Shown: positions 1 through 64,000, counted from the first letter of the stretch. The stretch: 64,000 nt of DNA from Rhodospirillaceae bacterium (GCA_024638465.1 JAHEKF010000008.1:1-64000); one strand, 5' to 3'. Made by a program: numbers and translations. The notes: generated by a model from the letters alone, not told the origin.

Positions 1-1
1 T

Positions 2-721
2 TTTGGCGAGCACGAAAAAAACGCGATCCCGATCGAAGTACACACGATCGTTCAGGAGCCTCTTCCTGTAAAGATCGTTGATATTACAGAATCGATCTGG
101 CCAGGCATGCCGGACGTCGGTGCAGGGGCTTATCGCTCCAACGCCAGCCTGATGCTGCACCTTCTGCTTCATACAGCGGCTGGGATTCGTCAGCGGGCCG
201 TCAGACTGATTCAACTGCACGACATCGCTTTGCTGGCAACGAAACTCGACCTGGATGACTGGCGCTGGATCACTTCAGCGCTTTGCCGTGAGGATTCGCG
301 TTGGTGGCTTTACCCGCCTTTAGCCGTAACGGATCAGTACTTTCCGAATACCATCCCGGCAACCGTAATTCAAGATTCCGGTCGGCTGTGCCCCGTACTA
401 TTGCGATCGGTAGCGCGCCGGTACGAAATTTCCAGAGTCTCCTACTCGAATCCGCGAATTCCTGCATTCCCTGGACTAAGCTGGTCCGGGACACCGATGG
501 AAGCATTTCAATTGGTATCGAGCCGGGTTTTTCCGGGACGCAATGTCCTGGACGAGCTACACGAAGCTACGGGCACGAATCCCCGGCTTCTCAAGCTGCC
601 CTGGTACGGAATATCCCAATCAGAGCGAATCCTTCGATGGGTAACAGGGAGAGCTCCACGCGTTCAGACCATGCTGTCGGTCCATGAAGCGCTGGATGGC
701 ACTATCGAAAACCGACCTTGA
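2..721 (+). CDS. Nucleotidyltransferase family protein, C-terminal part (cut by left edge)
   Basis: The reading frame is open from base 2, so the start lies outside the window; about 239 residues are visible. The segment resembles the C-terminal helical half of the uncharacterised NTP_transf_5 nucleotidyltransferases: a leucine-rich helix with LLLHTA, then the RLIQLHDIALL stretch and a Trp-rich helix. The catalytic nucleotidyltransferase motif would be upstream and is not visible. Family members usually sit in exopolysaccharide or peptide-modification clusters beside HPr-kinase-like proteins, and such a kinase is encoded about 1.2 kb away on the other strand. It ends tail-to-tail with the glycosyltransferase at 772-1875. 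The substrate is unknown and the assignment is moderate. Confidence 0.6.
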   Translation, partial: FGEHEKNAIPIEVHTIVQEPLPVKIVDITESIWPGMPDVGAGAYRSNASLMLHLLLHTAAGIRQRAVRLIQLHDIALLATKLDLDDWRWITSALCREDSRWWLYPPLAVTDQYFPNTIPATVIQDSGRLCPVLLRSVARRYEISRVSYSNPRIPAFPGLSWSGTPMEAFQLVSSRVFPGRNVLDELHEATGTNPRLLKLPWYGISQSERILRWVTGRAPRVQTMLSVHEALDGTIENRP

Positions 722-771
722 TCGCAACGACCGTTACACAGCTATTCGGCTCACGCGAACGCGCGCAACCA

Positions 772-1875
772 TCAGCCATCGGATAATCGACGATACAGAT
801 CATCGAATAATTGCGCCGTAGAATCTGCATCCTCGCGAACTGCCCGAGCTTGCGCTTCGTTGGCGATGCGATGACGCATCGATTCATTCGCAAGAAGCAC
901 AGTGATTTGACTCGCGAGGGCCGCGAAATCCTGGCAGTCCACGGTCAACGCCGCTGATCCTGCCCACTCCAGAATATGGCCGACGTTGGTCCCGACGCTT
1001 GGAACGCCCGCAACGGCAGCCTCGAGTACCACGACAGGACCCGCTTCGTGTCTCGAGCTGATGACCATTGCGTCAGCCGACTCAACCAGCAGTCGAAGCC
1101 CGGCGCGACCAAGATATCCATGGAAGGTGACGTAGCCAGTCAGGCCGAGTTCTTTCGACATAGCCTCGACGGCACCGTCGGAAACATCTTCTCCGGCGAT
1201 GTCGAGATGAAAGTCGACGCCGCGCTCGACGAGAGAGCGCATGGCTCGAAGCAGCGTTTCCTGATCCTTGACACGATTCAGGCTTGCGATGTGCAGCAAT
1301 CTGGCCTTTTCGGAGGAAGAGCGGGAGCGAGGTGCTTTAACCGGCCACTCATCGAGGTCGACACCGAGCGGGATTCGCTCTGCAGCTCTGCCGAGGTCGG
1401 AAATCCGGTCCAGGATCGGCTTGCTCGCGGCCGTCAACTCGGATGCGGCGGCAATCACGGTGCGGTTCAACAAACGCGCGCGCAAACGGTAGAAACCGCC
1501 GTACTGGATGTCCTTAATCGCGACCAACTCGCCTCCAGCCACGTGCACGACACTGGGTACACGCAGAAGCTTTCCCGCAGCAACCGCGACCGCTCCGCAC
1601 GGGCCCGCCCAGATTGAGTGAAGCACATCGAATCGACCGATCCTGTGCTGACTGACGATGCTGCCGATTGACCGTAACACCCTGAAGGACTGTCCAGAAT
1701 TGTGCACTTCCGCGCCTTCCAGCGACCAGCTCCCCGGGTCTGGCTCCTGATAAAGCGCGAATACGTGAACTTCATGAAGCCTGGCAAGTCTGCGTATCAG
1801 ACTCAGTAACGCCGGGATGATCTTGTGTTCGCCGGAACGATCGACACCGCCAGGAACGACCAAAGCGATCTTCAT
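772..1875 (-). CDS. GT4-type glycosyltransferase
   Basis: This 367-residue GT-B fold protein probably moves a sugar from an activated donor to a cytoplasmic glycan or lipid acceptor. The N-terminus (MKIALVVPGG) starts an acceptor Rossmann domain, and the C-terminal half has RLLHIASLNRVKDQ and the donor-binding E-x7-E motif in HEAGPVVVLEAAVAG. No signal peptide or membrane helix is seen. Its ATG overlaps the stop of the upstream HPr-kinase-like gene by 4 bp (ATGA), so the two are probably co-translated. Donor and acceptor cannot be read from the sequence. A second GT4 enzyme lies two genes upstream, which fits assembly of an oligosaccharide. Confidence 0.85.
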   Translation of the reverse strand: MKIALVVPGGVDRSGEHKIIPALLSLIRRLARLHEVHVFALYQEPDPGSWSLEGAEVHNSGQSFRVLRSIGSIVSQHRIGRFDVLHSIWAGPCGAVAVAAGKLLRVPSVVHVAGGELVAIKDIQYGGFYRLRARLLNRTVIAAASELTAASKPILDRISDLGRAAERIPLGVDLDEWPVKAPRSRSSSEKARLLHIASLNRVKDQETLLRAMRSLVERGVDFHLDIAGEDVSDGAVEAMSKELGLTGYVTFHGYLGRAGLRLLVESADAMVISSRHEAGPVVVLEAAVAGVPSVGTNVGHILEWAGSAALTVDCQDFAALASQITVLLANESMRHRIANEAQARAVREDADSTAQLFDDLYRRLSDG

Positions 1876-2885
1876 TTCGATCCGGACAATCCGGCGAGCA
1901 TCGTCCGCAACTGTTCGACGGCAACGCCCGGTGATTCGGTTCGCCGTAACTCAAAGCAGCGGACAGCCGAGATCTTGCGGCTGAACTCGCTCCACTCCGG
2001 CAGCCCTGCCGCATAGGGCTGCTCACTGCGCAAGCGTGTGATCAGTTCGTCAGTCGCTTCAAGCGGACGCAGCGCGGATGAAGCTTCCGCTATCTTCTCG
2101 CTTAGAAATACGGTGGCGCCCAGCTTCGGTCGCAGAGGCGACTTCCATTGGCAGTGTTCACGATAGTCATACGCGAATTTTTCGACACCGCTGCGTCTAT
2201 GAATCGTCGGCGAATCGCTGACCCGGTCACGAACCGGCCCGGGATCCAGCAGCCCGAGTGCGTCGGGTCGAAGGTGGAGGAAATTCGGCATTCCGAACAC
2301 CGACAGATCCCGCGGGCTGACAAAAACGCTGTCCTCTGACAGAACCTGCAAACCGCCTGAAAGTGCCAGCAGGCAGAGCGTACTTTTACCCGCACCGGTC
2401 GCCCCGACCAGCAGACATCCCGTCTCGCCAAGTCCAACACAGGCACCGTGTAATGGAACCAACGAGAGCGCACGACCAGCGAGCGTCAACACCGCGAACT
2501 CGATCAGCTCATACCTTGCGAGATGCGGGTGATGCAGCATCGCCCGCGACACACTGACAATCGCGCGCCGATTCTCGGGATCGACTATCGCGTAATTGCC
2601 ACTGTCGACAACTCCACAAAGCAGTCCGTCACCGGAACCTGGTGTCGGCGGGGGCGGCTTATTCTGCCAGGACTTCTCGCGGTCATTGAGCGTGAGTTGC
2701 AGGCGGAGGTCTGGCACGGCCCCCTCTGTCGCGAACCTCGGCAGCGAACCGAACGCTTCCACAGCAAGATCGATCAGAACCCGGTCGCTGCTGCGAACGA
2801 CGAGTTCTGCACCTGCGATCTGCAAGCGAACCTCGGAGCCGAGCTCGCGACGCTCGCCAAAAGGATCTTTCGGATCAACGTTCAC
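1872..2885 (-). CDS. HPr kinase-like P-loop protein
   Basis: This 337-residue protein has a central P-loop GATGAGKST and a downstream SEDSVFV segment, as in the C-terminal kinase domain of HPr kinase/phosphorylase. It lacks the classical HprK N-terminal domain, and no PTS genes are visible. Related stand-alone HprK-like proteins occur in exopolysaccharide/exosortase and lasso-peptide clusters together with NTP_transf_5 nucleotidyltransferases; one is present at the left edge. A role phosphorylating a glycan or peptide intermediate is an inference. The likely start is GTG at 2885, 67 bp after the stop of the upstream glycosyltransferase, and the end is coupled (ATGA) to the next glycosyltransferase. 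Confidence 0.72.
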   Translation of the reverse strand: MNVDPKDPFGERRELGSEVRLQIAGAELVVRSSDRVLIDLAVEAFGSLPRFATEGAVPDLRLQLTLNDREKSWQNKPPPPTPGSGDGLLCGVVDSGNYAIVDPENRRAIVSVSRAMLHHPHLARYELIEFAVLTLAGRALSLVPLHGACVGLGETGCLLVGATGAGKSTLCLLALSGGLQVLSEDSVFVSPRDLSVFGMPNFLHLRPDALGLLDPGPVRDRVSDSPTIHRRSGVEKFAYDYREHCQWKSPLRPKLGATVFLSEKIAEASSALRPLEATDELITRLRSEQPYAAGLPEWSEFSRKISAVRCFELRRTESPGVAVEQLRTMLAGLSGSK

Positions 2886-2952
2886 AGCTCGACGATGTCT
2901 CCGCGTAAACCCGCTTCATTTCGGAGCTCGGCGCTTGCGCTACCCTTCAAGC

Positions 2953-4092
2953 TCACAATTGCCCCTCGGCGGCGCGATCGAGTTCAGCCAAACGCGTATA
3001 CACTTCCCTGAAGCGTCGGCCGAGCGCTTTCTCGGACAACTGATCAACGAAGTAGCTCCGCACGCGATTGCGTTCCGCAGCATCGAGAGCCGCGCTGCTC
3101 TCGATTAGCGCCCGCCGCAGATCGTGCGCATCACCGCAATTCCACAGCATACCGACCTTGCCATATCCGGTAAGAGAGCGTGTCGAGGGGATGTCGGTGG
3201 CAACAGGCGTCAGACCAGTCGCGAGCGCTTCAATCAGCGAGAAACTACCTCCTTCGCGGTGGCTTCCGAGGACAAACACATCCGCTGCGCGCATGAGACG
3301 TTCAACTTCGCCATGCGGGACCCGGCCCAGCAGATGAACGCGGTCACGCAAATTCGGATCGGCTTCGATTCGGGTTCTGACAGCCGACAGCAGGTAGACA
3401 GATCCATAGCACATCCACAGCTGCAGGTTCGGCAGATCGGGGATCGTCGCCGCGATTCCGTCCAGGACGGTCAGTGGATCCTTGTTGGCGTTGAGATGAC
3501 CGACGGACAGCACCGCCGGATCCCCGTAAATTCCGGTCTGCTCCCGAGCCACTGATTGTTCTCCCGGCTCGAAGGTACTCGTGGACTCCGGAAGCTCGAA
3601 GATCATTGTGGTGGGCCCGAGTACGCCCAATCGCTTGAACGGCTCGGCCTGATCACGCGCGCAAAATGAAATTCCCGCCGCCGCGGCGCACGCCTGACGC
3701 CAGCGCCTGCGGCGCCAGAGTCGCGGCGGTCTGTCGGCATGATCCTGTAACAGGATCGGCACGTTCGGGAGCAATTGATGCAGCTCGACAACTTCTTGCG
3801 AAAAACCAAGGCCATGTATATGCACAACATCGGGATTTGCAGCGGTTACGAGATCGCGAAAACCGGCGCTTCGCGTCAATGGCCGGCCGATACGCCCGGG
3901 TGAAACAAAATCGTACACTATGCCCGATCGCTCGATATGGCCTGTCATCAAATTCGCCTGAATGACCGAGACTGACGTATCTGCAGCGGAGACGGAACCT
4001 GCTAGTGACGAAAGCGCTGGCCAGTCATCGAGAAGTCTCTCGGGTGACCGTCGCTTCGGATCGACATAGAAACTGATCTGAGTTATGCGCAC
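2953..4092 (-). CDS. GT4-type glycosyltransferase
   Basis: This is a GT-B glycosyltransferase of about 379 residues. The C-terminal donor domain has AVLSVGHLNANKD and the E-x7-E motif in HREGGSFSLIEALATG, followed by TPVATDIPSTRSL. I chose a GTG start at 4092, giving MRITQISFYVDP, because the longer version uses a TTG and would run 29 bp into the upstream radical SAM gene. The SD before the GTG is weak, so the start is uncertain. The gene follows the radical SAM gene by 16 bp. The acceptor is unknown, and nothing points to secretion. Confidence 0.82.
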   Translation of the reverse strand: MRITQISFYVDPKRRSPERLLDDWPALSSLAGSVSAADTSVSVIQANLMTGHIERSGIVYDFVSPGRIGRPLTRSAGFRDLVTAANPDVVHIHGLGFSQEVVELHQLLPNVPILLQDHADRPPRLWRRRRWRQACAAAAGISFCARDQAEPFKRLGVLGPTTMIFELPESTSTFEPGEQSVAREQTGIYGDPAVLSVGHLNANKDPLTVLDGIAATIPDLPNLQLWMCYGSVYLLSAVRTRIEADPNLRDRVHLLGRVPHGEVERLMRAADVFVLGSHREGGSFSLIEALATGLTPVATDIPSTRSLTGYGKVGMLWNCGDAHDLRRALIESSAALDAAERNRVRSYFVDQLSEKALGRRFREVYTRLAELDRAAEGQL

Positions 4093-4108
4093 AGTGGCGG
4101 CATTTCGC

Positions 4109-5617
4109 TCAAATGCTCGAGACCCGCGGATCGACAAGACCGATCAAGCGGTGCGACGCGGTCAATTCCCACGGATGATCGTAATGTCGTCTTTCATACC
4201 GCCAACTCGCGAGTCCGCGTAGCGCCGCCTTGGCCCAGGCCGGCGAACGCGTGTCCTGAACGGTCGGGTATCGGCATCGCAAAACAGTAACGAAGTCCCG
4301 GATTCTCCGTCGCAATCGATCCGTCAACCAGGGCGCATCAGCATGACACGCGTAGTCGACCCACGCTTTCGCGGTCCAGCCCTCCGGGGTCGTCGGAAAT
4401 TGCACCGCTTGACCGTCAATGTCTACGAGGGGCGCAAGGTTGAGTCGATCCGCGCGCGGCACGCTGGACGGTGGTAGCGGCGTGTTGACGTATACGATGA
4501 TCTCGGCGTCCGGATTGACTCGCTTGGTCTGCCGAATGAAGTCGAAGATCTTTTCTGTTTCGCCCTCCGGATCCTCGGGCGGCGCGACCATGAACGAGAG
4601 CTCCGGTATTACCCCATGCTCCCGGCAAAGCTCTGTCACCGCGAGAGTCTGATCCGATCGGGTTCCCTTGCGAATCGATCGCAATAACGAATCATTCGGC
4701 GTTTCGGCGCCGATATACGCCATCCGCAGACGGCTCTTTCGAATCAGCTTCCAGGATTCCGGAGAGAGCTTTAGCAACGCATCCGACCGCGCATAACACC
4801 ACCACGGCAACTCGTGGCGTGCCAACACTTCCAGAATTGGAACCATATCCTCCTCGCGATCGAAAAAATTATGATCGTAAAACTGTATCGAGTCGGCTCC
4901 TATGCGGTTTTTCAGAAAAAGAAGCTCTCGGTCGAGTCGCTCAGCCGGCGGCAGCATCGTCGCTCCCTCGAACATTGCCGCGACACCGCAGAACGTGCAC
5001 CGAAACCGGCAGCCGAGCGCAGCCTGATGTCCGACCGTGCGGTTCCCCAGAAAGGTTTTGACGGCGTACGCTTGCGGGTTCCCCAGTAGTTCATATCGAA
5101 GCGTTGGCGCAATATGGCTTCGCGACAGCGGGCGGCCGGTATTGTGTACGACGGTTTCGTCATGTCGCCAGCTGAGGCCGGCAACCGCTGACAATGACGC
5201 GGGATCATTTGCTCCCAGGCTCGTCAAAAGGCCCTGAAACGTGTCCTCTCCCTGACCGCGAACGACGAAATCCACATAGTCGCTATTCAAGGCGACATCG
5301 GGATAGAGACTCGGGAAATATCCTCCCCAGACGATAGGAAGCCCGGGCGCCGCATCGCGAATGGCCCGGGATACTTCGATCGCTGTTGCCACCTGCGGGC
5401 CGCCCATGACGGTTACGCCGACAGCGGCGAGCGTCTCATCCCGGACCATGCGGAGAGCGGTATCGACCGCAGCACCGTCCATGTTTCCGTCGACCAGTAC
5501 CGACCGGTAGTCCGGTTCGATCGCTGCGGCAATATTCATGATCGACAGCGGAAAGCGTGCGTTACGCTGCGAGGTAATTCGCGGATTGATCAGAAGAACC
5601 TGGCGGGACGGAATCAA
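4109..5617 (-). CDS. B12-binding-type radical SAM enzyme
   Basis: A protein of about 502 residues with an N-terminal cobalamin-binding-like Rossmann domain (VGVTVMGGPQ, IVWGGYFPSLYPD) and a radical SAM core with CRFRCTFC, the C-x3-C-x2-C ligands of the 4Fe-4S cluster. Such enzymes methylate unactivated carbons or rearrange carbon skeletons. No classical DxHxxG base-off B12 motif is visible. I placed the start at TTG 5617, which overlaps the upstream stop (TTGA) and has GGAGA seven bases upstream; the longer frame would swallow much of the upstream gene. It lies in tandem with a paralogous radical SAM gene. The substrate is unknown; the neighbours suggest a glycosylated natural product or lipid. 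Confidence 0.85.
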   Translation of the reverse strand: MIPSRQVLLINPRITSQRNARFPLSIMNIAAAIEPDYRSVLVDGNMDGAAVDTALRMVRDETLAAVGVTVMGGPQVATAIEVSRAIRDAAPGLPIVWGGYFPSLYPDVALNSDYVDFVVRGQGEDTFQGLLTSLGANDPASLSAVAGLSWRHDETVVHNTGRPLSRSHIAPTLRYELLGNPQAYAVKTFLGNRTVGHQAALGCRFRCTFCGVAAMFEGATMLPPAERLDRELLFLKNRIGADSIQFYDHNFFDREEDMVPILEVLARHELPWWCYARSDALLKLSPESWKLIRKSRLRMAYIGAETPNDSLLRSIRKGTRSDQTLAVTELCREHGVIPELSFMVAPPEDPEGETEKIFDFIRQTKRVNPDAEIIVYVNTPLPPSSVPRADRLNLAPLVDIDGQAVQFPTTPEGWTAKAWVDYACHADAPWLTDRLRRRIRDFVTVLRCRYPTVQDTRSPAWAKAALRGLASWRYERRHYDHPWELTASHRLIGLVDPRVSSI

Positions 5618-7035
5618 GAAAGCTTCTCCGCAGGTCGCAGCCGCTGCAGAAGGCGCATCTCTACCGGCCAGCGAAAATCCAGTCGCTCGACCCTGAGTTG
5701 AGCGATTTTTTGTAACCACGCCAATCCATTCGGCCTCTGAAACGCAAAATCCAGAAAGAACTTGTATCTCTCGATGAGCTCGAATTTTTCCGGGGTCACC
5801 CAGGGTCCGGGCAAGCCGGCAACGTAGTCGAACTCCGACCATTCGGCCAGCGAATCGGGCAATTGAAAACCGCTGGCAACCGACTCGTTAACGATCTCGC
5901 TGCCGGGATACGGCTTGAAATAGAAGATCGGTGTCTCGAACTCCGGACTCATTCTCCTGAGCCGTCGTGCGAATCGAATAGTGGCATCCACACTTGCGTC
6001 GCTCTCGTCCGGGAAGCCGACGATGAATGGAAAGATACCGGCGATATCGAGCTCTCGCATCCGTTCTGCGGTATGCAGAATCTTCTCCAGAGTAACGTCT
6101 TTCTTAATGCGTTTAAGCAACTCCGGATCGCCGGACTCGACGCCAACCAGCAGACGCCGCATTCCGGATTCCTTACAAAGCTGCCAGACATCGTCGGGTA
6201 ATCTCTTTCCCTGATCGGCGCGCATCGTAGCCGCCCAGGTGAATTCCATCTCCGAGTCAACAATCGCCCTTGCCATCGCCTCGACACGCGCACGCTTCGT
6301 GAAAAATGTCTCGTCCTGAAAGTTCACATCGTCGAAGCGATACTTCTGCCAGAGTTCCTTGAGCATTCGAACGATCGAAGCCGGTTCCAGCCCGACCCAC
6401 TTTCGTCCGTAGACGAACGGATCGGAACAAAACGCACAGCGGAAATTGCAACCCTGAGACGAAATGTAGTCGAGCTGCCGCTTGCCTTTAAGATCGAAAT
6501 AGCGTTCGACGGGAATGAGGTCGTAGTTGTGCGACCGAAACGCTTCGAGCGGAATCAATGCGCGCGGCGGATTCACGCGAATGCTTCCGTCAGCCTGCTT
6601 GAATGAGCAGCCGCAGCAACCCTCCAGCGACTTATTCGCAACCAGACGGGATACGATTTCGTTGAAGGTCGCTTCGCCCTGCGCCTGAACCGTAACGTCT
6701 ACGCAGTCTTCTTTCAGGCAATCGGATCCGAACATGGACGGATGCCAGCCACCCCATACGATTGGCACATCAGGAAAGGCGGCCTTCGCTGTGCGCGAAA
6801 CCCGCAGGGCATCGGCTATCGGCGCTCCGGTCAGTACCGTGACGCCCAGGCATACCGCACCGTCCAGCGCGTCCGTGACGGCTGATGTCGCGTCCGCTTC
6901 GAGCCTGCCGTCGATGATCACCACTTCATACTTATCCGGATCCAGCTCGGAGCCGATCGCCAACAGTGCCAGCGGCATGGTGAAGAACACCGCATCGGGA
7001 TTGTATAGAACGACTTTTCGACGGTTCGCTGTCAT
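5614..7035 (-). CDS. B12-binding-type radical SAM enzyme
   Basis: A 473-residue protein. Residues 1-170 form a cobalamin-binding-type domain (LGVTVLTGAP, IVWGGWHPSMFG). A radical SAM barrel follows with CNFRCAFC (C-x3-C-x2-C), the GVESGDPELL strand and FIVGFPDE. It is the same architecture as the next gene downstream, so the two may act in series or as alternatives on one substrate. It starts with ATG at 7035, ten bases after the small methyltransferase gene, and its stop overlaps the TTG of the second radical SAM gene. No export signal is seen. The reaction could be C-methylation, but the family is broad and the product is not identifiable. Confidence 0.87.
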   Translation of the reverse strand: MTANRRKVVLYNPDAVFFTMPLALLAIGSELDPDKYEVVIIDGRLEADATSAVTDALDGAVCLGVTVLTGAPIADALRVSRTAKAAFPDVPIVWGGWHPSMFGSDCLKEDCVDVTVQAQGEATFNEIVSRLVANKSLEGCCGCSFKQADGSIRVNPPRALIPLEAFRSHNYDLIPVERYFDLKGKRQLDYISSQGCNFRCAFCSDPFVYGRKWVGLEPASIVRMLKELWQKYRFDDVNFQDETFFTKRARVEAMARAIVDSEMEFTWAATMRADQGKRLPDDVWQLCKESGMRRLLVGVESGDPELLKRIKKDVTLEKILHTAERMRELDIAGIFPFIVGFPDESDASVDATIRFARRLRRMSPEFETPIFYFKPYPGSEIVNESVASGFQLPDSLAEWSEFDYVAGLPGPWVTPEKFELIERYKFFLDFAFQRPNGLAWLQKIAQLRVERLDFRWPVEMRLLQRLRPAEKLS

Positions 7036-7045
7036 CTTGTGTGGT

Positions 7046-7771
7046 TCATTCCTGGGCCGGCACTATTCGCAGTATCGAAAGCGTCTCGTTCAGGTAACGA
7101 CGTCTGGCAAACAAGTCTACCTCGTAGCCGCGAATCGCAAGCTGCTCCTCGAAAGCGGTGCTCGCATCCCCGTAAGAGGACAACATCAATAGCGCGACTC
7201 CGTGAGGGGAAAGATGATCAGCCAACCCACGCGCGAATCTTTCCGCAAGATCCGGGGAACGCCAGGCGGCATCGCGCTCGTCACGCGGCTTTCCGATGAG
7301 GAACGGCGGGTTAAATAACACGAGATCGAAGCGCTCACCCGCGACCGGTGCGAACAAGTCTCCGCATCTGAATTCGATCCGGGCGTTCATCCCGGACATG
7401 AGAGCGTTAATCTGCGCACAACGTATCGCGTTCGGATTGACGTCGGTACCGATGACTCGACCGGCAAGTCGTGACGCGACCAAGGCACAGATGCCCGAAC
7501 CGGTACCCAGGTCGAGAACCGAAGATCCCGCATGAATCACGCGCTCGTCCAGCTGAGAGGAAAAAAATGCGCCCGTTCGCAACAATTTCGGGTTGGCGAC
7601 GCTCGGAAGCACCAGTATCGGCAACCCCCCCACTCGCTCGAGCCGGAAATCGTCGTAGCGGTGGTGCCCCGTTACTCTGTAACCGAGGTTCAGCAGACGG
7701 CCGAGCATCGCGGCAAATCGCCCCGGACGCGATCGCTCGATCAGCGAAACACTTTCGGGCGCATCAAGCAT
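7046..7771 (-). CDS. HemK/RsmC-type SAM methyltransferase
   Basis: This protein of about 241 residues has the SAM-binding motif LDLGTGSG and the catalytic NPPF motif of N-methyltransferases acting on amides or exocyclic amines (HemK, RsmC and N6-adenine types). The start is ATG at 7771 (MLDAPESV); a longer frame exists but would run through the upstream gene. It overlaps the upstream radical SAM gene by 8 bp (ATGCTTGA), an arrangement repeated exactly at the next junction. NPPF argues for transfer to nitrogen, but cluster context rather than a known target defines its role here. Confidence 0.78.
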   Translation of the reverse strand: MLDAPESVSLIERSRPGRFAAMLGRLLNLGYRVTGHHRYDDFRLERVGGLPILVLPSVANPKLLRTGAFFSSQLDERVIHAGSSVLDLGTGSGICALVASRLAGRVIGTDVNPNAIRCAQINALMSGMNARIEFRCGDLFAPVAGERFDLVLFNPPFLIGKPRDERDAAWRSPDLAERFARGLADHLSPHGVALLMLSSYGDASTAFEEQLAIRGYEVDLFARRRYLNETLSILRIVPAQE

Positions 7772-8771
7772 TTCGCACTTCCGGCAGGGCGAAATCTTCA
7801 GCAGTCGTCTCCAACGACTCGCGCCACATCGAACAAACGCAGCGCTCACATTCCGGGCGGCGCCCTTCGCGAATCGCCATGCGCAATGCCTGCATGGACG
7901 TACTGTCGAGCGCAGCCCGCAGTGATGAGGCACGCGGCGCATCGACCGGCCCGGAGATGAAGAAGCACGGCGAAACGGCACCATGGGCGTTGATTACGGC
8001 TGAGAACTCCGGCGCATTGCATTGGACATCGGGAAAATCGCCCTGGCCGCACAACGCAGCGAAGTAGTCACATATATGTCGCAGCTTGGCAGGCGATTCT
8101 GCGATAAAGCGGTTCGAGAACTCGCTCTCAAACCTGTGCTCGAGTTCATCGATAATTTCTCTCAAAGCAACAACGTCGTCGGGGTGGAGCGCCAGGCCGG
8201 TCGCGTAATTGTCCGTTCTGGAAAACGCGTGCGGATTACCGACGTCGACGGCCAAAAACGACACCTGAGTTGCACCCAGCTCCCGTGCCAACGCGACGAA
8301 ATCCGGCAGCTCCGGATAATTAGCCCGTTGCAGCGTGACGCGAATGCTCGTCGGCACACCGAGGTCAACCATCGCACGAATGCCGGAACACACCTTGTCG
8401 AACGCGTTTACCCCTCTTATCCGTTCATAGGTCTCGGCGTTCGTTCCATCGATCGAGACCGTCACCGTCTTGAATCGGGCAGCTACCTGATCCGAGTGCT
8501 TGACAAGGGATAGACCAGACGTGAGCAACCAAAGGTTCAAACCGCTACTTTTGAGCAGATCGGCGATTTCTCGCCACTCGCGGTTGAGCAGCGGCTCGCC
8601 ACCAGAGACAAGCACGTCACGGGTATCGAGGGCGTCCAGTTCGGGAAGCAGCTCACGCACGGCTTCGAGCTTCATGTCGCCGAAACCGGACTTCCAATAG
8701 TCGCAGGTTATACAACGCGAGTTACATCGCTCGCTCAGGTAAAGGGTAACTAGCGGCAACCGCTCAAGCAT
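7764..8771 (-). CDS. Radical SAM enzyme with SPASM-like C-terminal cysteines
   Basis: A 335-residue protein beginning MLERLPLVTLYLSE, with the cluster motif CNSRCITC close to the N-terminus (C-x3-C-x2-C) and the GGEPLLN loop that contacts SAM. The C-terminus carries further cysteines (CNAPEFSAV, SPCFFISG, CERCVC), typical of SPASM/twitch enzymes that hold auxiliary Fe-S clusters. These often modify peptides or process sugars and alcohols. The start at 8771 overlaps the upstream methyltransferase stop by 8 bp. Two cobalamin-type radical SAM genes lie just downstream. The substrate is unknown; a peptide substrate is possible but no precursor peptide was recognised. Confidence 0.84.
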   Translation of the reverse strand: MLERLPLVTLYLSERCNSRCITCDYWKSGFGDMKLEAVRELLPELDALDTRDVLVSGGEPLLNREWREIADLLKSSGLNLWLLTSGLSLVKHSDQVAARFKTVTVSIDGTNAETYERIRGVNAFDKVCSGIRAMVDLGVPTSIRVTLQRANYPELPDFVALARELGATQVSFLAVDVGNPHAFSRTDNYATGLALHPDDVVALREIIDELEHRFESEFSNRFIAESPAKLRHICDYFAALCGQGDFPDVQCNAPEFSAVINAHGAVSPCFFISGPVDAPRASSLRAALDSTSMQALRMAIREGRRPECERCVCSMWRESLETTAEDFALPEVRNA

Positions 8772-9579
8772 TACAGCCTCGCGGTGCTCGACGAGCCTGC
8801 AGAATAAAGTGATCGGCAAGCGTCGCCAGCGGTTCGAATCGGTGCGCCATTCGCTCGAGTCCCGACAGCAATCGGAACGCCCTGGGAGATCGGTTGATCC
8901 AGCCGGCCGCATAGCTCGGCGGAAGAAATACGCCTAATGCGCTGGCACTAACGCCGTCGAAATAGTCACCAAAGGATTGCGCTAAGCCATTCGGCGTCGG
9001 ATAGCGGATGCGGATACCTCTCCACGAGGTCCCGCTCCTCGACAAGCGACGGAAGGCCTTGCGACCGTCGAGCCGCACCAGGAACCAACCCCATTCCCAG
9101 GGGACGTAGCGGCCCATCACGACACAGGTCAGGGGCGCACCCGGTTTCATGATCGATGCCAGATCGAGAGCAAGCTGTTGCATGCTCGATGCGCAGTTGA
9201 AAACACCGAAATTCGAGACCACTCCGTCGAATGATTCACCGTGGAGCCCACTGCCGAGCTCGTCGAGGGGGAGGCGACGAAATTCGATCCGTTCCGCGCA
9301 ACCGGATTTCAGCGCCTTCGCCCGGGCGATCTCCAGCATGCGCTCGGACACGTCCGTAGCGACCACGCGGTATCCACGCTGCGCCAGATGGACAGCGTCT
9401 TCGCCGGTTCCGCAGCCGATCTCCGCGATACGACCGGTCTCCGGAAGACTGTGTTCCAGATGGCGCCATACCTGGTCGCGTAACCATCGCCCGAGCCGCG
9501 TATCAGAGAACGATGCGTCGTAGTCGGCGGCCAATTCGTCAAAGGCAGCGGTGTGCGATCGCAGCGGTTTTGTCGTCAT
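8764..9579 (-). CDS. Class I SAM-dependent methyltransferase
   Basis: This protein of about 271 residues has the Methyltransf_11/25-type motif AEIGCGTGEDAVHLA, followed by VVATDVSERMLEIAR and a motif IV region with FDGVVSNFGVFNC. It starts HTAAFDELAADYDASF, typical of this family's N-terminus. I prefer ATG 9579 over GTG 9588. It is soluble with no targeting signal. Its stop overlaps the start of the SPASM-like radical SAM gene by 8 bp, so the two are probably made together. The acceptor could be a lipid, sugar or small molecule. Confidence 0.82.
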   Translation of the reverse strand: MTTKPLRSHTAAFDELAADYDASFSDTRLGRWLRDQVWRHLEHSLPETGRIAEIGCGTGEDAVHLAQRGYRVVATDVSERMLEIARAKALKSGCAERIEFRRLPLDELGSGLHGESFDGVVSNFGVFNCASSMQQLALDLASIMKPGAPLTCVVMGRYVPWEWGWFLVRLDGRKAFRRLSRSGTSWRGIRIRYPTPNGLAQSFGDYFDGVSASALGVFLPPSYAAGWINRSPRAFRLLSGLERMAHRFEPLATLADHFILQARRAPRGCNA

Positions 9580-9636
9580 TGGTATCACCGCGGTCTGTCC
9601 GGCAACTCATTTGCCGGAGGTTGCGATCCTACAACG

Positions 9637-10491
9637 TCACGGCGCGGGAGGCACGCGCGCCTGGCAGACCGTCAGCGTCTGAATGTGATGAAAATCGCTC
9701 CGGTCGAGCCAGTATTCACCGGAGCCCGGCTCGCAGCAGGCGCGCAGTCTGCGTTTCAGATCGGCGTCCAGGTAGCGGTGGATCCGCTCTCCCCAGAGGC
9801 CCTCGTAAATCGCATGCTGAAAATACGCTCTGTCAACAGCTGTCAGTGGCTGGGTTCGCTCGATCACATAGGTTCTCGACTCGATTCTGTCGAAGCCCGC
9901 GCGGTCCAGAGCCCCGATCAAGCTACGCACGCCGGCAGTCGCTTCGCGGCTCAGGCCGTAGCGCTCTCGGTAGTACTGGTGACAGGCAGACCGCAACGCA
10001 TCGTCGAGATGCGCGTCCCAGGCGAAGAACATCTCCGCCAGAAAACCGCTCTGGGCCAGCACGATTCGCCCATCGTTCCGCAAACATCGCTTCAGCGCGC
10101 GAAGCACGGTTTCAGCGTTTGCAGCGTGATTGACTGAATTGCAGCACCAGATGACGTCAACGGAAGCGTCTCGAATACAAGGGCGTTGCATGTCGGCCTG
10201 AATCAGCGGTAGCGCGTGCAGGAGTCGCGCAGATCGGAGATGCGGAAACGACAGATCAAGCCCACAGACATAGACGTCCTCGGGCACCTGCTCGGCCAGC
10301 AAGGCAGTCGCCAATCCAGTGCCGCAGCCGACGTCCATGATTACGCCGGTCGACGGCAATGGAATGTCGGCGAAGATCTGTTTCAGCTCTGGTTCGATGA
10401 ATCGTGAAAAACGTTCCAGTTTTTCCGCGTAGGATCTCGACGGCGAATCCTGGAGTGGTCGGTCGCCGCGATTTGCTTCAGTTCTCGGCAA
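9637..10491 (-). CDS. Class I SAM-dependent methyltransferase
   Basis: A second family-11-type methyltransferase with IMDVGCGTGLATALLAE, a VCGLDLSFPHL acidic loop and IWCCNSVNHA in the motif IV region. An ATG lies well upstream inside the cytochrome-barrel gene, so I placed the start at TTG 10491, which has AAGGA nine bases upstream; this gives about 284 residues. The start is uncertain. It sits 57 bp upstream of the next methyltransferase and may be the first gene of the biosynthetic operon. The target is unknown. Confidence 0.75.
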   Translation of the reverse strand: MPRTEANRGDRPLQDSPSRSYAEKLERFSRFIEPELKQIFADIPLPSTGVIMDVGCGTGLATALLAEQVPEDVYVCGLDLSFPHLRSARLLHALPLIQADMQRPCIRDASVDVIWCCNSVNHAANAETVLRALKRCLRNDGRIVLAQSGFLAEMFFAWDAHLDDALRSACHQYYRERYGLSREATAGVRSLIGALDRAGFDRIESRTYVIERTQPLTAVDRAYFQHAIYEGLWGERIHRYLDADLKRRLRACCEPGSGEYWLDRSDFHHIQTLTVCQARVPPAP

Positions 10492-10511
10492 GGGGTTCGT
10501 TCCTTGCGGGA

Positions 10512-11636
10512 TCAGAAATAACCGTGGAGTTCCAGGAAGAACGCTTCTCTGTTGGTAGTAGGGAACAGCGGTACGCCGTTGTAAACGCGATAGCCAACAC
10601 GGGTCTGGAAGAGCTGAAAAGGAGAGTACTCCCACACCACGCTATATCGCTCCTCTTCGTCCTCGGCGACGATATCGCTGGGGTCGAGAAACTCGTACGC
10701 GACTTTCAAATTGTGGCCTTTTCTGAACCGCCAATTTCCCTCGACGAGCGTCGCATAAGTTTCCACGTTGCCGCCGCTCGGCAAATCGTCCTGAATAAAG
10801 TCGAGCTCGGCAAGCCACGAAATCGGTCCCGTTCGCCAGCCGGCGAACAGCGCCTGCATTGTCCGGTCGCCGAGAGGATCTTCGTTGACGTTGTAGCTCG
10901 CACCAACCCGCCACCGTGGTCTCACGTAGACCGCCAAGAGACTCGTCTGGTCCTTGCCGGGACTGCTACCGGCACCCGCCGTGCCGTCGCTAAAAGCCGC
11001 TTGCACCGACCAGCGCGGCAGTTCCAGGCCGAACTCGACGCCGTTATCCGGCGTATTGAAGTTGATACCCGAGCGCTGACGAACAAACGTGTTGTCGTCC
11101 TGCAGCCGCAGACCGAAAGGCAGAAAGAACTGGCCCGCCTTGATCGTGTACTTGCCATTGCCGGGCGTCAACAGCAGGAACGCTTCGCGATTGAGCGAAT
11201 CCCCGGGCGCCAGTTGCTGATCGGCATAGATCGTCAGCAGATCGGGCACGGCCTTGATCTCGAGCTGCACGGTCGCCTTCTCTGTCGCCCATTCGGAGGT
11301 GTCGTTCGCCCCGGGGACATCGGTGCTCGTATAGCCGCCTCTGTAGTTCCCGCCGACTCCGAGCCACCGGGCGATTTCACCGTTCCAGGGTTGCGCCTGG
11401 TCGTCCGACAGGATCGTCCGTTCGGAAATTACCGAGCGTGCATAGATCGTTCCGAAAACGTTTCGCTTGCCGCCGCCTGAAGGATTAACGTGGCAACTGT
11501 TGCACTTCAATCCCGATTCCACCGCGAGGTAAGGCTCCGCCCGACCCGGAGTCGTGGTCAGCATAGCGACGATCCCGGCCGCAATCACAGTCACGGCGAG
11601 TGACCATCGCCCATCTTTTAAGATCAGACCTCTCAC
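10512..11636 (-). CDS. Monoheme cytochrome c-porin fusion (outer membrane)
   Basis: A protein of about 374 residues with a hydrophobic signal sequence (AVTVIAAGIVAML, then RAEPYLA). Immediately after it comes one c-type heme motif, CNSCH, in a CNSCHVNPSGGG context. The remaining 300 or so residues form alternating amphipathic strands ending in LELHGYF, as in an outer-membrane beta-barrel. The layout resembles cytochrome-porin fusions such as the Cyc2 iron oxidases, but the heme context is different and I do not assign that function. The likely start is GTG 11636, overlapping the upstream stop (GTGA). The upstream gene encodes a diheme lipoprotein, so the pair probably handles electrons at the cell envelope. 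Confidence 0.72.
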   Translation of the reverse strand: MRGLILKDGRWSLAVTVIAAGIVAMLTTTPGRAEPYLAVESGLKCNSCHVNPSGGGKRNVFGTIYARSVISERTILSDDQAQPWNGEIARWLGVGGNYRGGYTSTDVPGANDTSEWATEKATVQLEIKAVPDLLTIYADQQLAPGDSLNREAFLLLTPGNGKYTIKAGQFFLPFGLRLQDDNTFVRQRSGINFNTPDNGVEFGLELPRWSVQAAFSDGTAGAGSSPGKDQTSLLAVYVRPRWRVGASYNVNEDPLGDRTMQALFAGWRTGPISWLAELDFIQDDLPSGGNVETYATLVEGNWRFRKGHNLKVAYEFLDPSDIVAEDEEERYSVVWEYSPFQLFQTRVGYRVYNGVPLFPTTNREAFFLELHGYF

Positions 11637-12823
11637 ATCGCCGCTCCATCCGAAATCCACTGACGAATCACGTCGATCGTTGCCTGATCCAACGCGGGAC
11701 CACCCAGCGGCATTTGCCCGCCCACTGAAGCCGTGCCCTCGAGTTTTCTAATCAGGTAGCTGTCGTCCGGATTTCCAGGCTCCACCCGCTCCACCGCGCC
11801 ATTCTGGAGACTCGAGACAGAGACTAACGACATGAAACTCAGCGACAAGCTCGAGAGATCCATGCCTGAGGGAAGATCGGCCGCGTCGTTCGAGGTTGGA
11901 CCGGAATGGCATCCGGCACAAACCGGTGTAAACACATTGTCCTGTATCGACAGCAGTGTAGGCTGGACGCCGGCTACCGAGAAATCGGCTACAAAATTGC
12001 CTCCTTCCGTGCCGTCGCCCGACGGGAACGTTCCCGAGAACTCGCCATCGAGCGCATTGGCGTCAAGATCCTGAATAACGGCCGGTCCCGTTCCTGTCAG
12101 CGTTACCCGGTAGTCATCCTCAACCGGTGCCGTACCCGACATATCGAAGACCGCCGTGCGCGGATTGACCAATGGCACATCGACGGAGTCGGGAAAGACC
12201 GAAACCTCGTTACCATCCGTAAACGTGCCATCTCCGCCGCTTCGAACTACCAGAAATGTCGTTTCGTCCACCGACGCCGCGTTGAGCTCACGATCGAAAA
12301 TCGCCGTTACCGTCATCGGCAGCATCGGCACCGTGGAATCGGGTAGCGGATCGAGACTCGTCACGCGCAAAGGATCCTGTGGAGCGGGCGTGGGGCTGCG
12401 CGGAGCTCCACTCGCGATCCACTGTCGCACGACATCGATCTCGGCTTGCGCGAGAGGCGGAGCCCCTAGCGGCATCTGGCCGCCAACTGACGCGCTGCCA
12501 TCGAGCTTGCGCATCAGATAACTCGAGTCCGGATTACCCGGTGCCACTCGAAGAAGGCCCGATTGCTGAACGCTCGCACGCCCCACGAGCAGGTCATAGC
12601 TGTTTCCCGCATCGAGACGAAGACCGAGAGGCGCAGTTGCGCCGATATGGCAATTACTGCATACAGGCGTGAAGATATTCGCCTGGATCGAGTCGAAGTC
12701 CGACACCAGAACGCCCGATCCCGCGATAAGCGGGCCATCGCCCGATCCACAGCCGGTAATCGATGCAATCGCGATGACCGCGAGGTAGCGCTTTCGAAAA
12801 GCCGGGAGGTACGAGGCGCGCAT
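11633..12823 (-). CDS. Diheme lipoprotein with duplicated cytochrome domains around an Ig-like domain
   Basis: This 396-residue protein has a lipobox-like SITGC near residue 25. Two c-type heme domains follow, CSNCH (55-59) and CAGCH (302-306), each with the same tail: a PGNPDxSYL segment, then GGQMPLG (probable Met ligand) and a final helix ending RQWI. The copies are very similar, so the domain was duplicated. Between them, residues 155-290 look like a bacterial Ig-like domain (TAIFDRELNAASVDETTF, YRVTLTG). The protein is probably anchored in the outer membrane with hemes facing the periplasm. It is coupled to the downstream cytochrome-porin gene. The role is inferred electron transfer; donor and acceptor are unknown. 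Confidence 0.75.
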   Translation of the reverse strand: MRASYLPAFRKRYLAVIAIASITGCGSGDGPLIAGSGVLVSDFDSIQANIFTPVCSNCHIGATAPLGLRLDAGNSYDLLVGRASVQQSGLLRVAPGNPDSSYLMRKLDGSASVGGQMPLGAPPLAQAEIDVVRQWIASGAPRSPTPAPQDPLRVTSLDPLPDSTVPMLPMTVTAIFDRELNAASVDETTFLVVRSGGDGTFTDGNEVSVFPDSVDVPLVNPRTAVFDMSGTAPVEDDYRVTLTGTGPAVIQDLDANALDGEFSGTFPSGDGTEGGNFVADFSVAGVQPTLLSIQDNVFTPVCAGCHSGPTSNDAADLPSGMDLSSLSLSFMSLVSVSSLQNGAVERVEPGNPDDSYLIRKLEGTASVGGQMPLGGPALDQATIDVIRQWISDGAAM

Positions 12824-13070
12824 CAGGATAATTCGCCTGCTAGAGTAGCTATGATCATAAATGGCAGTCTCACCGAGCGACGAAACTGCCGCAGATGGGG
12901 TTTGGATTGTACCTTCAAAATTTGAGCGCTACAGCCCGAAAAAGCTCGCGTTTGGCCAGGGCCAGCGCCCAGAGATCCACGTGCTTCTGCAGGACGCGGG
13001 CCACAATCAGCCTCTCTGCGCTTATGATTGAGGCGGGCGCGAGAGAAAAATCAGCGGGACGTCCGACATC

Positions 13071-15017
13071 ATGAGTGAACAAAAAATCTACCCGGTTTCG
13101 GCCGAGACAGCTGCGCATGCATGGGCCGATTCCGGCACCTACGAATCGATGTATGCCGACTCGATCGAGAACCCGGAGTCGTTCTGGGCAGAGCATGCGC
13201 GAAAACTCGATTGGGTTAAGCCGTTTAAAGACATCAAAGACACGTCTTACGCAGCCGACGACCTGCACATTCGCTGGTTCGCGGACGGTGAAATCAACGT
13301 CGCCACGAACTGCCTCGACCGGCATCTCGCGGAACGCGCGGACCAGGTGGCCATCATCTGGGAAGGAGATGAACCTGATGACACCGAGCACATAACCTAC
13401 CGTGAGCTCCATGATCGCGTCTGCCGCTTCGGTAGCGCCCTGCGCACACTGGGCGTCAAAAAAGGCGATCGCGTAACCATCTACATGCCAATGATTCCCG
13501 AAGCGGCGATCGCGATGCTCGCCTGTGCGCGTATCGGCGCGATCCATTCCGTCGTCTTCGGCGGCTTCTCTCCGGAGGCCCTGCGCGGACGTATCGAAGA
13601 CTGCGAGTCGAACGTCGTAATCACCGCAGACGAAGGTATTCGTGGCGGCAAATCGATTCCACTGAAGGCGAATGTCGATGCAGCCATCGACGGGTTGACG
13701 AGTGAGCACGTCGATTCCGTGGTCGTCGTGAAACGAACCGGTAGCGAGATCGGCTGGACCGATGGCCGCGATCACTGGTATCACGAAATCACATCCGCTG
13801 CCGATCCCGAGTGCAAAGCGGAAGTAATGAATGCCGAAGACCCGCTATTCATTCTCTACACCTCCGGCTCGACCGGAAAACCGAAGGGCGTGCTGCACAC
13901 CTCGGCCGGATACCTGCTGTTCGCATCCATAACGCATCAGTACGTCTTCGATTATCACGAGGGCGATATTTACTGGTGCACGGCGGATGTCGGCTGGGTC
14001 ACGGGCCACAGCTATATCGTCTACGGCCCTCTCGCGAACGGCGCAACGACACTGATGTTCGAGGGTGTACCCAACTACCCGGACTCGAGCCGTTTCTGGC
14101 AGATAGTGGACAAGCACGACGTCAACATTTTTTATACGGCACCGACGGCCATTCGCGCTCTGATGCGTGATGGCGATGAACCGGTCAAGCGGACATCGCG
14201 TCGATCGCTAAGGATCCTCGGTACCGTCGGCGAGCCGATTAATCCCGAGGCCTGGGAGTGGTACTACCACGTGGTCGGTGACTCGCGATGCCCCATCGTC
14301 GATACCTGGTGGCAGACCGAGACGGGCGGGATCCTGATAACGCCGCTCCCTGGCGCTACCGCGCTGAAACCGGGCTCGGCGATGCGGCCTTTCTTCGGCA
14401 TCACGCCCGCAATCGTCGATCACGAAGGCAGTATCCGCGAGGGCGAGGCCGTCGGCAATCTCGTGATACTCGATAGCTGGCCCGGGCAGATGCGGACCGT
14501 CTACGGCGACCATCAGCGCTTTTTCGAGACTTACTTCAGCCAGTTTCCCGGCAAGTACTTTGCCGGCGACGGCGCACGCCGCGATGCTGACGGCGATTAC
14601 TGGATCACCGGGCGCGTGGACGATGTCATCAATGTCTCGGGACACCGTATGGGCACGGCCGAAGTCGAGAGTGCGCTCGTCGCGCATCCGAAAGTAGCGG
14701 AATCGGCGGTCGTCGGTTTCCCGCACGAGATCAAGGGCCAGGGGATTTACGCCTACGTAACTCTGAACGCAAACGAGCCTCCGAGCGACGCGCTGCGCGA
14801 TGAACTCGTCCTGTGGGTTCGCAAGGAAATCGGCCCGATCGCAGCACCGGACCTGCTTCAATGGGCGCCCGGGCTACCGAAGACGCGCTCCGGGAAAATC
14901 ATGCGAAGAATCCTGCGCAAGGTCGCGGCCGATGACTTCGAGAATCTCGGCGACACGTCGACGCTCGCGGATCCATCGGTCGTCGAGGAGCTCATCGACA
15001 ATCGAATGAACCGATAA
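13071..15017 (+). CDS. acs: Acetyl-CoA synthetase (AMP-forming)
   Basis: A 648-residue enzyme, the usual Acs length. It activates acetate with ATP and CoA to acetyl-CoA via acetyl-AMP in the cytoplasm. The adenylation P-loop [12 protein letters not shown], the WWQTETGG motif, the C-terminal [17 protein letters not shown] hinge and the [10 protein letters not shown] motif are all present; the last contains the lysine that Pat-type enzymes acetylate. The ATG at 13071 gives [10 protein letters not shown]. It stands alone on the plus strand, and the 247 bp upstream must hold its promoter; no recognisable operator was found. It ends 10 bp from the convergent yggX. Confidence 0.97.
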
Positions 15018-15027
15018 GGCATCTCGA

Positions 15028-15294
15028 CTAAACTTGCTCGAAGTCGGGCGGCTTCTCCGAACCTTCGCCGAAAAAGAACTTCTCCATCTCCTGCTCGAGA
15101 AACTCGCGAGCCTTCGGCTCGATCGGCGTGAGCCGATACTCGTTAATGAGCATGGTCTGGTGACCGAGCCAACGCTGCCAGGCGAGCTTGGAAACGTTGT
15201 CAAAGATGCGCTGGCCGAGCTCGCCCGGATAAGTCGGCCGATCGAGGCCTTCGGACTCTGTTCCGAGCAGTACGCAGTTCACGATTCGTGCCAT
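15028..15294 (-). CDS. yggX: Probable Fe(2+)-trafficking protein
   Basis: An 88-residue YggX-family protein ([42 protein letters not shown]), full family length, with the conserved Cys near the N-terminus. YggX protects Fe-S enzymes against oxidants and is proposed to shuttle ferrous iron in the cytoplasm. It lies 15 bp downstream of mutY, the arrangement known from enterobacteria; this fits, because MutY carries a 4Fe-4S cluster. The ATG is at 15294. Confidence 0.96.
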
Positions 15295-15309
15295 GGTTTC
15301 TCTTCGAAG

Positions 15310-16350
15310 TTAATGCAGTGTGCTCAGTAGCGCGGCAATCGGCGCCGCGATGCCGACATCGAGTTGTCCCTGCGGTTTATACCAAAGCCAATCCGCGCTA
15401 TCCATTACACTCTCGACAGTGCCGTCCAGTTCGAGCATGAGCGGCTCGATACGCAGATCGAAATGGGTGAAGGAATGGTCGATAGGCTCCAGCGACTGTC
15501 GGCTCGCCACGCCTGCGCCCAGTCGGCTGGCGCACCAGCTTGCTGCTTCGCTCGCGTCGGCCAGTTCAGGAAGGCTGTAGAGCCCACCCCAGATTCCCGT
15601 ATCCGGTCGGCGCTCGAGCAGTACTCGGCGTGCCGGATCGCGGACAAGCAATACGGCAACGCTGCGCTGTCGGCGTGTCGCTCGCGGCTTACGGTGCGGA
15701 AATTCGCTCTGATTTCCGGCGATACGCGCAGCGCATCGCTCTCGAACGGGACATCGCGCGCAGCCCGGGTCGCTGCGCTTACACAAGGTTGCGCCGAGAT
15801 CCATGATCGCCTGTGTGTAGTCGGCAACGTTTTCGTGCGGCGTAAGTTGTTCCGCCAGATTCCAGAGCTCGCGCGCGACGGAGGTATGCCCCGGCCAACC
15901 CGGTACCGCGAAGTATCTCGCAAGGACGCGCTTGACGTTGCCATCGAGTATGAATGCTCGCTTGCCGAAACCGAGCGCCAGTATCGCGCCTGCCGTCGAA
16001 CGACCGATGCCAGGGAGCGCCACGAGCTCGTCCAGCGTTTGCGGCAAACCACCGTCGTATTCATCAACGACAATTGCAGCCGCGTCATGGAGATTGCGCG
16101 CCCTCGCGTAATAGCCGAGGCCAGACCAGTGAGCCAGCACCTCGTCCCGTCGCGCGCGTGCTAGCGACGTTACGTCAGGGAAACGTTCGAGAAATCGCTC
16201 GAAATAGGGTATTGCGGTCGAAACCTGGGTCTGCTGCAGCATGATCTCGGATACCCAGATCGAGTAAGGCGTTGCCGAGCGCTGCCATGGCAGATCGTGA
16301 CGGCCCTCTACGTCATACCAGTCAAGAACCTGTCGCGCGAACGCGTTCAA
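15310..16350 (-). CDS. mutY: A/G-specific adenine glycosylase
   Basis: An enzyme of about 346 residues that removes adenine opposite 8-oxoguanine. It has the catalytic Glu in SEIMLQQTQV, the helix-hairpin-helix LPGIGRSTAGAIL and the catalytic Asp in LDGNVKRV. The 4Fe-4S ligands are in the pattern C-x6-C-x2-C-x5-C (CKRSDPGCARCPVRERC). The C-terminal third is the Nudix-like 8-oxoG recognition domain. No ATG gives a sensible N-terminus; TTG 16350 overlaps the upstream stop (TTGA) and gives MNAFARQVLDWY, the normal family start. The longer frame adds a non-homologous extension overlapping the upstream gene. Confidence 0.95.
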   Translation of the reverse strand: MNAFARQVLDWYDVEGRHDLPWQRSATPYSIWVSEIMLQQTQVSTAIPYFERFLERFPDVTSLARARRDEVLAHWSGLGYYARARNLHDAAAIVVDEYDGGLPQTLDELVALPGIGRSTAGAILALGFGKRAFILDGNVKRVLARYFAVPGWPGHTSVARELWNLAEQLTPHENVADYTQAIMDLGATLCKRSDPGCARCPVRERCAARIAGNQSEFPHRKPRATRRQRSVAVLLVRDPARRVLLERRPDTGIWGGLYSLPELADASEAASWCASRLGAGVASRQSLEPIDHSFTHFDLRIEPLMLELDGTVESVMDSADWLWYKPQGQLDVGIAAPIAALLSTLH

Positions 16351-16940
16351 TCGATTTCGTAGGATGCGACGGGCAGCGACGCCGCTTCGCGTGCAAGCCT
16401 TTCGATTCGATTGATGGCTCCCACTCCCCCGCGCGTCAGACGCCGTTTGAGAACCCAGGGTCCGATCAGAGGCGGCACCCAGAAATCGGGCTCCATGACG
16501 AAACGATAGGTCATGCTCGTACCGCTCTCTTCGGGTTCCAGGGTCCATTCGGAGGTGCTGAATCGGAAATCGCTCTGCTCCGGAAGAGTGTCGGTCCGAA
16601 TGAAACCCGGCTTCGCCACGGTCATTCTCTCGACGCGACGCATACTCACGCAGAAGAACAGGACACAACCCTCCATACGAGTGAAGATGATCGGAATGCC
16701 GTCTTCATCCGGTTCGAGAAATCCGTACTCTTTATAAGTACTGGAGATTCGCCCGAACCGCTCGTAGTCGGTCAGCACCTCGAAGATCGCTTCGCGCGGG
16801 GCATCGATGAACGTGTTCGAGACGAGCCTGTAGACGCCATCGTCATAATCGACTTCGATTGTGCGGATCGATGCCGCGCAAATGGTTCCGGCACCGAGCG
16901 CGCCGGCGGCCAACAGCGAAAGTCGCGCGATCAACGTCAC
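16347..16940 (-). CDS. Exported SRPBCC (START-like) family protein
   Basis: A 197-residue protein with an N-terminal signal sequence (LSLLAAGALGAGTICAAS). A SRPBCC/polyketide-cyclase-like fold follows: the opening strand VSNTFIDAPREAIFEVLTDY, then STYKEYGF, and a long C-terminal helix (GVGAINRIERLAREA). The fold binds hydrophobic ligands, and the exported form suggests a lipid-related periplasmic role. The GTG start at 16940 overlaps the AsmA stop (GTGA) and its own stop overlaps mutY's TTG. Function beyond the fold is not known. Confidence 0.72.
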   Translation of the reverse strand: MTLIARLSLLAAGALGAGTICAASIRTIEVDYDDGVYRLVSNTFIDAPREAIFEVLTDYERFGRISSTYKEYGFLEPDEDGIPIIFTRMEGCVLFFCVSMRRVERMTVAKPGFIRTDTLPEQSDFRFSTSEWTLEPEESGTSMTYRFVMEPDFWVPPLIGPWVLKRRLTRGGVGAINRIERLAREAASLPVASYEID

Positions 16941-19015
16941 CGGTCGAAGATATTCCTCAGGCCTTCGAGCCGCTCTTCGAGTTCGTTGATCTCTTCGCGA
17001 TCCTCCTCGTCGAGTCGCTCCTCTAGTTCCTGTTGCAGTGCTTCTTCAGCTTCGGCGCGAACCATTGCGCTGAAATCCGGCCGAACCGACGGAGCGCTCG
17101 CGGCTCCGGAGATGGACAGCGGCAACTCGTCACCGGCAAGATCGACCATATCCGGATCGGACTGAAGCGTCTCACCGTCGACGAAAATCGCAACGACGTC
17201 GAAGTCGATCGTGTCTTCGACGAGGTTCAGCGTCCCTCCTCCCGTCGCGGTCATGAAATCGAGATCGGCCCGCAGGTCCCGGCTGGTCATTACACCGTCG
17301 CTCAGAACGCCCGACATGGAAACTTCGGAGATGGGGGTTCGCGGCGCACCGGCAGCCCGCTGCGGCGCATCGCGACGGTCGAAGACTGCCCGCGCACGGC
17401 GCAGCTCGTACCACATATCGACGCCTTCCCAGGCACCATCCGCCAGAGAGAAAGACACGTCACCATCCAGTTGCCGGCGAACGTCGCCGAGATTTGCGCC
17501 TGCCGCAGACAGGTCCATGTTCAAATCGAGTGTGCCCGAAACCAGTTCGCCGTCGAGCAGATCGTTAACGAGTAACGCCGAATCGACGCCGCTCAGAGAT
17601 TGGTCAATCGTCAGATTCGCCGAGCTTCCCTCGACCACGACCCCGATTTCGCCGCCGAACGTGCCGCCGTAGAGCCCTGCACGCGGCTGCAGCGCGACCC
17701 GCCCGTTAGCGGCCGTAAGGGAGAACTCGACGTCGCTCATCGTCAGACCCGAAAATTGGGTTTGCGCGATCGCGATTCGTCCGTTTGCGTTAAGGGTACG
17801 CAATGCGTCGAGCGGCAGATCGACTTCATCCAGCGAACCCTCGTCATCGGCTGCACCTTCCGCGGGTGGTGGCAGATAGCGATCGAGGTTGATCTCGTTG
17901 ATCGCGAGATCGAAGCGCAGACTGTCACCCACGTAACCGAGCTCGCCAACGAGTTCGCTGTCGTCGAGGACGAGCGTGAGATCCTCGAGCATCATCCGGT
18001 TCGCGTCGTAAGCCAGATCCGCAGCGATGCTTGCGTTAGCCAAAACGTCAGGGTCGGCAGTCTCGATCTCCGTCCCGAGTTCGTTCAGCAATCCGCTCGG
18101 ATCGAAATCTTCGATCTCGATGGCGCCGGCCAGCGTCAGGTTGCTGAATAACCGGGTGCCGCTCAGAGATCCGGAAATGTTCAGGCCCAGTATCTCGAAC
18201 TCGAGATCTTCCAGATCCAGCGTCTCCGCCTCGAGGTTCGCCGCGAGCGCGCTCAAGCTGAGGTTCGCCTCGCCCTCGCCTCCGGGCCAGGCAGATCCGC
18301 TACCGGCTATCCCGACATCGACACTGTCGAGTCGATAGACGTTGTCAGCAAGTCCCAGAGTTGCGTCCATTGATGCATCTACCGCTACATCGATCGAATC
18401 TCCGGCTAACGTGAACTCCAGATCCAGCGGAAACGCGACCCCGGGCCCGAAGCCCGACGCGTCCATATTGAAATTCCCGAGTTGCCAACTGGTCGAGGCG
18501 GCCGCATCGTTCCAGTTGATCTCGGCATCCGCAACGACGATCGCGCCAACATCGAGGTCCAGCTCCGTACCGTCGGCAGACGCCTGATCGTCCGAAGCGG
18601 GCGTTGTCGCGGCGCCCCCGTCCATCTGCCAGTTGCTGTCGCCGGTTGCGCTGCGCTCCAGGTTCAGAACGAGCCCATCGAGACGGGCTTCGCCGATTTC
18701 GACCCTTCGCGACAACAACGGTAATAGCCCAACCGCTAGACTCGCGCCATCGATTCGCGCGAAGGGTTCGGCTCCGAAGCCGGCGGCGTTGGAGAGCGTC
18801 GCTTCGCCCACCGCGATCCGGATACCGGGAAAGACGTCGAGTTCGAGATCGCCTTCAAGCGTAAGCTGCCGGCCGGTTGACTGCTCGACTGCGGCCGAGA
18901 TTTCTTCCTTGTAAGCGTTCGGGTCGAAGAACATCGTTAGCGCAACGATGGCGACGACAAATAGCAGCACGACTGCGCCGCCAACGATTGCTATCAGTTT
19001 TACGATTCTTCCCAT
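16937..19015 (-). CDS. AsmA-family protein
   Basis: A 692-residue protein with one N-terminal membrane helix (residues about 7-30, AIVGGAVVLLFVVAIVALTM). The AsmA signature follows: FDPNAYKEEI, then STGRQLTLEGDLELDVFPG. A long periplasmic beta-rich region contains the C-terminal AsmA_2-type segment (LDGDVSFSLADGAWEGVD). The last 40 residues are highly charged (EERLDEEDREEINELEE). AsmA-like proteins are thought to bridge the periplasm and help phospholipid transport to the outer membrane. It heads the run asmA-SRPBCC-mutY-yggX, all tightly packed. Confidence 0.88.
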   Translation of the reverse strand: MGRIVKLIAIVGGAVVLLFVVAIVALTMFFDPNAYKEEISAAVEQSTGRQLTLEGDLELDVFPGIRIAVGEATLSNAAGFGAEPFARIDGASLAVGLLPLLSRRVEIGEARLDGLVLNLERSATGDSNWQMDGGAATTPASDDQASADGTELDLDVGAIVVADAEINWNDAAASTSWQLGNFNMDASGFGPGVAFPLDLEFTLAGDSIDVAVDASMDATLGLADNVYRLDSVDVGIAGSGSAWPGGEGEANLSLSALAANLEAETLDLEDLEFEILGLNISGSLSGTRLFSNLTLAGAIEIEDFDPSGLLNELGTEIETADPDVLANASIAADLAYDANRMMLEDLTLVLDDSELVGELGYVGDSLRFDLAINEINLDRYLPPPAEGAADDEGSLDEVDLPLDALRTLNANGRIAIAQTQFSGLTMSDVEFSLTAANGRVALQPRAGLYGGTFGGEIGVVVEGSSANLTIDQSLSGVDSALLVNDLLDGELVSGTLDLNMDLSAAGANLGDVRRQLDGDVSFSLADGAWEGVDMWYELRRARAVFDRRDAPQRAAGAPRTPISEVSMSGVLSDGVMTSRDLRADLDFMTATGGGTLNLVEDTIDFDVVAIFVDGETLQSDPDMVDLAGDELPLSISGAASAPSVRPDFSAMVRAEAEEALQQELEERLDEEDREEINELEERLEGLRNIFDR

Positions 19016-19082
19016 CGGATAATTCCTCGACTCGGAGTTGGAACGGAGCTACGCCGATCAATGTCGGCGCACCTCGAGGTAG

Positions 19083-19745
19083 TCATTGCATATAAGAACT
19101 TACAGCAAACTTCACCAGCTGCGCGGGTGTCTGCAGATTGAGCTTTTTCTTGATCCGCTGGCGATGCGATTCCACGGTCTTGACACTCAGGTTCAGGGTC
19201 TCCGCCACTTCGCGAGTCGTCCTGCCCTGGCCGATCAGATTCAACACCTGCAACTCCCGATTCGAGAGTCGCTCGATAGGATCGACCGTTGTACCGCGAG
19301 CCTCGCCGGAGAGCCGCTCGATCATGACCGAGCCCAGCGCCTCGCTGACATAGACGCCGCCTGCCAGCACGCGGCGTAAAGCAACCAGAAGCTGGTCCGC
19401 CGCGGCCTGCTTCATGATGTATCCGTTGGCACCCGCGCTGAGAAGCCGCTCTGCGTACATGCTCTCGTCGTGCATGGACAGCACCAGCACTGGCAACTGG
19501 CGGGTTTCCATACGAATACGCTTCAGGAGCTCCATTCCGTCGCTGTCGGGGAGCGACAGGTCCAGAATGACAACATCCGGCCTGGCACTCTCGAGCACAT
19601 CCAGCGCTTCCTCGACGCTCGCAGCGTCGCCGCCGACCTCGAGGTCGCTCTCGGCATCAATGAGCTGGCTCAGGCCCTGTCGGACGATCGGGTGATCGTC
19701 CACGATTAGAACGCTTCTGGTCCGCATTGCTGTCCCGTTCGCCAT
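19083..19745 (-). CDS. NarL/FixJ-type response regulator
   Basis: A 220-residue two-domain regulator. The receiver domain begins VLIVDDHPIVRQGL, has the phosphoacceptor in VVILDLSLPDSDG and the Lys in YIMKQA; the C-terminal LuxR helix-turn-helix contains LSNRELQVLNLIGQG and LNLSVKTVESHRQRI. ATG 19745 and ATG 19727 (MRTRSVL) are both possible starts. No cognate kinase is adjacent. It is the first gene after the MtrAB-like pair on the same strand (125 bp gap), so it may control the electron-transfer genes, but this is positional only. Confidence 0.92.
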   Translation of the reverse strand: MANGTAMRTRSVLIVDDHPIVRQGLSQLIDAESDLEVGGDAASVEEALDVLESARPDVVILDLSLPDSDGMELLKRIRMETRQLPVLVLSMHDESMYAERLLSAGANGYIMKQAAADQLLVALRRVLAGGVYVSEALGSVMIERLSGEARGTTVDPIERLSNRELQVLNLIGQGRTTREVAETLNLSVKTVESHRQRIKKKLNLQTPAQLVKFAVSSYMQ

Positions 19746-19870
19746 CTCGCCGGTAGCCGAGGCTGTGAACTCTAGTCTAGATCAATTCTAAGCGAATGTT
19801 CGGGGCGTAGAGAAGCAATTCACACCCAGCGATGTCGTCAGGAAATCAGCGGCGCCGAAGCTGAATGAAA

Positions 19871-21736
19871 TCACCAATGGAGCCGGAGCGCGACTTCCAG
19901 GATTTCTGCAGCGTAGTCGTCAAACATGTCCTCTACATAGTCGACGTCACGGTAAGCGAACTCCAGCGCATAGTCATCCGTCAGGCGGAGATTTACGAAG
20001 GCGAAGAAATCGTCCCGATCGAGCTCGAAGCTACCATCATTTTCGTAACTTCGAATGCTACCGCCAATAGTAACGATATCGTTGGCAGTCCAGCGTATCG
20101 AAGCGTCCATGAAGCTCGAATCAGCCGCATAACGTATGAGAAACCTGTCCTGACGGAAACCTGCCGAGACGAGCTGATCTATGCTTCGCTCAGTATCCAC
20201 CGAAGTGTAGCCAGCCGCTAATTGCAGTCGTTCATTCCGATATGACAGGCGAATGGCAGTCTGTGCAGTGTCCGATGCCCACCCGGAGTTGCCGTTTTCC
20301 ACGTCAATCTGATTGTGAGTTCCAGTTAGGGATAATCCGTTGTCCCAGCGATGCCGAAGACTGAGCTTGTAGCGCCGATTATCCGTCGCTGATGCGAGCG
20401 CGAGAGGATTATCGATGCTGTTGTCTTCTATGCTCCCACTCAGCTCCAGTCCTCGCTCGTTTCTGTAGAGGGCGCGCGCGAAGAAGCCGTCCCGGTCCGT
20501 CTCGACTCGGTCCATCCTCTGGTCCGTTCCCGAGGAGCGGAATCCCAAGGACTCGCGTTCCTCGTTCGAAACGCCGACGCTGAAGACGAGGTTCGTGCGA
20601 GCCGCAAACTCGACCCCGATCTCGAGGCCGTCTGTGTCGATATTCCATGCGCCCGCGCCGCCGTCGGGGCCGAAGGACAATAATCCGCGCTGATCGAGCG
20701 AACTGCTGCGAACGCCGCCGACCAACCGCATTCTTTCGTTGACGTTGAACCTGAAATCAACTTCATCGAAGTCGAGATCCCGTCCGATCTCAGCGCCGCC
20801 GGAGACGTCTGTCACGAATGACGCGCCTGTGAAACCGGTTCCCTCGGAATTCTCGCTAGCGCTCATGTCCAGATCGAGATCCTCACGCCGCAGGGCGGCA
20901 CGAAGCTGAAAACGCATCGTGGGGTTCGCAATCACGCGGACCAGATGAGCCCGACTATCGAAATCGTACGACTGATCGAGGAAATAAAACTGTAGATCTG
21001 CGGGATCGAGCGGATTCGTACCAGCCGAGGCTCCGGGCAGGAATATCTCGTTGGTGTTTTCGAATTCCCTGATCTCTTCCTGGAACACGACCGTCACCTT
21101 GTCCCACGAATGCTGAATACCGGCAGTCAGCGCGTTTAGCGACTCGTCAATTGGCCGATCCAGCTCGAACTCATCGCGCTGTATATCCAGTGTAGTAGTG
21201 CTGTCTCCGGAACGAGTCTGCCTTTCGAGACCAAACGAGAGCTTCGTATCGGGAGACAAGTCGAGAGCGAGCGAGGCCGTATCTCGAACGCGCTCGAAAT
21301 CAAAATGATGAAAATCGCCGCCTGTAACGGAATTGATACTGGCAAGTTCCGCTGGAACGAGTGTGTCCTCATAGAAATATTCGGAACGTCGATGATCGAC
21401 CTTCAGAGAATAGGCGCCATACTTCCGAACGGACAAAGCGACCGATTCGTTCGGATCCCCGCCGAGATTCCTGGCACTTAGGTCGACACGGTCGACGATG
21501 GAATCGGAGTCTCGGCGCGGAGCATAATGCAGGTTGAGATCGAAGACACGAACACCATCGTCCAGATTCACGTCTTCCCGGTATTTGGTCACCGCTCCGT
21601 CAACGTCTACGTTGCGAGCCCCAAGCGACACGCTACCCGTCAAAGGCGACTCGCCCACCGCCTGAGCGAAACCAGGAAAGGGTTCGGCGAGCAACACCAC
21701 TACGATCGGGTACGCAACCTGAAGTACGCGCTTCAT
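19871..21736 (-). CDS. MtrB/PioB-type outer-membrane barrel
   Basis: A protein of about 621 residues. MKRVLQVAYPIVVVLLAEP and PGFAQA form a signal peptide; the rest alternates polar and hydrophobic residues in long strands and ends in LEVALRLHW, with a terminal aromatic residue as in beta-barrels. The start at 21736 overlaps the stop of the decaheme cytochrome gene (ATGA). This pairing and length match the MtrB/PioB family, whose barrel sheaths a decaheme cytochrome to carry electrons across the outer membrane. The mature protein has no cysteine near its N-terminus, unlike Shewanella MtrB with its CxxC. No extracellular MtrC-like cytochrome is seen nearby. Confidence 0.85.
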   Translation of the reverse strand: MKRVLQVAYPIVVVLLAEPFPGFAQAVGESPLTGSVSLGARNVDVDGAVTKYREDVNLDDGVRVFDLNLHYAPRRDSDSIVDRVDLSARNLGGDPNESVALSVRKYGAYSLKVDHRRSEYFYEDTLVPAELASINSVTGGDFHHFDFERVRDTASLALDLSPDTKLSFGLERQTRSGDSTTTLDIQRDEFELDRPIDESLNALTAGIQHSWDKVTVVFQEEIREFENTNEIFLPGASAGTNPLDPADLQFYFLDQSYDFDSRAHLVRVIANPTMRFQLRAALRREDLDLDMSASENSEGTGFTGASFVTDVSGGAEIGRDLDFDEVDFRFNVNERMRLVGGVRSSSLDQRGLLSFGPDGGAGAWNIDTDGLEIGVEFAARTNLVFSVGVSNEERESLGFRSSGTDQRMDRVETDRDGFFARALYRNERGLELSGSIEDNSIDNPLALASATDNRRYKLSLRHRWDNGLSLTGTHNQIDVENGNSGWASDTAQTAIRLSYRNERLQLAAGYTSVDTERSIDQLVSAGFRQDRFLIRYAADSSFMDASIRWTANDIVTIGGSIRSYENDGSFELDRDDFFAFVNLRLTDDYALEFAYRDVDYVEDMFDDYAAEILEVALRLHW

Positions 21737-22671
21737 CGCAGAAACACAGGATCGAGATTGGAACCGTGTATCGTTACATGGCAATTGACGCATTGCGTGT
21801 CGAGACCGAACCGCGGTGGCGCGACCGGATTGAATCCCGAATGAAACTGCGGAACCTCGGCATGACAGCTGTAACAGAGTTCCGCAACGCGCTGGTGCGT
21901 GAGCATGTGGCGATTCGGCGAACCATGCGGGCTATGACAAGCCGTGCAGCCGTCAACTCGCGATGCAGCGTGTTCGAAAACGAAAGGACCGCCTTTGTCG
22001 CTGTGGCAACCCGCGCATTGCTCCTGCCTGAATCCACCGAGAAGCGAGAAACTCTCGCGAGAATGCGGATCATGACAGGAGGTACACTCGAGTACGCCTT
22101 CGGTCAGGCGATGGCGCTCGTTGAACGCGAAATCGGATGCGGTCCCGGCGTGACAGTCTACGCACAAAGCCGAGCTTCCGGAGAAGCCGAGCATGTCCCG
22201 AGACTGCATCGACAGCCGCAATAGCGACGCGACTGACTCGTCGGCGCTGTGCTGGCTGTGACAGCTGGCGCAGGTGAGTCCCGCCAGCGAGTGTTCGCTG
22301 CTTTCGAACTCGGGATGCGTATCACCGTGACACGATAGGCACGTCGCGTTCTGGGCGGTTGCTGGCTCTTCGCGAAACGCGAAGATATTACCGAGTCCGC
22401 CACCGGCGCCGATATGATCATCCGCATCGACATGGCAGTTCAGACACACAAGAGAATTCCCGGTTTGTTCCTGCCACTCGACGGTATCGAGAAGATCGTG
22501 TGGGTTGCGCACGGTGGTCTCGAACTTGTCTCGGTGGCAAGCTGTACATAGCGCCGTCGTCCGATCAACGCCCGGCTGCGCAGCAGCAGTCCCGCTGAGC
22601 AACAGGATACCGGCAGCAATCCAGATTGAACCAAGAAGGCGAATTACAGAAGCAGTGTTTTTGATCATCAC
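21733..22671 (-). CDS. MtrA/DmsE-type decaheme cytochrome c
   Basis: A 312-residue protein with a signal peptide (GSIWIAAGILLLSGTAAAQ) and ten CxxCH motifs: CTACH, CLNCH, CLSCH, CASCH, CVDCH, CTSCH, CAGCH, CTACH, CYSCH and CVNCH. Number, spacing and length fit the DmsE/MtrA/PioA decaheme family, which forms the heme wire inside the outer-membrane barrel. It is co-translated with the MtrB-like gene. The start is the ATG at 22671 or the one directly after it. It is divergent from the NQR operon across a 90-bp AT-rich gap, so both may respond to the same signal. The electron donor is not identified. Confidence 0.93.
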   Translation of the reverse strand: MMIKNTASVIRLLGSIWIAAGILLLSGTAAAQPGVDRTTALCTACHRDKFETTVRNPHDLLDTVEWQEQTGNSLVCLNCHVDADDHIGAGGGLGNIFAFREEPATAQNATCLSCHGDTHPEFESSEHSLAGLTCASCHSQHSADESVASLLRLSMQSRDMLGFSGSSALCVDCHAGTASDFAFNERHRLTEGVLECTSCHDPHSRESFSLLGGFRQEQCAGCHSDKGGPFVFEHAASRVDGCTACHSPHGSPNRHMLTHQRVAELCYSCHAEVPQFHSGFNPVAPPRFGLDTQCVNCHVTIHGSNLDPVFLR

Positions 22672-22761
22672 TATTTCGAATACTCTCGACCGCGGCAGCT
22701 ATACGACATCGGTAGATGTGCGTATATATATAAGCTCGCGGCTGTCGAAGTCTCTGATGCT

Positions 22762-23775
22762 GTGAAAGATCCGCTGCGCCAGTACTTCGTCGCTTCGTTG
22801 CCTGCCGCCTTGGCGGGCGCCTGGATCCTTGGCGATCGCCTTCCACCCGAGTCTGCTGAAACCGCTGCCATCTGGCAACTCGCCCTGCTCGATCGACTGC
22901 AGATCCCTCTCGGGACACTCCCGAACTCTCTCGCGAACCTGGCGCTCGGAGCGAGCTTTCTGATACCGCTGCTGCTCACGGTTGTCCTGGTGAGCCGAAT
23001 CTGGGCCGGGATCTTCGCGCGCGTCCGCAACCGTCCCCTGGACCCGGCCTGGTTCTTGTCCGCCTGGCTCTACTCATTACTAATACCAGCCACATTACCG
23101 CTGCATTACGCCGCGATCGGCTACAGCTTCGGCGCGATCTTCGGCTGCTATGTCTTCGGCGGGACCGGGCGTTATATCGTCAATCCCGCGTTGCTCGGAG
23201 TCGCCTTCCTCTCGATCTCGTATCCCGACCTCCTTGCGCACGACCGCTACCTGCCCGGATCGGACGCCTTGTCTTCGTGGGCTTTTGTCGCGACCGAAGG
23301 AGTCGAGACAGCCGTATCCACCGGGGTTAGTTGGGTCGCGCTGTTTTTCGGTAGCGAGACGGGCGTCCTCGGTACCACCTCGGCGCTCGCCTCGCTGCTC
23401 GGAGCGGTCTACCTGATCGCCCGTAAGATCGCTTCCATAGGTATCGTAGCCGGCGCGCTGGTCGCAATTCTCATAACCGGCGAATTGATCAGCGAGATCC
23501 CCTGGCAGTGGCACCTGGCGCTGGGAAATTTCGCCTTCATCCTGGCCTTCATCGCGACGGACCCGACTACGAGGCCGACTACGACTGGCGGCTGCTGGGC
23601 CTATGGCGCGCTATTCGGTGTCCTGATCATTGTCCTGCGCATGGCCGATCCCAATAACCCGGAAGCCAGCGTACCCGCCCTGATGCTCGCGAGTCTGTGT
23701 GTTCCGCTGATCGATTACATCGCCGACGCGGCAGCACCGCGCTCAAAGGCGCCCGAGGCTATCGGTCGTGACTGA
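22762..23775 (+). CDS. nqrB: NqrB/RnfD-family membrane subunit
   Basis: A 337-residue integral membrane protein with about ten helices. It has the NqrB/RnfD signatures FGGTG (132-136), NPAL (141-144) and GTTSALASLLG (204-214). The last is the region in which a Thr carries covalent FMN in this family, so T205 or T206 is the candidate. The length is closer to RnfD than to the usual NqrB of over 400 residues; the long N-terminal extension is missing. I used GTG 22762 since no in-frame ATG lies upstream. The gene opens an operon in NQR order but with no nqrA before it. Its stop overlaps nqrC by 8 bp. Confidence 0.86.
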   Translation: MKDPLRQYFVASLPAALAGAWILGDRLPPESAETAAIWQLALLDRLQIPLGTLPNSLANLALGASFLIPLLLTVVLVSRIWAGIFARVRNRPLDPAWFLSAWLYSLLIPATLPLHYAAIGYSFGAIFGCYVFGGTGRYIVNPALLGVAFLSISYPDLLAHDRYLPGSDALSSWAFVATEGVETAVSTGVSWVALFFGSETGVLGTTSALASLLGAVYLIARKIASIGIVAGALVAILITGELISEIPWQWHLALGNFAFILAFIATDPTTRPTTTGGCWAYGALFGVLIIVLRMADPNNPEASVPALMLASLCVPLIDYIADAAAPRSKAPEAIGRD

Positions 23776-24541
23776 GCGCGAATCCGTTGCCAGAACGCTC
23801 GGCGTTGCCGCCATCGTGGCGGTTTTCTGCTCACTAATGGTTTCATTGGCGGTGCTCTGGCTTCGCCCGATCCAGCTCGCCTATCTGTCTATAGAGCGAA
23901 ACCGTGCCGTCCTGGAGGCATCGGGCCTGATCGAGCCCGCAACCGAGCTCACCGAGCAACAGATCGTCGATCGCTTCCTCGGTCTCGATACCCGAATCGT
24001 GGATCTCGATAGCGGCACGTTCTCCGATGCGGTTTCGACGACCAGCTTCGACTTCAGGGCAGCGATCAATGATCCTGACCTGACCAGACCGATTCAGGAC
24101 GAATTGGACATTGCAAACCTCGGCCGCCGCCCTGTCTACTTGCCCGCTTATCTCCTGCGTAATGGTTCCACCATCGAGCAAATCGTGCTGCCAATCTATG
24201 GTCAGGGAATGTGGGCGACGATTCACGGCTTCATCAGCCTGAGAGCAGACTTCGCGACGGTTGAAGGAGTTGCGTTCTATGAACATGGAGAGACGCCGGG
24301 CATAGGAGACCGGTTCCTCAACCCCGAGTGGCTTGCTCAGTGGCGAGGACAACCTGCGTACGATGAGAATGAACGGGTCGCTTTCCGAATCGGCGCCGAC
24401 GGAGGGCGCCCTGCGGGGATCGACGCAATCACTGGTGCGACTGTCACGACATCGGCTATCGAAGATCTGGTTCGATACTGGCTCGGCGATGACGGTTTCG
24501 GTCCGTTCCTGGCCTACATGCGACGGGAGGCACCGCAATGA
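23768..24541 (+). CDS. nqrC: NqrC/RnfG-family periplasmic flavin subunit
   Basis: A 257-residue protein with one N-terminal membrane helix (about 10-32) and a periplasmic FMN-binding domain. Residues 174-180 read GETPGIG, and 218-228 contain ITGATVTTSAI, where T225 is the expected attachment site for phosphodiester-linked FMN; this matches the SGAT consensus apart from Thr for Ser. FMN attachment needs ApbE, which is not in this window. The GTG start overlaps the nqrB stop by 8 bp. The flavin faces the periplasm, the side where the neighbouring decaheme cytochrome would be. Confidence 0.9.
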   Translation: MTERESVARTLGVAAIVAVFCSLMVSLAVLWLRPIQLAYLSIERNRAVLEASGLIEPATELTEQQIVDRFLGLDTRIVDLDSGTFSDAVSTTSFDFRAAINDPDLTRPIQDELDIANLGRRPVYLPAYLLRNGSTIEQIVLPIYGQGMWATIHGFISLRADFATVEGVAFYEHGETPGIGDRFLNPEWLAQWRGQPAYDENERVAFRIGADGGRPAGIDAITGATVTTSAIEDLVRYWLGDDGFGPFLAYMRREAPQ

Positions 24542-25215
24542 TCCAACGCCTCATCGCAACCTCGCGTAACACGCTGCTCGCGCCGTTGCTCGACAACAAC
24601 CCGATAACGCTTCAGGTGCTGGGCCTGTGCTCCGCTCTCGCCGTAACCAGTTCCCTGCGGCCGGCCATCTTCATGAGTGTAGCGGTCATTTCCGTGCTCG
24701 TCTTCGCCAACGTTACCGTGAGCCTGCTCCGCCATGTGATTCCGCAGAGCATCAGGTTGATCATCGAAGTCACGTTGATCGCCTCCGCCGTCATTGTCGT
24801 CGACGAAGTGCTGAAGGCATTCGTTCCCGATGTAGCGGCAATCCTGTCCGTGTTCGTCGGACTCATCATCACGAACTGTATCGTTCTGGCACGCGTTGAA
24901 AGTTTCGCGATGCATCATGGCGTTTGGGCGAGCCTCCTGGATGCGCTGGGAAACGGTCTCGGCTACGCCTGGATCCTGTTGCTGGTCGGAGCTATCCGCG
25001 AGCTTCTCGGCGCGGGATCGCTGCTCGGGCAAGAGATTCTGCCGCTCGCTGAAAGTGGCGGCTGGTTTGAGCCGAACCAGCTGATGCTACTCACGCCGAG
25101 CGCGTTCTTTCTGCTGGCATTGCTCGTCTGGACGATTCGCTCGCTGCGTCCGGTGCAGCGGTCTCAGTCTGATCAGATACGAAGCGACAATCCTCCCTCC
25201 GGCGCCGCGCCATGA
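24538..25215 (+). CDS. nqrD: NqrD/RnfE-family membrane subunit
   Basis: A 225-residue, six-helix membrane protein. It has N-terminal [16 protein letters not shown], central [19 protein letters not shown] and [18 protein letters not shown]. The conserved Cys residues in LGLCSALAV and TNCIV are those that, with NqrE, hold the intramembrane iron centre. It overlaps nqrC and nqrE by 4 bp each. A short polar tail ([15 protein letters not shown]) extends past the usual end. Confidence 0.93.
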
Positions 25216-25823
25216 CTGGCGATCTGGTCATCATCGCGTTCCGCGCGATCTTCATTGAGAATCTGGCGCTGAACTTCCTGCTCGGTGTCTGCACATACAT
25301 CGCCGTCTCTCAGCGCGTCGCGACCGCGCTCGGCCTCGGAATGGCCGTGACGGTAGTACAGACGATTACTGTCCCGGTCAACAATCTGATCTACCGAAAC
25401 CTGCTCGAGCCGGAAGCGCTTCGATGGGCGGGTGTCGTAGGCCTGGACCTTTCGTTTCTGCGATTCATTACCTTCATCGGTGTCATCGCTGCGGGTGTCC
25501 AGATACTCGAACTGACACTCGATCGCTACTTTCCACGCCTTCAGCATTCGCTCGGCGTCTATCTGCCACTCCTGACCGTCAACTGCGCCATCCTCGGCGG
25601 GTCTTTGTTCATGGTGCAGCGCGATTACAGCTTTTCGGAAAGTGTGGCGTACGGGTTTGGAAGCGGCGCCGGGTGGGCTCTCGCAATCGTGCTGTTCGCA
25701 ACTATCAGGGAACGAATCGACGAGAGCGAGGTTCCCGAAGGTCTGCGCGGACTCGGTCTCGCATTCGTCGTCACCGGAATTCTGGCTCTGGGCTTCGCAG
25801 GGCTCAGAGGTCTCGAGTTCTAG
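25212..25823 (+). CDS. nqrE: NqrE/RnfA-family membrane subunit
   Basis: A 203-residue, six-helix protein that matches NqrE closely: [65 protein letters not shown] and a C-terminal [14 protein letters not shown]. The Cys residues in LGVCT and VNCAI are the partners of those in NqrD for the iron centre. The VQ-x-LE and VNCAI wording favours NqrE over RnfA. ATG 25212 overlaps the nqrD stop. Confidence 0.94.
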
Positions 25824-25837
25824 AGCGCAGGCCTGAC

Positions 25838-27061
25838 ATGTTGCTCGAGATAGTGGTTCCGACGGCAGTATTCACGGCGATCGTGCTCGTTTTGTCGGCG
25901 ATCGTGCTTCTTGCCCGCAAGCGGCTCGAGCCAAGCGGGCCGGCGAAGATAGAAGTCAACGGCGAACGCGTCATCAACACGGAAGCGGGACGCAGGCTGC
26001 TTTGGGCGCTCGCCGACAACGGTATCTACCTGCCGGCAGCATGCGGTGGTCGCGGCACCTGTGGCCAGTGCCGGGTCACAGTCAGGTCCGGCGGTGGTCC
26101 CTCTCTTCCGACTGAAGCGCTGCACATAGGTGCGGAGGAGCAAGCGAAGGGAGCACGCCTCGCTTGCGCTGTCCGGATTCGTGACGACATGAAGATCACG
26201 GTGCCGGCTTCAATTCTCGATGTCCGCCAATGGTCGTGTGAGGTCGTATCGACGCGGAACGTCTCGACTTTCATAAAGGAACTCGTACTCAGGCCTTCCG
26301 AGCCTGACCCAATGCGATTCGAGGCGGGTGCCTACGTCGTGGTCGAGGCACCGCCCCATCACGTCAGTTTCCGCGATCTTGATATAGGCGATCAGTATCT
26401 CGAAGACTGGCGTCAGTCGGATCTTCTCGAACTCGAATCCGTCGTCGAGACCTCCACTCTCCGTGCCTACTCCCTGGCGAATCCGCCACAACAATACGAT
26501 CGGTTGGTGTTGCTCGTTCGAGTCGCTACGCCTCCCGCGACTGCTCCGCCAGGCACACCACCCGGGCAGGCCTCTTCGTATCTCTTCAGCGTCGGCGAGG
26601 GTGACCGGCTCGCAGTCTCTGGCCCGTTCGGGCAGTTTCGGGCTCGAGAGAGCGACAACGAAATGATATTCATCGCTGGTGGCGTTGGCATAGCGCCGAT
26701 ACGGTCGATCGTTCTGGATCAGCTGTCGCAAGGGTCGCGCCGCAAGATGAGCCTCTGGTACGGTGCGCGGGACAGAAAAGATCTTTGTTACGTCGACGAT
26801 TTCGTGGAAGCCGAAGGGCAACATGATAACTTCGAGCTACACATCGCACTGTCGGCGCCTCGTGGTGACGACAAGCAAAGCTATCAAGAGGGATTCGTTC
26901 ATCTACTGCTACGTGATAACTACCTCAGTACGCACCCGGCACCCGGGGATGTGGAATACTATCTCTGCGGCCCTCCGCTCATGAGCGCCTCCGTCATAGA
27001 AATGCTCCAGCAGCTCGGAGTCGATCGCAGTCAAATACTATTCGACGATTTTGGTGAATGA
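25838..27061 (+). CDS. nqrF: NqrF, NADH-oxidising subunit
   Basis: A 407-residue protein with an N-terminal membrane helix (about 5-26). A plant-type 2Fe-2S domain has C69, C75, C78 and C110 (CGGRGTCGQC, then RLACAV). The ferredoxin reductase part has the FAD motif RAYSLAN and the NAD motif GGVGIAPIRS, and ends with YLCGPPLM and DDFGE. It oxidises NADH in the cytoplasm and feeds electrons into the membrane subunits. The presence of NqrF and absence of RnfB/RnfC mark this as NQR-type. ATG 25838 lies 14 bp after nqrE, and the stop overlaps nqrM. Confidence 0.96.
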   Translation: MLLEIVVPTAVFTAIVLVLSAIVLLARKRLEPSGPAKIEVNGERVINTEAGRRLLWALADNGIYLPAACGGRGTCGQCRVTVRSGGGPSLPTEALHIGAEEQAKGARLACAVRIRDDMKITVPASILDVRQWSCEVVSTRNVSTFIKELVLRPSEPDPMRFEAGAYVVVEAPPHHVSFRDLDIGDQYLEDWRQSDLLELESVVETSTLRAYSLANPPQQYDRLVLLVRVATPPATAPPGTPPGQASSYLFSVGEGDRLAVSGPFGQFRARESDNEMIFIAGGVGIAPIRSIVLDQLSQGSRRKMSLWYGARDRKDLCYVDDFVEAEGQHDNFELHIALSAPRGDDKQSYQEGFVHLLLRDNYLSTHPAPGDVEYYLCGPPLMSASVIEMLQQLGVDRSQILFDDFGE

Positions 27062-27195
27062 TGCTTTTCGTCGTGAGCTTAATAGCGTTCGGATTAGCGA
27101 TGTTCCTGATGGCACTGGGCACGTTACTCGGTCGTCGGCCGTTGACGGGCAGCTGTGGCCGCAGCACCACTTGCGACTGCCGGAGAGAAAGATGA
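27058..27195 (+). CDS. nqrM: NqrM, NQR maturation protein (DUF539)
   Basis: A 45-residue ORF. A single membrane helix (FVVSLIAFGLAMFLMALGTLL) is followed by a Cys-rich tail, SCGRSTTCDC. This is the NqrM/DUF539 layout; NqrM is needed to mature Na+-NQR, probably by supplying iron to the NqrD/E centre. Only three cysteines are present, whereas typical members have four. ATG 27058 overlaps the nqrF stop (ATGA), and its own stop overlaps the next gene. Its retention suggests that the complex is assembled and iron-loaded even without NqrA here. Confidence 0.85.
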   Translation: MMLFVVSLIAFGLAMFLMALGTLLGRRPLTGSCGRSTTCDCRRER

Positions 27196-27608
27196 GCATT
27201 GCTCTGCGAGTGCGGGATTACATGACGACCGAACTTAAGACGATCACGCCGCACACCGATATTACTCTGGCTTTACAAATCCTGATCACCAATGACATTT
27301 CCGGCGTACTAGTGGTCGACGATTCGGGGACGCTGGTCGGGATCCTCACCGAGCGAGACTGCATAGCGACGGCCTCGAGTGCCGGCTATTACGATGAGCT
27401 TGGCGGTCCAGCGTCTGAGTTCATGAGCGCTACTGTCGAAACCGTCGCACCCGACGAGAATCTGGTCGACATCGCCATTCGGATGACCAATTCACGCTAT
27501 CGCCGGTTCCCCGTGCTCGAAGACGGGAAGCTGGTCGGGCTCTTGAGCCGCCGTGACGTACTCCGTGCGCTCGGCAGCGGTTCATGGTTCGCTAAGAAGA
27601 ACAACTGA
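27192..27608 (+). CDS. CBS-domain-pair protein
   Basis: A protein of about 138 residues made almost only of two CBS motifs: VRDYMTTELKTITPHTDI with SGVLVVDDSGTLVGILTERD, then VETVAPDENLVDIAI with RRFPVLEDGKLVGLLSRRD. CBS pairs bind adenine nucleotides such as AMP, ATP or NADH. The start ATG 27192 overlaps the nqrM stop (ATGA), so it is translated with the NQR operon. It could tune the complex to energy or redox state. Longer upstream starts are ruled out because they lie inside nqrM in another frame. Confidence 0.88.
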   Translation: MSIALRVRDYMTTELKTITPHTDITLALQILITNDISGVLVVDDSGTLVGILTERDCIATASSAGYYDELGGPASEFMSATVETVAPDENLVDIAIRMTNSRYRRFPVLEDGKLVGLLSRRDVLRALGSGSWFAKKNN

Positions 27609-27631
27609 AGTGATGCCAGGTCTGAGTAAAG

Positions 27632-29104
27632 TTAGAACGACACGTCCCATTGAAGCCGAAGCCGGTTCTCAGAGTCGTCGAGACCGAGCAGGTTGTCGTC
27701 GAGCGTCAGCCGGGACAGATCGACCGTAATCTTGTTGTTGTGACCGTTAAAGAACCAGTTCGCTCCTAACGTCAGTTCTCTGCGATTGTTCTCTAAAGCT
27801 CGATTGACAGCGTTGGGCTCGTCCACCCGCGCGTAACGCACGGCGAATTCCAGTGGGGCCGGGACGCTCGGAATCAGATGGTGGAAAAAGTACCCGGCCT
27901 GCACATACCCACCCGTCAGCTCGTACTTGCTGTTGTCGGACCGGTCTCGAATCGTCTTCTCATGGTACTCCTGCTGGATCGAAAGCCCTCGATATTTGAA
28001 GGCAAACTCCTGAACCGTCTGGTCTGTCTTGAATTGATCTGCGGCGGCGGTCGCGGGAGATTCGAATCCATCGAGATTGCCGCAGCCCGAAGAGGACCAG
28101 CGCGTACAGCTGCCCGTATTAGTCATGGTTGCGAGAGCAAGACTTCCGGTCGGAAGCTCTGTGTACTCGACATCGGTCTGCCGCCAGGACAGATCACGAC
28201 CCATGAAATTCCACTGCAGACGCCCCATGTACATCAGGTCGTCGCTGTTGTTACGGACGCCTCTGCCTTCGCCGTTGAACGCACCCGCCCAGTAGCGAAG
28301 ATCCGCGCGCGTGCCGTTAAATGCTCGACCTCGCAGCTGAAAACCGACCTGGCGATCAATGGTGAACACACGATTCACGATCGAGCGCTCAACGAATTGC
28401 TGGCGCCCGGATGAATCGACACGTTCCCGGTTCAGATCGATTTTCCACTGACCTACTCGAAACCCGCCCCAGCTCCACTTGGCGATATCGATTCGCCAGT
28501 CTATGACCCGGGAGCTCGCGGACGCACTGCTGTCGTCAACGTCGCGCGTCGGTTGGAGATCGACTTCGAAGTAGTATCGCAGCCAGGGCTGATAGCCATG
28601 GCCGCCGATCTTCATGCGTAACCTGCGTGCTTCGAGCGTAGTCTCGTCACCCGAAGAGAAGGCGGAGAGTTGCCGGGGATCAGAATCCAACGGCGTCGTT
28701 GCGCGCAACTGAGCCCGCCACTGCAACTCGGTTCTCCAGTTGCCGTCACGAGACTGCAGGCGAAACCCGGTACTCTCGTAGCTGCCATCGAGCAACAGGT
28801 CATCGTCGCCGTCGACCGCATCGTTGGAATCCGCTTCACTCGATTCGGCTTCCGGTGTTGTCGCGTCCTGGAGAATATCCTGGCTCGTCAGCGTCTCCGA
28901 CTCGAGCAGTTCGTCATACTGCTGTTGTGAAATCGCGCCGTTGCTCAGAAGAACATCCAGAAGTTCCTTATCCGCAGCGTGAGCGCTACCGAACAACGAC
29001 AGGAAGACAACAGCTGCGAACACTGGTCTGGAAACCGACAATTCTGTGAAAATGTTAATGGCTCTGGCTCCGGTTTTCGGCTCGTCTGAGTCTCGGCCGG
29101 CCAT
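27632..29104 (-). CDS. OprO/OprP-type porin
   Basis: A protein of up to 490 residues. After a signal peptide (VFAAVVFLSLFGSAHA) comes a short coiled segment (LLDVLLSNGAISQQQYDELLE) typical of phosphate-selective porins. A long acidic spacer (DSNDAVDGDDD) follows, then a beta-barrel ending in RLRLQWDVSF. ATG 29104 places about 23 residues before the signal core; TTG 29041 would give a more usual signal peptide. Members form trimeric anion channels. It converges on the CBS gene with a 23-bp gap, and a Na/Pi cotransporter is encoded 3.7 kb away. The substrate is inferred. Confidence 0.85.
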   Translation of the reverse strand: MAGRDSDEPKTGARAINIFTELSVSRPVFAAVVFLSLFGSAHAADKELLDVLLSNGAISQQQYDELLESETLTSQDILQDATTPEAESSEADSNDAVDGDDDLLLDGSYESTGFRLQSRDGNWRTELQWRAQLRATTPLDSDPRQLSAFSSGDETTLEARRLRMKIGGHGYQPWLRYYFEVDLQPTRDVDDSSASASSRVIDWRIDIAKWSWGGFRVGQWKIDLNRERVDSSGRQQFVERSIVNRVFTIDRQVGFQLRGRAFNGTRADLRYWAGAFNGEGRGVRNNSDDLMYMGRLQWNFMGRDLSWRQTDVEYTELPTGSLALATMTNTGSCTRWSSSGCGNLDGFESPATAAADQFKTDQTVQEFAFKYRGLSIQQEYHEKTIRDRSDNSKYELTGGYVQAGYFFHHLIPSVPAPLEFAVRYARVDEPNAVNRALENNRRELTLGANWFFNGHNNKITVDLSRLTLDDNLLGLDDSENRLRLQWDVSF

Positions 29105-29286
29105 CGTCTATCGCGTCAAAAGCGGACGGCGTCGAGCCGGCATTCTGAATCGGGATCGTGGGACTGCAACGTTACAGAATTATTACATTGGAATCGCGAC
29201 GCCTCTGTGTTCATCGGAAACACCTGACCGAAAGCCCCTGGTGGGTGAGCAGACCCGCGTTGTCATTACCGGGATGCGCAGAAAGC

Positions 29287-29360
29287 TGGAGCGGGTGATG
29301 GGAATCGAACCCACGTCATCAGCTTGGGAAGCTGAGGTTCTACCATTGAACTACACCCGC
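29287..29360 (-). tRNA. tRNA-Gly (anticodon CCC)
   Basis: The minus strand folds as a standard cloverleaf. The acceptor stem GCGGGTG pairs with CACCCGC, the D arm is GTTCAATGGTAGAAC, the anticodon stem TCAGC/GCTGA encloses loop TTCCCAA (anticodon CCC), and the T arm contains TTCGATT. The discriminator is T, and the 3' CCA is encoded. Degenerate copies of its 5' half lie at about 32.7 and 35.3 kb, so this gene looks like an integration site for the block to its right. Confidence 0.97.
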
Positions 29361-29444
29361 TATTCCTGTGTCGACCACGGATTTTACTGCTGGCCAAGGC
29401 TCACAGTCACCATCGAACGGTAGAGAAACGGTAGCTCTCGGTAA

Positions 29445-29867
29445 GAACGAGCTTCAAGCGAGTCGCGCGGCCTGGAGTGCGCGTTCGAGATTCCGTTGGC
29501 GCCGCGCTGGGTACTCGACGGCAATGCGCTGTTCAACGACACCGCGACGGTCGACGATACGATCCGTATCCGCCGGCCGGAAGGGATGGCGAACCTCGGT
29601 GTGCAGTATCGAGGCGGCGACGGCCGGCTCGGCCTTCGCGCGAACGTCAGGCGTTCGGACGGTGCCGTGGACGAGCTTTTCGGTATCGGCCGCTTGCCGC
29701 TTGCCGACTACGATGTTCTCGACGTCTCCGGGGCATGCCGGCTCGATAGCGGTGTCGAGGTCTTTGTCCGCGTCGAGAACCTGTTCGATGAGTCCTTCCA
29801 AGAGATCATCGGTTTCAACACGCCGGACCGAACCGTGTTTGCCGGTTTGCGTCTTCGGCTCGATTGA
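29445..29867 (+). pseudogene. Remnant of a TonB-dependent receptor (C-terminal part)
   Basis: An open stretch of about 140 codons without a proper start encodes the last strands of a TonB-dependent receptor. It reads WVLDGNALFNDTATVDD, then LGVQYRGGDGRLGLRAN, then LADYDVLDVSGACRLD, VEVFVRVENLFDESFQE and a final aromatic-rich strand. The plug and most of the barrel are missing, and an in-frame stop lies at 29442. It begins within about 90 bp of the tRNA gene, which suggests truncation by insertion or deletion at that site. Confidence 0.82.
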
Positions 29868-29877
29868 CGTTAGCTGC

Positions 29878-30471
29878 TTACCAACCAGTAGCGAGCGGCA
29901 GGTCTTCGTTTGCCGAGATGTTCAAAACGGCGCAGTGGTGATAGGAGAAATCGCCTGCACGGAGGCCGGGATGCTGCAACATGACCTGGATGATCTGCAG
30001 GAAGCAGCCTTCGCAGTCGATGTTCGGGATTTCGATCTCGGTTTCCCAATTGCCGGCGCCGCGCTCGTAGTGCTCCCACAAGCCGTCGACCAGGACGGGC
30101 GGTTCCGGGTTCTCAAGGATCTCGGCCGACTCGGAACGCGGGCCACGTTCCGTTTCCATCATCGTGACGTGGGGGTCGTCGGGCAGCCAGTTGGGTCGGC
30201 GCGCGAGCGCGATTCGGAAATGACCGGGATGGTAGATCTTTTCCTCGATGGCGACGCGGAGCATCTGTCCTCCTTGAACCTCGGTCACGGCGCCGCTACG
30301 CGTGCCGCCATCGGCAATCGTCCCGCCGCAGGGTGCGAGCTTTTGCGGGTCGCCGCGATCATCCTCTTCGATCCATGAGGCCGGTTCCAACAGCTTGAAA
30401 TGCGCACTCGCGGCCGTGAAAGCCAAGGTGCAGGCCACGGCGAGCGTGGTTTTGGACAAGATCGTGTTCAT
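29878..30471 (-). CDS. LPMO-like copper protein (SCE4755-type)
   Basis: A 197-residue protein with a signal peptide whose predicted cleavage (TAASA/HF) leaves His as the first mature residue, as in lytic polysaccharide monooxygenases. HFKLLEPASWIEEDDRG and a late DFSYHHCAV supply the expected histidine-brace ligands. The sequence fits the group annotated as polysaccharide monooxygenase-like. Four or more Cys (APCGG, DCEGC, HHCAV) suggest disulfides. ATG 30471 is preceded by AGAGGA six bases upstream; an ORF extension to 30588 adds nothing family-like. It faces the TonB remnant tail-to-tail. Activity on polysaccharide is not established for this group. Confidence 0.72.
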   Translation of the reverse strand: MNTILSKTTLAVACTLAFTAASAHFKLLEPASWIEEDDRGDPQKLAPCGGTIADGGTRSGAVTEVQGGQMLRVAIEEKIYHPGHFRIALARRPNWLPDDPHVTMMETERGPRSESAEILENPEPPVLVDGLWEHYERGAGNWETEIEIPNIDCEGCFLQIIQVMLQHPGLRAGDFSYHHCAVLNISANEDLPLATGW

Positions 30472-30608
30472 TGAAGGTCCTCTTGTTGCTCCGGCTAAAG
30501 CCCCTTCTTCGAAATTGCTGACAAGTATATAGTCACCGTACCGATTAAGAAGCTGCTGATGTGTCCCGGGCATGCCCGCGAAACGCATCCAACCGTGGAG
30601 ATTTCATC

Positions 30609-30899
30609 GTGAAGATGAGCGTACGCTTGACCTTGCTGTCCACGTTTCTACCGGCCTTATTTCTCGCCGGCTGCGATCGAGCGGCCGTCGATACGCCTGA
30701 ATATCCGGTCGATGCGTTTCTCGAGACGACGGCCTACGTCGGCGCGTTGTTCTCACCCGACAAGTCGACATTGCTCGTGTCAAGCAACGAGACCGGGATC
30801 TTCAATTTATACGCGTTACCCGTGGACGGTAGCGAGGCGGAGCCGCTGACACGCTCGACGACCGAGGCTTACCGAACCGTCCGGGAAACCGGTGCCTAA
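30609..30899 (+). pseudogene. Truncated S9-type peptidase lipoprotein (N-terminus only)
   Basis: GTG 30609 with GGAG eight bases upstream begins 96 codons. It encodes a lipoprotein signal (LLSTFLPALFLAGC) and the first blades of a prolyl-oligopeptidase beta-propeller (GALFSPDKSTLLVSSNETGIFNLYAL, then GSEAEPLTRSTTEAYRTV). Homologues run to about 650 residues; here a stop follows a few unrelated residues after TEAYRTV. The break at about 30.88 kb marks the left end of the inserted cbpAM segment. The remaining fragment probably has no function. Confidence 0.75.
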
Positions 30900-30927
30900 C
30901 CCATCCGCTTGATTACCCGGGTAGTGA

Positions 30928-32147
<1,220 letters not shown>

Positions 32148-32223
32148 GCGTCCGATTCCTCTGTAACTGACTGGTCGACTCGACGACACCTCCCGGTTCG
32201 AGTCGGAGATTTAGAGGTTTCTA

Positions 32224-32403
32224 ATGACTATATGGAAACGGTTGCTGATCACATTACTCTGTATGGTCCTTGCGAGCTTTATCGTGGGACTTGCGTGGCG
32301 GGGCATGTTCGATGCGAGGATCCCCAGCTATCTAAGTGGCCTAATTGGCGGGGTGTCCGCGCTGGCGATCTGGGAACTTCTACGTCCTCGGTCTGGACGG
32401 TGA
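32224..32403 (+). CDS. Small two-helix membrane protein
   Basis: A 59-residue ORF with AGAGG six bases before its ATG (32224). It encodes two hydrophobic helices (LLITLLCMVLASFIVGLAW and YLSGLIGGVSALAIWELL) and a basic tail (RPRSGR). It follows cbpM by 76 bp on the same strand. I do not recognise a family. Good ribosome-binding spacing and a plausible hairpin-membrane topology support it being real, but its size leaves doubt. Confidence 0.5.
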   Translation: MTIWKRLLITLLCMVLASFIVGLAWRGMFDARIPSYLSGLIGGVSALAIWELLRPRSGR

Positions 32404-32520
32404 ATCGCACTTGCCGATTTACGTGCTACGGATGCTCAACCGGCAGACTCTGAATGACCGGAGCTGGCCGTACTTGGATCTTTGCATCGTAAAGTCGAAC
32501 GTCTCGGATGCTTTCACAAA

Positions 32521-32715
32521 GCAGCCGTTCAGCCCCGCTAAAGAAGTGAGGCTAAAACTGAGCTGACTCGAAAAGCCCGGTAGACTCAGTTGGTTACTTT
32601 AGCGTGACGTACCTGTCTGATTTCGGTGGCCTCAAGACCAGAGATCAATGCGGTTTCTCTCAGTTGGTAACTGTGCTCCGGTAATCGCGAAGCTTGGCTT
32701 CTACCATAATCTTTG
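32521..32715. repeat. Direct repeat copy 1, ending in a degenerate tRNA-Gly fragment
   Basis: About 190 bp that recur in the same orientation at 35111-35303. Shared blocks include tcgaaaagcc, gcctcaagacca and the near-identical core gtgctccggtaatcgcgaag. The last 16 bases (from 32692) resemble the inner part of the tRNA-Gly gene at 29331-29346 (13 of 16 bases). No gene is seen from 32404 to 32781 apart from this repeat. The two copies flank the Na/Pi cotransporter segment and look like old attachment-site duplications. Confidence 0.7.
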
Positions 32716-32781
32716 CGTAGCCGTGTCCAGCGTATTAGTTTGCAGCGTAGCCAGAAGAATACATTCCGCGAGTTATCAGTC

Positions 32782-34467
32782 ATGGAGAATCTAGCCGCAC
32801 CCGAGGGCTTCGAGTTGGGCGTACTGGTCACGCAATTGGGCGGCGGACTGGCGCTGTTCCTGTACGGCATGCGGCAGATGACTGGAGCGCTCAAGACGGT
32901 TGCCGGCAGCGGCATGAAAAACTTGATGGCGCGCATGACGGCCAACCGTTTTGCCGCCGCATTCGGCGGCGCGATTGTCACCGCGGTGATCCAATCTTCC
33001 TCCGTCACCACCGTGCTCGTGGTGGGTTTCATTTCGGCCGGAATCCTGAACCTCAGTCAGTCGATCGGCGTGATTTTGGGCGCCAACGTCGGCACGACCT
33101 TTACCGCCCAAATCATCGCGTTCCAGGTATACAAATATGGTCTTGTGATGATCGCCGCAGGTTTCTTCACGGAGATCCTGGCGAGGCGCGAGCGGATTCG
33201 GCAGTGGGGCACGGTGTTGATGGGTCTCGGGCTCATCTTCTTCGGCATGGAACTCATGAGCATCGCAACGAGTCCGCTGCGCCAGTGGCGCCCCTTCATC
33301 GAGCTGATGCAGAACATGCAGAACCCGTTGCTCGCGATAAGTATCAGCGCGGCCTTCACGGCGGTCGTGCAAAGCTCTTCGGCCACGACCGGTATTGTAA
33401 TCGTGCTCGCGAGTCAGGCGCTGATTTCACTCGAAACGGGCATCGGACTGATACTCGGCGCCAACATCGGAACCTGTGTCACTGCCTTCATCTCGGCAAT
33501 CGGTCGGCCGCGGGAGGCGTTGCAGGCCGCCTGGGTGCACATCCTGTTTAATGTCGCCGGCGTGTTGCTGTGGCTGCTTTTCATCGCGCAACTCGCCGAC
33601 CTGGTCCGTACGATCTCGCCGACTGCAGAAATCGCGGATGCTTTAGCGCGCGCGGCGGCCGAGACGCCGCGTCAAATTGCCAATGCCCACACAATATTCA
33701 ATGTCAGTAACCTTGTCATTTTTATCTGGTTTACGGGACCGCTGAGTCGTATCGTCGAACGGATTGTGCCGCCGCGTCCAGAGCCGCCGGGTATCCAGCC
33801 ACTGTACCTGGACGAGTTCTTCCTTGAGCAACCGGCTCTGGCACTCGACCAGGCGCGCCGCGAATTGGTGCGGCTCGGCGAATTGAGCCAATCGATGCTG
33901 CGCCGCTCATTTCCGGTCGTCACAGGCGGAACGGAACAAGACATCATCACATTGTCGCGCGCCGACGACGAGATCGATACCCTCTACGAAGCAATCATTC
34001 GATACCTCGCCAAACTCTCGCAGAAAGATTTGATACAACCACAACCCGAGCAGCTGAGTGAGTTTGTGGGCATCGCCAATTACCTGGAGAACATCGGCGA
34101 CGTCATAGAAACGGACCTGCTGCCCGTTGGCAGCAAACGAAGGAGCACGGGATTGGTGATTAGCGAATCTACACTGGAGAAGTTGGAGCCTATTCATGAG
34201 CAGGTATGCTGGTCATTCGAAAAGGCGCTTGCTGCCTTGGAAACAGGTGACAGACAGGATGCCGCCGATACGATCGAGACCAAGGGCGTCGTCAACGATC
34301 TTGCCGAGGCAGCGACGAAGCACATCGCCAAGCGGCTGGTCGTCGATGAGCCCAATCGAATGGAGGCGTTTCAGATCGAGACCGACATCATCGAGAGTTA
34401 CCGGCGAATCAATACCTATGCGCGTCGAATCGCTAGGCTATCTCTCGAAGTGAACGGCGGTGATTGA
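32782..34467 (+). CDS. Na/Pi cotransporter family protein (NptA/YjbB-like)
   Basis: A protein of about 561 residues. The N-terminal half has eight or so membrane helices with the duplicated inverted motif QSSSVTT and QSSSATT, and the paired GVILGANVGTT and GLILGANIGTC segments, which form the sodium- and phosphate-binding core. The C-terminal half (from about residue 340) is a soluble PhoU-like helical domain. I used ATG 32782 (MENLAAPEGF), as earlier starts fall in the repeat. It lies between the two direct repeats, so it is probably part of a mobile module. Its 3' end overlaps the convergent membrane-protein gene by 30 bp. Confidence 0.92.
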   Translation: MENLAAPEGFELGVLVTQLGGGLALFLYGMRQMTGALKTVAGSGMKNLMARMTANRFAAAFGGAIVTAVIQSSSVTTVLVVGFISAGILNLSQSIGVILGANVGTTFTAQIIAFQVYKYGLVMIAAGFFTEILARRERIRQWGTVLMGLGLIFFGMELMSIATSPLRQWRPFIELMQNMQNPLLAISISAAFTAVVQSSSATTGIVIVLASQALISLETGIGLILGANIGTCVTAFISAIGRPREALQAAWVHILFNVAGVLLWLLFIAQLADLVRTISPTAEIADALARAAAETPRQIANAHTIFNVSNLVIFIWFTGPLSRIVERIVPPRPEPPGIQPLYLDEFFLEQPALALDQARRELVRLGELSQSMLRRSFPVVTGGTEQDIITLSRADDEIDTLYEAIIRYLAKLSQKDLIQPQPEQLSEFVGIANYLENIGDVIETDLLPVGSKRRSTGLVISESTLEKLEPIHEQVCWSFEKALAALETGDRQDAADTIETKGVVNDLAEAATKHIAKRLVVDEPNRMEAFQIETDIIESYRRINTYARRIARLSLEVNGGD

Positions 34468-35067
34468 CTCGCGAACCAGCCTCTTGAGTCCGCGACGTAT
34501 CATAATGAAGCAGACGATCGGGTAGGGAACGATCACGGGCAAGTTGATATACGGCCAATAGTCACCGTTTACAGGGATCGGCAGTTGACTTGGAGACGCG
34601 CTCAGAAGAAAAAAGAATGCCGTGCAGACAGAGATGACCCGCAGCTCGAGATGCCTTTCGGATCTCATTACGAGGACGAGCCCGCGAAATGCAACGAACA
34701 GAATAAGCGCTTGCAGCGGAACGCCGAGAAGTTCCCAGACCAACCCTAGCCCCAATTGCCACTCCACCTCCCCCAGTAGCGAGACCAGTGTCCCTAAGAG
34801 AAGCAGCGCAAAAAGCGACGACAACCACGCAACACCTCTAAGCCATGAATAAGCTTTGTTCGTGGTGGCATGCCGGTCTGATACGTTCCCCGGCGGCTTG
34901 GATATTACGGTCACAAGTAATGTGAAGAACGGAAACAGGAACCCCAACGTCGGGATTCCATAAAAGATCACCGACAGAGCGCGTTGAGGATCCCATAAAA
35001 ACAGCACCGCACTGCCTAATGCGATCCATGTGTACCAACGAATCCTGCCAGCTCGTATTACTGACAT
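34438..35067 (-). CDS. Membrane protein of unknown function
   Basis: A 209-residue protein with about five hydrophobic segments: WIALGSAVLFLW, IPTLGFLFPFFTLLVTVI, SSLFALLLLGTLVSLL, VPLQALILFVAF and VCTAFFFLLSA. A Pro-rich NLPVIVPYPIVCFIMI near the end suggests another re-entry into the membrane. I recognise no family or catalytic motif. It lies between the direct repeats, convergent with the cotransporter gene, whose 3' end it overlaps by 30 bp. Confidence 0.6.
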   Translation of the reverse strand: MSVIRAGRIRWYTWIALGSAVLFLWDPQRALSVIFYGIPTLGFLFPFFTLLVTVISKPPGNVSDRHATTNKAYSWLRGVAWLSSLFALLLLGTLVSLLGEVEWQLGLGLVWELLGVPLQALILFVAFRGLVLVMRSERHLELRVISVCTAFFFLLSASPSQLPIPVNGDYWPYINLPVIVPYPIVCFIMIRRGLKRLVRESITAVHFER

Positions 35068-35110
35068 GGGTGCACCTCAAAACGAAAACGAAATTTCGCT
35101 TCAGCAGGAA

Positions 35111-35303
35111 GCGGCCGTTCCGCACGTAAATGTGAGGCCGGAACTCAGCGTATTCGAAAAGCCTCTTGGACTCTTTTAGTCACGTTGAAGTGATCTAACT
35201 ATCTGATTTAACTCGCCTCAAGACCACAGATCGATACTTTTTTCTCAGTTGGTAAGTGTGCTCCGGTAATCGCGAAGCTGAGCTTTTGCCATGAACTACA
35301 CCC
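35111..35303. repeat. Direct repeat copy 2, ending in a degenerate tRNA-Gly fragment
   Basis: The second copy of the about-190-bp repeat at 32521-32715. Its right end (35277-35303) matches 24 of 28 bases of tRNA-Gly positions 29331-29358 (anticodon-stem edge, D arm and 5' acceptor strand), with one deletion. It marks the probable right boundary of the accessory block; the aldolase gene begins 42 bp further. No coding sequence was found between 35068 and 35344. Confidence 0.72.
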
Positions 35304-35344
35304 ACAGGTCTCGTGCGGGACGATTGTACGGCGGGTCGAACCGC

Positions 35345-36238
35345 TCAGGTCTTCGAGGCGTCAAAGATCGATTGAATCGCCGTGTCCAGCATTTCATTGA
35401 ACTCCTCCTCGGACTGTTGCGCGGAAAGCCCTTCGGTCAGCGCGCGAGAGAAACTCGCGATCATTCCGTTATTTTGCGAAAGCCGCCGGTTTGCTTCCTC
35501 ACGACTATAGCCTCCCGACAGCGCTACGACTCTGACGATGTTCGGATGCTCCTGGCAGGCTCTGTAGAAATTCGCCTCTTCCGGCAACGTGAGCTTGAAC
35601 ATCACGAGTTCGTTCGAGTCGAGCTGGTCGAGATTCGCCAACAACTGCGCTCTGAGCAGCGCTTCCGCTTCGGCTTTATCCGGTGCGTTGATATCCACCT
35701 CGGGCTCGATGATCGGGGTGAGGCCCGCAGCGACGATGCGTCGGCCGATCTCGAACTGCTGGGCTACGTTGGCCTCGATACCGGCGGGATTCGCGGATTT
35801 AATCACGGAGCGCATCTTCGTGCCGAAAACCGGTTGCGCTTTCGCCTTTTGCAGCAGGGTACCCAGGTCGGGCATCGGCTTCATCAGCTGAACGCCATCG
35901 GCCTCCTCTGCCAGTCCCTTGTCGACCTTGAGGAAAGGCACAACGTTCTTCTCCTCCCAGAGAAAGCTCGCCGAACTCTTCCCGTCGATCTCACGGTCCA
36001 GCGTGTTCTCGAACAGGATCGCGCCCAGGATGCGGTCACCGTTGAATGCTGGTGACTTGACGATTCGGGTGCGCATTTCGTGCACAACGGTGAACATCTC
36101 TTCGTCATTGCTGTAGGCGTCCTCCCCTATTCCATAGAGGCGCAGCGCTTTCGGTGTGCTGCCGCCGCTCTGATCGAGCGCGGCAATGAATCCGTCCGCC
36201 GTACGAACTTTGTTCAGTTGGTCTTCGAGAGTAGACAT
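35345..36238 (-). CDS. fda: Class I fructose-bisphosphate aldolase
   Basis: A 297-residue enzyme of the bacterial class I aldolase group, which cleaves fructose-1,6-bisphosphate through a Schiff base in glycolysis or runs in reverse in gluconeogenesis. It has [13 protein letters not shown] near the N-terminus, [21 protein letters not shown], the likely Schiff-base lysine in LVMFKLTLP, and [13 protein letters not shown] binding the phosphate. It starts at ATG 36238. It stands alone, with 106 bp to the histidine kinase gene upstream. Confidence 0.95.
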
Positions 36239-36344
36239 CGTGTTGGTTATCCTTTCGCCGAGTGGGAACTTTAAAACAAATGATAACCGGCACGGGGCGC
36301 AAGTTCACCGGACTTGGGGCGATCTGTCCCGGACTATCGTGAAT

Positions 36345-38444
36345 TCAGGCTGCTGGTGTCCCAAAAATTCTTGTGAGGTCGTCGAGGTCCACGGGTTTTA
36401 CGAGGTGCTGCTCGAATCCTGCCGCTGCCGTTCGCTCGCGGTCTTTTTGCTGGCCATAGCCGGTCAGCGCGACAAGTTGCACATCGGAGGCGGACGGGTC
36501 ATTGCGAATCGCGCGGGCCAGTTCGTAGCCGTCGAGTACAGGCAGGCCAATGTCGACCAATGCCACTTCCGGCGGATTTTCCTTAACCAGCCTTAGCGCT
36601 TCTTCTCCGTCGGCGGCAGCGCTGACCTGATGGCCCCAGATCTGCAGCAGTCGGCACAATCCCTCGCGTGCCCCGGCATTATCTTCGACAACCAGGACCC
36701 GGCGCGACGTGCCGGTTGACGGTATTGCATCGGACCGCGCTGCCACTGATGTCGCCGGAGCGCTCACTCGCGGGAGAGTCAGTACGAACCGGCTGCCTTT
36801 GCCGTGACCTTCGCTATGCGCGGCAACCGCGCCGCCATGCAGCTCCGCAAAACGACGAACCAGCGCCAGCCCGAGTCCCAGCCCGCTTTTCGACCTTGCA
36901 AGCGAAACGTCGGACTGCACGAAGGGCTCGAACACGCTCGGCAGGATGGCTGGATCGATGCCCGTGCCCGAATCGCTGACGCTCACGTTAACTTCGTCCT
37001 CGTCGGCCGTCAGCTCGATTTCGATCGGCTTATCCGGATCCGAATATTTCAGCGCATTGTCGACCAGATTCTGCACCGACTGCACCAGGCGAGCACGATC
37101 GCCGTCGACCCAGGCAGCTTCAGTCCGCTTTTCAAAACTTATTTCTCTGTCCGCATGGGATATCCGGATCGAGTTCAGAAGCTCGTCGAGCAGTCCACCG
37201 ATCTCGACAGGCTCGCGCGTAAGCGCCAGCTTGCCGGCACTCAGTCGGCTCAAATCGAGGAGGTCATCGAGAATGCGTTTCAGCATCTGCGATTCGCTAA
37301 GAACAATGGCCTGCAGTCGAGCACGCTCATCGTCCGTGCCACCGAGCGCGTCGAGGGCATAAGCCGCATTCGCGACCGCACCAAGCGGGTTTCGGAGTTC
37401 GTGGCTCAGCATCGCGAGAAACTGGTCCTTGGCACGGTTCTCGGCCTCGACCCGTTCGAGTTCGGCATGTTCGCGTTCGAGCATCTCCGTAAGCTGCTGC
37501 TTCGACCGATGGCTTTCAATCGCGATGGACGCGATGTGCGCGCTGTTCTCGATCAGCTGAATCTCGGGCGGTGTCGGCTCACGAACAGAGCGATAGTAGA
37601 GTGCGAGGGTACCCAGCACCTCACCCGCTGACGAACGAACCGGCGTCGACCAACAGGCGCGCAACCCGTCTCTGAGCGCGACTTCGCGAAAATCCGCCCA
37701 GCGCGGATCGTTGTCTATGTCAGACACGATGACCGTCTCGCCGAGATAAGCCGCCGTTCCGCAGGAACCTACGTCGGGGCCGATAGCGACGCCGTCGATA
37801 GCTTCCGAATAGCGGTCCGGAAGGCTGGGTGACGCCGCATGGCGCAGCCTGCCTTCGTCGTCCAGCAGCAGTAGCGATACGAACATGCCGGCTGTGTTGT
37901 CCTCTACAGACCGCGCGAGTCCGAGCAACGCCTCCTCCAGCGGCACACCGTTGGCAATCATCGCGAGAACGCGTTTTTCTGCTTCGAGCAACGCCTCGGC
38001 ACGCCGCCTGGCGAGCACCTCTCGCTTGAGTTGCTCGATCGTCTCGTTGAGTGTCGAAAAGCGCTGAACCGAAGCCGCGGCGTCGGGCCCGCCGGCCCAG
38101 AGCATCACCAGTACGGTGTCGTCGTCTAGCTCTCCAGCACGAGCACCTGAAACCTGTACCCGTTTTGTCCCGCCACCGTTCGTTCGCACCGTGAGCGATC
38201 CCGGAAGCAACTGGCGGCCACGTGCGCAGCGCCGCAGGAATTCTGCCAGGTCGGCTTCGGACTCTTCGATCCATTGCGTCAGTGGCCGCCCACGGATCTC
38301 GCCAGACGACGCGCCGAGTATCTTTCGACCCCGGCCGTTGGCACCGGCCAGCCGGCCGTCCAGATCGACCAGAAGTACTGCTCCGGGTAGAAGTTCGGCT
38401 ATCTGCCAGCCGTCGAGGTCAGCAGGCAACATACTCGCGACCAT
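36345..38444 (-). CDS. Hybrid histidine kinase (PAS-GAF-HisKA-HATPase-REC)
   Basis: A protein of about 699 residues without membrane helices, so a cytoplasmic sensor. An N-terminal PAS-like domain ([21 protein letters not shown]) is followed by a coiled helix and a GAF domain ([15 protein letters not shown] to [14 protein letters not shown]). The phosphoacceptor His is in [16 protein letters not shown]-binding boxes are [17 protein letters not shown] and [11 protein letters not shown], and a C-terminal receiver has VVEDNAG and [16 protein letters not shown] 38444 is a plausible start; it overlaps the upstream gene by 26 bp. There is no output domain, so it needs a separate partner; the NarL-type regulator at 19 kb is one candidate, unproven. 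Confidence 0.92.
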
Positions 38445-38955
38445 CGACAGCCGTCGTCTCGTCTTCCGCTTTGAGATGGACGACGACCCGGCAGCCGGGA
38501 TGGCCCTCGGCGATCGTTTCCTGGAGCTCCACTTTGGCATAGCCCAGATTTTGCGCGGCGATGTACCCGAATACGTTCGATGTCATCATGCACATCGACG
38601 GTCGGCCTATGACTTTATCGCCGAAAGGGCAGCTGTGATTGCCGAACACGATCTTGTCTTCGTCTTCCTCGATGATGTAGAAGCGGCCATCGATACGGCG
38701 CTTCAGATCGACGAGGACGTCGGCCACTTGCGTGCGGTCAAGCTTGTCGACGGAGAGCTCGTTACGGTAAGAAGAATCGAGCTTCGTGCCAATCACCTGC
38801 CCGACGACGCTAATGTATCCCGACGCGTCCTCGAGGCCGACAACATCCTCGAGTGTTCCGGCCAGTTCGCGGATCAGATCCCGCATGAACAGGTCGCGGC
38901 TCAACGGAATGTCGGACGCCGCCGCGTCCGAATCGCTTCTGGTGTCTTCATTCAT
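38419..38955 (-). CDS. Methanogen-output-domain-1 type small protein
   Basis: A protein of about 178 residues matching the 'methanogen output domain 1' family: [35 protein letters not shown], then a Cys-containing [29 protein letters not shown] and a final [12 protein letters not shown] 38955 has GGAG well placed (GGAGATAACG). The gene overlaps the hybrid kinase by 26 bp, so the two are made together and it is probably the kinase's sensory or output partner. The conserved cysteines could bind metal or a redox cofactor; this is a guess. Confidence 0.75.
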
Positions 38956-39155
38956 CGTTATCTCCGACGCCATCCTACCATTCCCTCTCAGTGAGGTAAC
39001 GCAGCGACGGGTACGCAGCACCGATATGCAGGACGGCAGCGAGCCACACGACTCGCTTCAATCCCGCGATGAAACCGGGGGAGAGTTCAGCCGGACGAAT
39101 CGACAGGCACAGCAAGAAGAAATTATTAATCAGCAGGTTGCGGCGTCACTACGGG

Positions 39156-40631
39156 TCAGGGAACGCTCGCGAGCTGCGTTACTACGTAGGTCACGCTCGC
39201 ATCCATCGCTTCCAGCATAGGCCCGGGATAAACCCCCACAAAGATCACTGCGACCGCCAGGGGCGTCACAGTGAGCATTTCCCGGAAATCCAGATCTTTC
39301 AGATTGCGCGCCGCTTCCGTTCGCGGTTGTCCCAAAGCAACTCGCTGCAGCATCCACAGCATGTAGGCCGCACCCAGGACGATGCCGCCCATCGCGAGAA
39401 CCACGAAGATGAAGTTCTCGTAGGACACGCCGACAAGAATCAGGAACTCGCCGATAAAATTCGACGTTGCCGGCAACCCGAAAGATGCCACCGCAAACAG
39501 ACTCAGAATAGCAACGAAACGCGGCATTCGCTGATGAAGACCACCATAGTCCGCCATCGATCTGCTATGGGTGCGGTCATAGAGTTGCCCGACGATCAGG
39601 AACATCGCGCCCGTCGTGAGACCGTGTGTAACCATCTGCAGAATCGCGCCCTCGATGCCTTCATTGTTGAAGGAGAAAATACCAAGCGTCACGAATCCCA
39701 TATGAGATACCGAGGAATAAGCAACAAGGCGCTTCAGATCGTTCTGCGCCAGCGCCATGTAACCACCGTACAGTATCCCGGTAACTGACACCCACAGCAC
39801 GACAGGCGCAACATTGTGCGCCACTTCCGGAAAGATCGGCAGGCAGAAACGCACGAAACCGTAGCCACCCATTTTCAGAAGCACCCCGGCCAGCAGCACG
39901 CTACCGGCCGTTGGCGCCTCGGAGTGCGCGTCCGGAAGCCAGGTGTGAAACGGCAGCATGGGCAGCTTGATCGCAAAACCCAGGAACAACGCAAGGAAGA
40001 TCCAGGATTGCGACTGCGGCGAATAGGCGTGCTCGGCCAGCATCGCGATATCGAACGTTCCCGCCTGCAGTGACAGGCCCAGAATGCCGATCAAGAGCAG
40101 CAAGCTTCCCGCCAGGCTATAGATAACGTACTTCAAACCGGCCGCGACGCGATCGGGTCCACCCCACAGGACGATCATGAAATACATGGGAATCATCGTG
40201 ACTTCCCACAACATGAAGAACAGGAATGCGTCGAGGGCGGTGAACACGACCATCATCGCGCCCTCGACGAGAAGTATCAGCATCATGAACGCTTTCAACC
40301 GCGTCGTGATCGATTCCCACGAACCCAGTACGCAGAGCGGCGGAAGAAACGTTGTCAGTAGTACGAGCAGCAGGCTGATACCGTCGATACCGACCGCGTA
40401 TTGGATACCGAACGTCGGCATCCAATCGACACGCTCGACGAACTGCATCCCGGTTTCGACGTAGTCGAAGTTCGTCCAGAGATAGAGAGCAAAGCCGGCG
40501 TTGATGAGCGTTGTAGCAAGCGTCGCTGAGAGTACCGCCGTACGCTCGCGGACGAGCGCAATAGCTACCATGCCGAGAAACGGCACGGCAATCATCCAAC
40601 TCAGCAAATGGTCTGCGATCAGTGCGCTCAT
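39156..40631 (-). CDS. NuoM-like proton/ion-translocating subunit
   Basis: A protein of about 491 residues and 14 or so helices, homologous to complex I NuoM and Mrp antiporter subunits. The conserved channel residues are present: Glu in FMLWEVTMIPMY, Lys in FAIKLPMLPFHTWLPDAHSEAP, and Lys in LLKMGGYG. ATG 40631 (MSALIADHLL) follows the NuoL-like gene by 8 bp. No nuoA-K or nuoN genes are nearby, so it is not part of a standard complex I operon; it ends the sulP-dabA-mrp-like run. It probably moves H+ or Na+ through the membrane arm. Confidence 0.9.
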   Translation of the reverse strand: MSALIADHLLSWMIAVPFLGMVAIALVRERTAVLSATLATTLINAGFALYLWTNFDYVETGMQFVERVDWMPTFGIQYAVGIDGISLLLVLLTTFLPPLCVLGSWESITTRLKAFMMLILLVEGAMMVVFTALDAFLFFMLWEVTMIPMYFMIVLWGGPDRVAAGLKYVIYSLAGSLLLLIGILGLSLQAGTFDIAMLAEHAYSPQSQSWIFLALFLGFAIKLPMLPFHTWLPDAHSEAPTAGSVLLAGVLLKMGGYGFVRFCLPIFPEVAHNVAPVVLWVSVTGILYGGYMALAQNDLKRLVAYSSVSHMGFVTLGIFSFNNEGIEGAILQMVTHGLTTGAMFLIVGQLYDRTHSRSMADYGGLHQRMPRFVAILSLFAVASFGLPATSNFIGEFLILVGVSYENFIFVVLAMGGIVLGAAYMLWMLQRVALGQPRTEAARNLKDLDFREMLTVTPLAVAVIFVGVYPGPMLEAMDASVTYVVTQLASVP

Positions 40632-40639
40632 ATCGTTGC

Positions 40640-42727
40640 CTACCTCGCGATCCAGTAGAAAAAGCCCAACGCCGCAATCAGCCAAAAGACGATCACCAGC
40701 AGGTTGTGCTGAAGCGTTCGAGGTTCGTATCGTCGCGCAGCGTGACCGGAAGCTTCGACACCGCGGCCCAGACCCTCGACTGTTTTATTGATACCAGCGG
40801 TATCGACGAATTTTCCGAGCCAGCGCGCAGTTCTGACGCTGCCCGTCCCGACCGAGACCACGCGTTGATCTACTGCGCGATCCAGATAGCCGAGCCGGCG
40901 CGCGATGCCTGTACTGACGGAGCCCACGGAGACAACGATGTGGTCGACCAGGCGATCCACATGGGCTAACTGCCGGGCAATGCCTATGCTCATGGAACCC
41001 AATGAGACGACGAGGCGGTCGACGATACCCTGATCGATCGTACGCCATGCCCAGTTCGCGAAACCGAGTGTTGGCCGTACGATAAAGACATCGTAGATCT
41101 CATCGAAATAGCCCTTGTTCAGCAAAAATACATAAAGCCGCTTCCGCCATGGCGCAGCGCCGTGTGCATGGGGTCGATTCCGTCGAATATACGCGACGGC
41201 CCAACCGGCTGCGGCCACAGCGACCGGAACCAGCAACCAGGCAGAGAATCCTGGCGTCGCTGCGGACACGGTTCCGCCAACGGCAGGCGACAGAAATGCG
41301 ACGAACCAGCGCCATACAGAGAGCATGATCCCGATCAGAACGATCGAAGCGACGGCGATTCCGAAGATGTGTTGCGGCGAAAGCAAGGACGGCACGACAC
41401 GCGGCTTGTCGTCTCCGGCACCCGGCGGGCCGTCATTAAAAACGCTGGAGATACTGTCGAAAATAGACATTGCGGTAAAAAATACGGTTCCCAGCCCGAC
41501 GATCCACAGCACGACGCTGGCGGGAGCGAAGCTTTGCGAAAGCCAGAGGTGCTGATACGCACCCGAGAAGATTACGAGTGGCGGCACGACCGACAAAATA
41601 AACGCGCCGGCGAAAAGGCTGCCCATCGCACGGGGCGGGGCTTTTTCCGTCGTCTCGAAATGGCGATGCGTTGCGGCCAGCACGTTGCCGGTCGACAAGA
41701 ACATGAATGCCTTGAAAAAACCGTGCGCAATCAAGTGGAAGATAGCCGCAACGAATGCGCCAACGCCGCATAGCATCGTCATGAACCCGAGCTGGCTGAT
41801 AGTCGAGTACGCGAGAGTTCGCTTGATATCGGTCTGCGTCAGCGATACGAGAGCGGCAAAGAGCGCGGTAGCCGCGCCAACGGTAGCGATAACGGTCATC
41901 GCCGTGGGCGACAACACGATGACTGGGCTAAGCCGAACAAGCAGGAATGGCCCGGCATTAACCATCGTAGCAGCGTGGATCAGCGCCGATACGGGTGTCG
42001 GCGCCTCCATTGCGAATGGCAGCCATACATGCGCCGGCATCTGTGCCGATTTTCCTACTGCGCCGGAGAACAGACATAGCGTGAGCAGCGTTACGATATG
42101 TGCCGGGATATCGCCGCCGGCCTGTGCAAGCTCGAGGATCTCCGGGATGTTCAGCGTGCCGAAAGTCCGAAACGTGAGAATCACGCCGACGAACAGGCCC
42201 AGGTCCGCGACTGAGTTTACGAGAAAGACCTTCGTAGCCGCGCTGGCAGCCGATGGACGTTCGCCGTAGTGGGAGATCAGCAGGTACGAGCAGATTCCCA
42301 TGACCTCCCAGAAAATGAACGTCATAAGAAGGTTGCTGCTCATGACCAGCATCGTCATCGCGGCGGTAAACAGCGCCGTTAAACCGAAGAAACGGCTGTG
42401 GCGACGGTCGCCGATCATGTAACGGGATGAATAGACCTGCACGATCGTGCCGACGCCCGTTACGAGAAGAAGCACGAGCACGGTGAGCTGATCGAGATAG
42501 AAACCCAGATCGACGGTGAGCCCACCCACGTCGAGGAAGCGGTAGAGCTCGATTTCCCGGGCTCCATTGGCGGACACATCGAAGAATGCCGCGACCGAGA
42601 CAAAGAAGGAGATAGCTACTGCCGGAACGACAAGCCGGTGCCCGGCACCCTGGAGGCGCCGCCCGAAAATTGCGAGAACGAACGCCGCCGCGAGCGGAAG
42701 CAGGGGAATTAGCGTATAGATCGACAT
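40640..42727 (-). CDS. NuoL-like ion-translocating subunit with C-terminal tandem repeats
   Basis: A protein of about 695 residues. Residues 1-500 are a NuoL-type antiporter fold (FWEVMGICSYLLISHYGE, KSAQMPAHVWLPFAMEAPTPVSALIHAATMVNAG, then LSLTQTDIKRTLAYSTISQLGFM). After the last antiporter helices and the NuoL-type KGYFDEIYD segment, three copies of a 25-residue unit follow (VVSLGS, VVSVGS, VVSVGT starts, each with an IAR or TAR core; 40784-41011). A final membrane helix (LLVIVFWLIAALGFFYW) closes the chain. The repeats resemble an amphipathic lateral helix. ATG 42727 lies 5 bp after mrpD. It may stand in for the N-terminal part of MrpA or for DabB. Confidence 0.9.
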   Translation of the reverse strand: MSIYTLIPLLPLAAAFVLAIFGRRLQGAGHRLVVPAVAISFFVSVAAFFDVSANGAREIELYRFLDVGGLTVDLGFYLDQLTVLVLLLVTGVGTIVQVYSSRYMIGDRRHSRFFGLTALFTAAMTMLVMSSNLLMTFIFWEVMGICSYLLISHYGERPSAASAATKVFLVNSVADLGLFVGVILTFRTFGTLNIPEILELAQAGGDIPAHIVTLLTLCLFSGAVGKSAQMPAHVWLPFAMEAPTPVSALIHAATMVNAGPFLLVRLSPVIVLSPTAMTVIATVGAATALFAALVSLTQTDIKRTLAYSTISQLGFMTMLCGVGAFVAAIFHLIAHGFFKAFMFLSTGNVLAATHRHFETTEKAPPRAMGSLFAGAFILSVVPPLVIFSGAYQHLWLSQSFAPASVVLWIVGLGTVFFTAMSIFDSISSVFNDGPPGAGDDKPRVVPSLLSPQHIFGIAVASIVLIGIMLSVWRWFVAFLSPAVGGTVSAATPGFSAWLLVPVAVAAAGWAVAYIRRNRPHAHGAAPWRKRLYVFLLNKGYFDEIYDVFIVRPTLGFANWAWRTIDQGIVDRLVVSLGSMSIGIARQLAHVDRLVDHIVVSVGSVSTGIARRLGYLDRAVDQRVVSVGTGSVRTARWLGKFVDTAGINKTVEGLGRGVEASGHAARRYEPRTLQHNLLVIVFWLIAALGFFYWIAR

Positions 42728-42732
42728 CGCTC

Positions 42733-44196
42733 TCAAACGCCTCCGCCGGCCAGGGATTCGAGCAGGAATCGAACGATCGAATCACTCATCAGACCGAGCG
42801 CAATCATCGAAACGGAAATCGCGCCGAGACTGACGCGCAGGGATCCAGCCACGGGCTGCGGTTGTGCTTCGGCGCCGGCGGACCTATTGAACCAGCACGC
42901 GAAAATTCTGACGAAGTATCCAAGCGTAAGCAACGTCGAAGCGACTACGGTGAACGCGGCAACCAGATGCCCTGCTTCCAGCGCGCCGAGGATGATGTTC
43001 CATTTACCGAAAAAACCGCCTGTCGGTGGTAGCCCGACCATCCCGACCGCGACGACTATCAGCGCCCCCGTAAGCCACGGTGAGCGCGGCCCGAGATCGC
43101 GCAGATCATCGAGAGAGCGAGCGCCGTGATAGTGCACCAGTGCGCCTGCAATCATGAATAGCGCCGCCTGCATGACGGCGTCGTTGATCAGGTAGAACAT
43201 TCCGCCTACGAACCCCGTCGGATTTCCGAGGCTTACACCAATCAGAATCAGGCCGATGTGGCTCACGCCGCCGTAGGCAAACATGCGCTTGAGATCGGTT
43301 TGAATCAGCGCGAGCGCCCCGCCGATCAGCGCCGCGATCACACCGAGCTCTTCCAGCAATACCAACACGGGAACGTGGCCGACCTCGAGACCGGGAACGA
43401 TCAGTGAATACTCGATACGCACCCACGCAACGAGTGCAACTTTGGTGACCGTCGACGCGAGCAGTGGCGCTACAGCTTCCGGCGCGTTCTCATACGCGTC
43501 GGGCAACCAGCTGTGCAATGGCACCAGTGCCATCTTGATCGACAGACCGAGAAAAATATAAATAAGGCCGCCGGCCACCGCAGTAGACGTCACGATCTGG
43601 GGCAACCGCGTTGCGAGATCCGCCATATTGAGCGTACCCGTCGCAGCATACAGATGCGCAACGCCGAGCAGATATAGCGTGGCGCCGAAGGATCCCAGCA
43701 GCAGATAGCGAAATGCGAATACGCTCGCCTTGCCACCCTGAGCGCCGACGAGTGCGTATCCCGTCAACGCAGCGACTTCCAGAAACACGAATACGTTGAA
43801 AAGATCTGCTGCGAAAATCAGGCCAACGAGACCGCCGATGAGCAGAAGAATCAGCGTGTGGTAGGAGATGCTTCTCTCGAGTCTCGCGGGTACGACGACG
43901 CGACCGAAGATCAGCGACAGCAGCGCCACGGCACTGATCGTCAGGACCACGGTCGCGGCAATCGTATCGTCGAGCCACGCTATACCCAGGGGCGCGGCCC
44001 AGCCGCCGATCGCGTACTCGATCGGGCCGCCGTTCAGCACGACGCGCAGATTGACGATCGCCAGGACGACCATGACTGCCACCGCGCCGATCGTCAGCGG
44101 CTGGCAAATCGACGGACGCCTGGCCGCAAGAATAGGCATCGACACGCCCGCAAAGAACGGGACCAGGAAAAGGAGCATGGGCAGCTGACTGCTCAT
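42733..44196 (-). CDS. mnhD: MrpD/MnhD-type antiporter subunit
   Basis: A 487-residue, 14-helix protein of the NuoN/MrpD group. It has FVFLEVAALTGYALVG with the channel Glu, IKMALVPLHSWLPDAYENAP with the channel Lys, LIQTDLKRMFAYGGVSHIG and GMVGLPPTGGFFGKWNII. In Mrp complexes this subunit carries one cation/proton path. Its ATG overlaps the mrpC stop (ATGA). Cation specificity is not deducible. Confidence 0.92.
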   Translation of the reverse strand: MSSQLPMLLFLVPFFAGVSMPILAARRPSICQPLTIGAVAVMVVLAIVNLRVVLNGGPIEYAIGGWAAPLGIAWLDDTIAATVVLTISAVALLSLIFGRVVVPARLERSISYHTLILLLIGGLVGLIFAADLFNVFVFLEVAALTGYALVGAQGGKASVFAFRYLLLGSFGATLYLLGVAHLYAATGTLNMADLATRLPQIVTSTAVAGGLIYIFLGLSIKMALVPLHSWLPDAYENAPEAVAPLLASTVTKVALVAWVRIEYSLIVPGLEVGHVPVLVLLEELGVIAALIGGALALIQTDLKRMFAYGGVSHIGLILIGVSLGNPTGFVGGMFYLINDAVMQAALFMIAGALVHYHGARSLDDLRDLGPRSPWLTGALIVVAVGMVGLPPTGGFFGKWNIILGALEAGHLVAAFTVVASTLLTLGYFVRIFACWFNRSAGAEAQPQPVAGSLRVSLGAISVSMIALGLMSDSIVRFLLESLAGGGV

Positions 44197-44567
44197 TCAA
44201 GCTGCTCCATCACCTCGTCCTCGTCAAGGCTTCGGTACTTGCGGTAAATAGAAGAAACGAGTGCAAGCGAGACGCCGAGCGTGGCGACCTGGACGACGAT
44301 TGCCGTTACCGTCAAGACATGCGGCAGCGGGTTCGCATACGCGGCGGCGTCCACCACGCCCTCCGAAATAATAATCGGAACGGCCGCCCCATCCTTAGCG
44401 CTGAACGCGACGAGAAAAAAGATCGCGCTGGTCTGGACGATATACAGGCCGATGAGCTTCTTCACGAAATTGGGGTGGGCCGCCATGATGTAGAAGCCCC
44501 ACAAAAACAGAATCACAAAGACGACGAAGTTAGGTCGCTGCCATAGCGTTTGCAGAAGCTCAACCAT
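44193..44567 (-). CDS. mnhC: MrpC/MnhC-type (NuoK-like) subunit
   Basis: A protein of about 124 residues and three helices. Family signatures are WGFYIMAAHPNFVKKLIGLYIVQTSAIFFLV, then DAAAYANPLPHVLTVTAIVVQVATLGVSLALV. ATG 44567 (MVELLQTLWQ) overlaps the mrpB stop by 8 bp; the longer frame is not family-like. The C-terminus is acidic (LDEDEVMEQLE). It overlaps mrpD by 4 bp. Confidence 0.92.
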   Translation of the reverse strand: MVELLQTLWQRPNFVVFVILFLWGFYIMAAHPNFVKKLIGLYIVQTSAIFFLVAFSAKDGAAVPIIISEGVVDAAAYANPLPHVLTVTAIVVQVATLGVSLALVSSIYRKYRSLDEDEVMEQLE

Positions 44568-45021
44568 GGGAAGCCTCGTCGCTCGGCTCATCCGCACCTT
44601 CGAAAGACAGGCTGATGGCTATCGAAACGCCTGTCACAGCGACATCGACGGCCACGCCGACCTGAGTGAGCAATATTCCGATGTAATGTTGCGACGCTTC
44701 GTCGAGATTCGGAATCTCGAGATGCGTGTAGTTCAGGAACTGACCGCCGCCGATCATGCAGAGTCCACCAACGCCGGCGAAGATCAGCAGGCCCAAGCCG
44801 TCGCCGTGCACCACGGTCTTTGCCAGCCGGCTGTCGTGCGCGTCGAGCCCGTAGATCAGGATCGCGAGGATCATGCTGGCGGCGAGGATGACGCCGCCGA
44901 CGAATCCACCGCCCGGCCCGTGCTGACCGAAGACGAGCACATAGAAGCCGAACAGCTGTGCAACCGGGATTACGATACGTCCGAGGGTCCGTACGATCGC
45001 GCTGTCGTGCGGGTGGATCAT
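44560..45021 (-). CDS. mnhB: MrpB/MnhB-type subunit
   Basis: A protein of about 153 residues and four helices. It begins MIHPHDSAIVRTLGRIVIPVAQLFGFYVLVFG, then has the family's HGPGGGFVGGVILAASMIL loop and a C-terminal LLTQVGVAVDVAVTGVSIAISL. ATG 45021 overlaps the preceding stop (ATGA). The acidic tail EGADEPSDEAS is cytoplasmic or periplasmic by prediction only. Confidence 0.93.
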   Translation of the reverse strand: MIHPHDSAIVRTLGRIVIPVAQLFGFYVLVFGQHGPGGGFVGGVILAASMILAILIYGLDAHDSRLAKTVVHGDGLGLLIFAGVGGLCMIGGGQFLNYTHLEIPNLDEASQHYIGILLTQVGVAVDVAVTGVSIAISLSFEGADEPSDEASHG

Positions 45022-45542
45022 GAGCGGCCTCTCCTCAGGATCAGCGCGCATGCGATTCCGCCGGTGAAGATCACGATCGTCTCTATAAACGTGTCGAACG
45101 AACGATAGTCCATGAGAACCGCCGTCACGACGTTCGGGGTCCGTGTTTGCGCAACGCTGTTCTCGAGATAGGTCGGCGAGATATGAACACTTGCCGGCGA
45201 TGTCGGATCGCCGAAAGCTGGCAAGTCACCCGCGCCGTAGAGAAGCAGGAGCGCGAGCAGCGGCAAGCCCACGAATGCGGCCCATGGCATCGGTGGCCGA
45301 CGGATCTGTGTGTCCTTCTCTTCCGTACGGAACAGCGTCAGCAAAAAGAACACGGTTGCGAGTCCGGCGCCGACAACGGCTTCGACAAAAGCCACGTCCA
45401 CCGCTCCCAGGAGTGCCCATACCAGAGCGAGCGCGAAGCTGTAGGAGCCGAGGATGAATACGGCCGAGATTAAATCCTTGACGAGGATCGCACCGGCCGC
45501 GGTCATCACCAGCAGGACAAGCAACGGAAGTTCGAAAGTCAT
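45018..45542 (-). CDS. MbhD/MbhE-type subunit (MrpA C-terminal part as its own gene)
   Basis: A 174-residue membrane protein. Residues 1-80 match DUF4040/MbhD (AVFILGSYSFALALVWALLGAVDVAFVEAVVGAG), and the C-terminal part matches MbhE (TPNVVTAVLMDYRSFDTFIETIVIFTGGIA). In standard Mrp these are the end of the large MrpA protein; here they form a separate short gene, as in membrane-bound hydrogenases of the Mbh type. Start and end overlap their neighbours by 4 bp. Confidence 0.88.
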   Translation of the reverse strand: MTFELPLLVLLVMTAAGAILVKDLISAVFILGSYSFALALVWALLGAVDVAFVEAVVGAGLATVFFLLTLFRTEEKDTQIRRPPMPWAAFVGLPLLALLLLYGAGDLPAFGDPTSPASVHISPTYLENSVAQTRTPNVVTAVLMDYRSFDTFIETIVIFTGGIACALILRRGRS

Positions 45543-45841
45543 TTATCGTCAACCTCTGTGGGTCGCAGACCCGATCGGTATGCGGCTCGAATCGTTGCGT
45601 GCGCGATGACCGGGTTCAGCAGATAGACAAGCGCCAACACGACGAAGATTCTGAGAAAGTTCGAATTGAATCCTTCGAAGACGGCGAGTCCGCCCAGGAC
45701 GAAAAGCGCTCCGAGGGAGTCGATCACCCCGAGCGCGTGAGCGCGACTGAACACCTCGGGCAATCGCAGCATGCCGACAGAGCCGGCAATGAGAAAGAAC
45801 ATCCCTATAAGGATCAGGCCCATCGCGACCCAGGTCATCAT
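45539..45841 (-). CDS. mnhG: MrpG/MnhG-type subunit
   Basis: A 100-residue, three-helix protein with FLIAGSVGMLRLPEVFSRAHALGVIDSLGAL, the MrpG hallmark, and LVYLLNPVIAHATIRAAYRSG. ATG 45841 overlaps the mrpF stop. The C-terminus is short and charged. Confidence 0.94.
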   Translation of the reverse strand: MMTWVAMGLILIGMFFLIAGSVGMLRLPEVFSRAHALGVIDSLGALFVLGGLAVFEGFNSNFLRIFVVLALVYLLNPVIAHATIRAAYRSGLRPTEVDDK

Positions 45842-46107
45842 CTCGTCGCTCCTCTTTCCTCGAGGAATTTAGCGATCGCCAATGCGCCTACGAGGTTCAA
45901 CAGCGCATAGCCTGTCGAGATGTCGACGAACATGTCGACTTGTCCGAGCCCGGAACCGATCACTACGAGCAGAATGATGGCTTTCGTCGAGATGCCGTTG
46001 AGCCCGAGCATCCGGTCGAACGCCGTCGGTCCGCGCACAACCCGGTACAGATTGACCAGCATCAGCAGCGCCAAAGTCGTCAGGAGGAAGGTAAAGAAAG
46101 CACTCAT
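45838..46107 (-). CDS. mnhF: MrpF/MnhF-type subunit
   Basis: An 89-residue, three-helix protein with LVNLYRVVRGPTAFDRMLGLNGISTKAIILLVVIG and DISTGYALLNLVGALAIAKFLEE, the MrpF pattern. ATG 46107 overlaps the mrpE stop (ATGA). A longer frame reaches 46467 but only covers antisense-free overlap with mrpE in another frame. Confidence 0.94.
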   Translation of the reverse strand: MSAFFTFLLTTLALLMLVNLYRVVRGPTAFDRMLGLNGISTKAIILLVVIGSGLGQVDMFVDISTGYALLNLVGALAIAKFLEERGATR

Positions 46108-46574
46108 TGCTCGCCGTTCCTCGGCTTGAACACGGTGCCGACTTTGGCATCGAACTCGCCGCTCTCGAGCCCCCGGGTAGATTCCGCATCGATCGCATGA
46201 ACCAGGAGCTCGCCCGGCCTGGCTTCGACGGTGACCGTACCGGGAGTCAGCGTTATCGAGTTCCCGAGGACGACGATCTCGCCGTCGCTCTTGAGGTCCG
46301 TCTTGTGTTGTACGAGTCTCGGAGCGATAGGAAGCCTGGGGTTGAGGATCAACCAACTGACATGGATTCCGCTCTTCACGACACGCACGAGCAGCCAGGG
46401 CAAATAGCCCAGCGCTGCCGGCAGCGAGACGCGTCGCTGCATTGGCGGGCCGGGGGGCGTCAGCCACGCTACAACGCTGGCGACGACAGCGCCGAGCGCG
46501 ACATGAGCGGGATGAAGCGTAGCCGACAGGACCAACCAGAGGGCAAAAAGCGCGATAGCAGCCAAAAATCTCAT
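46104..46574 (-). CDS. mnhE: MrpE/MnhE-type subunit
   Basis: A 156-residue protein with two N-terminal helices, a short cytoplasmic loop and the conserved C-terminal LGNSITLTPGTVTVEARPGELLVHAID. This is the MrpE family, the only Mrp subunit without a complex I relative. It follows dabA with a 4-bp overlap (ATGA), which ties the Mrp-like subunits to the DabA protein. Confidence 0.93.
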   Translation of the reverse strand: MRFLAAIALFALWLVLSATLHPAHVALGAVVASVVAWLTPPGPPMQRRVSLPAALGYLPWLLVRVVKSGIHVSWLILNPRLPIAPRLVQHKTDLKSDGEIVVLGNSITLTPGTVTVEARPGELLVHAIDAESTRGLESGEFDAKVGTVFKPRNGEQ

Positions 46575-49435
46575 AACTCTATGCGCTCCCAGGTCGCGTC
46601 CGTGTTGTAGCGATGGAATGTAAACGCTTCCGGATCGACTGCGACCAGGTTCACCCAGCCGTTATGAAAGAACTGCTGAAGTATTTCGTGTTTGGCGATG
46701 ATCCCTCCGATAATCGATGGCGCTGCTTCGATGATCGCCATCAGTCGCATCGGCTCATGAAAATGGATCTCGCCATTGTTGACCGTTTGCAGAGGCAATC
46801 CGGTCGCGAGGTCGCTCTGCGCGCCATACATCACGCCGACGCCCGCCACGATGTTATGAATGACCTTGCTCCCGCTGCCGTATTTCCACGGATCGGTCGC
46901 GGAAGTGTAGTACTGCATGTTTATCCACTCGCCGACGACGAGTGGTGCCGTCATGATTTTCTCCAGTATCGCACCCTCCGGATCGGTGCTGGCATCATAG
47001 GAGTGCAGAAAGCAACGGCCGCCAAGATTGGATCCTTTGGTCAACGCCCGGCGTGCGATGATGAACCCGACATTGCCGGACAGACCCCACTCGGGCCGTG
47101 TGTTGGCCCAGTCGTAACCTCGCGCCTCGACGTGCGCATGGGCCTGCTGCGGCGTCATGCCACGGGGCGTCCCCGGAATGCGGCCGCAACGCTCCAGTGC
47201 TTGTTGTTCGCCACCCTCGATCAATGCCTCGCGAAGCTTCTGCAAGTCTTCCTGAAAGCTGTCGGGAAGATCAACGAGATCATAGAAATCGACCCGGTCA
47301 GCCGTGGTGTTGTGCTTGGCGGGAAGAAACCAGGTGTCCTCGGGGATCGACAGGCCTCGCTTCGCGAGCTCAGCGCGTACGGCCGGATCGTTGCCCATCG
47401 CGGCAAACGTGCGCGCGTTGGGGTCTCCGTGACGCCCGCCGCAGGCACCACAGTCGAGCGCAGCGAAATAGGGGTTATTGTCCGTTGTGCTGCCATGACC
47501 ACAGAGCACGATAAATCGAGCGAAGTTGTCAGTCAGGCCGATGGTACGGAGTCCGCCCTCCACGAAGTTCGCCTGCTGCTCGAGCGAAAAACCGCGGGGC
47601 AGCGCTATCGGCAGACCGCCAATCTGCGGCGGCTCGCTCTCGCCGACCTTGATCTCCGTCACGACCGGTCGCAGGAACCAGCCGCGCGTCGCGCGGACCA
47701 GCGCCTTGTACGGCCGCCGCACCAGCGTCTTGCCCAGCAACGCAGCGCTGAAGAACAACCCGAGCACATCAACGAGCAAAAAGGCTGCGACAGGATTGTG
47801 CTTCAGCTCGTGGAAAAGGTGCTCGCCGAAGCGTTTCCAGCGCGAACCGGAAGCGTATCGCTCCAGCGCCTGCTCCTGACCTGCGCGAGGCAGTTCGGCG
47901 AGCGCGTTCCCCGGTGTAAGAAGTACCGGACAAAGCGGGAAGGATTCGTCTGTATCGAAATTGCGGTGGTCCATCGGGATACCGAAAAAACCCGCGTATC
48001 CGAAGGTCTCGATTGCCCCGGTGTTTTCGAAGTGGCGACGAAACGGCTCCGAGCGGACGTCGATGCAGAACGCGGCCTGCGCCAGCGGACGCTCGTCGAG
48101 CGGTCGAACCGTTTTCCGGTCGGCTGCAATCTTCGACAGCAATTCATGGCGGTAGGAGTCTTCGTACGCTTCGAGCCAGACCGGGCTGTGCCGATCCGTT
48201 GGAAACGCGTCGAGCCAATCGAGCAATACGGATGCATGCTCGCCGGTCATCGCCTGAACTTCATCGTCCGCGAGCGCAAGAAACTGTGCGAGGTGAAAGA
48301 CACGCCATGCGTTGTGGCAAACCGCGCGCTTGTTGGCACCGACGGTTGAACCGGCCACCATGCCCTCAGCTTCGAGTCGGTTTGCGATGGCCGGAAGGTT
48401 TCCCGATACATTCCATCTTCGGTGCGCTTCCACGGCGACGAATTCCGCTTCGTAGAACAGACGCACAGCGAGGTATTGCGCGACATCGATCGGATTCACT
48501 TTTTGAATCGGATCCTCGGGATTCAGACCGCGCCAGCGGATCAGGCCCGTCCAGCCGGGAAGCTGGCCGAGCACGCGCATCAAATAGTCAGGCCAGCGCG
48601 CCTCGGGAATCTGCAACGTCTCAAGAGAATTCCGGATGGCGCCCTCAGGGTCATCGGGGAGCGCGCGGATCTTTTCCGCGAACCCGTCGATGCCGAGAAG
48701 CCGGCCGCTCGCGTCGTGCTGGGCGAGCTCACGCCATGCAGCGTAGAAGCCGGACCGTCTTTCGGGCATACCCCATCCGGCCATACCTTCATCGACGAAC
48801 GACGAAACCCATTTGATTGTCTGCCGATCGATCGATGCGACGATGGATGAGCCAGTGAGTTCGTCCAGCCAGTCGCTGAGCGCGCGGCGAAACGGCAGCT
48901 CGATCGTTGCGACGTCCGGGTTATCGTCTGCCGGGTCGGACGCACCGATGCGGGGATCGATGAGATCCAGCGACGAGAGTACGCGCTGCCAGAGCGCGCT
49001 GAGGTCGACTTCCGTCGACGCGCCCGTGCGCGGTTGCGACAAGGCTCCGGCACTCGTGAACTGCCAGTCGAACAACGCCGGCTCGAGCGGATCGATGCCA
49101 TGCAGAAAATGCATTCGCTGCACTTCCGCTGCCGATATCTTGCGTGATCCGAGCGACAGCGATGCATCGTCCGTCGGACCGAGGCGTGCGATAGCGCGAT
49201 CGACACTGCGCTCCGTGATTCGCCCGGCCTGATAGAGACTGCGGTATTCATCGACCGGCAAATAGCCTTCGGCACCGAACAAGTGCTTCGCCTGGCGCAT
49301 TGCCTCGTCGAACGGCAGATGCTCGAGGCCCTGGATCGGATTGTGAGACACGTAACCTTTCATCGGCCAGAACTGCGAGACCGGCTCGACGGCCTCGTCG
49401 ATCAGCTGACGAAGTGTGGTGCTCGTCGCGGCCAT
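46571..49435 (-). CDS. dabA: DabA-type inorganic carbon transporter subunit (DUF2309)
   Basis: A 954-residue soluble protein, longer than the roughly 830 residues of the Halothiobacillus DabA. DabA has a beta-carbonic-anhydrase-like zinc site; the ligand pattern is intact here: C457 and D459 in CIDVRSE, H647 in CGHGST and C662 in DCGACGG, with the characteristic 15-residue H-to-C spacing. With a NuoL-like DabB it captures CO2 as bicarbonate, driven by an ion gradient. No separate dabB gene is labelled, but three NuoL/M/N-type proteins lie downstream in the same run. It starts 2 bp after sulP and overlaps mrpE. Confidence 0.93.
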   Translation of the reverse strand: MAATSTTLRQLIDEAVEPVSQFWPMKGYVSHNPIQGLEHLPFDEAMRQAKHLFGAEGYLPVDEYRSLYQAGRITERSVDRAIARLGPTDDASLSLGSRKISAAEVQRMHFLHGIDPLEPALFDWQFTSAGALSQPRTGASTEVDLSALWQRVLSSLDLIDPRIGASDPADDNPDVATIELPFRRALSDWLDELTGSSIVASIDRQTIKWVSSFVDEGMAGWGMPERRSGFYAAWRELAQHDASGRLLGIDGFAEKIRALPDDPEGAIRNSLETLQIPEARWPDYLMRVLGQLPGWTGLIRWRGLNPEDPIQKVNPIDVAQYLAVRLFYEAEFVAVEAHRRWNVSGNLPAIANRLEAEGMVAGSTVGANKRAVCHNAWRVFHLAQFLALADDEVQAMTGEHASVLLDWLDAFPTDRHSPVWLEAYEDSYRHELLSKIAADRKTVRPLDERPLAQAAFCIDVRSEPFRRHFENTGAIETFGYAGFFGIPMDHRNFDTDESFPLCPVLLTPGNALAELPRAGQEQALERYASGSRWKRFGEHLFHELKHNPVAAFLLVDVLGLFFSAALLGKTLVRRPYKALVRATRGWFLRPVVTEIKVGESEPPQIGGLPIALPRGFSLEQQANFVEGGLRTIGLTDNFARFIVLCGHGSTTDNNPYFAALDCGACGGRHGDPNARTFAAMGNDPAVRAELAKRGLSIPEDTWFLPAKHNTTADRVDFYDLVDLPDSFQEDLQKLREALIEGGEQQALERCGRIPGTPRGMTPQQAHAHVEARGYDWANTRPEWGLSGNVGFIIARRALTKGSNLGGRCFLHSYDASTDPEGAILEKIMTAPLVVGEWINMQYYTSATDPWKYGSGSKVIHNIVAGVGVMYGAQSDLATGLPLQTVNNGEIHFHEPMRLMAIIEAAPSIIGGIIAKHEILQQFFHNGWVNLVAVDPEAFTFHRYNTDATWERIEL

Positions 49436-49437
49436 TC

Positions 49438-51069
49438 TCAGCCCTTTCTTTTCCGTCCCGACAACGGATGGCCGGACAGTTGCTGATGGCCGTCGAGTCC
49501 GGCAATCGAAAGCTGGCGATCACCCTCTTCGAACTCTCGCTTCAGCGCAGCGAGATTGGCCATGACGGTATGGTCGACAAATTTCGTGCCTGAAAGATCG
49601 ACGACAACTTCCTTCGCGCTCTGCGCCTCGATCCGGCTCTTCAGAGCAATCCAGGTACTGAAGACGGCTGAATCGTCGACCTTGATCGTCGCCGAATCGC
49701 CTCCACCCGTACCGACCCTGATGCTCGGTTTGAACAGTGAACCAATCGGCGCTCCGTTGATGACATGGATTATCGCTTTGACGAGAATGCCGATCATGAT
49801 TCCGATCAGCAGGTCGGTAGCGAGCACACCGAGAATAGTTGAAACAAAGACGATGAGCTGCTCGCGCCCGATCTTGTACATGTGCATGAACTCCTGCGGC
49901 GAAGCCAGCCGGAATCCCGTGAATACGAGCATGGCCGCAAGCGCTGCGAGCGGAATCTGGTTGATGAGCGCCGGAGCGAGCGCCACGAACAGCAGCAGGA
50001 ATATGCCATGGAACATGTTCGCGAAACGCGTACGCGCGCCATTGTCGATATTCGCTTTACTTCGCACGATCTCGGAGATCATCGGCAAGCCACCGATGAA
50101 AGCTGCGACTGTGTTGCCGATACCGACTGCCAGCAGGTCCTTGTCGAGATTCGTTTTGCGCCGCCAGGGATCGATCTGATCGACAGCCTTGGCGCTCAGC
50201 AGCGACTCGAGGCTACCGATCAGCGAGAACATAATGATGTATTTGATGCCGACCGATGTCAGTACGCCGGAAAAATCCGGAAACGTCAGCGCGCTGAACA
50301 TATTGCTCGGGACATTGACGAGATAGCGCGGCCCGACCGAACTCTCCTGCCCCGCGAACGCGATGGTGTGCTCCGTACCGATATCGAAGAAGATGCCGAG
50401 CGGTACTGCGATCAGCAATACCAGCATGGGCGCCGGGATGATCTTCAGCGTCGGATTCTTGATCAACGGAAAGCCGAACATGATGACGAGGCTGATGCCA
50501 CCGATCAGCGCAATCACCGGGTTCATATCGATGAAATATTGAGGAAACGACGCGAGTCGTTCCAGCGGCGTTCCTTCGGCCTGTACACCGAGCGTGATCG
50601 GCACCTGCGTTGCGATCACGAGAACACCGATCGACGCGAGCAGGCCGTGCACGGCCGATGTCGGGAAAAACTCGCCGAGTATTCCCGAGCGAAACACTCC
50701 GAAAAGAATCTGGATAACGCCGGCAACCACGCCGACACCGAGCGCCAGGCGATAGGCCTGAAAGTCGGCGGTGGGATCAGCGCCGCCGGTGAAGCCGAAC
50801 TCGGTCACGCAACCCAGCGCGATAACGATGAGCCCCGCGGCCGGGCCCTTGATGGTCAGCTCCGAGTTGCTGATGAAGGCGGAGAGGATACCGCCGACAA
50901 TCGCTGTGAAGACGCCCGCGATCGCAGGGTACCCGCATGCGAGTGAAATCGCGAGACACAACGGCAGCGCAATCAGGAATACGAGGAAACCCGACAGCAT
51001 GTCGGCTTTCCAGCTCTTCTTCAGGCCATCGAGCGTTCCCAAGGGAACGTCGGGTGTTTGTGTATTCAT
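49438..51069 (-). CDS. SulP-family anion transporter with STAS domain (possible bicarbonate transporter)
   Basis: A 543-residue protein with about 12 helices (MLSGFLVFLIALPLCLAISLACGYPAIAGVFTAIVGG, IKGPAAGLIVIALG, MFSLIGSLESLLSAKAVD) and a C-terminal STAS domain (KEVVVDLSGTKFVDHTVM). SulP proteins carry sulfate, bicarbonate or other anions; the place directly ahead of dabA favours bicarbonate, as for BicA-like members. ATG 51069 follows an AAGGG. It seems to be the first gene of the twelve-gene run. A 10-bp palindrome (TTTCTAGAAA, 51089-51098) lies 20 bp upstream. Confidence 0.9.
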   Translation of the reverse strand: MNTQTPDVPLGTLDGLKKSWKADMLSGFLVFLIALPLCLAISLACGYPAIAGVFTAIVGGILSAFISNSELTIKGPAAGLIVIALGCVTEFGFTGGADPTADFQAYRLALGVGVVAGVIQILFGVFRSGILGEFFPTSAVHGLLASIGVLVIATQVPITLGVQAEGTPLERLASFPQYFIDMNPVIALIGGISLVIMFGFPLIKNPTLKIIPAPMLVLLIAVPLGIFFDIGTEHTIAFAGQESSVGPRYLVNVPSNMFSALTFPDFSGVLTSVGIKYIIMFSLIGSLESLLSAKAVDQIDPWRRKTNLDKDLLAVGIGNTVAAFIGGLPMISEIVRSKANIDNGARTRFANMFHGIFLLLFVALAPALINQIPLAALAAMLVFTGFRLASPQEFMHMYKIGREQLIVFVSTILGVLATDLLIGIMIGILVKAIIHVINGAPIGSLFKPSIRVGTGGGDSATIKVDDSAVFSTWIALKSRIEAQSAKEVVVDLSGTKFVDHTVMANLAALKREFEEGDRQLSIAGLDGHQQLSGHPLSGRKRKG

Positions 51070-51238
51070 GTCACCCTTCTTATCTTTGTTTCTAGAAATC
51101 GAAAGCGGATCGGCGGCGAACGCCGTCGCTCCTTTATTTTGCAGGACCGAGACCGGCCGTAATCTTCAGCGCTCCCCATGGAGCAGATTCATCGTCTCAC
51201 TCCCCCTTTCGGGTTGTTATTGTGTGCAACCGCCGCGG

Positions 51239-51595
51239 TCATCGCCAGACACGTCGTACGTCTTCTACGGCGCGACTGAGTTGCTCGGCATCTTCTGAGC
51301 GTGTATCCAAAAACTTTAATGCCTTGAGAAGCCAGCTTGCAAGCCCGCGATTGGTAAGAGAATACCGCACACTGCGCCCATCGCGTCGCTGTTTTACGAG
51401 CTTCGCGTGCCGCAGCACACTCAAATGCTGTGAAACCGTCGGCTGCGGCACTTCCAGGATTTCGACGAGCGAGTGTACGTCAAGCTCGCCGCTGTCGCCG
51501 TGAGCGAGCTCTTCGACGATGCGAATCCGAATTTCGTGGCCGAGCGCACGGAACGTCTCAGCAATTTCACGCGCTACCATTTTTCGTGCGGGCAT
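51239..51595 (-). CDS. ArsR/SmtB-family repressor
   Basis: A 118-residue winged-helix regulator: FRALGHEIRIRIVEELAHG, LVEILEVPQPTVSQHLSVLRHAKLVKQRRDGRSVRYSL. I see no CxC-type metal site in helix 3; there are no cysteines at all, so the ligand may not be a metal. It is 169 bp upstream of sulP on the same strand and divergent from a DUF2490 gene, with an 18-bp palindrome just before its start. It may control the SulP-DabA-Mrp run in response to carbon or ion state (positional inference). Confidence 0.9.
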   Translation of the reverse strand: MPARKMVAREIAETFRALGHEIRIRIVEELAHGDSGELDVHSLVEILEVPQPTVSQHLSVLRHAKLVKQRRDGRSVRYSLTNRGLASWLLKALKFLDTRSEDAEQLSRAVEDVRRVWR

Positions 51596-51605
51596 TAATA
51601 TATCC

Positions 51606-51623
51606 TAATACGATGTTGTATTA
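51606..51623. promoter_or_regulatory. Candidate ArsR operator (inverted repeat)
   Basis: TAATAC-gatgtt-GTATTA, a perfect 6-6-6 inverted repeat in an AT-rich stretch 11 bp upstream of the arsR start and 119 bp before the divergent DUF2490 start. Position and symmetry fit autoregulation by the ArsR-type protein. The function is inferred; no second copy was found ahead of sulP. Confidence 0.5.
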
Positions 51624-51741
51624 TCGGCAACATGGAACGGGATGGCGGCGTCGGCTCGGACCGATCGTCCGCTGTCGCCATCGCGTCGGCCGGCGCGACA
51701 GCAGTTGCGCTTGACTGAATGATTCGAAAGGAGCCTTGTTG

Positions 51742-52461
51742 GTGCGAACGATTGGCGGGCTGACGCGCAGAGCGCTCATTGCCAGTATCGCGGTCACTGC
51801 CGCGTTGTTCGGAACGCTGGCACATGCGCAAGTCGACGAAGACAAGTTGGGCGCGTGGTACATGTACTTCTGGAGCATCCCGGCCGGTGACCGCAGCTAC
51901 GGCTTCCAGGGTGACATCCAGCATCGCAACTGGGACAGCGGCGGGGATCTCGAACAGCTGCTGATTCGCGGCGGCGTAACCTGGACGCCCGAAGGCAGGC
52001 GAGAGTTGTACACGCTGGGCGCCGCACACATCACATCGGAGCCGTTCGGCCCCGGCGGCGAAGCAGTCTACGAAACCCGGCTGTACCAGGAAGCCCTGAT
52101 TCCTCAGCGTCTCGGGCGCAAGATCCATCTCACGCATCGCTTTCGCTTCGAGCAACGCTGGGTTGATAACCAGGATACCCGCTTCAGGGCACGCTACTTT
52201 TTCGCGCTGAATTACCCGTTCAACCAGGACACACTGGGCCGCGGCGCTCACTATTTATCTTTCTATAACGAGGTGTTTCTGAACCTCAATCAGAACATCG
52301 GCGACGGTCGCCGCGTGAGCCACTTCGACCGTAATCGCTTCTATCTTGCGTACGGCTACAGTGTTCGCGACAACATGCGCATCCAGTTTGGTTGGATGCA
52401 CCAGGAAACGGATGCCATCGGTAAGCAACAGCTACAGTTCAACCTGTTTCATACTTTCTGA
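51742..52461 (+). CDS. DUF2490 outer-membrane protein
   Basis: A protein of about 239 residues with a signal peptide (ALIASIAVTAALFGTLAHA). It matches the DUF2490 family: LGAWYMYFWSIP, LEQLLIRGGVTWTP, HRFRFEQRWVDN, FRARYFFALNYPF, and a C-terminal strand ending FNLFHTF, which suggests a small beta-barrel. AAGGAG sits eight bases before GTG 51742, which I prefer over TTG 51736 and 51739. It is divergent from arsR across the palindrome. The function of the family is unknown. Confidence 0.8.
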   Translation: MRTIGGLTRRALIASIAVTAALFGTLAHAQVDEDKLGAWYMYFWSIPAGDRSYGFQGDIQHRNWDSGGDLEQLLIRGGVTWTPEGRRELYTLGAAHITSEPFGPGGEAVYETRLYQEALIPQRLGRKIHLTHRFRFEQRWVDNQDTRFRARYFFALNYPFNQDTLGRGAHYLSFYNEVFLNLNQNIGDGRRVSHFDRNRFYLAYGYSVRDNMRIQFGWMHQETDAIGKQQLQFNLFHTF

Positions 52462-52492
52462 ACCGCCTGGCTGACCGCCACGTTACGCTGGC

Positions 52493-52522
52493 AAAAAAAA
52501 CGGCCCGCACAGGGCGGGCCGT
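52493..52522 (-). terminator. Intrinsic terminator of the TorF-type porin gene
   Basis: On the minus strand a perfect 9-bp GC-rich stem (ACGGCCCGC with GCGGGCCGT) with a 5-base loop is followed by eight U residues. It lies about 40 bp after the porin stop. In the plus direction the stem also follows the DUF2490 gene but has no U-run. Confidence 0.88.
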
Positions 52523-52563
52523 CATGGCCACAACTCAGGGGGCTGAGTTGCGTCCGGGGGGAT

Positions 52564-53325
52564 CTAGAGCTCGAAATCCATACTGTAGGACAGGACGAAC
52601 TTGGGTTCGCCGTTGTCGTTACCGCTGATGTCGAGACCGCCGGGATAGGGCCCGCCGGGATCGGGCACGGAGTCGAGATCCGTGTCCGAGATCGTGAACG
52701 TGAAATTATCGACGCTGAAGGAGATTCCGTAATCGATGTAGCTATCGGTAGCGAAGTTGAACCAGGTCATGAAGTCGCCGTCATGAGCCCCGAGATGCAG
52801 GCCGATCCCAAGTCCGCTAGCGGTCTCGAATTCATAGTCCAGCGAAAGATAGTAAGCCTCGCCGAAGCCGAAATCCGCGCGGGGTACTAAAAACGCGCTC
52901 TCGTATTCGACTTCGTTGGCCTCGGTTCCGCCGAGAATATAAGCCGTGGCGCTGAAGCCACCGTAACCGATGGAACCGTAGATCTCGTGGAAATCGATGT
53001 TGGCGAGATCGTCGTAGTTGTAGTACAGCCAGCCGACGTCGTAGGTGACGTCGTCACCGCCGGACCAGCCGAAGTAGACGTCGTGCTCGTAAGAATAGGG
53101 ATCGCCGGGAGCATACTCGACGTTGGATACCCACGTTCCCGCGTAGAAGCCGTTGTCGCCGGCCCAGTCGAGACCACCCTGTACGGCCGCCGAGTTGATT
53201 GTCTGGGTCAGACCGCGCCAAAGATAGTTGTTGGTCACGCTGGCATTGGCGCTGATCTGAGCCATCGCAGTGCCGCTTCCCAACGACAGCACGGCTACCG
53301 CCGCCAAGATTCCTGAACTTTTCAT
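52564..53325 (-). CDS. TorF-family putative porin
   Basis: A 253-residue protein with a signal peptide (LAAVAVLSLGSGTAMAQ) and a TorF/TIGR02001-type barrel: ISANASVTNNYLWRGLTQT, then VQGGLDWAGDNGFYAGTWVSN, acidic loops rich in D, G and Y, and a last strand FVLSYSMDFEL. ATG 53325 has AAGGA eight bases upstream, better placed than for ATG 53334. This family is often found near glnK and amtB, and the promoter here has sigma54 and NtrC-type elements, which suggests a role in nitrogen limitation. Transport substrate is unknown. Confidence 0.86.
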   Translation of the reverse strand: MKSSGILAAVAVLSLGSGTAMAQISANASVTNNYLWRGLTQTINSAAVQGGLDWAGDNGFYAGTWVSNVEYAPGDPYSYEHDVYFGWSGGDDVTYDVGWLYYNYDDLANIDFHEIYGSIGYGGFSATAYILGGTEANEVEYESAFLVPRADFGFGEAYYLSLDYEFETASGLGIGLHLGAHDGDFMTWFNFATDSYIDYGISFSVDNFTFTISDTDLDSVPDPGGPYPGGLDISGNDNGEPKFVLSYSMDFEL

Positions 53326-53398
53326 CGTAATCATCCTTTTTCAACGAATGTCTATAGTTGTTATCGGCGTTGATTCACCGATCACTGCGCAGAGTAGA

Positions 53399-53414
53399 AG
53401 CACAAACCGTGCCA
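53399..53414 (-). promoter_or_regulatory. Sigma54 (-24/-12) promoter
   Basis: On the minus strand TGGCACGGTTTGTGCT matches the consensus TGGCACG-N4-TTGCW at all but one defined position, with the GG and GC elements correctly spaced. It lies 74 bp upstream of the TorF-type ATG and implies a start of transcription near 53387. Two NtrC-like sites occur 78-112 bp further upstream. Confidence 0.8.
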
Positions 53415-53491
53415 AATAGAAATTCTTCTTATTTAATAAAGGATTACGTGTGAACACGCGGAAACGACTTGATCGTTCAGCCCCCTCCTAG

Positions 53492-53526
53492 TGCACGGAT
53501 GAGGGGCAACGCACCGATGTAGTGCA
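53492..53526. promoter_or_regulatory. Two tandem NtrC-like enhancer sites
   Basis: Two adjacent 17-bp sites fit the NtrC half-site pattern TGCACC-N5-GGTGCA: TGCACG-GATGA-GGGGCA (53492-53508) and CGCACC-GATGT-AGTGCA (53510-53526). Both are imperfect but keep the half-site spacing. They lie about 105-140 bp upstream of the predicted sigma54 transcription start, the usual distance for NtrC. This points to activation of the TorF-type porin under nitrogen limitation. Confidence 0.7.
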
Positions 53527-53599
53527 TGCGGGCGCTACGGTTGCGGACCTATCGGCAGCGCGGCTTGCCGACTTCGGCGCGAGGACGCGCCGCGCGAAT

Positions 53600-53896
53600 T
53601 CAGCCGCCGGCGATGGCGCCCACGACGAGAAACGGTTCGGCGCCCGAGGCTACCGGTTCGGCGAGTGGCGCGTTCGCCGGCTCATGGGTCACATCTTCGT
53701 TGCAGGCGAAAAACCTGACGAGCGGGCGGCGGCGCCTGGTCGCGTGGTCTCGAATCGTGCCGCGAAGCATCGGGTAACGAGCCTCGAGAGCATCCAGGAC
53801 CGACTCCTGCGTGACCTCGCCCTCGACCAGGAGCACGATCTCTCCTTCGACACCCGCGAGCGTGTTCAGATGGTGCGGAAGTACGACGCGGATCAT
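53600..53896 (-). CDS. MoaD/ThiS-like ubiquitin-fold sulfur carrier
   Basis: A 98-residue protein ending in the di-glycine AIAGG needed for C-terminal adenylation and thiocarboxylate formation. It starts [15 protein letters not shown], a MoaD-like first strand, and has [17 protein letters not shown]. It shares a 4-bp overlap (ATGA) with the BNR-repeat gene, and a ThiF-type E1 is encoded upstream, so the three probably work together. No molybdopterin or thiazole genes are near. A sulfur-donor role, perhaps to the sulfhydrylase at 58 kb, is an inference. Confidence 0.82.
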
Positions 53897-55095
53897 TCGA
53901 TAGTCTGAACCTCGACCGACAGGACACTCGGCAGATCCCGGACGATCGGAGCCCAGCTGTCGCCGCCGTCAGCCGAGCCGTAGACCTGTCCGCCTGTCGT
54001 CCCGAAGTAGATACCGCAGGGGTCGAGCCTGTCGACGGACATCGCGTCGCGTAGCACATTCACGTAGCAGTCTTTCTGCGGCAGTCCGTCCGTGAGCGGT
54101 TCCCACTCGTTGCCTCCCGTGCGGCTTCGATATACGCGCAACTTGCCTTCCGGCGGAAAGTGCTCGGAATCGCTCTTGATCGGAACAACAAAGATTGTCT
54201 CCGGCTCGTGCGCATGCACGTCGATCGGAAAGCCGAAATCACTCGGCAGGTTGCCACTGACCTCTGTCCAGTTCTCGCCGGCATCGTCGCTGCGCATCAC
54301 GTCCCAGTGCTTCTGCATGTACAAGGTATCGGGAGTCGCCGGATGCATCGCCAGCCGGTGTACGCAGTGCCCGGTTTCGGCTGTCGGATCCGGAATGTAC
54401 TGCGAGTGCAGGCCATTGTTGATCGGCTTCCAGCTTGCTCCGCCGTCGTCCGTCCTGAACGCACCCGCGGCAGATATCGCAACGTACATGCGCTTCGTAT
54501 CGTCCGGGTGTAAAAGGATGCTGTGCAGGCACATCCCGCCCGCTCCCGGCTGCCAAGCGGGCCCCGATGCATGGCCACGCAACCCGGCGATTTCATCCCA
54601 GGACTCGCCGCCGTCAGTGGTCTGGAACAGCGCCGCATCTTCAACCCCGGCATACGCCGTATCGGGGTCCGTCAGCGAAGGCTCGAGGTGCCAGACGCGC
54701 GCGAACTCCCAGGGATGCTGGGTGCCGTCGTACCACTGGTGCGTCGTCAGCGGCTTTCCCGTCTCGTCGGATGTGTCGTAGACGAATTTGTTGCTTTCGC
54801 CCTGCGGCATCGACGGCGTCCCGTCCGGATCCTGAGGACCGGATGCCGCCTGATCCATCGAACCCGGCTGTTCCCAGGTCCTGCCGCCATCGCTCGATCG
54901 CTGGATGACCTGGCCGAACCAGGCACTTGTCTGCGAAGCGTAAATCCGGTCGGGGTCCGCGGGCGAACCCTTCATGTGATAGATCTCCCACCCTGCGAAA
55001 CAGGGCCCGGACACGTTCCAGTCCGAGCGCGCCCCGTCCGATGTGAGAATGAAAGCGCCTTTCTTGGTACCTACTAGAACCCTTATCGCGGTCAT
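53893..55095 (-). CDS. BNR/sialidase-like beta-propeller protein
   Basis: A 400-residue protein without signal peptide. Several Asp-box repeats of the S-x-D-x-G-x-T-W type are visible: [41 protein letters not shown] and [10 protein letters not shown]. It is a cytoplasmic beta-propeller of the exo-alpha-sialidase/VPS10-like group but has no sialidase Arg triad that I can place. GGAGAAATC precedes ATG 55095. Proteins of this kind are often coupled to a MoaD-like gene, as here; the function of the pairing is unknown. Confidence 0.82.
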
Positions 55096-55123
55096 GATTT
55101 CTCCTCGTCCGAACGGTACGTCA

Positions 55124-56221
55124 TCAGTTCCCTACGAACTTCGCGTAAATACTCCGGGCGACACTGGCTTCGGCCGTTCCGTGAACGATCGCACGCCCAT
55201 CGGGAAACACACTTAATGAGTATGGTTTTCCGTTATCGGTGATTGCCGCGCGAAGCATATGGCGGCTCGAAACGACGTCTCCATGGCTCCGCAATTGTGC
55301 CGCAATCGCGCCGAGATCCAGATTCGGCGCGTCCTGCCGGTGCGTCAGCTGCACGGCGTCACGCCCGCACAACGTCGTAGCGCCCGACCCAAGCTCACCC
55401 TCCAGATAGTCGAATCGTCGCTGCTTGCAGCACGGGCAGTTGCCGTCTTCGTATGCGCGCGAGACTTTGAGCTGCGAGATCGTGTTGTTCCAGAGATCGA
55501 TGTTCAGCATCGACCGCGAAACGTTCTCGTAATTGCGCGTCAATATTTTGATGGCTTCCGCAACCTCGAAGCTCGCTATGGTCGTGATGACCGGCGATAA
55601 CACGCCCGCGGTGTCGCAGGTCGGCATACTGCCGGGAGGTGGCGCCTCCTCGAACAGGCAACGCAGACAGGGCGAAGCCAGATTTCCATGCGCTGCGGAC
55701 TCCCAGGGCATGTCACCCCCGGCGGTGTGCGGCAAAACCGCGTAAGACGCGCCAACCGTGCCTACTGCGCCGCCGTAGACGTAAGGAACGCCGCGCGATA
55801 CGGCAAAGTCGTTCGCCAGGTAGCGTGTTTCGAAATTGTCGAGGCCATCGATGAGAACGTCTGCACCTTCTGCATGTCGCTCGATATTGGTGTGATTCAG
55901 GTCGTCGACAATTGCTGTGACCCGAATGCTCGAATTGATCCTCGAGAGACGGCGACGCGCAGCCTCTGCTTTCGGAATCGCGTCGGCAACGTCTCGTTCG
56001 TCGAAAAGTAACTGCCGCTGCAGGTTGGTCAATTCGACGAAATCGCGGTCCACGATCTTGAGATGCCCGACACCAGCACGCGCGAGCAGATCCGCTGCCA
56101 GACTACCCAGGGCACCACAGCCGAGAATGACTGCGCAGGATTCGTCCAGCCGGCGCTGACCGGACTCCCCGATACCGGGAAGCAAAGTCTGACGATGATA
56201 GCGTGAGAGATCGTCGCTCAT
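55124..56221 (-). CDS. ThiF/MoeB-family E1-like adenylyltransferase
   Basis: A protein of about 365 residues. The N-terminal half is the E1-like fold with [20 protein letters not shown] (ATP loop), [13 protein letters not shown], and [11 protein letters not shown]. Zinc cysteines are in CLRC and CPCC. A final [26 protein letters not shown] is typical of MoeB-like E1 proteins and is not a rhodanese domain. It would adenylate the C-terminus of the MoaD-like carrier. ATG 56221 ([11 protein letters not shown]) is preferred over GTG 56230. It lies 28 bp upstream of the BNR gene and 42 bp downstream of the transporter gene. Confidence 0.9.
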
Positions 56222-56263
56222 TCTTGTCACTCACGCACCGAATCGGAATCGATGCGCGAGAAA

Positions 56264-57784
56264 TTAACGTATCGCTTCGCTGGTCGCCGGGATGGCGCCC
56301 ATGGGCGCTTTATCGCTGTCGAGGTTGTCGTTCTTGCGCCCGAATACACGGCCTATGTACACGCCGGCGCCGGCCCAGACCGCCGCGATACCCGCACCGA
56401 TCGCCGCCATGGCACCGATCCCGAGCCCTACTCCGTCGGTCAATGCAGCGAACGCAATACTGCTCGCAGCGTCGCCACCCCGATAGACCGCAACGTCGAT
56501 GACCGGCTTGGACTTGAACCGGGTCTCGCGATCGACATGGGTAAACAGCATCTCCCGCGCGGGTCTGGTGACGCCATAATTACCCGCCTGGCGCGCAACC
56601 TGCAGCGCGAGCAGAACCGTCAGAATCGGTGCGAAAGCCAGAATCAGCAGGCCGGCGCAAATGAAAACGGGTACGAGTGCCAGCGTCGCCGGCATACCCA
56701 GCTTAGTGACAAGCCGACTGGTCGCGAACAGTGCAAGACCGAAAGTCAGAATATTGACCGTCGCAGCCAGGCCGGAAAGTATCGCTGTCCGTTCTTCGCG
56801 CGTGAACTCGCGCAGGAGGTTCGTTTGCTCGAAATAGACGAACGAACTGATCGTCGTATAAAGAAGTATGAATGCGCCGATCCCGAGCAGATAGGGATTC
56901 GTGAAGAACTCCTTGAATCCGGCGAACGGATTACCGCCAATCCTCGCGGCGCTGAGGTCGGCGTGAATATCCTCGTTGTGAAGGTCGACGACTTTCAGTC
57001 GCTGCAGATAAAAAATGATCGGCAGCGGAATCAACAGCATCACCGATGCGATCAGCATCAGGTTATTCACACCCACGTCGTTGACAATCTGGCTCGCAAC
57101 GAGCGGGCCCGCCGCACCACCGGCCGTCGCTCCGGCCGCAATGAAGCCGAATACACGCCTGGATTGCTCTTTATTGAACAGATCCGACATGAAACTCCAG
57201 AAGACCGACAGATGCAGCAGTGCGAATACCGTTACCCAGAGATAAAACGCCTTGTCGACCAGGACCGCGTTCTCCACCAACGAAGTCCCGAAATAGAACG
57301 CGACGAACGATATGGCGAAGAATATATAGACCGCCGGCACCAGCATATTGAAGCGGATCCGCGAGCACATGAATCCGTAAAGCGCGACAACTGCGGTACT
57401 GATCACGAGCTGAATATTCCACAGCACACTGATCTCGGTATTCGTCCAGTCGCTGGCCATAGCGTCTCGGACCGGCCGCAAGATGTAGTACGCGGCCATC
57501 AGAATAAAGACAAAGGTAAAAGCGAATGCGACGGTGCGCGCTTCGCTCGGCTCGATCATCGTTGCAGACTTGAGGAAGCGCGGTGAACGAAGAATGAGAA
57601 GAATAAAACTCACTGCACAGGCCAGCCCAGCCAGCGAGGGCTCCGCAAAATTGAAGAGTTCGGTGAGCGCTTCGCCCCGAAACAGGCCTACGATCTTCGA
57701 AACGGCGTACACGCCGATAACGAGCCAACAGATTGTCTTGACCCAATCGAGTTTGTCTTCGCCGGCGGGTTCGTTTGTTGTCAT
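56264..57784 (-). CDS. NTP/NDP exchange transporter-like (MFS-related) protein
   Basis: A protein of about 506 residues with 12 or so helices. It resembles the NTP/NDP exchange family in RTVAFAFTFVFILMAAYYILRPVRDAM, VFWSFMSDLFNKEQSRRVFGFIAAGATAGGAAGPLV and ARQAGNYGVTRPAREMLFTHVDRE. The name comes from chlamydial and rickettsial nucleotide carriers; in free-living bacteria the substrate is unknown. ATG 57784 is preferred to GTG 57799. It heads a possible operon with the ThiF, BNR and MoaD genes and is divergent from the sulfhydrylase gene. Confidence 0.78.
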   Translation of the reverse strand: MTTNEPAGEDKLDWVKTICWLVIGVYAVSKIVGLFRGEALTELFNFAEPSLAGLACAVSFILLILRSPRFLKSATMIEPSEARTVAFAFTFVFILMAAYYILRPVRDAMASDWTNTEISVLWNIQLVISTAVVALYGFMCSRIRFNMLVPAVYIFFAISFVAFYFGTSLVENAVLVDKAFYLWVTVFALLHLSVFWSFMSDLFNKEQSRRVFGFIAAGATAGGAAGPLVASQIVNDVGVNNLMLIASVMLLIPLPIIFYLQRLKVVDLHNEDIHADLSAARIGGNPFAGFKEFFTNPYLLGIGAFILLYTTISSFVYFEQTNLLREFTREERTAILSGLAATVNILTFGLALFATSRLVTKLGMPATLALVPVFICAGLLILAFAPILTVLLALQVARQAGNYGVTRPAREMLFTHVDRETRFKSKPVIDVAVYRGGDAASSIAFAALTDGVGLGIGAMAAIGAGIAAVWAGAGVYIGRVFGRKNDNLDSDKAPMGAIPATSEAIR

Positions 57785-58001
57785 GAGATCGTTTCCCACC
57801 CCTTGATCGCCTGGTCCTGCAATTCTACAGATCGCCGACCCCGCGAGCCACGGAAGCGGCCGAAGCCCGAATAGACGGGCGCTTCAGGCCTTCCGGGGTG
57901 GCTTTTTGGGCGCGCTTGCCACGGTCCGAGACTTTCCGGCAAACCGCTACGGTGCTACTTTGGCCCGCCAGGAATCACTGGATCCTCGCAGGAGAATGGA
58001 T

Positions 58002-59294
58002 ATGGCAGATCGGGAGTTCGGCTTCGCGACACGCACCGTGCACGCGGGCTGCCGTCCCGATCCCACGACCGGTGCGCGAGCGCTGCCAATTTATCAATCG
58101 ACAAGCTTCGTATTCGAAGACGCCGAGGCGGCAGCCTCGTATTTCAACCTGCAGGAATATGGCAATACCTATTCGCGGATCGTCAACCCGACCGTCGCTG
58201 CTTTCGAGGAACGCGTCGCCAACCTCGACGGAGGTGTTGGTGCGGTCGCGTTCGCCAGCGGCCTGGCGGCGCAGTCGGCGGCATTCTTCACCCTGTTGCA
58301 GCCGGGCGATCACGTCGTCTCGTCATCCGCACTTTACGGCGGGACGATCACGCAGCTCAAGCACTTCCTCGGCAAGTTGTCCGTTGGCCTCGATTTCGTC
58401 GATCCCGACGATCCTGACGCATGGAAAGCGGCGTTGACCCCGGACACGAAATTGCTCTTCGCCGAAACGATCGGAAATCCCGGCGGCAACATACTCGACA
58501 TCGAGAAAGTCGCGGCGATCGCGCGTCAACACGACACACCGCTCATGATCGATAACACTTTCGCAACGCCCTATCTCTGCAAGCCTCTCGATTGGGGCGC
58601 GGACATCGTTGTCTACTCGGCGACGAAGTTCCTGGGCGGACACGGCACCAGCCTGGGCGGTGTCGTTGTCGACAGCGGCGACTTCAACTGGTCGAACGGT
58701 CGGTTTCCGGTCGTTGCGGATCCGTCTCCCGCGTATCACGGACTTTCATTTCACGACACATTCGGATTTTACGGCTATCTGACGAAGCTTCGGGCAGAGA
58801 CGCTGCGCGATCTGGGCGCTGCCCTCAGCCCGTTCAATGCGTTCTTGCTTGCACAAGGCATTGAAACGCTACCGCTCCGAATGCGGCAACATGTTGCGAA
58901 CGCGAGAGCCGTCGCCGCCTTTCTCGAGTCCGACGATCGCGTCGGTCGCGTCAGTTATCCCGGGCTTGCCAGTAGCCCGTACCGCGAACTGGTCCGTAAA
59001 TATCTGCCGGAAGGCCCAAGCTCGGTGTTCTGTTTTGATCTGCCGGGCGGCCGCGAGCATGGCGTGCGCTTTATCGAGGCGTTGACACTGTTTTCTCATC
59101 TCGCCAATGTTGGCGACGCCAAAAGCCTCGTGATCCATCCGGCGTCGACGACCCACAGGCAACTCGGCGACGCGGAGCTTTCGGCCGCGGGAATCGGGCC
59201 GGGAACAATACGACTATCCATCGGCCTCGAGGACGCGGACGATCTGATCTGGGATATCGAACGGGGTCTCGCCGCGCTCGAGGACACGAATTGA
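58002..59294 (+). CDS. metY: O-acetylhomoserine sulfhydrylase (PLP enzyme)
   Basis: A 430-residue Cys/Met-metabolism PLP enzyme. It makes homocysteine from O-acetylhomoserine and sulfide. It has TRTVHAGCRPDPTTGARALPIYQSTSFVF, YSRIVNPTVAAFEERVA, and the PLP-lysine in SATKFLGGHGTS; the long LSFHDTFGFYGYLTKLR insert separates it from cystathionine lyases and synthases. AGGAG lies seven bases before ATG 58002, better placed than for ATG 57996. Its 200-bp leader contains a hairpin near 57864-57887 but no riboswitch that I recognise. The stop overlaps the TTG of the CoA-binding gene. Confidence 0.92.
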   Translation: MADREFGFATRTVHAGCRPDPTTGARALPIYQSTSFVFEDAEAAASYFNLQEYGNTYSRIVNPTVAAFEERVANLDGGVGAVAFASGLAAQSAAFFTLLQPGDHVVSSSALYGGTITQLKHFLGKLSVGLDFVDPDDPDAWKAALTPDTKLLFAETIGNPGGNILDIEKVAAIARQHDTPLMIDNTFATPYLCKPLDWGADIVVYSATKFLGGHGTSLGGVVVDSGDFNWSNGRFPVVADPSPAYHGLSFHDTFGFYGYLTKLRAETLRDLGAALSPFNAFLLAQGIETLPLRMRQHVANARAVAAFLESDDRVGRVSYPGLASSPYRELVRKYLPEGPSSVFCFDLPGGREHGVRFIEALTLFSHLANVGDAKSLVIHPASTTHRQLGDAELSAAGIGPGTIRLSIGLEDADDLIWDIERGLAALEDTN

Positions 59295-59761
59295 ATATCG
59301 AGCGCTACCAGGATCCGAAGGTAATTCGCCAGACGCTGACGAGGCGGCGAGTCGCTATTGTCGGCCTCTCGGGCAATGAGCTACGCGCCAGCAATTTCGT
59401 TGGTCGCTACCTGCTGCGCAATGGCTATGACGTTACTCCCGTGAATCCGCGCGAAGAGTTCATACTCGGGAGAAAATCCTATGCGTCGCTGACTGACATA
59501 CCGGACCCGATCGATACCGTCGACGTATTCAGACAGCCGAGCGCGGTTCCGGCAATCGCAAGCGAAGCTGTCGCTATCGGCGCGGGCTGCCTCTGGTTGC
59601 AGTACGGGGTCATCAGTTTCGAAGGCGCCGAAATTGCGGAGAAAGCGGGCCTCAATGTCGTCATGGATTGTTGCATGAAGGTCGAGCATGCGAGATACCT
59701 GGGCCGGATGCACTGGCTCGGCTTCAACACCGGCAGGATCAGTGCGGTGCGTGATAGCTGA
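59291..59761 (+). CDS. CoA-binding (YccU-type) Rossmann protein
   Basis: A 156-residue single-domain protein of the CoA_binding_2 family: VAIVGLSGNELRASNFVGRYLLRNGYDVTPVNP, VDVFRQPSAVPAIASEA, WLQYGVI and MDCCMKVEH. It is cytoplasmic. The start is TTG 59291, which overlaps the sulfhydrylase stop (TTGA), so the two are coupled. The conserved Cys in MDCCMK could be acylated or redox active; function unknown. Confidence 0.88.
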   Translation: MNIERYQDPKVIRQTLTRRRVAIVGLSGNELRASNFVGRYLLRNGYDVTPVNPREEFILGRKSYASLTDIPDPIDTVDVFRQPSAVPAIASEAVAIGAGCLWLQYGVISFEGAEIAEKAGLNVVMDCCMKVEHARYLGRMHWLGFNTGRISAVRDS

Positions 59762-59803
59762 GGTTCGACGCCGTCCGCCAGGCCGCATTTGTGATTTCGA
59801 TCG

Positions 59804-59816
59804 GATAGTCACTATC
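59804..59816. promoter_or_regulatory. Palindrome upstream of the OsmC-family gene
   Basis: GATAGT-c-ACTATC is a perfect 13-bp palindrome 42 bp before the OsmC start, in the only 96-bp gap of this stretch. It could be an operator. No known regulator consensus fits (the ATAG/CTAT spacing is not that of OxyR). Confidence 0.3.
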
Positions 59817-59857
59817 ATTGTCCGACTAAGCAATAACAACAACATGGGAGCTATAGA

Positions 59858-60427
59858 ATGTCCGAGAGCACCTCCTCCGTTGACAACGGTGTCAACGTCG
59901 AAGCACTTCTTGGCGCGCGCGAGGCACTGAGCCAGGCGCCCGAAGCTGCGCAATTCAAATGGCGCGCGACCTGCGATTGGGTGAAAGGCACGCATAGCAA
60001 ATCCTCCGTGACGAGCTTCTTCGGACTTGGCGAGGAACAGCAGCACAGGCGCGAATTCACTTTCGAAGCGGATCATCCCGAAGTCTTCGCTTCCGAAGAC
60101 CTCGGCGCCACTCCGGTCGAAGTCGTACTGTGCGGGCTGGCCTCCTGCCTCATGGCTGGCGTGGCGGCCGTTGCTCAGCACCGCGGAATTCAGCTCAACT
60201 CCGTCAAAGCAACGCTCGAAGCCGGCATGGACATCCAGGGAATCCTCGGAATCGATGCCGACGTTCGCAACGGTTTCGATGGCATCAACGTGTCTTTCGA
60301 AGTTGACGGCGACGCATCTGCCGAAGATCTCGAAGCGCTGGTCGCTCAGTCGCAGAAACGTTCCGCGGTTTTCGACATCGTAACCAACCCGACGAATGTC
60401 AACGTCAGCGTGACCAAAACCGGGTGA
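59858..60427 (+). CDS. OsmC-family protein
   Basis: A 189-residue protein of the OsmC/Ohr fold. It has FKWRATCDWVKGTHSKSSV, then EDLGATPVEVVLCGLASCLMAGVAAVA with two cysteines in the helix that carries the peroxidatic pair, and VNVSVTKTG at the end. It is predicted to reduce organic hydroperoxides in the cytoplasm or to bind acyl groups. GGGAG precedes ATG 59858. The stop overlaps the GTG of the flavoprotein gene. Confidence 0.9.
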   Translation: MSESTSSVDNGVNVEALLGAREALSQAPEAAQFKWRATCDWVKGTHSKSSVTSFFGLGEEQQHRREFTFEADHPEVFASEDLGATPVEVVLCGLASCLMAGVAAVAQHRGIQLNSVKATLEAGMDIQGILGIDADVRNGFDGINVSFEVDGDASAEDLEALVAQSQKRSAVFDIVTNPTNVNVSVTKTG

Positions 60428-61689
60428 CCGGAAGCAGTGACGATCAGCCGGCCCGAAGTGTCGACGCCGTAGTTATCGGCGCCGGACATGCCGGTCTGGC
60501 GATCAGTCACTGCCTGCGAGAACAGGGCGTCGATCACGTCGTATTCGAACGCGGCGAGATCGCCAATTCCTGGCGAAACGAGCGCTGGGAATCTCTGACG
60601 CTACTGACGCCGAACTGGCAATGTCGCCTGCCGGGTTTCAGCTATTCCGGCGACGATCCCGATGGCTTCATGTCAATGTCGGAAGTCATCGACTTCATCG
60701 AGCGCTACGCCGGGAAAATTGACGCTCCCGTCCTTACCCGGACGGAAGTGACTTCTGTCCGTCGAAACGCGGATCAATACGAAATCGCGACCGCCACGGG
60801 TAACTGGCGCTCCCGCGCTGTCATCGTGGCGAGCGGCGCCTGCAACTTGCCGGTATTTCCTCCGGTCGCGTCGGCAAGCCCCGCGCTCGTGTCAACGCTG
60901 ACACCTCATGACTATCGGAACCCGAGCCAGCTGGACGACGGCGGCGTGCTCGTGGTCGGTGCGTCGGCTACCGGGTTACAACTCGCTGACGAGATCCAGC
61001 AGTCAGGCAGAGCGGTGACGATTGCCGTCGGTGAACACGTCCGCCTGCCGCGGATCTATCGGGATCGCGACATTCAGTGGTGGATGCACGCAACCGGCAT
61101 CCTCGACGAATCTCTCGACGAGATCGACGACATCGTCAGAGCGCGCAATATTCCGTCACCTCAACTCGTTGGCTCACGGGATCGGCAGATACTCGATCTC
61201 AACGCGATGTCCGACCTGGGCGTAAGACTCGTGGGCCGGCTCATGAACTTCAACGGCACGGTGGCACAGTTTTCCGGCTCGCTGAGAAATGTTTGCGCGC
61301 TGGCCGACCTGAAGATGGGCCGGCTACTGGACACGATCGATGAATGGGCGGCCAGGCAGCCGGAAGCAGAATCGTTTTCCCCTCCGGAACGTTTCGCAAG
61401 GACCCGCATTGACGACCATCCCTGCCTGACACTCGATCTCGATCGAGACGGTATCAGAACGATCCTCTGGGCTACCGGATATCGACCGGATTACCAGTGG
61501 CTGGACGTTCCGGTTCTCGATCGCAAGGGCAAGCTGCGGCATGACGGTGGCGTCGTATCCGATTCACCCGGGATGTACGTCCTGGGCCTGCCGTTTCTGC
61601 GTCGGCGAAAGTCGAGCTTTATTCACGGGACGGAGGACGACGCGCGATTCATCGCGAACCATCTGACCGGGTATCTCGCGAGGCAGTAG
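60424..61689 (+). CDS. Flavin-containing monooxygenase-like oxidoreductase
   Basis: A 421-residue FAD/NADPH enzyme. The FAD Rossmann motif is VIGAGHAGLAISHCLREQG, an ERGEIANSWRNERWESL segment is typical of CzcO/MSMEG_0569-like flavoproteins, the NADPH motif is VLVVGASATGLQLADEIQ, and ILWATGYRPDYQWL is the C-terminal FAD motif. The start is GTG 60424, overlapping the OsmC stop (GTGA). The substrate is unknown; the OsmC coupling suggests a redox or thiol-related role. Confidence 0.87.
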   Translation: MTGSSDDQPARSVDAVVIGAGHAGLAISHCLREQGVDHVVFERGEIANSWRNERWESLTLLTPNWQCRLPGFSYSGDDPDGFMSMSEVIDFIERYAGKIDAPVLTRTEVTSVRRNADQYEIATATGNWRSRAVIVASGACNLPVFPPVASASPALVSTLTPHDYRNPSQLDDGGVLVVGASATGLQLADEIQQSGRAVTIAVGEHVRLPRIYRDRDIQWWMHATGILDESLDEIDDIVRARNIPSPQLVGSRDRQILDLNAMSDLGVRLVGRLMNFNGTVAQFSGSLRNVCALADLKMGRLLDTIDEWAARQPEAESFSPPERFARTRIDDHPCLTLDLDRDGIRTILWATGYRPDYQWLDVPVLDRKGKLRHDGGVVSDSPGMYVLGLPFLRRRKSSFIHGTEDDARFIANHLTGYLARQ

Positions 61690-61692
61690 CAC

Positions 61693-62541
61693 TCAGGCGC
61701 CGTGATCCTCGCTCGCGGGATCCGCGCCGGTGGCGCGAATCAGGGCTCGAGCGCTGCTGCCAACGTGCAGGTGATTGTAGATAAAGTTGGATAACGGCTT
61801 CTTCGAGTAGGTTTCCCAACGTATGAGCGAAAAACCCGTTTCGTGCAACAGGTACTCGAACGAGGCTCGACAAAACTCGTTGGCATGCCCGATAACGAGA
61901 TCGTCGGGGTAGCGCGGACGACGCAGCCCGGTTTCGGCAAGAAATCGCTTCACCTTCTTCGAGATCGAATCGACGTTCGGTATCTCGATCAGCACGTGGC
62001 CGCGTGGAACAAGTAACGCGCGAAGCTTACGCATCGCGTGCAGGCAGTCCGGCAGATGCTCGAGTACGTGGCGCAGCGATACGAGATCGAAAGCCGTCGC
62101 GCTGATCTCATTCGGCTCGACTGCCAGAAAGTCAGCGACGACCACCTCTTCCCCGAGACTGCGGCGAACGAGTTCAGCCATATCTTCCGACAGCTCGAGG
62201 CCCTTTACGCGCCAGCCGGCACGTCTCGCGACATACATGAGCCGACCGCTGCCACATCCGATGTCGAGCATGTATCCGGGGCCGCTCAGATAGCGAGTCA
62301 CGAACTCGAACGATTGATCTTTCTGGAGATTCCACGGATCGGTATCGTCGGTCGGATCCTTGTCGAGAACCGTGAACTGTTCCTGGCCCAATCCCGTCGC
62401 CAGATCATAGTTGACGAGTTTGCAGTTCTCGCAGCGGTAATAGCGAAATTGCCCGGCATTTCCCATCACGTGGCAGAGCCGGAGATCCGCTGCTCCGCAA
62501 AGCCGGCAAGGGAAGTTCGCGGAAGGCGCGCCCGGTCGCAT
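61693..62541 (-). CDS. Class I SAM methyltransferase with N-terminal zinc ribbon
   Basis: A 282-residue protein. CRLCGAADLRLC and CENC make a small zinc-binding N-terminus (two CxxC pairs); a Methyltransf_23-type domain follows, with MLDIGCGSGRLMYVARRAGW, LVSLRHVLEHL and LVPRGHVLIEIPN. Related proteins act on sugars or lipids of cell-surface glycans. It converges on the flavoprotein gene 3 bp away and is divergent from trmB. The target is unknown. Confidence 0.84.
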   Translation of the reverse strand: MRPGAPSANFPCRLCGAADLRLCHVMGNAGQFRYYRCENCKLVNYDLATGLGQEQFTVLDKDPTDDTDPWNLQKDQSFEFVTRYLSGPGYMLDIGCGSGRLMYVARRAGWRVKGLELSEDMAELVRRSLGEEVVVADFLAVEPNEISATAFDLVSLRHVLEHLPDCLHAMRKLRALLVPRGHVLIEIPNVDSISKKVKRFLAETGLRRPRYPDDLVIGHANEFCRASFEYLLHETGFSLIRWETYSKKPLSNFIYNHLHVGSSARALIRATGADPASEDHGA

Positions 62542-62590
62542 GCGCGCACCATAGCATCTGCCTCGGGCAGGAGCAGCTTAGAATGGCCCT

Positions 62591-63274
62591 ATGGAGCAGA
62601 AGCATCACCGCAAAATCAGAAGCTTCGTTCGCCGGCCCGGGCGAACGACGGAAGCGCAACGTAAGGCACTTACGCGGCTCGGCACGAAGTTCGGGATCGG
62701 ATACGAAGATCGCCGCATAGATCTGGCGCCCGTTTTCGGCCGCGTCGCGAAGACGGTGCTGGATATCGGCTTCGGCAATGGCGAAGCGTTACTCACGTCG
62801 GCGGCGAACAACCCGGATACAGACTATCTCGGCGTAGAAATCCACGAACCAGGGATCGGAAGGCTGATGCTGATGCTCGAGCGCGCTGGTCTCGACAACG
62901 TTCGCATCATTCAGGCTGACGCCGTCGATGTCGTCACCAACATGCTGGGCGACGGCTCCCTCGACGCAATCAATCTGTTTTTTCCGGACCCGTGGCCGAA
63001 GAAACGGCATCATAAACGCCGCCTCGTTCAGCCCGGTCTATCGATGGAATTTGCGCGAATACTCAAACCGCGGGGGCGCCTGCACATCGCGACCGACTGG
63101 GAAAACTATGCGGAGCACATAAGTGGCGTCATCGAAGCGACACGAGAGTTCGATCGCGTCACTTCTGAGCAGCTTGGCGAGGAGCCGGCAGCGCTACGCC
63201 CGCCGACGAAATTCGAGCGCCGTGGGAAACTTCTCGGCCATGGCGTCTGGGATTTCGTTTACGAACGCCGCTGA
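62591..63274 (+). CDS. trmB: tRNA (guanine-46-N7)-methyltransferase
   Basis: A 227-residue enzyme that methylates G46 in tRNA variable loops. Family motifs are RKIRSFVRRPGR, LDIGFGNGEALL, GVEIHEPGIGRLM, LFFPDPWPKKRHHKRRLV and ATDWENYAEH. It has the standard length, starts at ATG 62591 and has a lone plus-strand position with a 49-bp divergent gap to the methyltransferase gene. Confidence 0.97.
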   Translation: MEQKHHRKIRSFVRRPGRTTEAQRKALTRLGTKFGIGYEDRRIDLAPVFGRVAKTVLDIGFGNGEALLTSAANNPDTDYLGVEIHEPGIGRLMLMLERAGLDNVRIIQADAVDVVTNMLGDGSLDAINLFFPDPWPKKRHHKRRLVQPGLSMEFARILKPRGRLHIATDWENYAEHISGVIEATREFDRVTSEQLGEEPAALRPPTKFERRGKLLGHGVWDFVYERR

Positions 63275-63283
63275 GGAAAACTG

Positions 63284-63661
63284 TCAGCGGCTGCGAGCTC
63301 CCAGCAATGCGTCGAGTTCGGCCGCGCTTGCAAATAACTCACCGTTTCGCTCCGTCAACGACAATCGAGTCAGTCGCGCGCCCGGACATGGTCCGAGGAC
63401 GCATACCCCATCCGCAATTGTGAAGCGTGCTCCATGCGACTGGCAGAGGATCAGGTCGCCCTCGCTGGTCAGAAACCTGTCCGGTTGCCAGTTGAGCTCG
63501 TGACCCGCGTGCGGACAGCGATTCACGTAAGCGAACGCGCTGTTGCCCTGCCGAACCACGAAGAACTCGAGAGGCCAGTCGCCATCGCCCCAACTGAAAG
63601 CCCGTGCCCCTGGATCAGAGAGTTCCGACAAGCGACACAGGCCTGTTAGCTCATCGGACAC
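63284..63661 (-). CDS. Rieske [2Fe-2S] ferredoxin-like protein
   Basis: A protein of about 125 residues with the Rieske ligands CPHAGH and CQSHGA (Cys-x-His and Cys-x2-His), an acidic middle strand (FLTSEGDLILCQSH) and GVCVLGPCPGARL, in which the second box has Pro-Gly. It is soluble with no signal. The start is GTG 63661, 2 bp after the ampG stop; longer frames overlap ampG. It could be the ferredoxin of an oxygenase or a small stress-linked electron carrier; the partner is not visible. Confidence 0.84.
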   Translation of the reverse strand: MSDELTGLCRLSELSDPGARAFSWGDGDWPLEFFVVRQGNSAFAYVNRCPHAGHELNWQPDRFLTSEGDLILCQSHGARFTIADGVCVLGPCPGARLTRLSLTERNGELFASAAELDALLGARSR

Positions 63662-63663
63662 GG

Positions 63664-64000
63664 TCAGGTCACGATCGGAGTGTCGTCGCTGTCGTGAATC
63701 CAGGACTTGAACGACAGCAGCAGGAGCATGCCGGGAATGGCCACGAACGCACACATCGTGAAAAACGGCAGCCAGCCCATGACTCCCGCCATCCAGCCGG
63801 TCGGTGCCGTAAGCACGACGCGCGGCAGCGTCGCGAGCGCAGAAAGCATTGCGAATTGAGTGGCCGTGAAACGCTTGTCCGTGAGATAGGCCATGAACGC
63901 CAACAACGCCGAGATTCCCATTCCCTGAGTCAGGTTCTCGAACGCAACTACCGCCGCGAGCCACCAGAGATCGTCACCCATCACCGACAGTACGGCGAAG
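63664..64000 (-). CDS. ampG: AmpG-type muropeptide permease, C-terminal part (cut by right edge)
   Basis: The last 111 or so codons of an MFS transporter: FENLTQGMGISALLAFMAYLTDKRFTATQFAMLSALATLPRV, then GWMAGVMGWLPFFTMCAFVAIPG. This is the AmpG pattern, an inner-membrane permease that imports anhydro-muropeptides from cell-wall turnover. The frame is still open at the right edge, so the start is outside. The Rieske gene follows 2 bp downstream. Confidence 0.85.
   Translation of the reverse strand, partial: FAVLSVMGDDLWWLAAVVAFENLTQGMGISALLAFMAYLTDKRFTATQFAMLSALATLPRVVLTAPTGWMAGVMGWLPFFTMCAFVAIPGMLLLLSFKSWIHDSDDTPIVT

Follow-up and report, generated by a model that had tools for sequence, protein, structure and literature searches.

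The C-methylations and ring changes catalysed by cobalamin-radical SAM enzymes are chemically very demanding, and the greater part of the group is uncharacterized (PMC8992657). The solved representatives include the class B methylases MgmA, TsrM, TokK, CysS and OxsB, as well as AprD4, the radical SAM diol dehydratase of the apramycin pathway. A different kind of tailoring is known from lasso peptides: in pseudomycoidin biosynthesis a PsmK-type kinase phosphorylates a serine residue and PsmN places a hexose on the phosphate, either directly or via a nucleotidylated intermediate (PMC8498205, PMC9266682). Radical SAM/SPASM enzymes are exemplified by BlsE of the blasticidin pathway and by ScmE and ScmF of the SynChlorMet cassette, and the bacillithiol (BshA/BshB) and mycothiol (MshA/MshB) pathways pair a GT4 glycosyltransferase with a PIG-L deacetylase. 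The gene cluster described here has features in common with each of these systems; however, it corresponds to no known type of antibiotic or peptide pathway among those that could be tested, and no cluster of like make-up was found in a literature search that reached few subscription papers or preprints.

The cluster lies at one end of the window, the 64,000-nucleotide stretch of DNA from an uncultured Rhodospirillaceae bacterium that was analysed (GCA_024638465.1, JAHEKF010000008.1:1-64000). The first base of the window coincides with an end of contig C109, one of the 153 contigs of a 3.26-Mb draft genome. Functional assignments were made at the superfamily level throughout, and none of the cluster genes of the window reached an NCBIfam equivalog cut-off. 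The reading frames and Pfam domains (two GT4, two B12-binding plus Radical_SAM, one Radical_SAM plus SPASM and three class I methyltransferase genes) agree with the genes named in a preliminary description, which are found at the coordinates given there, on the minus strand (Table 1). The tight packing reported there also stands, with neighbouring genes sharing a few bases: R1 and R2 overlap in the tetranucleotide TTGA, the R2 start codon lying at 5617, MTc/SPASM and SPASM/MTb overlap by about eight bases each, and GT4a/HprK by four.

Table 1. Genes of the cluster and its immediate neighbours in the window
Gene	Assignment	Coordinates	Strand	Support and remarks
NTP5	NTP_transf_5-like, C-terminal part	2..721	+	N-terminal part on contig C60, L003:19003-19698
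GT4a	GT4 glycosyltransferase	772..1875	-	Pfam; 50-56% identity across phyla
HprK	HprK-like kinase	1872..2885	-	Weak Pfam score, motifs, AlphaFold model, fold match
GT4b	GT4 glycosyltransferase	2953..4137	-	Pfam; alternative start GTG 4092
R2	B12-binding radical SAM enzyme	4109..5617	-	Pfam; TTG start overlaps R1 stop
R1	B12-binding radical SAM enzyme	5614..7035	-	Pfam, fold; 52-70% identity, all phyla found
MTc	Class I methyltransferase	7046..7771	-	Pfam; invariant NPPF motif (planar-nitrogen type)
SPASM	SPASM radical SAM enzyme	7764..8771	-	Pfam, structure-chain comparison
MTb	Class I methyltransferase	8764..9588	-	Pfam
MTa	Class I methyltransferase	9637..10491	-	Pfam
PorC	Probable outer-membrane barrel, N-terminal CxxCH	10512..11660	-	Frequent neighbour, membership uncertain
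cytC	c-type cytochrome, paired with PorC	11633..12823	-	Membership uncertain

The left flank was recovered from contig C60, the last 172 bases of which (C60:38026-38197) match window positions 1-172 at 98%; the remaining differences of about 2% resemble those that strain variation would leave where an assembly breaks, and this overlap is the sole tie between the flank and the window. The NTP5 reading frame is continuous across the join and gives a protein of 414 amino acids, most homologues having 404-432, so that the NTP_transf_5 gene of the preliminary description is the C-terminal part of a gene that starts on C60. The C60 part passes the PF14907 cut-off (73.9 versus 31.2 bits), as do two homologues in relatives (86 and 99 bits). 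Directly upstream of NTP5 and in the same direction, C60 contributes two further B12-radical SAM genes, L1 and L2, and the full set therefore consists of a plus-strand run, L1-L2-NTP5, and a minus-strand run, (cytC-PorC)-MTa-MTb-SPASM-MTc-R1-R2-GT4b-HprK-GT4a, which converge. The three radical SAM enzymes counted previously are all present in the window, but the count becomes five once the left flank is added, with four B12-radical SAM enzymes and one SPASM enzyme alongside three methyltransferases, two GT4 enzymes, the HprK-like kinase and the NTP_transf_5 protein. Further left of L1 lie a tRNA-Phe gene, a LysR regulator and housekeeping-type genes. No core synthase was recognized in the left flank, where one, or a precursor, had been expected to the left of base 1, and no scaffold-forming enzyme was identified among the cluster genes; nor does the flank consist of plain O-antigen genes, the arrangement that would have counted against the preliminary interpretation. 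A tRNA gene adjoins the L1 end in two loci (Phe at L003:15704-15779 and Leu at L010:20267-20351), a further tRNA-Leu gene lies near L1 in L070, and this position could be an insertion point.

The distribution of the cluster was examined with short peptide patterns in 84,980 genomes, each representing a different species. Relatives of R1 were recovered at 26 loci, a lower bound since the first step of the scan requires exact peptide matches. These loci belong to Gammaproteobacteria (including Steroidobacteraceae), one Sphingomonas isolate, Gemmatimonadota, Acidobacteriota, Planctomycetota and a Fimbriimonadaceae metagenome-assembled genome, with one fragment from Methylomirabilota; the cluster is rare and sporadic in at least five bacterial phyla. 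R1 was not found in any of 57 genomes from its host's genus, family or order, nor in 397 further Pseudomonadota genomes, and its absence from relatives combined with its presence in distant phyla points to horizontal spread.

Twenty-three other genomes, from several phyla, contain all or some of the gene set, so that its arrangement is not due to chance. Fetched stretches of sequence were read, with genes in relatives called by a purpose-made scoring of open reading frames rather than a standard gene finder, and start positions may be off. L1, R1, R2, HprK and SPASM are almost always present across genomes, within 20-25 kb of sequence in most proteobacterial ones, and L2 is variable; the genes that travel together are L1, R1, R2, HprK, NTP5, GT4 and mostly SPASM. 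Pairwise-distance correlations, uncorrected for shared ancestry, are mostly 0.8-0.97 among L1, R1, SPASM, MTc, HprK and NTP5 and 0.65-0.87 for R2. In Gemmatimonadota, Acidobacteriota and a planctomycete, HprK-like and NTP5-like genes adjoin L1 or R2 (profile searches, with low scores of 34-105 bits), and of this pair the HprK-like gene alone was recovered in Sphingomonas by the same searches. In Sphingomonas sp. JC676 the genes are divided over three large contigs (L014, L069 and L100), in the groups R1, L2 with MTb, and amidohydrolase-R2-MTf-L1-HprK-like, and SPASM was not found; the pathway can therefore be dispersed or was rearranged in this isolate. Accessory genes in relatives encode an ABC exporter, GT2 enzymes, sulfotransferases, deacetylases, GNAT, an O-acyltransferase, GFO/IDH and a COG0402-type amidohydrolase, whereas no exporter, deacetylase or sulfotransferase gene adjoins the cluster in the window.

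The cytC and PorC genes overlap, and PorC carries the N-terminal heme motif AEPYLAxxxGxKCxxCHVNPxGGG. In seven genomes the pair lies within the cluster or next to it, but it also occurs without the cluster in the window's own family (54-59% identity); it was therefore rejected as part of the core and kept as a frequent neighbour only. In four related genomes, at loci L016, L018, L030 and L071, genes for cytochrome c maturation (CcmB and others, with CcmF in some) directly adjoin SPASM on its left. Elsewhere, the window encodes a DabA inorganic-carbon transporter subunit (46571-49435, 868 bits) and an NqrB/RnfD-type membrane protein followed by a 2Fe-2S flavin oxidoreductase (22762-27061), probably part of an Nqr/Rnf-like operon.

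The CxxxCxxC [4Fe-4S] motif is conserved in all four B12-radical SAM families and is invariant in R1. R1, R2 and L2 exceed the cut-off for the N-terminal B12-binding domain (PF02310), whereas L1 falls slightly under it (30.8 versus 32.1 bits). Fold comparison of whole proteins covered R1: its structural model (pLDDT 86) matches MgmA, TsrM, AprD4, OxsB, TokK and CysS, with E values of 6e-17 to 5e-18 for MgmA, TsrM and OxsB. The modelled fold agrees with solved enzymes of this type and so gives good support to the identity of R1 as a cobalamin-radical SAM enzyme, but not to any particular reaction; cobalamin binding and methyl transfer are putative functions of R1, R2, L1 and L2. R1 shares with the class B methylases the two-domain fold, the B12-binding domain and the CxxxCxxC motif; however, it is about 20% identical to them or less, and here four paralogues occur in one cluster. 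AprD4 is the best solved sequence match to R1 as well as a close fold match, but at just 48 bits, and the B12-binding domain of R1 exceeds the Pfam cut-off.

The HprK-like protein scores below family level in sequence (19 versus 33 bits for Pfam and 19 versus 240 bits for TIGR00679), but its AlphaFold model (pLDDT 82) matches the PEPCK/HprK kinase fold (Foldseek, E = 3.5e-9), and its P-loop GxxGxGKST and Glu-Asp (ED) motifs are conserved, which bears out the earlier assignment. The remark that lasso-peptide loci are known to carry a HprK and nucleotidyltransferase pair has a sound precedent in the literature: PsmK/PsmN of the pseudomycoidin and paeninodin type likewise bring together a HprK-like kinase and a nucleotidyltransferase-type protein (PMC8498205, PMC9266682). 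In contrast to those loci, no lasso precursor or cyclase was found in the present cluster, and PsmN and NTP5 are likened by protein type and not by sequence. The solved chain nearest to SPASM is BlsE, a match restricted to the common radical SAM core; the radical SAM/SPASM architecture is shared with BlsE, ScmF and ScmE, but the scores (59, 81 and 68 bits, respectively, each against 400) lie far under the family cut-offs, and the ScmE/ScmF equivalogs of the SynChlorMet cassette were thus not found. The nearest solved relatives of GT4a are of the BshA type, with MshA also among the matches. Gemmatimonadota loci pair GT4a with a PIG-L deacetylase and GNAT, as in bacillithiol and mycothiol biosynthesis; however, the scores are under the cut-offs, no cysteine ligase gene was recognized and PIG-L does not adjoin the window cluster.

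MTc carries an invariant NPPF motif, which marks methylation of planar nitrogen (HemK and N6AMT1 type). Seven genomes instead contain an amidohydrolase of the cytosine/guanine deaminase type (COG0402) with conserved metal-site residues, usually together with the methyltransferase MTd, and MTc was not found in the fetched loci of these seven. MTc occurs in the 13 other informative genomes, and in none do the two genes occur together. Mapped on the L1 tree, the two states are exchanged six times, and well-supported branches force at least five of these changes. This mutual exclusion with repeated switching most simply suggests one amine-bearing position with two alternative fates, in which the amine would be either N-methylated by MTc or deaminated and O-methylated by the amidohydrolase and MTd.

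The cluster is real, conserved and rare, and its product is most likely a glycosylated, multiply methylated small molecule. On balance, we regard it as probable, if by no means assured, that the locus represents a biosynthetic gene cluster, cryptic and spread horizontally, whose product is a sugar-bearing, multiply C-methylated compound of neither ribosomal nor polyketide origin. Direct support comes from the gene content, packing, co-inheritance, motifs, R1 and HprK folds and MTc/amidohydrolase exclusion, and from these we infer the scaffold and every reaction of the pathway. The scaffold would be an amine-bearing molecule, probably with an sp2 or amide-type nitrogen, drawn from primary metabolism. 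The pairs L1/L2 and R1/R2 may C-methylate or rearrange it, the SPASM enzyme may add one more radical change and MTc would N-methylate the planar nitrogen; in other genomes the amidohydrolase, usually with MTd, would take the place of MTc, so that the amine would first be removed and an O-methyl group then introduced. GT4a and GT4b would attach hexose or hexosamine units; related loci also encode PIG-L or polysaccharide deacetylases, GNAT, sulfotransferases and O-acyltransferases. The HprK-like kinase would phosphorylate a hydroxyl group and NTP5 would place a sugar or nucleotidyl group on the phosphate in the manner of PsmK/PsmN, and the ABC exporter encoded in relatives would export the product. 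The heavily modified product that had been proposed is supported. More tentatively, and with the chances somewhat against it, the locus may define a new natural-product class: a small glycosylated, phospho-linked scaffold processed by four distinct cobalamin-radical SAM enzymes and a SPASM enzyme, with a repeatedly exchanged switch between N-methyl and deaminated/O-methyl forms.

A locus for a glycan or glycolipid of the cell surface that contains unusual C-methylated sugars, with export of the PglK/HepA/MsbA type, could account for the GT4, GT2, PMT_2, AcylT3-SGNH O-acyltransferase, polysaccharide deacetylase and sulfotransferase genes of relatives, and the single-polypeptide ABC protein found there is nearest to the HepA, PglK and MsbA models. 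However, no polymerase, Wzx flippase, initiating phosphoglycosyltransferase or nucleotide-sugar genes were recognized among the window and left-flank cluster genes scanned, the window holds just two GT4 genes, and MTc and the amidohydrolase belong to families that act on planar nitrogen and not on sugar amines; this explanation is considered unlikely.

A ribosomally synthesized peptide of the lasso, sactipeptide or proteusin kind, with its precursor elsewhere in the genome, would have HprK phosphorylating serine, NTP5 adding a sugar, SPASM forming cross-links and the B12 enzymes C-methylating residues. Such an origin would fit the documented tailoring role of HprK and nucleotidyltransferase pairs (PMC8498205, PMC9266682), the frequency of SPASM and B12-radical SAM enzymes among peptide maturases, the resemblance of MTc to glutamine methyltransferases and the single-polypeptide exporter, but relatives add sugar-type tailoring enzymes, and searches for the peptide machinery argue against it. 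Among small open reading frames in the intergenic space across the loci no conserved precursor was found, the candidates being low-complexity, antisense or coding-strand artefacts, and the gaps between cluster genes in the window are too short to hold one. A PqqD-type RRE protein was clustered in none of 24 genomes; asparagine-synthetase-type cyclases gave matches in every genome, again with none of the 24 in the cluster. A lasso/RRE cluster was accordingly rejected, and of the sugar or peptide scaffold suggested in the preliminary description the glycosylated product is supported while the peptide loses support. We therefore consider a peptide product improbable.

A nucleoside-type product would be a special case of the favoured small-molecule reading, in which SPASM acts like BlsE and the amidohydrolase deaminates a nucleobase at the same exocyclic amine that MTc methylates. 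Among solved structures SPASM comes closest to BlsE, the amidohydrolase, whose type is that of cytosine/guanine deaminases, alternates with the NPPF-type MTc, and the nucleotide-acting OxsB is among the structure matches of both R1 and L2. The BlsE match, however, covers the generic radical SAM core, and no gene for a nucleoside hydrolase or nucleobase glycosyl transfer was recognized; this special case is considered unlikely. An aminoglycoside-like pseudo-oligosaccharide on inositol or aminocyclitol is very improbable, even with AprD4 and GenN heading the solved relatives of R1 and of MTc, respectively, and with GT4 and PIG-L together in Gemmatimonadota: the GenN match shrank to 77 residues of the generic SAM fold in the profile search, GenN has FNSP where all MTc proteins have FNPPF, and inositol-1-phosphate synthase is not conserved (seven of 24 genomes, and absent from the window's own).

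A conserved cluster with four cobalamin-radical SAM enzymes, present in at least five phyla and missing from nearly all other genomes, offers a ready-made test bed for this enzyme group. The exchange of MTc for the amidohydrolase leads to a prediction about the scaffold that can be tested directly. Furthermore, the occurrence of HprK and NTP_transf_5 proteins outside a lasso cluster suggests that phosphate-linked modification is used beyond lasso peptides.
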